Source: a virus. From it: 35,448 nt of DNA. The DNA is taken from the IMG/VR virus record IMGVR_UViG_3300025645_000209, positions 1 through 35,448 of that record, one strand, 5' to 3'. The notes beneath the pieces are model-generated. The model ran no database searches. It saw only the letters and a list, made by a program, of their open reading frames with translations, and had not been told where the DNA came from. Position 1 is the first letter of the stretch; each line of letters starts with the position of its first letter. Positions 1 to 35,448 of this stretch are shown here, piece after piece. Both the position numbers and the translations under genes were made by a program.

Positions 1-422
1 TGCCATCTATGTACAGTGAGACCATCGATACCCTAGTGTTCGCCTTGGACACCAGTGGTTCAGTTAGCCAATCAGAGATGGTTAGACACTTGTCTGAAAT
101 GAACGCTGTATCACTTGAGCTTAAGCCTTTGAAAACTATGGTTATTTACACAGACTGTAATGTTGCCAAAGTTGAAGAGTATGGTCCCGGTGAAGAAATA
201 AATCAGTTGAACACAAGAGGTGGTGGTGGTACAGAATTTACACCGGTGTTTGACTACCTTGAGTACCACGGGATTACACCTGACCACTTAGTTTATTTCT
301 CTGACATGGAAGTTTATCAAGGTGCTTTTCCTAAACACGCTCCCGATTATCCTGTTACATGGCTGTCTACCAGTCAAGATTACCCCGTGCCATTTGGCGA
401 CCTCATACTAGTTAAGGATTAA
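1..422 (+). CDS. VWA-like (DUF2201-type) protein, 5' partial
   Basis: This is the C-terminal part of a von Willebrand A-like protein. The metal-binding (MIDAS) signature DTSGS follows a hydrophobic strand, a GGGGT-[ED]-F segment sits mid-domain, and the end (YPVTWLSTS...PFGDLI) matches the usual close of VWA-like DUF2201 domains. The first ATG is at 9, but the frame is open to the window edge (codons Pro-Ser precede it). Full-length relatives carry an N-terminal metallopeptidase-like domain, so the gene probably starts upstream. In bacteria such proteins are usually encoded beside an AAA ATPase; the partner would lie outside the window. The phage role is unknown. Domain call fairly sure, function not. 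Confidence 0.7.
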   Translation, partial: PSMYSETIDTLVFALDTSGSVSQSEMVRHLSEMNAVSLELKPLKTMVIYTDCNVAKVEEYGPGEEINQLNTRGGGGTEFTPVFDYLEYHGITPDHLVYFSDMEVYQGAFPKHAPDYPVTWLSTSQDYPVPFGDLILVKD

Positions 423-425
423 ATT

Positions 426-1394
426 ATGCATCACACTACTCAATACATGCAAAACCACCCATTACCTTCCTTCACTGAATTGCAAGGATTAATTCACGCT
501 ACTAAGATTCTTGCTTCTCGACTAATTGAGATACTAGGGATTCCTGAAAGTTTCGAAAAAGACGCTTATATTTATGCTCGTAATATGGCTCAAGAAGAGA
601 AACACACTTATAATACAGAAGTCCAATTACAATGTCATTTCTGGCAAGGAACTAACAACGGGCCTACTCGTGAGTTATTCTCAGGTGCTAATCGAACAAG
701 CAAAATTATGACCGTAAACCATAAGCGTAAGATTCACTATAGCTCCGCATTTGCTCCAATTATGAGAGTTGCAGAGCTAGAAGTGTTGAGAGATGAGTTC
801 TTCGACATAAGCCCTGAGAAGGCTGCTGCTGACCAAGGTGTACTTAAGCTGAGAGCTTTGTTTAGTGCTGAATGCTCTAACTACTGGGCTCGCAATGGTG
901 CAAAGGTAAGCTCAGACCATACAGTTAACCCTTCTGTTATAACTACTGCAAGGACGGCTGGTTACCAACATATAAGAAATCAATCTAACAATGGATGGGA
1001 TCGAGAACCACTGTGGAAAGCTTCTGCTGACATTTCTTTAGACCACACTTACATGCCAGAAGTAAACGATCGTAAACTCTGCATAGTGAATTGCAATGGT
1101 AAAACAGGATTTCCTCTTAATGCTAAGCCAATTCCACTACCTAAAAAGTGCGACCCTTCTTATGAGCTTTATGCTTCTAAAGTGTTAGTTATATTCCCTA
1201 AGAAAATAAACGGTGCAGAGACAGAGAGACAGGCCCTTACTGGCTATAACCTTGAAGAACGATACATCTGTGTAGGACAAACAAACGGAGGAGAGCGCAT
1301 TGTCTCTTGCTCTACAACCCCGGGCCGTGCTGTTGGCGGTGTTAACGTTAAAACTAAAAACAAAGTTCTAGACACTCTAGACTTTTCATTCTAA
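426..1394 (+). CDS. Hypothetical protein, 322 aa
   Basis: I do not recognise this protein. It starts 3 nt after the VWA-like gene, with AAGGA at a good distance before the ATG, so the two are probably translated from one message. The product looks soluble: no signal peptide or membrane segment, scattered Cys and His residues without a clear zinc motif, and a basic Lys/Pro-rich stretch around residues 228-260. A helical N-terminal third (about 1-60) is followed by mixed composition. Pairing with a VWA-like protein may be functional, but nothing in the sequence shows what it does. Confidence 0.6.
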   Translation: MHHTTQYMQNHPLPSFTELQGLIHATKILASRLIEILGIPESFEKDAYIYARNMAQEEKHTYNTEVQLQCHFWQGTNNGPTRELFSGANRTSKIMTVNHKRKIHYSSAFAPIMRVAELEVLRDEFFDISPEKAAADQGVLKLRALFSAECSNYWARNGAKVSSDHTVNPSVITTARTAGYQHIRNQSNNGWDREPLWKASADISLDHTYMPEVNDRKLCIVNCNGKTGFPLNAKPIPLPKKCDPSYELYASKVLVIFPKKINGAETERQALTGYNLEERYICVGQTNGGERIVSCSTTPGRAVGGVNVKTKNKVLDTLDFSF

Positions 1395-1409
1395 ATAAGG
1401 AACAATAAT

Positions 1410-1694
1410 ATGTCAAACCCAATCGAAGATCCACGTTTAAAAGTAATTAAAATCATTAAGGAATACTACCAAGCGCTTGACTCCACCCTCACTGAAGAAG
1501 AGGCGGTAGAAATGTCTACCTTTCAACACGACTTGGTGTACCAAGCAATGCAGATGGCTTTCCCTGAACCTGTTGAAAAGAAACCAAAAGGCAAAATAGG
1601 CAAGCATCCTACTGATTGGGACAAGCCTATCATAGACGCGTCTAACGCTACACAAGTAGACCTAATGGGTGGACCTAGAGGTGTACATCGGTAA
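1410..1694 (+). CDS. Hypothetical protein, 94 aa
   Basis: A small acidic-to-basic protein with AAGGA before the ATG, 15 nt after the previous stop. The first 50 residues are predicted helical and charged (DPRLKVIKIIKEYY, then an EEE patch). Residues 52-68 are Lys/Pro-rich and the tail ends MGGPRGVHR. It was not recognised. It closes the first gene cluster; a T-rich stretch follows the stop without a hairpin, so it is not a convincing terminator. Confidence 0.55.
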   Translation: MSNPIEDPRLKVIKIIKEYYQALDSTLTEEEAVEMSTFQHDLVYQAMQMAFPEPVEKKPKGKIGKHPTDWDKPIIDASNATQVDLMGGPRGVHR

Positions 1695-1746
1695 TTTGAA
1701 AAGCTTACAAAAACTCTTTTTTTAATAATTAATGAGGTAACAAAAT

Positions 1747-2316
1747 ATGTATGACGCTAAATCGCTTTATGAAACGCCCGGTATTCTTCTTGCAGAGACA
1801 GGGGTAATTATGTTAACGCGCTCTTTCAATCAAGAGAACATTATGCCTATTGTGGCTCGCATTATGGAATACAACATGCTCCCCTCTTCTAAACAACCTG
1901 ATGAGATTAAGTTAATCATCAATTCTCCCGGCGGTGAAGTAAGGTCAGCTTTTCACTTAATTGATACAATGCGTACATCTAAGATTCCTGTTGCTACAAT
2001 CGGAATGGGCCTTGTAGCTTCTTGCGGTATTTTGACATTGATGTCCGGTACTAAAGGCCGCCGCTCTGCTTCACCGACTGCTTCTATTATGTCGCATCAG
2101 TATGCAGGTGGCTCCGGAGGTAAGGATCACGAGATGCGAGCTAGCCGTAAGAACATGGACTTCTTAACTGACTTGTTAGCCAGTCATTACAAGCGCTGTA
2201 CAGGTAAATCTGATTCGTATATCACTAAGAATCTGTTAGGCCCTTCTGATGTTTGGCTTACTGCGGAAGAGTGTATCAAGCATGGTATCATTGATAAAAT
2301 CGCTGCTCCATACTAA
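1747..2316 (+). CDS. ClpP-like serine protease
   Basis: A 189-residue ClpP-fold peptidase. The catalytic triad is visible: Ser92 in GLVASCG, His117 in IMSHQ, and Asp168 before WLTAEE. The NSPGGEV loop (59-65) and the closing HGIID also fit ClpP. In phages, ClpP-like enzymes often act as prohead proteases that cut scaffold or capsid during maturation, normally inside the head operon. Here the gene lies about 16 kb upstream of scaffold and capsid, beside phoH, so it could instead act in host takeover. GAGGT precedes the ATG. A conserved promoter-like repeat begins 6 nt after the stop. Protease call strong, substrate unknown. Confidence 0.88.
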   Translation: MYDAKSLYETPGILLAETGVIMLTRSFNQENIMPIVARIMEYNMLPSSKQPDEIKLIINSPGGEVRSAFHLIDTMRTSKIPVATIGMGLVASCGILTLMSGTKGRRSASPTASIMSHQYAGGSGGKDHEMRASRKNMDFLTDLLASHYKRCTGKSDSYITKNLLGPSDVWLTAEECIKHGIIDKIAAPY

Positions 2317-2322
2317 AATATC

Positions 2323-2343
2323 AAAGTGACACCTTCTAAAGAA
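2323..2343 (+). promoter_or_regulatory. Candidate phage promoter, copy 1
   Basis: A 21-bp sequence (AAA followed by GTGACACCTTCTAAAGAA) that recurs identically at 8585 and 10385, always intergenic and on the + strand. Here it sits just after clpP, with a 108-nt leader before phoH. Its core CTTC-TAAA-GAAG is an inverted repeat. Length, strand bias and placement ahead of gene blocks fit a promoter for a single-subunit phage RNA polymerase such as the one at 13111. An operator or processing site is possible. The repeat is certain; the function is inferred. Confidence 0.65.
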
Positions 2344-2451
2344 GAAACCCCCTGCCCTTTGGGTACATTAATGACCCTTAGGGCCTCACCCCTGCCTATT
2401 GTTATGTATATCACATAACCCCCTCCTCTAACTAACAATAAGATCCTCATT

Positions 2452-3132
2452 ATGAAAAGAGCGCAAAAGGTAAAGTTCATCAAAGAACGAGAAGAGAAGC
2501 CCGCAAACTCAGTAGTACCTAAGAACGATTTACAGAAAGAGTTTATAGAAGCATTACGCTCCAAACCCTTTGTTTGTGGAATCGGTTGTGCTGGTACGGG
2601 TAAGACTTATATTGCAGGTATGATGGCGGCGCAAGCCCTACTCCGTGGTGATGTTACAACAATTGTGCTAACCCGTCCTAATGTTCCAACAGGTAAAACA
2701 CTTGGTTCATTCCCGGGTAGCGTAGAAGAGAAGTTAGCCCCTTGGCTAGCTCCAATTACTAACGTGCTAAAAAGAGCACTGGGACCTAAAGACTTCGAAT
2801 GTCGTTTTGGCAAATCGATCTTAGTGCAACCCCTCGAAACCATTCGTGGTCAATCATTCGAGAATGCATTTGTGATCGTCGATGAGGCTCAGAACCTTTC
2901 TATTGATGAGATAAAAGCACTTACAACCCGTGTAGGAGATGAGACTACTATGGCGTTTGTAGGTGATGAAACCCAGTCCGATGTAAAACACGGTACCGAC
3001 TTGACTCGCTTCTTAAAGATGTGTGAGAGATCAAATATCGATGTACCCGTGATCCGCTTTGGTCTTGATGAGATCGTTCGTAGTGAGCTCTGTGCCGCAA
3101 TGGTGAAAATGTTTTGGCTAAACGATATTTAA
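2452..3132 (+). CDS. phoH: PhoH-like ATPase
   Basis: A 226-residue PhoH-family P-loop ATPase. Walker A is GCAGTGKT (45-52) after an N-terminal Q-motif-like segment (LQKEFIEAL). Walker B is FVIVDEAQN (140-148). GDETQ (171-175) matches the family's motif III, and the C-terminal Arg-containing segment resembles an arginine-finger region. PhoH genes are very common in marine phages. The proteins resemble helicase-type ATPases with proposed RNA roles, but the phage function is not settled. The ATG has only a weak ribosome site (AATAAG). The gene is first after promoter-like copy 1. Confidence 0.88.
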   Translation: MKRAQKVKFIKEREEKPANSVVPKNDLQKEFIEALRSKPFVCGIGCAGTGKTYIAGMMAAQALLRGDVTTIVLTRPNVPTGKTLGSFPGSVEEKLAPWLAPITNVLKRALGPKDFECRFGKSILVQPLETIRGQSFENAFVIVDEAQNLSIDEIKALTTRVGDETTMAFVGDETQSDVKHGTDLTRFLKMCERSNIDVPVIRFGLDEIVRSELCAAMVKMFWLNDI

Positions 3133-3147
3133 CTAAAGGAAAATTAT

Positions 3148-3306
3148 ATGGTAAACTATGTGCAGCAGACGCCGGGTGCTAAGGTTGACCCTAAGTCTAA
3201 AAAGAAACAGCCTTATGACTTTGTTAAAGTAATTAAGTTCATTAGGGACATCTCAGTAATATTAGCATCTGCTCACATTGTTTATTATGTTTGGAGGTTA
3301 ATATGA
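3148..3306 (+). CDS. Small membrane-associated protein, 52 aa
   Basis: A 52-codon gene with AAAGGA before its ATG. The N-terminal half is basic (VDPKSKKKQ) and the C-terminal half is hydrophobic (roughly residues 35-52, ISVILASAHIVYYVWRLI), giving one possible membrane helix with the N terminus inside. Its TGA overlaps the ATG of the next gene, indicating translational coupling. Not recognised. Confidence 0.5.
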   Translation: MVNYVQQTPGAKVDPKSKKKQPYDFVKVIKFIRDISVILASAHIVYYVWRLI

Positions 3307-3533
3307 GCTGGAACTACCGAATATTACAAGTGTATGATGAAGTATATGAGATGATTGAAGTTTATTATAACGCAGATGGTAGCATAGGATCATGGACTGA
3401 AAACACTGTAAAGCCTTTCGGAGACAGTAAAGAAGAACTGGCGGCTGTTATCGAAATGATGTTAGCAGCTCAGTTACTCCCTGTGCTCGCAGAATCGCTT
3501 GATGGTGATGAACTGCTGGAGTTAGACTATTGA
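3303..3533 (+). CDS. Conserved small phage protein, 76 aa
   Basis: Starts at ATG 3303 (product begins MSWNYRILQVYDEVY), chosen because GGAGG lies 5 nt before it and the ATGA overlap couples it to the previous gene. An in-frame TTG at 3291 is less likely. The product is acidic, with a WNYR opening, then EVYYNADG and WTEN. This pattern recurs in small uncharacterised phage and bacterial proteins. No function is known. Confidence 0.6.
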   Translation: MSWNYRILQVYDEVYEMIEVYYNADGSIGSWTENTVKPFGDSKEELAAVIEMMLAAQLLPVLAESLDGDELLELDY

Positions 3534-3604
3534 AACCAACCTTCAAGTTATTCCTTATCACGAGAACTTGTCTAAATCAAACAAATATGAAATAGGAGAC
3601 ATCG

Positions 3605-4072
3605 ATGTCTGAAGATGAAAGCAACAAAGATTTGACTGCAGTAGACCCTAACGCCACGGAGCCAACCTCCGATGTAGGAGCATGGGGTGGCAAGCGAGCT
3701 GGGTCGGGTCGACCTAAAGGTAGTAAAAACCAATTCAGTAAACATTCTGTTGACCGATTGAAGGAGCTCGAATTCGACCCTATGGGAGCAATGGTTGAGC
3801 TGTTCCATGACACCCATCTAATGATTCAAGAGATGGATGACCCTAAGCACCCAAGACGCTACAGTGCTCAAGCAATGGCATCCTTAATTATCACTAAGCA
3901 AAAGCTAATCAATGATCTGATGCGATACGGCTACCGTCACGTACCAGAAAAGATTGAGACAGAAATCACTGAGCGAAAGCCGATGACTATTAATCTCACT
4001 GGCCTAGCAGCCCCTGAGACTGTAATCGAAGCTGAAGATTTAATTGAAGAAACTAACCATCCAAAACATTAA
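3605..4072 (+). CDS. Terminase small subunit (probable)
   Basis: A 155-residue protein with an acidic N terminus, then a basic Gly/Arg/Lys segment (GGKRAGSGRPKGSKN, residues 28-42) that is common at the start of phage small terminase subunits, followed by a helical body (45-125) and an acidic tail. TerS recognises the packaging site in concatemeric DNA and regulates TerL. AGGAG precedes the ATG. TerL lies about 5 kb downstream, unusually far. A different DNA-binding protein with the same basic hook remains possible. Confidence 0.65.
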   Translation: MSEDESNKDLTAVDPNATEPTSDVGAWGGKRAGSGRPKGSKNQFSKHSVDRLKELEFDPMGAMVELFHDTHLMIQEMDDPKHPRRYSAQAMASLIITKQKLINDLMRYGYRHVPEKIETEITERKPMTINLTGLAAPETVIEAEDLIEETNHPKH

Positions 4073-4086
4073 ATAAGGAATATACT

Positions 4087-4278
4087 ATGAATATGATTAT
4101 ACGATTTTTATTACTACCCCTAACGCTGACACTAGTGGTTTTAGCTTGTGCAGCAGGGACTGCGTTGGTTATGTGCCTCGCAGTCGTTCTGGCTTTTAAC
4201 AACGGCCCTTTGCGTCTGGATAAGACGTTAGTAAAAGAAGAAGACGTTAACGCAGCACCATCACCAATCAAACACTAA
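4087..4278 (+). CDS. Small membrane protein, 63 aa
   Basis: Almost all of residues 4-40 is hydrophobic (FLLLPLTLTLVVLACAAGTALVMCLAVVLAF), enough for one long or two short membrane helices, followed by a charged tail. AAGGA lies before the ATG. It is immediately followed by a Rho-independent terminator. Two close membrane segments would fit a small holin, but no lytic enzyme is adjacent, so I leave it unnamed. Confidence 0.5.
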   Translation: MNMIIRFLLLPLTLTLVVLACAAGTALVMCLAVVLAFNNGPLRLDKTLVKEEDVNAAPSPIKH

Positions 4279-4281
4279 ACC

Positions 4282-4318
4282 CCCTCAAGCCCTTGTCCTT
4301 AACGGATGAGGGTTTTTT
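4282..4318 (+). terminator. Rho-independent terminator
   Basis: CCCTCA (4282-4287) pairs with TGAGGG (4307-4312) and is followed directly by six T. It lies between two small membrane-protein genes and ends the phoH-terS transcription block. Because more + strand genes follow without a visible promoter, it is probably leaky. Confidence 0.75.
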
Positions 4319-4336
4319 AAAGAAAAGGATAATATT

Positions 4337-4522
4337 ATGGATATTGCAATGCAAGTAATAATTACTATGTTTCTCGTCTCTTTCCTCATTGCTACACTGT
4401 TCGATGCGGTAACTCAAATGTTTCCCGGGCTTACTGCTGAACAAGCAGATATGCAAGACAGGGTAGAACGAGTTCAAGATGCTATTCAGCAATATAACGA
4501 TTCTGAGGAGCTAAAGAAGTGA
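4337..4522 (+). CDS. Single-pass membrane protein, 61 aa
   Basis: One hydrophobic helix at about residues 6-22 (QVIITMFLVSFLIATLF) is followed by a polar, probably coiled-coil C-terminal half (TAEQADMQDRVERVQDAIQQY). AAAGGA precedes the ATG. The stop overlaps the GTG start of the next gene. The shape (inner-membrane anchor plus helical domain) is seen in spanins and other phage membrane proteins, but identity is unknown. Confidence 0.5.
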   Translation: MDIAMQVIITMFLVSFLIATLFDAVTQMFPGLTAEQADMQDRVERVQDAIQQYNDSEELKK

Positions 4523-4887
4523 TTACGATTGATAACAGCTATGTTAAACACTTAAATACTAAAGGTGTTAAGTATGTTGAAGAGTGGGATAACAACTTCA
4601 TAGGTGCTTTGAATGAGCATAACAATAAGTTCTTTGCTAAGTTTACAAACTCATTTGGAGATGATTCAACCATACAAGGTAACTGGCGTAGACTCGGTCC
4701 GTTGTATATGTTCTGGGGACAAACTTATGGTTATAAGAGATACCCCAATGGGGTCTTTTATGCTGGAATAGGTTTCAAATTTAAAGGACAAGTAAGAATG
4801 TTAATGCCAGGAATAGGTGAAGGGCTTAACCGCGTTTGGCTTAGTATCTGTGCTGATATCAAGGAGTACCCCGATGGCAAGAGCTAA
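4519..4887 (+). CDS. Hypothetical protein, 122 aa
   Basis: Begins with GTG 4519, which overlaps the previous stop and has GAGGAG 8 nt upstream. The product is soluble and aromatic-rich in the middle (WRRLGPLYMFWGQTYGYKRYPNG), with no motif I can name. Its end overlaps the next gene by 14 nt, so this run of genes is likely translationally coupled. Confidence 0.5.
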   Translation: MITIDNSYVKHLNTKGVKYVEEWDNNFIGALNEHNNKFFAKFTNSFGDDSTIQGNWRRLGPLYMFWGQTYGYKRYPNGVFYAGIGFKFKGQVRMLMPGIGEGLNRVWLSICADIKEYPDGKS

Positions 4888-5089
4888 GATGCCTTTCATG
4901 AAGAAGAAAGCTAAATATTGTCAGAATACACCAGAAGATGCTCAAGAGCTTTTTGATGTTATTGCTGATGAACTAGAAAAATACGAATGGTCTTTAAAGG
5001 ACATATCCTCTATGACTACTCGGTTAAACAAACACGAAGGCGATGTACAGTCCTTCCTAAAAACTCTCAAAAGGAAAACTAAAAACTAA
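4874..5089 (+). CDS. Hypothetical protein, 71 aa
   Basis: ATG 4874 is chosen because AAGGAG lies 8 nt before it; a GTG further upstream in the same frame lacks such a site. The N terminus is strongly basic (MARAKMPFMKKKAKY) and the rest is helical and charged, ending in a Lys-rich tail. Possibly nucleic-acid binding by charge alone. Not recognised. Confidence 0.45.
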   Translation: MARAKMPFMKKKAKYCQNTPEDAQELFDVIADELEKYEWSLKDISSMTTRLNKHEGDVQSFLKTLKRKTKN

Positions 5090-5196
5090 TGTATTACCTG
5101 TCTAAACGCTGTAAATCATGTCGAGCTTGTGCAAACTTACTAATGTCAGGAGCAGCAGTTACTGTGCTCTACGAAAGCTTTCGTGTGCTAATGTGA
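5089..5196 (+). CDS. Very small Cys-containing protein, 35 aa
   Basis: A 35-codon reading frame whose ATG overlaps the previous stop (TAATG), with AAAGGA just upstream. It carries CKSC-x2-C near the N terminus (residues 8-14) followed by a moderately hydrophobic segment. It is short enough that chance cannot be excluded. Confidence 0.35.
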   Translation: MYYLSKRCKSCRACANLLMSGAAVTVLYESFRVLM

Positions 5197-5224
5197 GCGT
5201 TCAAATTTAAAAGGAAAAAATATT

Positions 5225-5350
5225 ATGTTGAAATACATAAAACTCTTCTTTACAAAAATAATTGACGTAGTTCTAGCAATTGTTGCAGCTACACTCTTTG
5301 TATCTATATTGTTCGTAATAGCAAGACACCTACCAACCTGGCCTATTTAA
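5225..5350 (+). CDS. Single-pass membrane peptide, 41 aa
   Basis: After a short basic start (LKYIKLFFTK), residues 12-33 form a continuous hydrophobic helix (IIDVVLAIVAATLFVSILFVIA), ending with RHLPTWPI. AAAAGGA lies before the ATG. It is immediately followed by a lipoprotein gene. A small membrane protein beside a lipoprotein recalls inner/outer spanin pairs, but this one lacks a periplasmic coiled coil. Confidence 0.45.
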   Translation: MLKYIKLFFTKIIDVVLAIVAATLFVSILFVIARHLPTWPI

Positions 5351-5369
5351 TTAACCCAAGGAGATTATT

Positions 5370-5597
5370 ATGAAAACTCTTTTATTAGTAACGGCTCTTA
5401 CCTTAAGCACCGGTTGTGCATTTATCGAAGACCTTAAGATTCCTACGCAAGAATTCCCAACGTTTGTCCATGACGACGGTACTCCGTACACCGCCAAACA
5501 GATCCAGGAATACGCCTATGCAATGAACTTAGCAAGCATAGGAGTCATAGTGCCTCAGATGCATTGCGTACCAAACTACGGGTGTATATCCTTATGA
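5370..5597 (+). CDS. Small lipoprotein, 75 aa
   Basis: The N terminus is a short signal peptide ending in LSTGC, so Cys16 is the probable lipidated residue. The lipobox is near-consensus, with Ser rather than Leu at -3. Two further Cys (near residues 66 and 72) could form a disulfide in the periplasm. AAGGAG precedes the ATG. Phage lipoproteins of this size include outer-membrane spanins and superinfection-exclusion proteins; nothing here decides between them. The stop overlaps the next start (ATGA). Confidence 0.5.
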   Translation: MKTLLLVTALTLSTGCAFIEDLKIPTQEFPTFVHDDGTPYTAKQIQEYAYAMNLASIGVIVPQMHCVPNYGCISL

Positions 5598-5821
5598 AGT
5601 CACCCATGATTCAAACACTAGAAGACACTCTTGAACGTTATCTGAAAGAGCGTGATATAGCTGAAAACGCTTTTGTTGATGCTAACTATATTGGGGACAA
5701 GATTGCTATAATCAATGCCCGAGTAGAGTTAGTGAAGTCTTATGAAAGTATCAGAATCACCGAGTCTAAATTAAAGATAGCCAAAGCCAGAGGTAGATAT
5801 GAGTCCAACCCCGCATCTTGA
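5594..5821 (+). CDS. Coiled-coil protein, 75 aa
   Basis: ATG 5594 overlaps the lipoprotein stop (ATGA), which favours coupled translation over an earlier in-frame start inside the lipoprotein gene. The product is almost entirely helical with heptad-like spacing (LEDTLERYLKERDIAENAF). Not recognised. It overlaps the next gene by 23 nt. Confidence 0.45.
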   Translation: MKSPMIQTLEDTLERYLKERDIAENAFVDANYIGDKIAIINARVELVKSYESIRITESKLKIAKARGRYESNPAS

Positions 5822-5990
5822 CGTTATTGGAGATTTAGAGTCTGTTACTCGATTAGAAGTTATTGACGAACGAGGCCGCACCTTTGTAGCTGTTCACGGT
5901 TCAATTAAAAGCATTACTGCTTCCCTTCAAGATGATAACAGAACCCTTAAATTATTCATTAGTAAACACCCTGAAAAAGTCGAAGGATAG
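5799..5990 (+). CDS. Hypothetical protein, 63 aa
   Basis: Starts inside the 3' end of the preceding gene with AGAGGT upstream. The predicted product is a small mostly beta protein (VTRLEVIDERGRTFVAVHG). No motif recognised. The following gene starts 3 nt after its stop. Confidence 0.4.
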   Translation: MSPTPHLDVIGDLESVTRLEVIDERGRTFVAVHGSIKSITASLQDDNRTLKLFISKHPEKVEG

Positions 5991-5992
5991 AG

Positions 5993-6142
5993 ATGAAGAC
6001 TTACTTAGTAACTTTTCAATTCCCCTGTAGGCCGCAACTAAGGGACCCCCGTGTCCTCACTGAAGAAGAATTAATTTACATTTCAAACCTAATCGATAAC
6101 AGCCCTGAATTTGCTGTTATCACACTTGTCGAAACCATCTAA
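5993..6142 (+). CDS. Hypothetical protein, 49 aa
   Basis: A short frame starting at ATG 5993, 3 nt after the previous stop, with GAAGGA in the ribosome-site position. The product begins MKTYLVTFQFPCRP and contains an acidic helix (LTEEELIYISNLID). Not recognised; supported mainly by tight packing and ribosome site. Confidence 0.45.
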   Translation: MKTYLVTFQFPCRPQLRDPRVLTEEELIYISNLIDNSPEFAVITLVETI

Positions 6143-6165
6143 TAAATCAATAGGAGATATATACT

Positions 6166-6399
6166 ATGTCAAACTTAAGCCTTAAAGTACTAAATGTTTT
6201 AAACCGTTCTACTGGTCGCGCCCTTACTTATGGTGCTGTTGCTAAATCTTTACGCCTCAATTATCGTACTAATAGTCGTTATTTTAATATCCAATACGCC
6301 CTACAGACCCTGATTAAAGAAGGGAAAGTTGTAGCGTATAAGACTGACTCTAATGTCCCTTATGCTCCAACCGTGTACGCTTGTAAAGGTAATATCTAA
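6166..6399 (+). CDS. Winged-helix-like DNA-binding protein (probable)
   Basis: A 77-residue protein with the layout of a small winged helix: helix 1 (LSLKVLNVLNR), helix-turn-helix (ALTYGAVAKSLRLNY), a third helix (NIQYALQTLIKEG) and a beta wing (KVVAYKTD). AGGAG lies before the ATG. It could regulate phage or host genes. It is the only likely transcription factor among these small genes. The fold is inferred from pattern only. Confidence 0.5.
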   Translation: MSNLSLKVLNVLNRSTGRALTYGAVAKSLRLNYRTNSRYFNIQYALQTLIKEGKVVAYKTDSNVPYAPTVYACKGNI

Positions 6400-6402
6400 A
6401 AG

Positions 6403-6624
6403 ATGCGCTATGCCATCAGTTATAAGCTCATCAATAACACCTATGCCTCACTACCTTATCCTCCAGACCAGACGGCTCATATGATTAAGCCTCGTAGGTT
6501 TGTAGATATTGAAGAGCAATTAGTAGACGCCCCCTCAGAAGAAGAGTTGTTAGATCAGTTGTTATTCACCTTTGAAACTGTGGGGTTCACTGTCGACATT
6601 CGTTACCTAGGAGTGCCCAAATGA
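6403..6624 (+). CDS. Hypothetical protein, 73 aa
   Basis: Starts 3 nt after the preceding stop with an AAGG-containing sequence upstream. The product opens with a beta-like segment (MRYAISYKLINNTYASL) and has an acidic middle (EEQLVDAPSEEELLDQLL). Its end overlaps the next start (ATGA). Not recognised. Confidence 0.45.
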   Translation: MRYAISYKLINNTYASLPYPPDQTAHMIKPRRFVDIEEQLVDAPSEEELLDQLLFTFETVGFTVDIRYLGVPK

Positions 6625-6911
6625 GTATTCATGTAGACGTCCTAGATTACCTCGCTACCGCGTATGAGCGTCCTGATGGCTTTGGCCACAAGTGTGACAT
6701 TTACCAAAGGGGAGGTATATTGTATTTTCGGGCTTATAATGGAAAGCCTCAGGATTACGAGTGTACAGCTATGTCCTTTTATCCGGAAGATGTAAAAAAG
6801 ATTAAAGGGATAATGTGCTTATTAGAGAGAAATAGTCTTGTAGAAAAACTGTTCTCTGTGGTTAAAAAGGAATATATGGAAGAATACTTGTTAAATAAAA
6901 TGGAGCTGTAA
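6621..6911 (+). CDS. Hypothetical protein, 96 aa
   Basis: ATG 6621 overlaps the previous stop and has AGGAG upstream. The product has a mixed N-terminal half with GGILYFRAYNG and a basic helical C-terminal half (VEKLFSVVKKEYMEEYLLNK). Not recognised. Confidence 0.45.
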   Translation: MSIHVDVLDYLATAYERPDGFGHKCDIYQRGGILYFRAYNGKPQDYECTAMSFYPEDVKKIKGIMCLLERNSLVEKLFSVVKKEYMEEYLLNKMEL

Positions 6912-6914
6912 TAT

Positions 6915-7001
6915 ATGACAACCAAACCAATACAATGGCTGGACTTTATAAGGAAGATTGAGACCTCTAAAGAGAATGCTGCTTCAGAGATTAGTACATG
7001 A
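6915..7001 (+). CDS. Tiny open frame, 28 aa
   Basis: A 28-codon frame (begins MTTKPIQWLDFIRKIE) lying between two genes with a 3-nt gap before it and an ATGA overlap after it. There is no strong ribosome site. It may serve mainly to couple translation to the next gene. Weak support. Confidence 0.3.
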   Translation: MTTKPIQWLDFIRKIETSKENAASEIST

Positions 7002-7360
7002 TACACTATAGCACAAACTGGATGGGCCCAATATCTACTCGTTGGTATGAAGATAATAATATACCTTTCGAGTGGAGAGAAACTTCTGGTAAGATACTAC
7101 CGAAGGTGAAGTACAAACATTTTTTCGAATCATACTCTGCTGGTCGCATAGACATCTATGGATTGGACGAGGGTGAGGATTGGGGTGGTAAATCTGAGTA
7201 TGGTGTTGCTCCAATGCTTACCGAAGATTGGAATGCGTTTAGTTATTGGTTAGACCAAATGCAGACTGAAGAGCTGTGGAGTTACGATAAACTAATAGAA
7301 CATTTTCAATACTATTACGGAAAGGAAATAAGTTGGTGGCTGGGAAGATATGAAACATGA
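6998..7360 (+). CDS. Conserved hypothetical phage protein, 120 aa
   Basis: A Trp/Tyr-rich soluble protein opening MIHYSTNWMGP with a GRIDIYG segment and EDWNAFSYWLD. This pattern recurs in uncharacterised proteins of other phages. Function unknown. It is the last gene of the left block; a strong terminator begins 20 nt after the stop. Confidence 0.55.
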   Translation: MIHYSTNWMGPISTRWYEDNNIPFEWRETSGKILPKVKYKHFFESYSAGRIDIYGLDEGEDWGGKSEYGVAPMLTEDWNAFSYWLDQMQTEELWSYDKLIEHFQYYYGKEISWWLGRYET

Positions 7361-7380
7361 TTAATAAATAATTAAAATTA

Positions 7381-7434
7381 CCCCTCTGAAACATTAATGC
7401 CCTTATGGGTGTTGGTGTTTCAGAGGGGCTTTTT
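7381..7434 (+). terminator. Strong Rho-independent terminator
   Basis: A perfect 13-bp stem pairs CCCCTCTGAAACA (7381-7393) with TGTTTCAGAGGGG (7416-7428), followed by CTTTTT and soon a longer T run. The loop itself contains ACATTAATG-CCCTTATGGG, a word that recurs in the leaders after promoter-like copies 1 and 2. It closes the left gene block before the repeat region. Confidence 0.9.
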
Positions 7435-7601
7435 ATCGTTTTTTTTTGTGTAGATAATCCTCAAGCTTCTTAGGAAGCGCTCGTAAGTTGTCGTGCGGTC
7501 ATAGATGGTCTTAGAGCCTCTCATAGATGGTTGTCTTAGCGCATCCCCTAAGGGCGCCATATCGTGCTTATCATTAGAAATAAAATTAGAGAGACGCGCA
7601 T

Positions 7602-7669
7602 AGAGATACATTAGATGAGACAATAGATAAAGCACCGCTACAGAGATACATTAGATGAGACAATAGATA
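7602..7669 (+). repeat. 28-bp direct repeat, two copies
   Basis: Identical 28-bp copies at 7602-7629 and 7642-7669 (each beginning AGAGATACATTAGATGAG), separated by 12 bp. The 40-bp period suggests about four helical turns, as for a pair of protein-binding sites, or a recent duplication. Confidence 0.85.
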
Positions 7670-7706
7670 TAGACTATGTATGGAGAGAGATGGACATTTA
7701 GCTATC

Positions 7707-7722
7707 ATATATGATCATATAT
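7707..7722. repeat. 16-bp perfect palindrome
   Basis: ATATATGATCATATAT is a perfect palindrome centred on TGATCA. It lies in the repeat-rich noncoding region and could be a protein dimer site or an easily melted element. Confidence 0.7.
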
Positions 7723-7732
7723 TAAGGAAATC

Positions 7733-8025
7733 ATATAGCGGAGCCGGTCAAAGACCGTTTGATAATGAATCAACATTGATGTACATTTATGGTCATTAGT
7801 GGTCATAAATGATGGGGGGCATTGATGGTTCATCCGTGGGCATTGATGGTGATACGTGGTCATGTGTGCTAATAATCATGCAGATGTGTCCAGAAATTGA
7901 ATAAGTGCCTTTAAGGGAATATCAAGAATCCCCTACTCTACCACTAATCACACATGACCACACATGTACATAGATGACCACGTATGACCACTAATGAACA
8001 CAGAGAGAGTTGATATAGCGGAGCC
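7733..8025 (+). repeat. Paired ATATAGCGGAGCC boxes
   Basis: The 13-bp sequence ATATAGCGGAGCC occurs at 7733-7745 and 8013-8025, each followed a few bases later by GACCGT. The two boxes bracket the inverted TGGTCAT repeats, so the roughly 290 bp between them may be one functional unit. Confidence 0.7.
7793..7997. repeat. Nested inverted repeats (TGGTCAT iterons)
   Basis: Three left-arm words have exact inverted partners on the right: TCATTAGTGGTCATA (7793-7807 with 7983-7997), ATACGTGGTCAT (7852-7863 with 7974-7985) and GTGGTCATGTGTG (7856-7868 with 7949-7961). All contain GTGGTCAT. This looks like several copies of one binding word in both orientations rather than a single long hairpin. Confidence 0.75.
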
Positions 8026-8092
8026 AATCTTTGACCGTACATGTATGTTTATTTGTGACCATACATGCCATTACGGTCGCGAATAATATGGG

Positions 8093-8134
8093 CACATGAT
8101 GATGCATTGATGACACATGATGATGCATTGATGA
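8093..8134 (+). repeat. 21-bp tandem repeat
   Basis: Two perfect 21-bp copies (8093-8113, 8114-8134; core ACATGATGATGCATTGATG) with a partial third copy and scattered CATTGATG words up to about 8185. The 21-bp period equals two helical turns, typical of iterons that stack a protein on one DNA face. Confidence 0.85.
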
Positions 8135-8584
8135 CACATGATGATCACTCATGTCATTGATGCACTAGTGATTCATTGATGATTTATGGTAGGGGGTAGT
8201 AGTGGTCTTTAGGGATGGGGGGGGGCCCTATTACCCCGTAATGATTCTTTGAAACGCCTCTACCGTCCTCCCTGAGAAGACACGCGATTTTTCCTTTAAG
8301 GTGTTACGTTTCCTAGCACAGAGAACCATAGGGGGCCTACTCCCGATTTCACGCCAGCTTCTAATGCTCAATCCTGCTTACAAATTTATTGAAATCTCCT
8401 TTAAGGTTTATACAAAAGGAACCAAGGATGCTCAAGAGTGCCCCTCTCTGCCCACCTATGCCCCCCTCTGATACCTTCACTATGGGATATACATATATGG
8501 TCTTAGATGGTAATCCTCTGAGACCCAGACCACAGGTCTGAGTAGCTTGTTATGCTTAAAATGTTGTTGTTTTTGTGTAGTTTA

Positions 8585-8605
8585 AAAGTGACACCTTCTA
8601 AAGAA
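8585..8605 (+). promoter_or_regulatory. Candidate phage promoter, copy 2
   Basis: Identical to the 21-bp sequences at 2323 and 10385. It lies near the end of the noncoding region, about 250 nt before the CxxC gene and terL. Downstream similarity to copy 1 continues: both have AAGAAGAA, a C run, then TACATTAATG (8628-8637 here, 2364-2373 there) and TTAGGG. The shared leader suggests transcripts with a common 5' RNA element. Confidence 0.65.
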
Positions 8606-8856
8606 GAACAACCCCGGATATTAGGGATACATTAATGGACATTAGGGTCCTTAAGGGTCATAGATGCCCTAATGCCTCATCTATAGCCTCATCTAAGTAA
8701 CCATCTATAGACCCTCACCTATGGTGTATTATCGTGTATATAATAACAACATAATAACCTATCATAAGGGAACCATTAATGGACCCGATAATCCTCAAGC
8801 TTTTTGTGCCCATCAATACCCAATTGCTTGTCTAATACTAAATAGAGAACATAAGA

Positions 8857-9033
8857 ATGAACAATTCAAACGAAGACAAATGGATTGGTTGGACTATCCA
8901 AGAAGACGAAAGGCTTAAGTGCATAGAATGCCACGCCCTCAAGCATATCAAAGACTTTTATACTTACGATGAGATTTGTAAAACTTGTCTTATAGACGAC
9001 ACTGAACATCCATTCCATCAGAATCCCGAATAA
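8857..9033 (+). CDS. Small CxxC zinc-ribbon-like protein, 58 aa
   Basis: A 58-codon frame ending 18 nt before terL. It has two CxxC pairs (Cys22/Cys25 and Cys41/Cys44) with His between, the layout of a small zinc ribbon. The tail is acidic and His-containing. The ribosome site is weak. A competing frame (8721-8918) overlaps its start but lacks a ribosome site and any motif, so I favour this one. Position suggests a packaging or DNA-associated role, which is only a guess. Confidence 0.5.
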   Translation: MNNSNEDKWIGWTIQEDERLKCIECHALKHIKDFYTYDEICKTCLIDDTEHPFHQNPE

Positions 9034-9051
9034 CAAATAGGAGCCTATATA

Positions 9052-10380
9052 ATGGCTATTAACTTACATCCCGGACAATCCCGGATCATCAATGACATCT
9101 TTGTTGAACAAACAGTTCGATACGGTGTTGTTTGTGCTTCCCGAGGTTTCGGCAAATCATACCTAGCAGCGACAGCAGCTATTCTGGCCTGTCAAGAACT
9201 AATCAACATGCCAGCAGATGTACCGAACAAGAATGTAGCCATTATTGCCCCTACGTACCAACAGTGTGTCGACATCTACTTCCCTTTGATCGCCTACCAG
9301 TTAGGATTGGCAGATCACTGTGTAAAGATGAGTGCCCATAGTGGGACATTCTGGCTACCAAATAATGTCATACTGAAACTGTGGTCTTACGAGGCTTCTT
9401 CCCGAATGCGAGGTAGTGGCCAATATTTTGTTGTGTGCGATGAAACAACATCTTGGAGAGGCGCAGGTTCTACTGCTAAAGAGACTTGGGAATCGATTGT
9501 ACAGCCGTGTATCACCACCCGATGGTCAGAGCAGATGTCAGAGTTCCACGGAGCACCAAGCCCCGGAAGGGCACTGATAATCTCTACTCCGATGGGCATG
9601 GATTACTTTTATGAACAATTTAACTTCCAAGAAAGAGACCCTGATTGGAAAAGCTATCGATTCACCTACAGAGATAGTCCATACTTGGACCCTGTGGAGA
9701 TTGAGAAGACTAAGCATACCATTGATGCCCTTAAGTTCCAAAGAGAATACGAGGCGTCCTTCGAGGATTCTGGTAATACAGTCTTTTACAATTTTAACCG
9801 AACTACGAATGTTCAACCCTTGGATTACTTCGATGCCAAAGAAGATGTCCACGTTGCAATTGACTTTAACGTTGGTATCATGGCAAGCGTGGCCTTTGCT
9901 GTTAGAGGAGGGCAGATCCATGTCCTTGATGAGTTTCAAGGGCATCCGGATACTGAGACCTTGGCGAAGCATTTAGCTGAAAAGTATAAGGGCCATAAGA
10001 TCATTACTTATCCCGATCCGAGCGGTCGAGCGAGGAAAAGCTCAGCGGCGGTAGGCAGGACTGATTTTTCTATTTTGAAGTCGCACGGTTTAGCTACCCT
10101 AGCAAGATCACGAGCACCAGCAATAGCTGACTCAGTTCAAGCAGTAAACAGGATGCTTAAAACAGCTGATGACAAAGTTCATTTTTTCGTTGCGCCCAGT
10201 TGTGTGAACACGATTAAATCTATTGAGCGTACTTCTTGGAAAGAGAATAACCCAGAAGCCTTAATCATCGATAAAACAGAAGGAATCGAGCATTGGACAG
10301 ACGGTATCAGATATGCTGTTGAGTACTTATTCCCTGTGAGAAATCATGCTACAACTGTCAAAAGAGGCTTTTCTTTCTAA
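9052..10380 (+). CDS. terL: Terminase large subunit
   Basis: A 442-residue TerL with both activities visible. The ATPase has Walker A ASRGFGKS (29-36), Walker B YFVVCDE (D130, E131) and the coupling motif IISTPMG (176-182). The RNase H-like nuclease has Asp271 in AIDFN, Asp322 in YPDPSG and Asp417 in HWTDGIRY. It translocates DNA into the prohead through the portal and cuts concatemers. AGGAG precedes the ATG. The promoter-like copy 3 begins 4 nt after its stop. Length is normal for the family. Confidence 0.95.
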   Translation: MAINLHPGQSRIINDIFVEQTVRYGVVCASRGFGKSYLAATAAILACQELINMPADVPNKNVAIIAPTYQQCVDIYFPLIAYQLGLADHCVKMSAHSGTFWLPNNVILKLWSYEASSRMRGSGQYFVVCDETTSWRGAGSTAKETWESIVQPCITTRWSEQMSEFHGAPSPGRALIISTPMGMDYFYEQFNFQERDPDWKSYRFTYRDSPYLDPVEIEKTKHTIDALKFQREYEASFEDSGNTVFYNFNRTTNVQPLDYFDAKEDVHVAIDFNVGIMASVAFAVRGGQIHVLDEFQGHPDTETLAKHLAEKYKGHKIITYPDPSGRARKSSAAVGRTDFSILKSHGLATLARSRAPAIADSVQAVNRMLKTADDKVHFFVAPSCVNTIKSIERTSWKENNPEALIIDKTEGIEHWTDGIRYAVEYLFPVRNHATTVKRGFSF

Positions 10381-10384
10381 AATA

Positions 10385-10405
10385 AAAGTGACACCTTCTA
10401 AAGAA
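10385..10405 (+). promoter_or_regulatory. Candidate phage promoter, copy 3
   Basis: The third identical 21-bp copy, starting 4 nt after the terL stop and 35 nt before the next start. Downstream bases diverge from copies 1 and 2 (ACTACT instead of GAA), shortening the central inverted repeat. It is placed to drive the tRNA, portal, MuF-polymerase and head genes, so the polymerase may transcribe its own operon. Confidence 0.65.
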
Positions 10406-10439
10406 CTACTAACATCAACCTAAACAAGGGCTTACTAGA

Positions 10440-10703
10440 ATGAGAGATAAAGACTATCTGCTGGAGAGAGCAGGTGTAACAGGTTACAACAAACCTAAGC
10501 GAACTCCTAACCATCCTACTAAGTCCCATGTGGTTGTTGCTAAGGAAGGCGATAAGATTAAGTTGATCAGGTTTGGTGCACAAGGGGCAACTGGTTCTCC
10601 AGATGGCTCTGCACGAAACAAAGCTTGGAAAGCCAGACATGCAACCAATATTGCCAAAGGCAAAATGAGTGCAGCTTGGTGGTCTAATAAAATAAAATGG
10701 TAG
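10440..10703 (+). CDS. Small basic phage protein (DUF6321-like), 87 aa
   Basis: A very basic protein whose C-terminal half (FGAQGA...ARNKAWKARHATNIAKGKMSAAWWSNKIKW) matches a family common in marine podo- and siphophages, annotated as DUF6321 or a structural protein. From memory I believe the family name is right. It lies between terL and portal as in those phages. The role is unknown, and its charge suggests nucleic-acid contact. Confidence 0.65.
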   Translation: MRDKDYLLERAGVTGYNKPKRTPNHPTKSHVVVAKEGDKIKLIRFGAQGATGSPDGSARNKAWKARHATNIAKGKMSAAWWSNKIKW

Positions 10704-10712
10704 GAGAATAAT

Positions 10713-10838
10713 ATGCCAGCAGGTAAAGGTACGTACGGAAAGAAAGTAGGAAGACCTTCAACTAAGAAGCCTAAAACCCACGTAATGCCCGATGGTCGCG
10801 TTATGAAGGGTGCAAAGCACCGAGGCAAGAAAAAGTAA
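10713..10838 (+). CDS. Very basic peptide, 41 aa
   Basis: A 41-codon frame with TAGGAG before the ATG. Over a third of residues are Lys or Arg (opens MPAGKGTYGKKVGRP, closes MKGAKHRGKKK). Similar tiny Gly/Lys peptides sit next to portal genes in other phages. It probably binds nucleic acid by charge; function unknown. Confidence 0.55.
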   Translation: MPAGKGTYGKKVGRPSTKKPKTHVMPDGRVMKGAKHRGKKK

Positions 10839-10846
10839 AGCTTAAT

Positions 10847-10915
10847 GGCGATGTAGCTTAATTTAAAGCAGACGACCGATAAACGTCAGATAGTGGTTTA
10901 AATCCATTTATCGCC
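10847..10915 (+). tRNA. Divergent tRNA or tRNA-like RNA, anticodon GAT (Ile)
   Basis: A full cloverleaf can be drawn. The acceptor pairs GGCGATG with TATCGCC (7 bp, one G-U), the D stem GCTT with AAGC, the T stem AGTGG with CCATT around loop TTTAAAT, and the variable loop has 4 nt. The anticodon loop CCGATAA would read GAT. Oddities: the 6-nt D loop lacks the G18G19 pair, position 56 is T not C, position 33 is C not T, the anticodon stem has an A-A mismatch next to the loop, and no CCA is encoded. It fills the gap between two small genes. A working but reduced tRNA, a decayed tRNA, or a processing signal are all possible. Confidence 0.6.
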
Positions 10916-10944
10916 CTCTAATACTTAATACAGGAGAACCAATT

Positions 10945-11094
10945 ATGAACGGAAAAGGTTCAAAACAACGCCCTACTGACCATAATCGGTTCGCCGAGGC
11001 ATACGATGCTATCTTTCGAAAGAAAGAAGCTGAAGAAAAATTAATCACTGAAGACCCTCAATCAGATAAGGTAGACGAAGATGATAGCAAATAG
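10945..11094 (+). CDS. Small conserved phage protein, 49 aa
   Basis: A 49-codon frame with AGGAGA before its ATG. It opens MNGKGSKQRP and continues with NRFAEAYDAIFRKK, a pattern I recognise from short uncharacterised proteins of T7-like and marine phages. The C-terminal half is acidic. It overlaps the portal start by 14 nt, suggesting coupled translation. Confidence 0.55.
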   Translation: MNGKGSKQRPTDHNRFAEAYDAIFRKKEAEEKLITEDPQSDKVDEDDSK

Positions 11095-12742
11095 CACCGG
11101 AAATCGTTCCAAATCAGTCGGCGACCCTAATGCTCGATATGAGTCTCTCAGGAAGCTGTGGCGCACTTCTCGCGCAATACTGAACGGTCAGAACCAAGCA
11201 AAAGAATTAGACAGCACAGTTAATGCGTCTCAGAATATTCTTCTGCCCTTCTCACCTTCAATGACTCAACAACAATACAACTTTTATAAAGCAGAAGCAG
11301 AGCTACCCGGATTAACCGCGCAATACGCCAAGGTCTTAACCTCCGGATTACTGCGTAAGCCTCCTGTAATGAACCTTCCAGCTGACGCCCCAGAAGGCGC
11401 AAAGGAATGGTTAACCCACCAATTTACTTCTGACAACCAGTCAATGCTGTCTTTCTTAGATGATGCTATCTGGGAAGAAATGCAAACAAGTAGAGCATGG
11501 GTGTACGTAGATTTCCCAACTGTCCCTGATATGGACATGCTCAGCGTGGAAGAACAAAAGCAACTCCGACCTTACCCTGTACTGCTGAATGCAGAATCGG
11601 TAATTAACTGGAAAACATCTGTTCATCCAATTACTAGAGACACTACTCTTACCCGATTAATCACTCGTTCTTATCAGAAGAGCTATGGTGAAAACGAATG
11701 GCATCCAGATTATGTTGATACTGTGTTTGATCACTTTATTGCTGCTGATGGTTACTTCTACATTAATGTGTACGAACGTAACAAAGATGGCGGCGGCGAA
11801 GATGTAAGCTTCATCAATGGTGTCGAACAACAAGAATACCAAACTCGTGGTGGTTCCCTAGGTGGTGCTGGCAGTACAGGTGAATGGGAATTCATTCGTA
11901 CTATTGATAACCTCCTTATTAATGACAAGCGGATGTCAGAAATCCCCGCCTACCCTTTGAACGGCTCTATTGACGGTGTTGAACCAATGCTTATGCCTTT
12001 GGTTGACCGTGAAGTCGCTCTATATAACAAGGTATCCCGTAGGAACCACTTGCTTCTCGGTTCTGCTACTTATACCCCTGTTATCTCATCTGACATGTCG
12101 GAAGATAGATTTGCGGATATTGTAGACGCTGGATTAGGTTCTTGGATTCGTATTGACCAAGGCGATTCCATCAACGTATTTGAAGCCCCTTCTAAGGCTC
12201 TTCGAGATATGGAAAACGCTATTAGCTCAACAATCTCTGAGATGTCCCGAATGGGTATTCGGATGTTAGCACCTGACAACGGCTCTGGTCGAGATTCTGG
12301 TGTAGCATTAGAAATAAGAAACGCTGGTCAAACAGCTATTATGGCGTCTCTGAACGCTAAGATTTCTCAACAAATGAGAAAGATTATCAGAGTTATGATG
12401 AATTGGCGCTATGATACAGACTATGATACCAACGACATTGAGTACACTTTGACTGCAGATTTGAATCCCGCTCCTATGGGTTCTGACTGGTTGCGCTTAG
12501 TTACTGAGTGGTATCAGCAAGGGATTATCCCCCGCTCTGCTTTTGTAGACATTGCTAAATCTAACGATATCCTACCTGTTGATTATAATGATGCGGATGG
12601 TATTGGCGAGATTAAGGAAGACGATTTAATCATTAACGCTGCAATGGAAATTGAGCTAGACAAAATGGAAGCTGCTGCTCTTGCAACAGTTAACGGCGAA
12701 ACCGATGAGTCGGAAGCCGACAAGGACAATCCGGAGGATTAA
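11081..12742 (+). CDS. Portal protein (DUF4055 type)
   Basis: A 553-residue protein with features of DUF4055 portals: YNFYKAEAELPGLTAQY (about 66-82), GLLRKPPVMNLP (about 88-99), a conserved middle with EIPAYPLNG, and a helical C-terminal part with NAGQTAIMASLNAKISQQM. Portals form the dodecameric vertex through which DNA passes. It is followed by MuF, scaffold and capsid genes, the standard order. The C terminus is acidic. The start overlaps the preceding gene and has only a weak ribosome site. Confidence 0.85.
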   Translation: MIANSTGNRSKSVGDPNARYESLRKLWRTSRAILNGQNQAKELDSTVNASQNILLPFSPSMTQQQYNFYKAEAELPGLTAQYAKVLTSGLLRKPPVMNLPADAPEGAKEWLTHQFTSDNQSMLSFLDDAIWEEMQTSRAWVYVDFPTVPDMDMLSVEEQKQLRPYPVLLNAESVINWKTSVHPITRDTTLTRLITRSYQKSYGENEWHPDYVDTVFDHFIAADGYFYINVYERNKDGGGEDVSFINGVEQQEYQTRGGSLGGAGSTGEWEFIRTIDNLLINDKRMSEIPAYPLNGSIDGVEPMLMPLVDREVALYNKVSRRNHLLLGSATYTPVISSDMSEDRFADIVDAGLGSWIRIDQGDSINVFEAPSKALRDMENAISSTISEMSRMGIRMLAPDNGSGRDSGVALEIRNAGQTAIMASLNAKISQQMRKIIRVMMNWRYDTDYDTNDIEYTLTADLNPAPMGSDWLRLVTEWYQQGIIPRSAFVDIAKSNDILPVDYNDADGIGEIKEDDLIINAAMEIELDKMEAAALATVNGETDESEADKDNPED

Positions 12743-12813
12743 AAAACCTCCCCTACCTTAGGGTCGTACACCTAGACAAGTGTTTAAAAGGTCTCCAGTA
12801 AGGGAAACTTAAT

Positions 12814-13053
12814 ATGGACAAGCTAACAAGAGAATATTTAGATTTAAAGTTTGAAGCTGTAGACGACAAGTTTGAAACAGTCAGTAACAGCTTCACTAAA
12901 GTAGAAAAGAAGTTTGATAAGATTGAAAGTGCTATGGATAAGCACGATGATTTTACTGCTAAGCTAGGCACTATTGTCTATATGTTAACAGGCGGTATGG
13001 TACTTCTCGGTTATTTGCTAATGGCAGATTTATTAATATTTCCGGGGATATAA
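12814..13053 (+). CDS. Coiled-coil, single-membrane-helix protein, 79 aa
   Basis: The first 50 residues form an amphipathic coiled coil (FEAVDDKFETVSNSFTKVEK). Residues about 52-75 form one hydrophobic segment (LGTIVYMLTGGMVLLGYLLMADLLIF). This resembles XhlA-type phage proteins, in which a helical cytoplasmic part precedes a C-terminal membrane anchor and which can act with holins. It sits oddly between portal and MuF genes. A lysis role is only suggested. AAGGGAAA precedes the ATG. Confidence 0.5.
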   Translation: MDKLTREYLDLKFEAVDDKFETVSNSFTKVEKKFDKIESAMDKHDDFTAKLGTIVYMLTGGMVLLGYLLMADLLIFPGI

Positions 13054-13110
13054 AAAACACAAAAGCATCGGAACCCTCGGGTACTCCCCTGCTACTCTGA
13101 GGAGAATAAA

Positions 13111-16100
13111 ATGTCTTCAATCAATGATGACTTATATGACTTGTCGGTAGACCATGCCTCTATGGTGCGTGGCTTCGAGAACTCACTGCAAACTGATGTA
13201 AAAAGAATTATAGAAAGACATAAAAACCGGCTTAAGAGAGGGTTAGCGGCTGTTAAAAATGCGGGCTCTCGGTCAGCTCGGGCTGGTGTTTTAGAACCTG
13301 AGAATAAAAGATTCATTAAAGAAATGAAATCTTCTATGACTACTCAGCTAAATGATTTTGGTCTTGTAGAAACAGACTTTAACACTAACATGCTAAATAA
13401 AAAGCTTGGAAAGTTCGCTAACATTAAGCGCCCTAAAGCAAGCGCAACCCTTACCGCTATTGTGGGTTCTAATATACGCGGTGATAAAACCCTTAGCAAG
13501 TACATAACTAGTCTTGGCGATGATGAGTTGCTTAGGATTAATGGAGTGCTAAAGAAAGGGATTGCAGAAGGTGCTACTCAGAAGCAATTAATTCGTAGCG
13601 TGATTAACAAAACAAAATTAACAGAAGCGCAAGCAAGTGCATTAGTGCGAACGGGTATCACTCGTACTCAATCTGTTGCGCAACTAAACACATTCCGAGG
13701 TAACGAAGAACTATTAAAGGGTGTCAGGTTCACCGCAGTACTCGATGCTAAAACCTCTCCTATATGTTCCCACCATGACGGAATGGTGTATGCATTAGAC
13801 GATACTAGATTTACGCCGCCTCTCCATTGGAGATGCCGTTCGACTTTGATCCCTGTAGTTAAATCTCACAGTGAGCTTTTAGAGTCTAGTAGCAAAGATG
13901 TGAAAAAGAAAGTTCTTTCTAACATGAAAGGACAAGGGATTGCCCAGCTAAACGGAGCTTCCCCTAACAAAGAAAACTATGGTACTTGGCTTAAGCGTCA
14001 GTCTCAAGATGTAAAGCTCAGGCACCTAGATAATAATCCTGAGAAAGTATCAATGTTCAACAGTGGGCAAATAGCCTTCACCTCGTTTACAAATAGCGCA
14101 GGTCAGGGCGTAAGTCTGAGAGCTTTAAGGCGATTAGACAACAAAGCCACAGCTGTTGTGCCTACTAAACAAAAGGTATCTTCCGCAGTTACTAAGCAAG
14201 CAATAACTGCCTCTGCTTCCACCCCTAGGTCTTTGATTCGTAATTCTTCAAAAGAGAATGAGTTAAGAGAGCTATTTAAAGCTGATGCATCAGACATGGG
14301 TAACCCGTTGTCCCTAGTGGACTTCCGAGGTACTTCTATTGTCGGTAAGCAAACATCGCGCCGTAGAGCAAACAATCAGTTTGACGAGCGGAATACAGGT
14401 GTAGACCCTTTAACTGGTGAACAGAAATCTACTTTGGTTTATGATCCAGATTTTAATGTATTACAAGAAAGAATAGATTACCTTCAAAACTCTAAGACTC
14501 TTTCTCTAGATGAAAAGAACTTTATTCAAAGATTTGCTTTGTCTTTAGAGAACGATGGATTGTCTATCAATCAACAAACAGCGGTGATAGAGAACCTACG
14601 TATTAACTTTGAGCGATTCGCCAGAGATAAGAAGCCTTGGGAAAACTATGCAGCTGTAACAAGAGCAGAGATAGCTAACTCAGTAGTGAACACTTCTCGC
14701 ATCTTAGATAGAAGATCCCGATCTAGAGCTCAACAATTTCAATTTGGCGCAGGAAACGAATCTACGGTTCAGATACTAGGTGTTCACACCAAGTTTGATG
14801 ATATCGCGGCTCGAACTCTTGAGAACCAAAGAATTGTCAAGTCTTGGGCAGAAAGAGAAGGTGTTAGTCTTGCAAGGAAATCCCTGTCAACCGGCAGAGC
14901 CCCTATGAAGAACTACTTTCCTAGTGTACCCGCATTCTTACCTAAGCTTCCTAAAGTTCGTGATATTATCTATAAGCAAATAGAAAAGCTACCGGGTGGT
15001 AAAAAGCTAGCTCGCATACTACAAGGTAAGCCTAATGATTCCTTACTGTTTGAATTTCTCAGGAAAGGTAATGAGAAGATTAGAGAAATATTAGATCTTG
15101 AACTTCTTTATGCTAAGAAGAGAGATGTTTATACTAAGAGCAGTGCTACACCTAAGTTTATAAAGAAAAGAGAAAAAGAGCTATCTCAGATTATGAAATC
15201 AGTAGCTACTGGTAAGTCTACCGACTACGATACTCTTTCTATTAATATAGGTAAAAGACTGTATGAAAACAGTAAGAATGACTTTGATGTGTTCTTTCCT
15301 AAACCCAGCTTACAAGCTTTTCATAGAGCTGGCTCAAAGATCCTCGATGGATTGAAAGATCAAGGGAAAATTAAAGTATCACTAAGAGGCACTACAAGAC
15401 GAGGCGTATTAGACCTTGACAGTGGTCGCCCCGAGACTGGTTCTTTTAAAGACACTATTTCCCGTGAAGTAACAATAGTTGAACCTTCCATGCTTGCACT
15501 GCAAAGAGCTAGCAGAGAGCTTGTGTACTCAAGACGTATTGGTATTGTTAACCAGAGAGACCGACTTTATGTAAAGGCTGGTCAAAAAGAATATGTAGAT
15601 GCCCGTGGCAATTCTACAGGTGAGTCCGTTATCACCCGAAAAGCTGGTGCTAATTACGATACAGATTTAGTAGATAAAGATTTCTCTAATATGCTCAATC
15701 ATGCAATGGATGCTGAGTGGGAAGTAGATACTGACTTCGCTTCTTTCTTTGATGACCTATTACACTTCAGAGACCCTAGAGGTAATGTTGCTAAATACGA
15801 TGAACTTAACGGATTCCGTAAGATCATTTTAGGCCGTGGAGACCAAGGATCTGGTCTGATGCAAACAGTAAAATGGCATTTGCAAAGAGGGAAGTCATTT
15901 AGAAACCCTGTTCAAATTGATGGTCGAGGTCGAGTTTACACTACTGGTTATTTACACCCAGCAGGTGGTGAGCTGGTACGTCCATTTTTGAACACTACTC
16001 GAAAGGTCAACTTTGATGATGACATTCTTTTCGAGTTAATGACTCAACTTGGTGCAATGACAGGTGCATCACAAAGTGTATTAACTAATGCTGGAAGGAT

Positions 16101-17559
16101 AGCTTCCTTTCAGGCAAGAGAAAAGCAATTTAGAGAACTTGGCGAGCTTATGATGTCTAAGACTCAAAGGCCTAGAAGACTCCGTGAGTTTCTAGAACAC
16201 CCTTTGATGATAGCAACAGATGCTGATCATGTTCCCAAGGTTGCCCGATTCGCATTAGAGTACACGCGTGTATACAACCATGTCAACGGAGACTTCTCCA
16301 ATAAGAAATTACTTAGGACTTTTCAAAGTCAGCTAACTAGTGAAAACGATGCCTCGGCTTCTGGTGCTCAGTTAATTGCTCTTTCGACTAGGAATAAGAA
16401 ATTAGGTGAAGCTTCGAATGTTACCTACACTGACCAAAAGAACAGGCTGTATGATACGGTAGCAGAGGCTACTATGTCAGACCCTGAGTTTAGAAAGCTT
16501 GCAGTTGCTCAAGACTTATCATTTGATGATATGGCTAAGGCGGCAAAAGGGCAATCTATGGTTGCATTTTATGGTGCGGGAAGATCAACGCAGGGCGGCG
16601 CAATTGAAGCCAAGCTAGCTAAGATCCTAGACAAGAAGGAATACACTGTTCTTTCAAAATCCGAGATCTCTAACGTAAATAAGATTTTAGATTCAAAAAT
16701 AAAACTAGCGGTAGACTCAGACAGTATTGCTGTAGCTACTGCGTTAAGAGAGTTGAAGGGTGAGATAAAAGATATTGTAGACAATGGTGCCCCTATAGGG
16801 AACAAAATCATTACTCAAGCTCGGGACTCACACCCGGATGTAGAAGAATTTGTTAACAAGCTAACTAACGTTCGTCAAGGTCTAATTGGACCTAAACAGT
16901 TTCAAGAGATTGCAAGGATTATGAGTAAGCACTTGGCAGAAATCGCGCCAATTACTGAGCAATTTGTTGTATTCTGGAAAGACGTTGCAAAGATTTACAT
17001 CACTGAGTCAGGCAAGGTAGACATACCTTGGGTCACAGTAGATGGTAAACTCTTGTACCAAAGATACCGCCCGACTGTTCAAGAGCGGATTGAGTTTAGA
17101 GACCCTGTCACTGGCAGGAGGATAAGCAATATCTACGAAGACACAGTAACGGATGGTTCCTTGTTAGGCAAATCTTCTATCATTGATGCCCGGTCTGGTT
17201 TGGGTGTTAATGGTAACCACATGAATGACGCCACACTTGTGCGGCAGTTTCATCTGTGGGGTAGGAGGAATGGAATTCCTACCGGTACGATTCACGATGC
17301 GTTTTTCACTAATATTGGTGATAGCCTTCGTGCTAAAACCGCTCTAAGACAAATCTATGCTGATGCGGTTGAGGGTGATACAATGCTCAAAACCCTTGAA
17401 GCAATGCGGGACGCCGGATTGTCAGAAGCATCTTATAGAGCATTACTAAAGAGAGGAACCGAGGAGGGATTGTTAAATCCAAAAGACCCTCTTACCTCAA
17501 AAGATATATTAGAAAAGATACCAGCAGGTTCTGATTGGTACGGTAAACCTTTGCCGTAA
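13111..17559 (+). CDS. MuF head protein fused to T7-like RNA polymerase
   Basis: A 1482-residue fusion; GAGGAG precedes the ATG. Residues about 100-260 are a MuF/SPP1 gp7-type minor head domain, ending in the signature LDAKTSPIC (211-219) and PPLHWRCR (236-243). Residues about 800-1478 show T7-family single-subunit polymerase motifs in order. DGRGRVY (937-943) matches T7 DWRGRVY. Asp1080 in NDASASGAQ matches motif A Asp537. Lys1146 with Tyr1154-Gly1155 matches motif B Lys631 and Tyr639-Gly640. WVTVDGKLLYQRY (from 1307) and NHMNDATLVR match later T7 segments, and His1395-Asp1396 match motif C Asp812. The middle third is unassigned. A group I intron begins after codon 1478; the spliced product would end IGP. 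The expected role is a capsid-borne transcriptase. Confidence 0.85.
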   Translation: MSSINDDLYDLSVDHASMVRGFENSLQTDVKRIIERHKNRLKRGLAAVKNAGSRSARAGVLEPENKRFIKEMKSSMTTQLNDFGLVETDFNTNMLNKKLGKFANIKRPKASATLTAIVGSNIRGDKTLSKYITSLGDDELLRINGVLKKGIAEGATQKQLIRSVINKTKLTEAQASALVRTGITRTQSVAQLNTFRGNEELLKGVRFTAVLDAKTSPICSHHDGMVYALDDTRFTPPLHWRCRSTLIPVVKSHSELLESSSKDVKKKVLSNMKGQGIAQLNGASPNKENYGTWLKRQSQDVKLRHLDNNPEKVSMFNSGQIAFTSFTNSAGQGVSLRALRRLDNKATAVVPTKQKVSSAVTKQAITASASTPRSLIRNSSKENELRELFKADASDMGNPLSLVDFRGTSIVGKQTSRRRANNQFDERNTGVDPLTGEQKSTLVYDPDFNVLQERIDYLQNSKTLSLDEKNFIQRFALSLENDGLSINQQTAVIENLRINFERFARDKKPWENYAAVTRAEIANSVVNTSRILDRRSRSRAQQFQFGAGNESTVQILGVHTKFDDIAARTLENQRIVKSWAEREGVSLARKSLSTGRAPMKNYFPSVPAFLPKLPKVRDIIYKQIEKLPGGKKLARILQGKPNDSLLFEFLRKGNEKIREILDLELLYAKKRDVYTKSSATPKFIKKREKELSQIMKSVATGKSTDYDTLSINIGKRLYENSKNDFDVFFPKPSLQAFHRAGSKILDGLKDQGKIKVSLRGTTRRGVLDLDSGRPETGSFKDTISREVTIVEPSMLALQRASRELVYSRRIGIVNQRDRLYVKAGQKEYVDARGNSTGESVITRKAGANYDTDLVDKDFSNMLNHAMDAEWEVDTDFASFFDDLLHFRDPRGNVAKYDELNGFRKIILGRGDQGSGLMQTVKWHLQRGKSFRNPVQIDGRGRVYTTGYLHPAGGELVRPFLNTTRKVNFDDDILFELMTQLGAMTGASQSVLTNAGRIASFQAREKQFRELGELMMSKTQRPRRLREFLEHPLMIATDADHVPKVARFALEYTRVYNHVNGDFSNKKLLRTFQSQLTSENDASASGAQLIALSTRNKKLGEASNVTYTDQKNRLYDTVAEATMSDPEFRKLAVAQDLSFDDMAKAAKGQSMVAFYGAGRSTQGGAIEAKLAKILDKKEYTVLSKSEISNVNKILDSKIKLAVDSDSIAVATALRELKGEIKDIVDNGAPIGNKIITQARDSHPDVEEFVNKLTNVRQGLIGPKQFQEIARIMSKHLAEIAPITEQFVVFWKDVAKIYITESGKVDIPWVTVDGKLLYQRYRPTVQERIEFRDPVTGRRISNIYEDTVTDGSLLGKSSIIDARSGLGVNGNHMNDATLVRQFHLWGRRNGIPTGTIHDAFFTNIGDSLRAKTALRQIYADAVEGDTMLKTLEAMRDAGLSEASYRALLKRGTEEGLLNPKDPLTSKDILEKIPAGSDWYGKPLP

Positions 17560-17766
17560 TAAAATCTTGTGAATTCAGGGAAACTCCCACGTGGACAATC
17601 CTGAGCGAAGCCCGAAAGGGAACGTGCAACGACTATTCCGAAAGGAAGTACACTCAAGTGAGTGGAAGCGCAAGGCACCTTAATTGGTGAAGAGATAGTC
17701 TGAACTATGTGGCAACATATAGCAGCGAAAGCGGGCTAGGCCTAACGACCCTAGTTGAACATAATG
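17545..17766 (+). ncRNA. Group I intron (IA-like), 222 nt, no ORF
   Basis: P1 pairs exon TACGGT with internal guide GCCGTA (17553-17558), with the required U-G at the splice site after 17544. P3 is CTTGTG/CGCAAG (17566, 17669). P4 is TCAGG/CCTGA, P6 has a CCC-GAAA-GGG cap, and P7 is GACTA/TAGTC (17631, 17696). P7.1 has TTCC-GAAA-GGAA, P7.2 has CACTC/GAGTG, and P8 is CACC/GGTG. P9 follows, and the intron ends CATAATG with the terminal G at 17766. P10 pairs exon ATAGG with guide CCTTT directly beside P1 (4 of 5). The extra P7 hairpins suggest subgroup IA, as in phage T4 introns. Confidence 0.9.
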
Positions 17767-17778
17767 ATAGGACCTTAA
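17767..17778 (+). other. 3' exon of the MuF-polymerase gene
   Basis: After splicing, codon 1478 (Gly) is followed by ATA GGA CCT TAA, giving Ile-Gly-Pro-stop and a 1481-residue protein ending DWYGIGP. The reading frame joins exactly between codons. It is inferred from the intron fold and the P10 pairing. Confidence 0.75.
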
Positions 17779-17928
17779 TTAAACAATCTGCGAGTATTGC
17801 TTAACCTCCCCCATGCTGGTAACAGCTATGAGATTGAGCTCTAATAAAAACTAAACACAGGTGTGCAAGGCTGTGCCTATACCCTGACTATAATAAACTT
17901 AATGAGTCTGTGACTCAGGAGAAATACT

Positions 17929-18582
17929 ATGTCCGAAGAAAATAATATTGATAACCCAGAAGTAAAAGAAGCCCCTCAAGCCACATCTGAAGAGTTGACC
18001 CGTATGGTTCAAGCTCGTGTTGAAGAAGAACTAGCTCAAATTAAAGGCAAGCTTAACGATGCTTACGCATCTAGAGACGAAGCCGTTAAGAAAGCTGTTT
18101 TATTCGAAGAAGAAAAGAAGTCGGCTCAAATCGCTCGTCTAGAAGAAGAAGGTAAGCACAAAGAAGCAGGTGATATTCGCCTAGCTGAACTTATGGCTAA
18201 ACTAGAATCTCGTGACAAGCAAGTAACTGAACTTACTCGTGATAACGTCGTACGTGATGCACTAAAGAGTATGGATTTCCGTAATGACACTGCTGCTGAA
18301 TTCGCTTACCGCGATGTAGTTGCGCAGCTGGTTCAAGACGAAAATGGTCAGTGGGTTCACCGAACTGGTAGTCCAATTAAAGACTTTATCGATACATTTA
18401 AGAAGGACGAAGAGAAGTCATTTCTATTCAAAGCAAAACAATCATCAGGCGCAGGGCATCAAGTTTCTTCCGCACCTGCTGGTGGTTTTGATAAGAACAA
18501 ATCATTGTCAGAAATGTCAATGGAAGACATCCTCGCAGCCGCGGCTGCAGGCCACCTAGACGGTGGTAAAGAGTGGCGCTAA
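17929..18582 (+). CDS. Scaffolding protein
   Basis: A 217-residue, highly charged, mostly helical protein directly before the capsid gene. Residues about 20-110 form a long coiled coil (EELAQIKGKLNDAY, FEEEKKSAQIARLEEEGKH). The C terminus has a Ser/Gly-rich linker then a short helix with EDILAAAAAGHLDGG, a likely capsid-binding tail. Scaffolds guide prohead assembly and are then removed or cut. AGGAG precedes the ATG. The 150 nt before it carry a TGAGTC-TGT-GACTCA hairpin overlapping the ribosome-site region. Confidence 0.85.
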   Translation: MSEENNIDNPEVKEAPQATSEELTRMVQARVEEELAQIKGKLNDAYASRDEAVKKAVLFEEEKKSAQIARLEEEGKHKEAGDIRLAELMAKLESRDKQVTELTRDNVVRDALKSMDFRNDTAAEFAYRDVVAQLVQDENGQWVHRTGSPIKDFIDTFKKDEEKSFLFKAKQSSGAGHQVSSAPAGGFDKNKSLSEMSMEDILAAAAAGHLDGGKEWR

Positions 18583-18627
18583 GCTACTAACATAAACTCA
18601 TTTAACTTTTTATAAAGGAGCCATAAA

Positions 18628-19848
18628 ATGGCTATTTCATCTGATGGATTTGGTACACTAAACAAAGCTATTTCCGCTTACACTGACGAGTCTTACACTC
18701 GCGCTAAGAAACTCGTTTCTACTGCTATCATGGGCACTAACGCCTCTATCAACGCTAACGGCGAAGATTTCATTGGTCAAGTTCGTTTTTACAAGCCACT
18801 TGGCGCATATACTTCCACAAGCAATGCTACTGAATCAGAGTCTATCGCCGGAGGTATAGAAGGGGATGCACTGGTTACTGCTGTAAACGTTGCTTCTCAA
18901 AACGAGAACTACGGCGCTACCACTAACATCTCTACTGATGTTCAAACTTACATCAAGACTGTCCGCACCCACGGTGCTAATGAGTACTTGGTTCAAGAAG
19001 TAATTTCTAAGCAAGACGGCCTTGCTAAGATCGCTCGTGATTTCTCTGAAACTCGTGCTGAAGACGAAGATCAATCTGTCCGTTCTATTATCGCTGGTGT
19101 TCGTGGCGCTGAGCTCGGAATCGCTTCTGATGCTTCTCTTTTTGACGCTGACACTTCTAACTACCAAGACTTTTGGGCGGGCAACGCTGTAGACGCTGAT
19201 CCTTCTAAGGGTTTTGGCTACGTTGCGGTTAAGTCTTTGATTTCTAGCAAAATTGGCACAGGTGATAACATCGATACCTTGGTTGACAACACCACTGCTG
19301 GCTTGGCTCCGGGCCTTCGCGTACGTCACTTGATCAAAGCGATGGGCGCATGGGCTGATTACGTTCCTAGTTTTGTATACCTTGTTGTAGGCCCTGAAAC
19401 CTACCTAGATATTAAAGTAGCTAACATTGTAGATGACGAGCGTGTTACTGATGGTAACATTGCTTTTGAAACCATCTTAAGTGGTCAGGTCCGTTTGGTT
19501 GTTTCCCGTAGTTACTCAACTTCATTGAAAGTCACTAACATCAGCATTGCTGGCAATACTGAAGCAACTGGTATTAAAACCTCTTACATGATGCTCCCAG
19601 GTTCTATGTACATGGCTGACGTTTCTGTTCCTAACCCTGTTGCTATCGATCGCAACGAAAGTGTAGGTTCTGGTTCTGGCCGTACTACTGCTTGGTACCG
19701 TTGGGGTTATGTTATGCACCCACGCGGTTACACTTTTGTTGGTAACGATAGTGTTTTTGCTAGTAATGGAACTTTTGCTGCTGCTGCGTCTTGGAATCGT
19801 AAGTCTGATATCCTAAACTTGGGTATCCTTCCTATTTTTCACCGATAA
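18628..19848 (+). CDS. Major capsid protein
   Basis: A 406-residue protein in the capsid position after scaffold, with AAGGAG before the ATG. Codon use shifts toward frequent C-ending codons (AAC, TAC, CGT, GGT), as expected for the most abundant phage protein. Content is consistent with an HK97-like shell protein: a helical stretch around 105-160 (ANEYLVQEVISKQDGLAKIARDF...) and beta-rich C-terminal half (MMLPGSMYMADVSVPNPVAIDR). No delta domain or obvious cleavage site is seen. Confidence 0.85.
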   Translation: MAISSDGFGTLNKAISAYTDESYTRAKKLVSTAIMGTNASINANGEDFIGQVRFYKPLGAYTSTSNATESESIAGGIEGDALVTAVNVASQNENYGATTNISTDVQTYIKTVRTHGANEYLVQEVISKQDGLAKIARDFSETRAEDEDQSVRSIIAGVRGAELGIASDASLFDADTSNYQDFWAGNAVDADPSKGFGYVAVKSLISSKIGTGDNIDTLVDNTTAGLAPGLRVRHLIKAMGAWADYVPSFVYLVVGPETYLDIKVANIVDDERVTDGNIAFETILSGQVRLVVSRSYSTSLKVTNISIAGNTEATGIKTSYMMLPGSMYMADVSVPNPVAIDRNESVGSGSGRTTAWYRWGYVMHPRGYTFVGNDSVFASNGTFAAAASWNRKSDILNLGILPIFHR

Positions 19849-19859
19849 GGTAAAGTATT

Positions 19860-20375
19860 ATGGCACTCGTAAAAGGCGTTAATTCTTACGTACTATTAGC
19901 AGAGGCCAACAGTTACTTTGAAAATAGGCTAGACGCTGATATCTGGTGGACAACCGATAGCCCTGATCTCGCACTAGTGACTGCAACCCAGTTACTAGAT
20001 AGTGAGAACTGGGTAGGGGTTTCTGCTGCCGCTACTAATAACCTGGCTTGGCCAAGAAGCGGCACTTTTAAAGACACACCCCGAAACAGAGTGGCAAGTT
20101 TTACAAGCACTTATGCATTTTCTAATTCGAAAGAAAAAGAAACAACAGTGCCCCGTGAGATTGCGATAGTTCGCAAAGCCACTTATGAACTTGCTTTACA
20201 CTTGCTAAACAACAAAGGCCTCTTGAATAAAGGGGCTTCTGTTAAAGGCTTAAAAGCAGGCTCTATCGCGTTAGACACTATAATCGAAGCATCAACTATT
20301 CCTCGTATTATCCGTGATGGATACGCAGATCTCATAGGTGGAGGCAGAAAGTCGTCATCTTGGGAGGGCTGGTAA
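19860..20375 (+). CDS. Head-tail connector (DnaT-like family)
   Basis: A 171-residue protein opening MALVKGVNSYVLLAEANSYF, with ATQLLDSENWVG, LAWPRSG and VPREIAIVRKATYELALHLL. This is the pattern of the family annotated as DnaT-like putative ssDNA-binding protein, which by position is a head-tail adaptor. It sits just after the capsid gene, as connectors do. The DnaT name is probably misleading. The stop overlaps the next start (TAATG). Confidence 0.75.
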   Translation: MALVKGVNSYVLLAEANSYFENRLDADIWWTTDSPDLALVTATQLLDSENWVGVSAAATNNLAWPRSGTFKDTPRNRVASFTSTYAFSNSKEKETTVPREIAIVRKATYELALHLLNNKGLLNKGASVKGLKAGSIALDTIIEASTIPRIIRDGYADLIGGGRKSSSWEGW

Positions 20376-20755
20376 TGTCATTAGTCAATACCATTAACTC
20401 TGCTGTAGATATTGCTTTTTCTACGCTGGGAGACTTAGTAACAATTGCTACTTTGTCAAATGCCAGTAATGAAAGTTATGCCTTTCCTGTTTTAGACCCC
20501 TTTGGGAACCCTACAACAGAAGGCGCAGTATCAACCACAACGGTGTCCTCAACTGTACAAGTCATCATAGAAAGTAGTGGAAAAGTAAAAAGTCCAGAAG
20601 GGCTAGATATTATCCAAACCCAAATGCTCATTAGATCTGATGAGATACCTAACCCTAGTGTTTATAGTAGCGTCACAGTTGGTACTAAAGTTTATACAAT
20701 AGTATCATATACTGCTGATGTTGCACTCACAACCCTCTTTGTAACGGAGTTATAA
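20375..20755 (+). CDS. Head closure / head-tail joining protein (probable)
   Basis: ATG 20375 is chosen for its GGGAGG site and TAATG overlap. The 126-residue product has a helical start and a beta-rich body with Thr/Ser/Val repeats (VSTTTVSSTVQVIIESSGK), consistent with a small beta-barrel stopper. The identification is by position between the adaptor and the tail terminator. Confidence 0.6.
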   Translation: MSLVNTINSAVDIAFSTLGDLVTIATLSNASNESYAFPVLDPFGNPTTEGAVSTTTVSSTVQVIIESSGKVKSPEGLDIIQTQMLIRSDEIPNPSVYSSVTVGTKVYTIVSYTADVALTTLFVTEL

Positions 20756-20756
20756 A

Positions 20757-21161
20757 ATGGCTGAGAATAAATACAAAAGAGTTAGATTAGATATTGAATC
20801 CGTATTTAGTAGTGCAGCGTGGAAAGCAGAAAGCATTCCTGCCTACCCTGCTAACTACGAAGGCGATTCTAAGTCTAAAACCTTTGTTAAACTAGAGATA
20901 CTCCCTTCAAGCCCAGTAGAATTCTACGGGAACTTTGATGGTGTCTCTGGACAAATAATCATCCAGATCTATGTTCCCGCGGGGATGGGCATGATTGCCT
21001 TAATGGACAATGCTGATACTCTCGATACCTACTTCAAAAGTAAAACCTTTGCCAATGGCACCAGTACTGATTCCAGTGCTTTAAACATAATAGGGAAAGA
21101 TTCTGCTAACCCTGCGTTATTTCGTGGGGACTACACAGTCAATTTTACTCTGTTCAATTAA
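20757..21161 (+). CDS. Tail terminator / tail completion protein (probable)
   Basis: A 134-residue protein starting 1 nt after the previous stop, with GGAG upstream. The layout (N-terminal helix RLDIESVFSSAAW, strand FVKLEILPS, then GQIIIQIYVPAG and a helix ALMDNADTLDTYF) matches small tail-terminator proteins related to DUF4128. These cap the tail tube and join it to the head. It lies directly before the tail tube gene. Confidence 0.65.
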   Translation: MAENKYKRVRLDIESVFSSAAWKAESIPAYPANYEGDSKSKTFVKLEILPSSPVEFYGNFDGVSGQIIIQIYVPAGMGMIALMDNADTLDTYFKSKTFANGTSTDSSALNIIGKDSANPALFRGDYTVNFTLFN

Positions 21162-21200
21162 GTTTTTTTTATAAACATCAACCATTTTTGGAGAAATAAA

Positions 21201-21824
21201 ATGGCACACTTAACTAAAATCTCAGCTGGTAAGTTCAGCTCGCTGGATTATGTACCCGTAACTACTGGCGTAACTGCTTCTTCTTCTTTAGAAGACATTA
21301 CCAGTCAGTTTGTTACAGCAGACAATCAAGCTCTCGTTACCACCTCTGTTGCTTCAACACCTGTTCGCGAGGTGCTTGAAGCTGGCGTTGTTCACGTCGG
21401 TAATGTTCGTGAATTCCCATCCCTAGGTACCCCGGCTAACGTTGTAAACGTACCTGTTTACGGCCAAGCTACTTCCTCACAAGTATCTGGCCAGTCTGAT
21501 GCCCCTTCTTTGGAATTCAGCCTGAACTATGTTGCTACCGACCACGCCGCTCTTGAAGTCCTGCGTAAGAGCTCTGCTCTGGTTTGTTTTCGCGTTCGCA
21601 TGAGCGATGTTAAACAAGCTACTTCTAACGGGTCACCTGTTGCTTACGCTGACCAAGAGTTTGGCGATTTTTACTTTTTTGGTACTATCGCTTCTTTCGA
21701 GATTACTACTGGTCTTACCGATGCAATCCAAGCTTCTATTACTTTGACAGTAAATGGCGACTTCACTGGTCCTGTTTCTTTGCCTAAAGCTGGCACTGAA
21801 GTCTATACTAATTTAGCTGCTTAA
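21201..21824 (+). CDS. Major tail tube protein
   Basis: A 207-residue beta-rich protein just upstream of the tail chaperones, the usual place for the tube subunit. Codon use is biased like the capsid gene, which fits high expression. It shows strands such as LEFSLNYVATDHAALEVLR and ends with a Thr/Val-rich segment (IQASITLTVNGDF) typical of tail tubes. GGAGA precedes the ATG. A stable hairpin follows the stop. Confidence 0.8.
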   Translation: MAHLTKISAGKFSSLDYVPVTTGVTASSSLEDITSQFVTADNQALVTTSVASTPVREVLEAGVVHVGNVREFPSLGTPANVVNVPVYGQATSSQVSGQSDAPSLEFSLNYVATDHAALEVLRKSSALVCFRVRMSDVKQATSNGSPVAYADQEFGDFYFFGTIASFEITTGLTDAIQASITLTVNGDFTGPVSLPKAGTEVYTNLAA

Positions 21825-21839
21825 TCTATAACGTTACAC

Positions 21840-21863
21840 GAGGGGCCCTTTCAAGGGTCCCTC
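21840..21863 (+). promoter_or_regulatory. Intergenic hairpin after the tail tube gene
   Basis: GAGGGGCCCTT pairs with AAGGGTCCCTC (11 bp, one G-U) around a 2-nt turn. No T run follows, so it is not a typical terminator. More likely it is an RNA stability or processing element that lets the tube gene outproduce the chaperones. Confidence 0.6.
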
Positions 21864-21881
21864 ACCTATAAGGAAAATACT

Positions 21882-22136
21882 ATGCATAATAATAACATCA
21901 AACCTTTTGACAAAGACTTTGTTCTCCAAGTAACTGTTAGAAACATCCACAAGGATATTGATTTCAGCATTCGTAGAACATTTGAAAGATTTAAAGATTT
22001 TGAATCAGGAACCGAAAAACACAACGAAGTGTTTGAAACACTGGGAGTGCTTCACAAAATGCACACCCTATTAGACGAGTTTGAAGTTAATAACTCACAT
22101 CTTTTTAATAATAAAAATAATCAGGAAGCTAAATAA
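21882..22136 (+). CDS. Hypothetical protein, 84 aa
   Basis: A helical, charged protein with basic and acidic patches (RRTFERFKDFESGTEKHNEV). AAGGA precedes the ATG and the stop overlaps the chaperone start (TAATG). It was not recognised; by place it may assist tail assembly. Confidence 0.5.
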   Translation: MHNNNIKPFDKDFVLQVTVRNIHKDIDFSIRRTFERFKDFESGTEKHNEVFETLGVLHKMHTLLDEFEVNNSHLFNNKNNQEAK

Positions 22137-22426
22137 TGAAAAAATTTGTAGGCAAGACCCAAACTAAATCTGTACCATTCATGGATGGTAAAGTAGAAAT
22201 TAAAGTATTGACAGTAGGTGACATTCGTGCCATCGAAGCTAAGTCAAAAGAAATGAAAGACGGCGAAGGTGATCAATTAGAAATCCTTCGTTTTGTACTG
22301 CGTCTGGCCGTAATGGAAGCTGAAGAGTTAACTGATGAAGAGTTTGACGGTTTCCCCGTTCAAGAGCTCACTAAGTTATCTGAAGCAATCATGGGCACTC
22401 CCTCTCCCTCTGAGGGAAACGCATAA
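22136..22426 (+). CDS. Tail assembly chaperone, G-like
   Basis: A 96-residue protein between the tail tube and tape measure genes, corresponding to lambda gpG. It opens MKKFVGKTQTKSVPF and has an acidic C-terminal half (EAEELTDEEFDGFP). gpG-type proteins coat the tape measure while the tube polymerises. A slippery heptamer lies 6 nt before its stop, so a fraction of ribosomes would make the longer GT form. AGGA lies before the ATG. Confidence 0.8.
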   Translation: MKKFVGKTQTKSVPFMDGKVEIKVLTVGDIRAIEAKSKEMKDGEGDQLEILRFVLRLAVMEAEELTDEEFDGFPVQELTKLSEAIMGTPSPSEGNA

Positions 22427-22779
22427 GCTCTGAAGATTTATTTTTGTATGACTTGGCATTTCATCTAAAGATACCTATGTATCAGATGTTAGAAGAAATG
22501 CCTCAGTCTGAGCTAGTCATGTGGGCCAAGTATTTGCAAGCAAGGCCCATTGGCTGGCGAGAAGACAGTCGTGCCTCAATGATTATGCAAGCTCAGGGCG
22601 CTAAAGTAAAAGCAAAAGATATATTCCCGTCTATTGCTCAAATGGATAAATGGGAAGAAGAAAAGTCTGATGAAGAAAAATCTAATCAGTCTTTAAGAAA
22701 GTCTATATTTGGTCAGTTAGTTGAAGTTGCTGTTCAAAAAGACAAGGAGAAACAAGATGGCCTCAAAGCTAAGCATTAG
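22136..22779 (+). CDS. Tail assembly chaperone GT fusion (-1 frameshift)
   Basis: After a -1 slip on GGGAAAC the ribosome continues from CGC at 22420 in a frame open to 22779, giving about 214 residues. The T part (LYDLAFHLKIPMYQMLEEMP, then YLQARPIGWREDSRASMI) resembles lambda gpT. It has no start of its own: the only in-frame TTG (22444) lacks a ribosome site. In lambda the ratio of G to GT controls tail assembly, and the T domain recruits tube subunits. Confidence 0.8.
22414..22420 (+). promoter_or_regulatory. -1 ribosomal frameshift site GGGAAAC
   Basis: The heptamer reads G-GGA-AAC in the G frame and GGG-AAA after slipping, almost identical to the lambda G/T slip site GGGAAAG. It lies two codons before the G stop, and the -1 frame has been open only since the TGA at 22411. 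Confidence 0.85.
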
Positions 22780-23164
22780 ATTACTAAACAGTAAGCAAGC
22801 ACTAAAGGAAGTAGATGAAGAAGTTATTCGTTTAACGAACCAAGCACTACGCATTAATGCTTTGCAAGCGCAAGCTGAGCTTCAGCTAAAAACACCGGTG
22901 TTAACTGGTCGCGCTAGAGCCTCTTGGAACCTCTCTGCAGTTAAAGGAGATTTCAAAGAAACAGGAGGAGCATCTAGTGGTTCTTCTTCGTTTCTACCTC
23001 CTATTTCTAGTACCAAGTTTCAACAGTTATATTTAACAAACAGTGTACCCTATATACAAGATTTGAATATGGGCAACTCTAAACAAGCACCAGCTCGTTT
23101 TATCGAGTCTACTGTGTTCAAATACTTTGTACCCAAAGGGGTCGTAGTTGAAGTAACACGCTAA
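22757..23164 (+). CDS. Tail completion / neck protein (HK97 gp10-like, probable)
   Basis: ATG 22757 has AAGGAG 8 nt upstream and is preferred to an earlier TTG in the same frame. The 135-residue product has a helical start, TPVLTGRARASWNLS (typical of HK97 gp10-type proteins, which begin this region with TPVDTG-like words), YLTNSVPYIQ and a C-terminal RFIE helix. It overlaps the T-domain coding region by 23 nt. Its place after the chaperones rather than before the tube gene is unusual. Confidence 0.6.
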   Translation: MASKLSIRLLNSKQALKEVDEEVIRLTNQALRINALQAQAELQLKTPVLTGRARASWNLSAVKGDFKETGGASSGSSSFLPPISSTKFQQLYLTNSVPYIQDLNMGNSKQAPARFIESTVFKYFVPKGVVVEVTR

Positions 23165-23167
23165 TTA

Positions 23168-23225
23168 CCCCAGCCCCTGATGGCACTGATGCCCTTAATG
23201 GTATCCGTCTGTCTGGGGCTTTTTT
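23168..23225 (+). terminator. Rho-independent terminator
   Basis: AGCCCC (23172-23177) pairs with GGGGCT (23215-23220), with an alternative CCCCAG/CTGGGG pairing, followed by six T. The loop contains GATGCCCTTAATGG, similar to the word in the 7381 terminator loop. It lies before the homing endonuclease and tape measure genes, so it should lower their transcription relative to head and tube genes. Confidence 0.8.
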
Positions 23226-23244
23226 AATCTATAGGAGAAACAAA

Positions 23245-23778
23245 GTGATTACTCACAAACATCACATTATACCCCGACACGCAGGGGGCACGGATGACCC
23301 TTCTAATTTGGTGGGGCTCACTGTAGAAGAACACGCTAACGCTCATAAGGTACTTTATGAGAAAGAAGGTAGATGGCAAGATAAGCTTGCTTGGCAAGGG
23401 TTAAGCGGTCAAATTTCTATGGACAAGGCTAAAGAGTTAGCTATCCTAGAAGGAGGAAGTAAAGGCCGTGCTAACCTGTCTACGGAAGGTAGAAAAAGAA
23501 TGAGTGCTAATGCTACTTGTAATAATCTTTCAAGAACCCCCGATGAACTAAAAGCTATAGGTAAGAAAATCTCTGAGTCCAAGAAAGGAACTCGTATTCT
23601 AACATATCGCTATAAAGTGGTTGCCCCAGATGGCACAGTTACTATTGCTGATGACTTAAAAATGTTCTGTAAAGAAAATAACCTAAAGAGCAATAAAATG
23701 TATACTATAGCTACTCCAACTTCTAAAGAGTTTGGACACAAGCACTATGGTTACTTGTGCTCTAAAATAGAGGAGTAA
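23245..23778 (+). mobile_element. Free-standing HNH homing endonuclease
   Basis: A 177-residue HNH nuclease starting at GTG 23245 with AGGAG upstream. The catalytic motif is HHIIPRHAGG (His6, His7), then NLVGLT (Asn21) and EEHANAH (His30, His34). The C-terminal half resembles NUMOD-type DNA-binding modules of homing enzymes (LKAIGKKISESKKG; ADDLKMFCKENNL). It lies alone between a terminator and the tape measure gene, typical for a free-standing phage homing gene that cuts uninvaded relatives nearby. It may also mobilise the ORF-less intron at 17545, but that is speculation. Confidence 0.85.
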
Positions 23779-23783
23779 GGATT

Positions 23784-26700
23784 TTGGCTATAGAACTCCA
23801 GGTTCGGTCTGATTCCAGACAGGCGCAGGTAGATTTGCGCAAACTAGATAGGTCAGTTGAGAACATAAATAAGACTACGCAGAATGCCAGCAAAGCAATT
23901 AAAAGCTTAGCTATTGGCGCTGCTGCTGCACTTGCTGCTATTGGTAGTGCAAGAGCTGTAACTAACGTTACTGACTCCTATCGTAGACTAGAAGCGCGTA
24001 TCGCGTTGGCTACTGATGGTCTTAAAGCTCAACAAAAGGCTTTCAAAGAATTAAACGCTATTGCAATAGAAACTCGATCTAACCAAGAAGGCGTAGCTGA
24101 CCTTTACTCTCGTATTGCTCGTGCTACTAAGTCTCTCGGCATTGAACAAAAAGTTGTTATTGACGTTACACGGTCTATTTCTAAAGCTATTACAATCTCG
24201 GGCGCATCCGCTGAATCCGCTAACTCTGCTATTGTGCAGTTAGGTCAGGGTCTAGCAGCTGGTGCTCTACGTGGACAAGAATTAAACTCCGTAATGGAGC
24301 AGACCCCCGCTGTAGCACAAGCTATTGCTAAGGGTATGGGAATTACAATTGGCGAGTTAAGACAATTCGCTAACGAAGGAAAGCTAACCGCTGAAGCTGT
24401 TGTTAATGCCTTGAAAGATCAAGGTAAAGCTATTGATGAAGAATTCAACAAAGTTCCGCTAACCTTTGCACAGTCTTTAAGTGTGTTAGGAACAGGCGTA
24501 GGTAGGGTTGTTAACGAGATAGATCAGGTTGTTGGAGCAACAGAAGGCGTTAGTGAAGCTGCTAGAAACCTTGGTATTAACTTAAACAACTCAGCAGAAG
24601 GCATAGGTGCTAGTGTTCAAATACTTGCTGACAGATTCTCTTCATTTCTATCCGGAGTAAAAGACGTTGCTGGAGCTATTGGTGACTTAGGTAAAGCATT
24701 AGGCTCATTAGGCGTCGCTGTGTTTGAGCGATTGATACCTATAAGCTTTATTAACGCACTTAATTCCTTTTTAGGCAAGTTAAAAGAACTTGCTTTTTCA
24801 TTTAAGACCTTAGCCGCACCTTCTGAACGCTTAAGTTTCTTTATCTCTAAACTTGCTTTGTCTGTTGAAAACTTTGCAGCATCTATAGAGCTTGGACCTT
24901 TGCAACGCTTAGGTAGATATATGTCATTCGGGTTTACAGATTCAATCATTTCTGTAAGCATGGCATACAATTTCTTAGAGACTAAAACTACTGCTGCATT
25001 AAAAAGTATTGTAAGAACTACAAAGCTTGCAATGAGCAGTATTGCTAACGGCTTTATTGAAACCAGAGAAGTTTTGAATCACTTTGGAAATGAAATTACA
25101 TCTGCGTTCTCAGGTGTTGACACTAGCTCTTTCAAAGATTTAGTAAGAGAAGTAGTTGGCTTTGGCAAAGACTTATTATTAAAAGGCCTAAAGTCTGTAA
25201 TCAAATTTACAGATACAGTTAAAGCTCTTTTCTTTGATGTTTACGACAAAGTTGTAGGTAACTCCTACTGGCCTGATATGGTTGATGGTGTTAACAATTA
25301 TGCCAAGAAGCTGTCAAAAGGTGAAGGTATTGTTAAAAAGTTTGCTGATAGTGTTTCTTCTACTTTCGAATCACTTAGTAGTTACTCAATTATAGCAATA
25401 AAGCTTGTACTTGTTTATGTTAGCAGATTCTTATCGGTTCTATTCACATTATCTTCCGAATTAGCAAACATGGGATCATTGACCTTTGATGGTATTAAAG
25501 ACTCTCTTGTGCGATTAGGAAAGGATTTAGTTTCTGGATTTACAGTTATACAAGACAAGATAGGACAAGCGGTAGCTATTGGATTGTCACTTGGAATCAT
25601 AGCGTTCACCCTTGGATTGCCTGCTAAGGCATTCCTTATCGGAGCCGCCTTAACCGGTGGAATAGTTAAAACGTTTGACAAAGTATTAGGAACCCTTGGC
25701 ACTAGTTTCCAAGAAGTAGCATTTGAGGCAGGAAGAGCCGCTGGGTTATTCACAGCTGCTATCGTTGCTGAGATACCTGCTTTAATAAAAGCTATTGGCC
25801 AGATAGGTCGTGGTTTTATTGAAGGATTCTTAAACTCAATACCGTTAATCGGTGGGCTTCTTTCTGGCGTAGTTAAAACAGTAGACACCTTCGTAGGTGG
25901 ATTAGGTAGCCTAGCGGCTGGCGGTTTGTTAATCAGTTTATTCTTTGGATCCTCAAGAAGTGCTGCCGTTGCACTTATAACAGGCACAATAGGCAAGATA
26001 GTTACCTTTGCAGCAGTGAAACTAGCATCCTTAAGCTTTGTCAGTGAAAGCGCAGGTGCGGTCATTACCGGCCTTGTAGGCCCGGGTAAAGGCGCTGTAG
26101 CTATGGGGCTCTTAAAGTCTTATTTCGCAAACGTGATTGCTTTGATGGCTTCTTTCTACAGCACAGTAGCTGCAACATCTGTGGGCACTTCTGCCGCAGG
26201 TGGTTTAGCTTCTCTCATGCTGTACGGAAAGAGCGGAGCTGCTAGTATTTTAACTGGTCTGGCTTCGTTCGTGGCATTAGTAGGAACTACACTATCAGGT
26301 TTATTAGCAGCTCTCGCTAATAGTTCAGCAGGCAATTTCCTTGGTAGTTTGTTTTATGGCAAAGGATCCGCTACTGTAAATGCGCAAACTACTACAAGTA
26401 TTGGTCTTTCTGCTGCCCAGACTTTAACCTCTGGAATAAAAAGAAAGTTCGCAGGTATGGCTGGCCCGGGTGGTCTTCTCAGAAAGGCTCTATTCGGAGC
26501 TGGTGGTCTTGCATTGCTTTTAGGCTCAACCGGAGCTTTTGCTTCTGATGCAGCTGATGCTACCTCTTCACCATTCACTAGTCTTCCGGCTCTTGCAGTT
26601 GAAGGTGGTTTATTAGGCCTGGCAATGTTTGGTCCCGGCGGGATCAAGAAAGGTTTAGCTGCAATCGCTTCAGGTATAACCAAGGCTCTGTCTATGGTAA

Positions 26701-29675
26701 TGACAGGTTTGACTACTATACTGTTGCATCCTGTTTTCTTAACTATTGCTGCTATTGTAGCCGCTATATCTCTTGTAGGTCTACTAGGTCTTTACCTGTT
26801 TGGTGAAGGTAACTCTTTTGACAGACAGTTAGATAATGCACAAGCTAGAATCTTAGGGATTGTCGGTTTACTAGACAATGTGATAGACAGAGGCGACAGA
26901 CAAGACTTCACTAGTGGCCTTATCGGTGAACAGAATGTACCCGACAGTAGAGCTCGTGAAGGGCTAGGTAAGCAAGATGATAGTCTGCGTTCTACGTTTG
27001 ATGACTTATCTAGCAAGGGCTTTAGTGTTGATGCGCTTTCTGATAGTGACTTTAACAGTCTTGCGGTATCTATTGCAGATGGAGTTAGAATTCAAACTAG
27101 TTTGCTTGATGCTAATTTAATGTCTAACACTGATTTATCTACTATAGCTAAACTTGAAGCTGAAACCTTAGAACAAAACAAGGCTACCGTAAGCTTGTTA
27201 AGAGAGTTAGATGCTAGTATTCAAGAGCAAGGAGCTTCTTTTATAAAAGGCGATGAAGGCTCTAGAGACATTCTGAATCTTGAAGCTGGATTTATAGAAG
27301 CAATATTTTCATTCTCAGCAAGAGTCATTGATTCTATTGGTAACTTTGTTGTTAACTTGCCATCTTTGTTCGTTAGAGGTCTTCTTGTTATTAGCAAGGC
27401 TTTAACTATATTAGCTCAAGCAATTTATGTTTCTGTTATTGAACCTATTTTAAATTTCTTTGGTTCTATCTTTGAAGCCATAGGTAACCTTGTATCTTCT
27501 GTTATTACAATAACCGGTGCTGTTATCACTAGCGTGTTTGAAACTATTGTAGACTTCTTTTCTGGAATCGGAGAGTTCTTTGATGATCCTAAAAAGTATT
27601 TAAAAGACTTATTTACTTCTACAAAAGAAGTAGCTTCATCAGGTGCAGGAACTGCGGTTACTACAGCAACTGGTGTTAAAGACGCTTTTAAAGACGCAAT
27701 AACATCGGCTATTGATGCGGCTCCTACTCTGCTAGATCCTGCTCCTTTCAAACGAGCTCTAAACGTCGAAGGTTTCATTTCTAATCTAGCTGACTCTTTA
27801 AACGTAGGATTCGGTAATTTAGGGCGAGACATTTCTCAAGAGATTGATGTAGCGGCTAACAAGCTAAATCGTGTTACTACTGAGTTTAAGATTGAGTTAC
27901 CTGCTGAAACTACAAGAAGAATTGCTGAGTTACAAGCAGCTATCGAAAGCGGAGAGCTAGAAGGCGCTGCACTGGCTAAGGCTGGTGTAGATCTTCTTGC
28001 TGCTATTAACAAAGGGATAGTGACAGCTGTAGGCGTAGCATTGCCCGCAAGACTTTCTAAAGCTTTAACTAAGTTTGGATTTGAAATCTCTAAACTAGAT
28101 CTTCAGTTGTTAGGTACTGAAGGCATGGCTAACTACACTAACTTAATAGAAAACCTAGAACAAGCTCAAGACAACTTAGCAAAGGCTTCTACTGAAGATT
28201 TAAAAGCAAGAGCACAAGAACTAGTTGCAGCTCAACAAAAGCTGATCGCTGAGAGTATTGCTTTAGAGCAGAAAACCAGAGGAAAAGCAGGAGCTGTAGA
28301 AGGTTTAGGCGATGTTGGCTTAGATATTGATTTAGAGCAATTTAGCAAGTTCTCTAAGTTTGGACAAGCTGAACTTCTTAAACTAAGCGACAAAGCACTA
28401 GAGTTCACTAAAATCCTAGAAAACCCAGATAAGTTCTCTTTTGAAGAGTTAACTGCTGCTCAAGTAGGGCTTAACGGTATCACTCGTGAAGCAGAGCGTC
28501 TCAACGAAGTATTAGGTCGTGGTGAAAAGCTTGCTGAAGAGATTCGTGATTCTTTCCAAGAAACTGTAAAAGGCATATTTGAAGGCGCTAATGATATTGG
28601 CGACATCTTTGACAACATAGGCAAGAAGATCTTAGGTACTTTCCAAGACATCGCATCTCAAGGTATTACCGATATGATCTTCGGTAAGAAAGGAGAAGAA
28701 GGCGAATCCGGTGGTCTCGGTGGTTTCCTTGGTGGCTTACTTGGTGGAGATGATACAGCTAAGATGGCTCAAGATCCTAACGCTGCTAAACAAGGCGGCC
28801 TTGGTGGTATGATCGGCGGCGCTGTTGATAGTGTTAAAGGTCTCTTTGGGTTTGGAAAAGGCAAAGAAGGCGACGGCGGTACTCTTGGCGGTCTATTAGG
28901 CGGTGGAGAAGCACCTGACGGTACTGAAGCAAATCCTTTCTATGTCAAAATAGTATCCGATTTAATGGGTCTTGACAAAGAAGGTGGAAGTCCTCTTGAC
29001 GCTCTCAAAGACAAAGCGCTAGGAAAAGATGGCAAGGATGGCAAGAAAAAGGACGAAGTACTGCCTTTAGAAGGTCTTAAAGAGGTCAATTCTGGTTACT
29101 TAGAAAACATTAAAGGAATCTTTAACGGTGTCGAAGGTAGTTGGGGTGGTTTGTTTGATAACTTTGGTGATAGTCTTGGCGGCGTATTCTCTGGTCTTAC
29201 TGACTCTTTGAGCGGTATGTTCTCAGGCGGCGGTGGCGGTGGAATGGGCGGTTTGCTTTCTGCTGGCTTAGGGTTATTTGGTTTTGCTGATGGTGGTGCT
29301 GTTAAAGGTCCCGGCACAGGAACCAGTGATTCTATCATGGCTGCACTTTCTAATGGCGAATATGTCATTAATGCTAAATCTACTAAGAAGTATGGAGCTT
29401 TGCTCGCAGCTATTAACTCTGGCAACATGCCTAAGTTTGCGGAAGGCGGCATGGTAGGTGAATCTTTGCCTGTTATGAACTCTGATTTACAAGCTAATAC
29501 AATTAGCAAGGCTGGTAATGCTTCTAAAGGGCCTACTCAAATGAACAGCAGTGTTACCTTGCAAGTTACAGGTGATGTTACTGAAGCTACCCGTAAAGCA
29601 GTTCGAGACATGGGTAACGAAATCGCAAGTAACGTTCAATCACAATTCGCAGAGAGAGGAGTCTTAGGTGGCTAA
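23784..29675 (+). CDS. Tail tape measure protein
   Basis: A 1963-residue protein starting at TTG 23784 (GAGGAGTAAGG upstream). The N-terminal 220 residues match the tape-measure N-terminal domain (SYRRLEARIALATDG, RSNQEGVADLYSRIARA, GALRGQELNSVMEQTPAVAQAIA). The middle has hydrophobic segments near 595-630 and 975-1005 that could enter the host membrane during DNA injection. The C-terminal 350 residues are Gly-rich and include FADGGAVKGPGTGTSDSI, a common tape-measure ending. At about 0.15 nm per helical residue the tail would be near 290 nm. The unusual start codon may keep its copy number low. Confidence 0.93.
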   Translation: MAIELQVRSDSRQAQVDLRKLDRSVENINKTTQNASKAIKSLAIGAAAALAAIGSARAVTNVTDSYRRLEARIALATDGLKAQQKAFKELNAIAIETRSNQEGVADLYSRIARATKSLGIEQKVVIDVTRSISKAITISGASAESANSAIVQLGQGLAAGALRGQELNSVMEQTPAVAQAIAKGMGITIGELRQFANEGKLTAEAVVNALKDQGKAIDEEFNKVPLTFAQSLSVLGTGVGRVVNEIDQVVGATEGVSEAARNLGINLNNSAEGIGASVQILADRFSSFLSGVKDVAGAIGDLGKALGSLGVAVFERLIPISFINALNSFLGKLKELAFSFKTLAAPSERLSFFISKLALSVENFAASIELGPLQRLGRYMSFGFTDSIISVSMAYNFLETKTTAALKSIVRTTKLAMSSIANGFIETREVLNHFGNEITSAFSGVDTSSFKDLVREVVGFGKDLLLKGLKSVIKFTDTVKALFFDVYDKVVGNSYWPDMVDGVNNYAKKLSKGEGIVKKFADSVSSTFESLSSYSIIAIKLVLVYVSRFLSVLFTLSSELANMGSLTFDGIKDSLVRLGKDLVSGFTVIQDKIGQAVAIGLSLGIIAFTLGLPAKAFLIGAALTGGIVKTFDKVLGTLGTSFQEVAFEAGRAAGLFTAAIVAEIPALIKAIGQIGRGFIEGFLNSIPLIGGLLSGVVKTVDTFVGGLGSLAAGGLLISLFFGSSRSAAVALITGTIGKIVTFAAVKLASLSFVSESAGAVITGLVGPGKGAVAMGLLKSYFANVIALMASFYSTVAATSVGTSAAGGLASLMLYGKSGAASILTGLASFVALVGTTLSGLLAALANSSAGNFLGSLFYGKGSATVNAQTTTSIGLSAAQTLTSGIKRKFAGMAGPGGLLRKALFGAGGLALLLGSTGAFASDAADATSSPFTSLPALAVEGGLLGLAMFGPGGIKKGLAAIASGITKALSMVMTGLTTILLHPVFLTIAAIVAAISLVGLLGLYLFGEGNSFDRQLDNAQARILGIVGLLDNVIDRGDRQDFTSGLIGEQNVPDSRAREGLGKQDDSLRSTFDDLSSKGFSVDALSDSDFNSLAVSIADGVRIQTSLLDANLMSNTDLSTIAKLEAETLEQNKATVSLLRELDASIQEQGASFIKGDEGSRDILNLEAGFIEAIFSFSARVIDSIGNFVVNLPSLFVRGLLVISKALTILAQAIYVSVIEPILNFFGSIFEAIGNLVSSVITITGAVITSVFETIVDFFSGIGEFFDDPKKYLKDLFTSTKEVASSGAGTAVTTATGVKDAFKDAITSAIDAAPTLLDPAPFKRALNVEGFISNLADSLNVGFGNLGRDISQEIDVAANKLNRVTTEFKIELPAETTRRIAELQAAIESGELEGAALAKAGVDLLAAINKGIVTAVGVALPARLSKALTKFGFEISKLDLQLLGTEGMANYTNLIENLEQAQDNLAKASTEDLKARAQELVAAQQKLIAESIALEQKTRGKAGAVEGLGDVGLDIDLEQFSKFSKFGQAELLKLSDKALEFTKILENPDKFSFEELTAAQVGLNGITREAERLNEVLGRGEKLAEEIRDSFQETVKGIFEGANDIGDIFDNIGKKILGTFQDIASQGITDMIFGKKGEEGESGGLGGFLGGLLGGDDTAKMAQDPNAAKQGGLGGMIGGAVDSVKGLFGFGKGKEGDGGTLGGLLGGGEAPDGTEANPFYVKIVSDLMGLDKEGGSPLDALKDKALGKDGKDGKKKDEVLPLEGLKEVNSGYLENIKGIFNGVEGSWGGLFDNFGDSLGGVFSGLTDSLSGMFSGGGGGGMGGLLSAGLGLFGFADGGAVKGPGTGTSDSIMAALSNGEYVINAKSTKKYGALLAAINSGNMPKFAEGGMVGESLPVMNSDLQANTISKAGNASKGPTQMNSSVTLQVTGDVTEATRKAVRDMGNEIASNVQSQFAERGVLGG

Positions 29676-30333
29676 TCCAACATTTTTAGGGCTAGAATAC
29701 TCTACGCCATTGACAATCAACAGTAAGGAAAGGGTTTCCAGATCGGAGACCCTCAACCTTAGGATACAAGCAGTTAGCAACGGGTCTCAGAGATGGGAAT
29801 GTATTATCACTTTAGCCCCTTCTAACAACAAAGGTGCAGCTGCAGCTAATCATCACGGAGCCAGATTGGCAGTCCATAGGGTCAAATATGGACTCCACAG
29901 TTCTTTTAATGATGCACCTATGCCACAGTATTTAGGTACTGAGTTTACTTACAAAAACGGAGACCCTATTACCTCAACGGGTTTTAATGTAGTAGCAGTA
30001 GGTGCTTCCACCATTAACAGGATTAACACCTCAATAGTTAGAATTGGAGGGGCCAGTACAGCAATTGTTTCTGTTGGTCGATTTTTTACTTTTAGTAATC
30101 ATACTAAAGTGTATCAAGTTGCGGTAGCAGACGATGATGTTTTGTCTGCGGGAACTGATATAACAATCTTTCCTGCTTTGCTCGAAAATGTTAATGATGA
30201 TAATATCACAGTCAATTTCCTTGACCCCGACATAACAGCCTACTACAATGCTGATGGGATTGAGGGGGTTACTTACTCAGGGGGTATTATGACTAACGCA
30301 ACTATTGACTTGATTGAGAACGTAGCTATATAA
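29668..30333 (+). CDS. Minor tail protein / distal tail candidate
   Basis: Starts at GTG 29668, overlapping the tape measure stop, with AGAGGA upstream. The 221-residue product begins MANPTFLGLEYSTPLTINS and is rich in beta-forming residues (RWECIITLAP, FNVVAVGAS, YQVAVADDD). Position directly after the tape measure fits a distal tail or tip-assembly protein (lambda gpM/L region). The exact role is not shown. Confidence 0.6.
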   Translation: MANPTFLGLEYSTPLTINSKERVSRSETLNLRIQAVSNGSQRWECIITLAPSNNKGAAAANHHGARLAVHRVKYGLHSSFNDAPMPQYLGTEFTYKNGDPITSTGFNVVAVGASTINRINTSIVRIGGASTAIVSVGRFFTFSNHTKVYQVAVADDDVLSAGTDITIFPALLENVNDDNITVNFLDPDITAYYNADGIEGVTYSGGIMTNATIDLIENVAI

Positions 30334-30358
30334 CTATAAACAAACAGGATACTGATAA

Positions 30359-30691
30359 ATGAAAAATACTGATAAACTAAAAGGAAAGGGGGATCTACTT
30401 TATCTCGATGATGACTTCGGGATCTCCCTTGAAGATAAACACGGGTTCGGCTTTGCTCATTGCGAAATGAACAACTGGTCGCCCACCATTCGTAAGCGTT
30501 GTAGATCTGCTATTGACAGGTTACAGCGAGAACACAAAATTGATGCTTACGCTGTTTCAGCAAAGGCTGATAAAAAGCATCAAAAGTTTCTCAAGGCAAT
30601 GGGCTTTGAGTTCTTTAAAAATAACTTAACACTAGACGATGAAGGTAACAACCTTGTGCTGTCTATCTACTGGAGAGAATACTATGCTTAA
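30359..30691 (+). CDS. GNAT-like protein, 110 aa (probable)
   Basis: A 110-residue protein with RCRSAIDRLQREHKIDAYAVSAKADKKH..FLKAMGFEF, which has the helix-strand-helix spacing of a GNAT acetyltransferase core, like the small GNAT-fold proteins (DUF2833) of many tailed phages. The acetyl-CoA P-loop is not clear, so catalysis is uncertain. It sits within the tail-tip module and overlaps the next gene. Confidence 0.5.
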   Translation: MKNTDKLKGKGDLLYLDDDFGISLEDKHGFGFAHCEMNNWSPTIRKRCRSAIDRLQREHKIDAYAVSAKADKKHQKFLKAMGFEFFKNNLTLDDEGNNLVLSIYWREYYA

Positions 30692-31460
30692 TATTACTAA
30701 CCAAGCATTAAAAACAGCTATATCTGGTTATGATCTTACTGCAGCAGCATTCATAACCCTAGTGTTCCCTACAACTAGCGGTGCATTTGCGAAGCCTGCC
30801 GGAGACCCCCCTGCTACTTTAGCAGAGAGGACTTTTAGAATTACTGAAGCCCCTCGCGATACTGTAGTTGGTAGCCTTACTTTTAACTCTTCTAATGAGT
30901 TAGTAGGGTTGTCTGCCCCTAATACTCAAAACGCTGTTGATAGAGATAACTACTCTATGTCATTCGCTGATAACAACGCAGCAATCCGCAATAGGTTCAC
31001 TACCGTCTCGGGCGGTGCTTTAACTGGCGTCCCTCTTACTGTACAGTTAGGTTTCTTTGATGACAATGGAGTTCTTATCTCTGAGCTTCTAAATGTATAT
31101 ACTGGTCAGTCTTCTTCAGTATTGTGGAGCAAGAAAGGAGATGGCTTTGTATGCCAAGTAGCTTTTACTGGTCAGTTGACTCAATTAGAGTCCTCTAATG
31201 CCTACTTAACCTCACCTACCTCTCAGCATCAAATAACTGCAAGATCATTAAATGCATCTTTGTGGTCGTCTACTGTTGTTTACGCCGTAGGGGATTATGT
31301 CGAGTATGCTCAAGTAGTTTACAGGTGCATTCTTATACCCCCCGTTGGCACTGAGCCTGCTTTTACCAGTACTTACTGGAAGGCACAAGTTGATACCAGC
31401 ATGGATCTTATTCACGAAGGTGTTAATGATGACGCTATCAAATGGGGTAAGAAGTCTTGA
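30684..31460 (+). CDS. Minor tail protein with carbohydrate-binding-like module
   Basis: ATG 30684 has GGAGAG upstream and is preferred to an earlier ATG inside the previous gene. The 258-residue product has an N-terminal tail-tip-like domain (lambda gpL/DUF2163-like by position and by VQLGFFDDNGVLISELLNVYTG). At about 192-235 it has WSSTVVYAVGDYVEYAQVVYRC and a Trp after TSTY, the layout of a CBM5/12-type sugar-binding module. It could touch the cell surface. Domain names are tentative. Confidence 0.6.
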   Translation: MLNITNQALKTAISGYDLTAAAFITLVFPTTSGAFAKPAGDPPATLAERTFRITEAPRDTVVGSLTFNSSNELVGLSAPNTQNAVDRDNYSMSFADNNAAIRNRFTTVSGGALTGVPLTVQLGFFDDNGVLISELLNVYTGQSSSVLWSKKGDGFVCQVAFTGQLTQLESSNAYLTSPTSQHQITARSLNASLWSSTVVYAVGDYVEYAQVVYRCILIPPVGTEPAFTSTYWKAQVDTSMDLIHEGVNDDAIKWGKKS

Positions 31461-31491
31461 ATACCATAAATATTAAACAAGGAGAAATCTC

Positions 31492-34479
31492 ATGGGCTTA
31501 GAAGTCATACTGTTTGTTATTTCAACAGCAGTTAGTGTAGTTAGTGCTGTTCAAGCAAAAAAGAAAGCTGCTGCAGCTCGCGAAGCTTCTCTGGGTCAAG
31601 ATGTGAGAGTTACTAACTCGGCAGAACCCCTAGACATACACTACGGTCGAATAGGCACCAGTGGTGTTCGCACTCTCGTAGCTACCACCCATAACCACAA
31701 AGCTGCAAAATTCAACGGCACCCGAATAGGCTCTTCCCTTTCAGATGTAACTAATGGTAAGAAGAACGAATACCTTGCAACCGAGGTAGCCATTGGTATG
31801 GGTGAAATCACTGAGATTGAGACTGTATGGACTGATGACCAAAAATACAATGATAAGGGAATTTCAGGATTCTCTACAAGCTACTGGAATCCACCTGGAA
31901 TCTCTAATGCCAGTTCCGCAATGGCAACCCCAGATGGGCGTAATGGTGCAGTGTATTACGGCGGTCAGATTAAAGCATCAAGTACCTTTACTGGTCTCAC
32001 TCATGCTGTTAACATCTACAAGCTAGACAGAGAGGAACCACAATTCTCAGGTGCCCCTCAACCTTTGTACTTCATCAAGAAAGGCGTAAAGGTCCGCACT
32101 ATAACACCCCCGGGTGCTGAGGCTACTTCTACTGCTGCGGCAGGTCATGCTACTCTTTACACTATAACTAGGAATCTAGCTGATACCGAGGATTTGTTAT
32201 CTTACAACAACACTGTTGCATATGTGTTACTAGACTACCTCACAAATAGCCTTTATGGTCTTAATTGGAAACTCTATACAGAGGCTGAAAAAGCTGCTGA
32301 TGCCACTTTAATTGATGATGTGGATCTTGAAGCTTTCTATAAAGCTTATTTAATTTGTAATGAAGTAGTTCAAGGTACTGACAGTGTTCTTTTTGCACAA
32401 ACAGGAACCGACTTAGACGGTCCTTTACCTGCTGCAACTCCTCTAGAAGTCGAGTACCCTACAGATTACTCTTGGGAAGATGGAGTACTCACTTATCAAG
32501 GTCAAGCAGTAGAGTTCGATTGGGAACATATGGATCTTAATGGCACCGGTCTCTCTACTTTTAGTTTCGATCTTAACGGTTGGCTTGACGGTCTTGGACA
32601 GCCTACCGGTATTTCTTCTACAGAAGCTATCTTACGCTACGAGTACAATGGTTCTATCTCAACAGGAGCAAACCACCGAGGTAATGTTAGTGCAATCATC
32701 GGTGTAATCCCCGGTGTAGAGTTCTTCCGTTCACCTACTGGTCAGTGGAAGCTTGTTGTGCCTAACTCCATGACCCCTGTTGACAATCCTGACGGGTTTG
32801 TAGCTGATACTGATTACACTAAGTTCAATAAAGTAGTCTTTACACCCACTACTGGTCTTACTGCAGGCATCGCTAGTGTTTATGAATTGTTAGTGGCTAC
32901 CTCGCAAGACAGCCCTGATACTACCCGGACTAATTGGGCTAGACTAGGGACTGCAATGGAGCCTGCTCTCTATGATTCTGGAGCAACATACAGTTCAGGT
33001 GATGTAGTGAAATACTCAGTCTTGCCTAATGCCCCTTCAGAATTTGCAGGTACTACGGGACTCTATGTGTACATTAGTGCAACCGACGGTAGTGCTAACC
33101 CACAGTTTACTTCAATCTGGAGACGAGTAGCCTACCAGCCTTATAAGATTCAAAAGGTTGGCACTATTGACGAATCAGAGCTAACCGCAGATTTAGCAAT
33201 TAGTTACCCAGATTCCACTGATAAATACAACCAGTTAGATGTTCGATTCCCCAACATAAACAAGCAGTATGCTGATGATACTATCACATTCCCGCCCGAA
33301 GGTTCAGGTATTCACAAACAGTTCTTAGCTCAAGATAACGAGAAGGACTTAAAGGACTTGTATGACATTCGTGGTCTCATCGATGCCTTCCATGCTAAAG
33401 CGTGGGCAAGCAACAAGGTTAGACAATCACGAAGAGAAATATATGAGTTTGAGACAAGACCCTCGGGTTTCTTGTATGAGCCGGGTGATATCTTAAAGCT
33501 AGAAGACTCAGCTGCGCACTTTGGTAATAATGCTATTTATGTAAAAGTGTTAACTACTAAAGTTAAACCTAACCTTAGTGTAAAGTTTAGTGCTATTCGA
33601 TTCTTTCCTTCAGATTATGGATGGGAGCTAGCTGGTTTACCTACTCTAGAAAATAGAGTTACAATCGATATAAGTGATGTAGTACCAACATTTCCTGCAT
33701 TAAACTCAAGTGGCTTCCCAGATTCTAACTTTGATCTAACAGACACAGGTACTTCAAGAGAGGTCCCATTGACTTGGGTGGTTGATGAAGATTCAGATGT
33801 TGGTATGTATCAGGTTGTAATTGAAACTCAGCAACGAGCTACACCTAATGCGCAAGAGTGGACCACTTTAGTTACTTTACCATCTAGTATCGCTTCTTAC
33901 ACTCATGTCATTGGTGATAGTGCGGGTGTACACTGGTATCGCATTTATGGTGTAACTACTGATCAGCGCAAAATAGGGCCAACAGATACTATTGCGACTT
34001 ATGGTAAAGCTCAAGTTGGGGAAAGATCAGCGGTTATAACAACCACTATGACCTCATCCACTGGCACCGTGTTTAGAGACAGTACAGGCTCTACTGTGTT
34101 AACCATGAATGTATTCTTAGATGGAGTCTTAAGCACTAATCACGATGATTACTCATACAGCTGGCAGATCACTAATAGCTCAGGAGATGAGAAAGTAATA
34201 ACAGTAAGCGATACATTACCTGCTTCTGGCTTCCCTCTCCTATTAGATGATACAGTAAATGGTGGACCTTTGCTATCTATTGGTGACCCTTCAACCCCAA
34301 CGGGCAGGGCAGAAGTAACAGCACCTACCGGCTCTAATGGCGTACCTGCCGATACCCTAAGCACTGAAACCATTGATAACACTGAAGTAAAAGGTGGATT
34401 AAGACACCTAACCGTAGGCGCAGAAGATGTGTTTTCGTTTCAACAATTCACCTGTTTGGTAGGTGACTTACCCGATTAA
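31492..34479 (+). CDS. Tail tip / central fibre protein (gpJ-like)
   Basis: A 995-residue protein with AAGGAG before its ATG. It begins with a hydrophobic helix (LEVILFVISTAVSVVSAV) and then LDIHYGRIGTSGVRTL, like other phage tip attachment (baseplate hub) proteins. The middle carries a hub-like region (ILRYEYNGSISTGANHRGNV, IPGVEFFRSPTGQWKLV) and a YSSGDVVKYS module resembling sugar-binding domains. Residues about 760-850 look like a fibronectin-III repeat (PLTWVVDEDSDVGMYQVVI). It probably forms the tail tip that contacts the host. Confidence 0.75.
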   Translation: MGLEVILFVISTAVSVVSAVQAKKKAAAAREASLGQDVRVTNSAEPLDIHYGRIGTSGVRTLVATTHNHKAAKFNGTRIGSSLSDVTNGKKNEYLATEVAIGMGEITEIETVWTDDQKYNDKGISGFSTSYWNPPGISNASSAMATPDGRNGAVYYGGQIKASSTFTGLTHAVNIYKLDREEPQFSGAPQPLYFIKKGVKVRTITPPGAEATSTAAAGHATLYTITRNLADTEDLLSYNNTVAYVLLDYLTNSLYGLNWKLYTEAEKAADATLIDDVDLEAFYKAYLICNEVVQGTDSVLFAQTGTDLDGPLPAATPLEVEYPTDYSWEDGVLTYQGQAVEFDWEHMDLNGTGLSTFSFDLNGWLDGLGQPTGISSTEAILRYEYNGSISTGANHRGNVSAIIGVIPGVEFFRSPTGQWKLVVPNSMTPVDNPDGFVADTDYTKFNKVVFTPTTGLTAGIASVYELLVATSQDSPDTTRTNWARLGTAMEPALYDSGATYSSGDVVKYSVLPNAPSEFAGTTGLYVYISATDGSANPQFTSIWRRVAYQPYKIQKVGTIDESELTADLAISYPDSTDKYNQLDVRFPNINKQYADDTITFPPEGSGIHKQFLAQDNEKDLKDLYDIRGLIDAFHAKAWASNKVRQSRREIYEFETRPSGFLYEPGDILKLEDSAAHFGNNAIYVKVLTTKVKPNLSVKFSAIRFFPSDYGWELAGLPTLENRVTIDISDVVPTFPALNSSGFPDSNFDLTDTGTSREVPLTWVVDEDSDVGMYQVVIETQQRATPNAQEWTTLVTLPSSIASYTHVIGDSAGVHWYRIYGVTTDQRKIGPTDTIATYGKAQVGERSAVITTTMTSSTGTVFRDSTGSTVLTMNVFLDGVLSTNHDDYSYSWQITNSSGDEKVITVSDTLPASGFPLLLDDTVNGGPLLSIGDPSTPTGRAEVTAPTGSNGVPADTLSTETIDNTEVKGGLRHLTVGAEDVFSFQQFTCLVGDLPD

Positions 34480-34492
34480 CAAGGAGATTATT

Positions 34493-34612
34493 ATGGCTTT
34501 TAAAGTTAAAGGTTTTATAAAAACAGGCATTAAGAGCCATAGTCTCTTGTCAAAACAACTTACTCTTACGAATGCAAAGTATATGACGTATAAGGAACAT
34601 CAACATGGCTAG
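34493..34612 (+). CDS. Small basic protein, 39 aa
   Basis: A 39-codon frame with AAGGAG 7 nt before the ATG, between the tip protein and the fibre. The product is basic (MAFKVKGFIKTGIKSHSLL). It overlaps the fibre gene by 8 nt, which suggests translational coupling. Not recognised. Confidence 0.45.
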   Translation: MAFKVKGFIKTGIKSHSLLSKQLTLTNAKYMTYKEHQHG

Positions 34613-35448
34613 AGAAGCACAATCGTCAATTACCATCACAGACGTAAAAGATGGAACAAATTATAAAACAGTATCATTGTTTAAGATTGATTCACCTACA
34701 ACAGCACCTACGGGTCCTGGTTTTAACGCTGACACGGGTGCCCCTGCTGATGCCACGGTCGACTGGACAGTAGCTGCACCTACAATCTCAGGTACTCAGT
34801 TGTTATATCGTGCTACTCGGGGCATTCTTCAGCCCCCGGGGAGCACCGTTTGGTCGGCAGATACCGAGGTACCTTGGGTCATAGCATTGGCGTCGGGCGT
34901 CAGAGGGGAAGAAGGCGCTCAAGGTGCTCAGGGTGCTCAGGGTGCCCAAGGTGCCCAAGGTGCCCAAGGTGCTCAGGGTGACATAGGTCTCCAAGGCGCT
35001 CAAGGTGCCATTGGTGCTCAAGGTGCTCAAGGTCTTCAAGGTGACATAGGTCTCCAAGGTGCCCAGGGTGACATAGGTCTCCAAGGTGACATTGGTCTCC
35101 AAGGTGACATTGGTCTCCAAGGTGCCATTGGTCTTCAGGGTGACATTGGTCTTCAAGGTGCCATTGGTCTTCAGGGTGCCATTGGTCTTCAGGGTCTCCA
35201 GGGTGACATTGGTCTCCAAGGTGACATTGGTCTCCAAGGTGACATTGGTCTCCAAGGTGACATCGGACTCCAAGGTCCGCAAGGCTCCATTGGTCTCCAA
35301 GGTCTCCAAGGTCTCCAGGGTGACATTGGTCTCCAAGGTCCGCAAGGCGCAATCGGTCTCCAAGGTCTCCAAGGTCTCCAGGGTGACATTGGTCTCCAAG
35401 GTCCGCAAGGCGCAATCGGCGCTCAGGGCTCTATCGGTCTTCAGGGTG
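34605..35448 (+). CDS. Tail fibre with collagen-like repeats, 3' partial
   Basis: Begins at ATG 34605 with AAGGA upstream and runs off the window. The first 97 residues form a globular start (MAREAQSSITITDVKDGTNY...VPWVIALASG). From residue 98 the protein is an unbroken Gly-X-Y collagen-like repeat (GAQ, GDI, GLQ, GAI, GPQ, GSI). Such segments form trimeric stalks in phage fibres. The receptor-binding tip would lie beyond the edge. The opposite-strand frames over this stretch are repeat artefacts. Confidence 0.8.
   Translation, partial: MAREAQSSITITDVKDGTNYKTVSLFKIDSPTTAPTGPGFNADTGAPADATVDWTVAAPTISGTQLLYRATRGILQPPGSTVWSADTEVPWVIALASGVRGEEGAQGAQGAQGAQGAQGAQGAQGDIGLQGAQGAIGAQGAQGLQGDIGLQGAQGDIGLQGDIGLQGDIGLQGAIGLQGDIGLQGAIGLQGAIGLQGLQGDIGLQGDIGLQGDIGLQGDIGLQGPQGSIGLQGLQGLQGDIGLQGPQGAIGLQGLQGLQGDIGLQGPQGAIGAQGSIGLQG
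34896..35448 (+). repeat. Collagen-like coding repeat
   Basis: About 550 bp of 9-bp units (for example GGTGCTCAA, GGTGACATT, GGTCTCCAA) encoding Gly-X-Y triplets, with higher-order units of 18 bp and longer near 35200-35400. It is prone to slippage and recombination, so its length may vary between isolates. Confidence 0.9.

Follow-up and report, generated by a model that had tools for sequence, protein, structure and literature searches.

Within a 35,448-nucleotide stretch of viral DNA (hereafter the window), the reading frame at 13111–17559 encodes a MuF minor head domain joined to a T7-family single-subunit RNA polymerase (RNAP), an arrangement abbreviated here as MuF-RNAP. This pairing in one frame was first proposed from the letters alone, and it is borne out by HMMs, predicted fold and conservation. 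Since the polymerase is fused to a protein of a kind that normally lies inside the head beside the DNA exit, these long-tailed phages probably bring along their own transcription enzyme, with which the first viral genes are turned on in the bacterium.

Architecture and Predicted Fold of MuF-RNAP

Near the N-terminus, residues 143–247 match PF04233 (MuF) with an E-value of 2.7e-13 (51.1 bits vs. a cut-off of 29.6), and PHROG 241 head morphogenesis also matches the protein (E 2e-52). For the AlphaFold2 (AF2) model of residues 1–420, BFVD has clear matches among viral minor capsid and head morphogenesis proteins, and the N-terminal model has no significant match in the PDB. The polymerase half is recognized by PF00940 (RNA_pol; residues 1069–1429, 23.1 bits vs. 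a cut-off of 22) and by PHROG 414 RNA polymerase (E 2e-23), and its AF2 model (pLDDT 84, pTM 0.76) predicts a right-hand T7-type polymerase fold. In keeping with the polymerase palm foreseen in the original prediction, the predicted model of residues 380–1478 aligns with T7 RNAP at Z 31.2 (517 residues, 3.6 A), spanning T7 residues 264–881 down to the C-terminal foot; the same model reaches Z 17.6 with the N4 polymerase, compared to Z 31 with T7. An N4-like or P23-45-like polymerase origin was set aside because the fold match favours T7, by the difference in Z only. The catalytic motifs occur in order and at the residues originally assigned to them (937–943, Asp1080, Lys1146/Tyr1154-Gly1155, and His1395-Asp1396), and the Lys-to-Tyr spacing of motif B is 8, as in T7, where the counterparts are K631 and Y639.

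Table 1. Coordinates of the features discussed in the text (positions in the window).
Feature	Position	Strand	Basis
Motif N copy 1 (AAAGTGACACCTTCTAAAGA), upstream of phoH	2323..2342	+	
Motif N copy 2, upstream of terminase module	8585..8604	+	
Terminase large subunit	9052..10380	+	PHROG 2, E 9e-33
Motif N copy 3, between terminase and portal	10385..10404	+	
Portal protein, upstream neighbour of MuF-RNAP gene	11081..12742	+	PHROG 145, E 3e-47
MuF-RNAP gene as single frame	13111–17559	+	1482 aa ORF
MuF-RNAP gene, exon 1 (residues 1–1478)	13111..17544	+	ORF; full-length homologues
MuF domain (residues 143–247), with LDAKTSPIC...PPLHWRCRS	13537..13851	+	PF04233, AF2 model
Predicted T7-family RNA polymerase domain (~residues 561–1478, N-terminal part included)	14791..17544	+	AF2 model
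DGRGRVY motif (residues 937–943)	15919..15939	+	Aligned to T7 DWRGRVY; kept as DxRxR[VIL]Y
Motif A, catalytic Asp1080 (DASASGAQ)	16348..16371	+	Aligned to T7 DGSCSGIQ; invariant in relatives
Motif B, Lys1146...Tyr1154-Gly1155 (KGQSMVAFYG)	16546..16575	+	Conserved in relatives
Motif C, His1395-Asp1396	17293..17298	+	Aligned to T7 HD; invariant in relatives
ORF-less group I intron inside MuF-RNAP gene	17545..17766	+	RF00028; intronless relatives
MuF-RNAP gene, exon 2 (ATA GGA CCT TAA = IGP*)	17767..17778	+	Restores conserved C-terminus
Scaffold protein, downstream neighbour of MuF-RNAP gene	17929..18582	+	PHROG 206, E 8e-10
Major head protein	18628..19848	+	PHROG 247, E 1e-20
Tail tape measure protein (siphovirus tail)	23784..29675	+	PF20155, E 9e-59; PHROGs

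A Group I Intron at the 3' End of the Gene

The end originally given for the gene (17559) does not hold, as the listed stop (17557–17559) falls within a group I intron. Rfam RF00028 matches 17535–17722 with 79.9 bits (gathering score 50), P1 reads ACGGU/GCCGU and places a U.G pair at the splice site, and the predicted splicing product is a 1481-residue protein with the DWYGIGP* end of intronless relatives. The single-exon gene was dropped once the intron had been found; with splice sites as read from the sequence, the gene ends at 17778. In relatives, group I introns insert at motif B and sit in catalytic codons; such introns favour conserved sites.

Relatives and Conservation

MuF-RNAP relatives are encoded on at least 571 IMG/VR contigs and by three GenBank phages, namely the roseophages DSS3_VP1 and DSS3_PM1 (45% full-length identity, covering 100% of the protein) and EBPR siphovirus 1 (31%). 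In the records and the accessible papers, all three relatives are annotated as head proteins only. The original prediction had stated that no named system with such an architecture was known; as these named phages encode the fusion, the architecture is not confined to the window. The structural module is orthologous to that of the Naomviridae (the DSS3_VP1 group), as seen in the MuF-RNAP identity and the common portal-MuF-capsid order. In the bacterial genomes searched, only MuF domain matches were found, and no MuF-RNAP fusion.

The catalytic motifs are kept in nearly all intact frames of the relatives and are essentially invariant across clades that share only ~31% identity, and the dN/dS of the RNAP part, calculated against a near full-length close relative, is 0.055; MuF-RNAP is under purifying selection. 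Thus, the frame is not a chance one, given its full-length relatives on hundreds of IMG/VR contigs, its retained motifs and its low dN/dS; an assembly artefact is likewise ruled out by the hundreds of homologues. The same data make it very improbable that the fusion is a structural relic whose inactive RNAP half acts as a head or ejection protein: a PF00940 score barely over the cut-off would suit a relic, but both catalytic Asp residues, the Lys, Tyr and Gly, and DxRxR persist over deep divergence under that dN/dS, group I introns (which favour conserved sites) are inserted at catalytic codons, and the predicted T7 fold is complete to the C-terminal foot.

Gene Order and Two Classes of Promoter-Like Motif

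The MuF-RNAP gene adjoins the portal gene, ahead of the scaffold and capsid genes, as is the case for MuF minor head proteins, and the order portal, MuF-RNAP, scaffold, capsid is common to the window and DSS3_VP1. In a panel of 20 records, a second, canonical T7-like RNAP was found in all 11 records longer than 60 kb (best E 4e-87), and DSS3_VP1 and DSS3_PM1 also hold a second RNAP gene (gp080). Two classes of motif, which differ in genome position, were recognized. Motif E (AAAAA[GC]TGAGAAAA-n5-GCATCTATAATGA) lies, in eight genomes, only upstream of the second RNAP gene, with 2–4 strong copies per genome (21 sites) on the coding strand in the interval from the MuF-RNAP gene to the second RNAP gene; in DSS3_VP1, motif E stands at 35785 and 36232. 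The exact motif was found in 95 IMG/VR stretches; half of the motif E contigs tested (20/40) carry MuF-RNAP, and every long one (16/16) has an RNAP match, to either MuF-RNAP or the second RNAP. In the EBPR clade, six genomes have a diverged form (GTATCTTATATGAA), which does not keep TATAAT, upstream of the gene for the second RNAP; for four of the six, this placement requires the contig to be read as circular. Five records (G003, G006, G007, G008, and G009) carry additional copies of this EBPR-type motif beyond the early block, and its 14-base core has no match in G005, G011, G016, or EBPR siphovirus 1. Middle and late genes are preceded by a different, phage-specific motif (motif N, with three copies in the window), which probably serves the non-virion RNAP as its promoter; in DSS3_VP1, a motif particular to that phage stands directly upstream of phoH. 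The 35 kb window fragment holds neither a second RNAP gene nor motif E, so these parts of the model set out below come from relatives.

Motif E of the roseophage clade includes a perfect TATAAT, and MuF-RNAP is encoded in the late block, which means that new protein is made late. Both observations would fit a scheme in which early transcription begins with host RNAP acting at motif E, and MuF-RNAP is an ordinary phage polymerase that happens to be joined to a head protein and works late (e.g., on packaged or replicating DNA). We nevertheless regard this scheme as unlikely, as motif E has neither a TTGACA -35 element nor an extended -10, does not occur in any of 198 genomes from a single Rhodobacteraceae family, even when one mismatch is tolerated, and in the EBPR clade loses TATAAT yet keeps its place; moreover, judging by the motif N pattern, middle and late genes are already provided for by the second RNAP, and MuF would direct the fusion to the procapsid. 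A generic sigma-70 promoter scan of the DSS3_VP1 early block gave 9 sites vs. 10.1 expected, which is uninformative.

A Proposed Virion-Carried Polymerase

We consider it likely that a virion-carried, MuF-docked polymerase enters the cell with the DNA and reads pre-early genes from motif E, and that the second RNAP then follows. The N-terminal MuF domain would bind the portal and place one or a few polymerase copies inside the procapsid; MuF-RNAP would exit the capsid together with the DNA, pass down the siphovirus tail, and transcribe pre-early genes from motif E (in the EBPR clade, from the diverged version). Among the pre-early products would be the second, canonical T7-like RNAP, which would transcribe middle and late genes, that of MuF-RNAP included, from motif N promoters; N4 and P23-45 proceed in this way with other carriers. 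Packaging, ejection, enzymatic activity and the assignment of enzymes to motifs are what we infer here, and the gene order, the second, non-virion RNAP in relatives, and the motif specific to the early block all strengthen the idea that the capsid carries a polymerase which is then injected. The portal of SPP1 brings a few copies of the MuF protein gp7 into the procapsid, and gp7 aids the start of infection; it is dispensable, however, and its ejection is not demonstrated in the available part of that account (PMC6316719). Besides these last two points, several observations count against the virion model: motif E, which bears TATAAT in one clade, might be read by host RNAP, either unaided or helped by a phage factor; a protein of ~165 kDa must get through a narrow siphovirus tail; and there are extra EBPR-type copies, records without a core match, and a window without motif E.

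In T7 and N4, genome entry uses transcription. By analogy, the main task of the virion polymerase might be DNA entry: anchored at the membrane or the tail exit, it would draw the genome in as it transcribes, and early expression would be a by-product; a coupling of translocation and transcription is also proposed by the authors of the P23-45 study (PMC10770324). We think such a role improbable, given that the records of DSS3_VP1 and DSS3_PM1 are rotated with respect to one another, which leaves no evident fixed DNA end next to motif E.

Taking the virion-carried polymerase more broadly, we lean slightly towards the existence of a large, unrecognized siphophage group, from marine roseophages to the EBPR clade, that starts infection with a head-carried, MuF-docked T7-type polymerase, its own motif E, and a handover to a second RNAP. 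Docking by MuF would be a solution independent of that of N4, motif E would have diverged together with the polymerase, and early transcription need not use host RNAP if a head-carried polymerase reads motif E and hands over to the second enzyme.

Virion-carried RNA polymerases have so far come from only a few phage groups. MuF is present in 57% of the 931 siphophages of one survey (PMC5576092). If the model is true, this common head protein has become the vehicle of a T7-type polymerase, with hundreds of contigs from environmental phages as examples, MuF fusions may deliver working infection-cycle enzymes besides toxins, and a compact virion RNAP (~920 residues) and a proposed promoter become available for biochemistry, with isolated phages bearing the fusion already in hand (DSS3_VP1 and DSS3_PM1). 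It would also offer an explanation for how transcription starts in the dU-DNA phages of the DSS3_VP1 group. A strict tie of the fusion to dU-DNA is unlikely, since the fusion occurs on many contigs from ordinary metagenomes.

Comparison with Known Systems

The N4 virion RNAP (gp50) is likewise a T7-superfamily enzyme that is carried in the virion and followed by a second phage RNAP; however, gp50 is a podovirus protein of ~3500 residues with no known MuF, whereas the window protein has 1481 residues and a MuF domain. Assignment to the N4 type (Schitoviridae gp50) is not supported, as T7 is nearer in Z and PHROG 2166 matches at only E 0.003. Phage P23-45 is organised in the same way, with two RNAPs and two classes of motif: its gp96 combines a virion structural protein with an RNAP, the second RNAP is non-virion, and one of the motif classes is for pre-early genes (PMC10770324). 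In gp96, however, a two-barrel RNAP is joined to the tape measure protein, in contrast to the predicted T7-family right-hand polymerase on MuF in the window, where the tape measure protein has no RNAP match; the P23-45 type therefore does not apply either.

MuF-effector and MuF-toxin polyvalent proteins also bear C-terminal enzymatic cargo thought to be delivered to the cell, and many effector enzymes are fused to MuF domains; the cargo includes ART, RelA/SpoT, 2H, PBECR, and nuclease-type domains, with no polymerase among those described in the available parts of these sources (PMC5512222, PMC5576092). That the polymerase is an effector of this kind, disturbing host nucleic acids or making signalling RNA instead of phage mRNA, is scarcely credible, as promoter-like motifs lie at phage early genes and the long records invariably encode a second phage RNAP as well.

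The Naomviridae phages DSS3_VP1 (KNU84_gp108) and DSS3_PM1 (DSS3PM1_00060) resemble the window in architecture, in placement between portal and capsid, and in sequence; the annotation of their proteins goes no further than head morphogenesis or minor head protein-like. Both carry dU-DNA, and their homologues have no C-terminal intron, unlike the window gene. EBPR siphovirus 1 (JF412302, a partial record) encodes the same fusion as gp47/gp49, interrupted in motif B by a group I intron that bears an HNH gene, and annotated as a head protein, an HNH endonuclease, and a hypothetical protein.

Domain composition and predicted fold of the fusion protein

The original prediction placed a MuF signature and the motif residues of a T7-family RNA polymerase (RNAP) in one reading frame (MuF-RNAP), and all of these residues were found where it had put them. 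Both halves are matched by Pfam (see table) and by PHROGs (head morphogenesis, E 2e-52; RNA polymerase, E 2e-23). Structure prediction likewise bears out the polymerase half: an AlphaFold2 model of residues 380–1478 (45 sequences; mean pLDDT 84, pTM 0.76) had mitochondrial and T7 RNAPs as its best PDB matches in Foldseek (E 5e-19 to 3e-15), and VIA-align paired 517 of its residues with T7 RNAP at 3.6 Å (Z 31.2) and matched it to yeast mitochondrial RNAP with Z 27.6, whereas N4 virion RNAP was more distant (Z 17.6). A family HMM also aligned with T7 RNAP (E 8.5e-7), Asp1080 and Asp1396 falling on the T7 catalytic positions. Because the T7 side of the model alignment extends to residue 881, the conserved YG(IGP) terminus would correspond to the T7 C-terminal foot. 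For the N-terminal half, a model of residues 1–420 (pLDDT 80) had BFVD matches among viral proteins of the minor capsid and head morphogenesis kinds, and nothing significant in the PDB.

The gene lies between terminase and portal genes upstream and scaffold and major head protein genes downstream; tape measure and tail genes follow, whose presence marks the phage, by gene content, as a siphovirus. A tRNA upstream of the portal gene was matched by Rfam (51 bits), ARAGORN reporting none; in roseophage DSS3_VP1, a tRNA-Asn sits between portal and MuF-RNAP. The contig ends in an array of 9/18-base repeats (35 overlapping copies).

Features of the MuF-RNAP gene, its relatives and associated motifs
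Feature	Location	Source	Remarks
MuF-RNAP frame as listed	13111-17559 (+)	window	1482 residues
Phage_Mu_F domain	residues 143-247	window	Pfam, E 2.7e-13
RNA_pol domain	residues 1069-1429	window	Pfam, 23.1 bits, cut-off 22
ORF-less group I intron	17545-17766	window	12 bases short of gene end; Rfam and sequence
Interruption	C242|R243	relatives	MuF signature
Interruption	residue 776	relatives	
Interruption	immediately ahead of R957	relatives	
Interruption	about 1147-1151	relatives	motif B
Interruption	H1370S|N	relatives	
Interruption	directly 3' of Asp1396	relatives	catalytic Asp
Interruption	Gly1478 (the intron above)	window	
Intron hot-spot loci	8423-17063	L148	also L146, L140, L111, L116, L117, L143, L107, L101
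In-frame insertion	12363-12781	L122	before motif A
In-frame insertion	12919-13328	L136	before motif A
In-frame insertion	12898-13349	L145	before motif A
AAAGTGACACCTTCTAAAGA copies		window	before phoH; before terminase module; between terminase and portal
GTATCTTATATGAA ahead of second RNAP		G004, G007	directly
GTATCTTATATGAA ahead of second RNAP		G003, G008, G009, G010	across contig ends
tRNA	10847-10916	window	
Repeat array	34857-35400	window	contig end
Weak polymerase-domain match	3158-3637	MT836968.1	human faecal phage contig

Introns and the corrected 3' end

The gene end first listed, at 17559, does not stand: judged by an Rfam group I intron match at 17535–17722 (79.9 bits against a gathering score of 50) and the relatives' ending, it lies in intron sequence. 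Read from the sequence, P1 is ACGGU/GCCGU with U.G at the 5' splice site, which follows Gly1478 (17544), and the 3' site follows G17766. Exon 2 (ATA GGA CCT TAA) encodes IGP*, and intronless relatives end in DWYGIGP* at this position. The KPLP* terminus of the listed frame is thus read as intron sequence, and the protein after the predicted splicing would have 1481 residues.

Interruptions in relatives fall at highly conserved codons in both halves of the gene, five of them in locus L148, and a group I intron model matches every site except 242, each in at least one relative. Since group I introns favour conserved sites, these positions lend independent, though indirect, support to a functional active site. 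In the EBPR clade the MuF-RNAP gene is a group I intron hot spot: about seven distinct sites are occupied, most of them catalytic or invariant codons, and within motif B of both L148 and L117 two intron models adjoin. Immediately ahead of motif A, three loci carry in-frame insertions of about 140–150 residues, by eye of two unrelated kinds, for which a Pfam search gave no significant match.

Distribution and conservation

Co-occurrence of the two domains extends to GenBank phages, where tblastn found full-length relatives only in roseophages DSS3_VP1 and DSS3_PM1 (45%) and in EBPR siphovirus 1 (31%), whose gene is interrupted by an HNH gene; the polymerase part alone again gave strong matches only to these three. 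A weak match (E 8e-5) in a human faecal phage contig is possibly a distant relative. An IMG/VR scan gave 15 contigs with near relatives, and tblastn with the fusion as query found relatives on at least 571 contigs, of which the best 80 were kept and the others count as relatives by that match to the fusion query; a separate scan gave 49 EBPR-type contigs. In fetched frames long enough to judge, DxRxR[VIL]Y, DAS[AS]SGAQ, KxxxM[VT]xxYG and HD[AGS]F are kept in all but a few, and those few are mostly truncated by introns or contig ends. Against one near full-length relative, dN/dS was 0.055 for the RNAP part and 0.08 for the MuF part. A collection of genomes from 84,980 species yielded MuF-domain matches only and no fusion, which is consistent with lytic phages. 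A literature search, whose coverage excluded the DSS3_VP1 paper, turned up no account of MuF and RNAP fused in one protein, and RNA polymerase is nowhere named in the paper on the EBPR phage.

A second polymerase and the proposed role of the fusion

Among 20 records with MuF-RNAP loci, all 11 exceeding 60 kb carry a canonical T7-like second RNAP gene (best E 4e-87), which in DSS3_VP1 is gp080 (PHROG 414, E 3e-132); the window record, at 35,448 bases, stops short of its expected location. In five genomes or contigs (G003, G005, G006, G007, G010) this gene is in pieces, probably split by introns.

The studied MuF protein, SPP1 gp7, binds the portal strongly and enters the procapsid in few copies, and of the virions without it only about 25% are infectious (PMC6316719, PMC5576092). 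Many effectors are fused to MuF proteins, and their delivery to the cell has been proposed (PMC5512222). In phage P23-45, a virion RNAP fused to the tape measure transcribes pre-early genes, a second RNAP gene among them; the AT-rich motif it starts from differs from the one that the second RNAP uses (PMC10770324). The arrangement in MuF-RNAP phages is parallel, although the carrier here is a head protein and the enzyme is of the T7 family. By this analogy, we propose that MuF-RNAP is very probably packaged in the virion, that it is likely to be delivered along with the DNA and then to transcribe pre-early genes, and that motif E, a promoter-like motif of the early block, may, on a slight balance of probability, serve as its promoter.

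Two classes of promoter-like motif

Motif N (ATAGGKKRCG[TC]TAAAG in DSS3_VP1), which is similar to SP6-type promoters, occurs there in about 15 coding-strand copies, many intergenic, across the replication, packaging and head blocks, and directly precedes phoH and portal; the 29.4–45.9 kb region, containing the second RNAP gene, has a single weaker site (38533). The window has three exact AAAGTGACACCTTCTAAAGA copies (0.01 expected by chance), and other genomes have versions of their own. We infer that motif N belongs to the second RNAP.

Motif E, AAAAA[GC]TGAGAAAA-n5-GCATCTATAATGA, was first seen in gaps downstream of tail genes. A matrix from 17 sites, scanned over eight roseophage-type genomes or large contigs, gave 2–4 strong sites in each (21 in total, scores 34–54); every one is on the coding strand and falls between the MuF-RNAP and second RNAP genes, and the next-best scores anywhere are about 14. 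As some of these genomes also supplied the matrix, what is informative is the absence of strong sites elsewhere. Exact TGAGAAAn6GCATCTATAAT occurs in 95 IMG/VR stretches, against one to a few expected by chance (a rough estimate with an assumed collection size). MuF-RNAP was present on 20 of 40 tested motif E contigs, many of them fragments, and all 16 long contigs tested matched one or other RNAP. With up to one mismatch, the motif was absent from 198 genomes of one Rhodobacteraceae family, and its matrix holds neither a TTGACA-like hexamer at the usual spacing nor a TGn extended -10. The EBPR-clade counterpart, GTATCTTATATGAA, lacks TATAAT; in six genomes it precedes the second RNAP gene and shares its strand, with some copies elsewhere, and the reversed pattern had 0 matches in any record. 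Directly after many motif E copies (loci L155, L157, L043, L038) stands an inverted repeat, TGATAC-n-GTATCA, of varying stem sequence, a possible hairpin.
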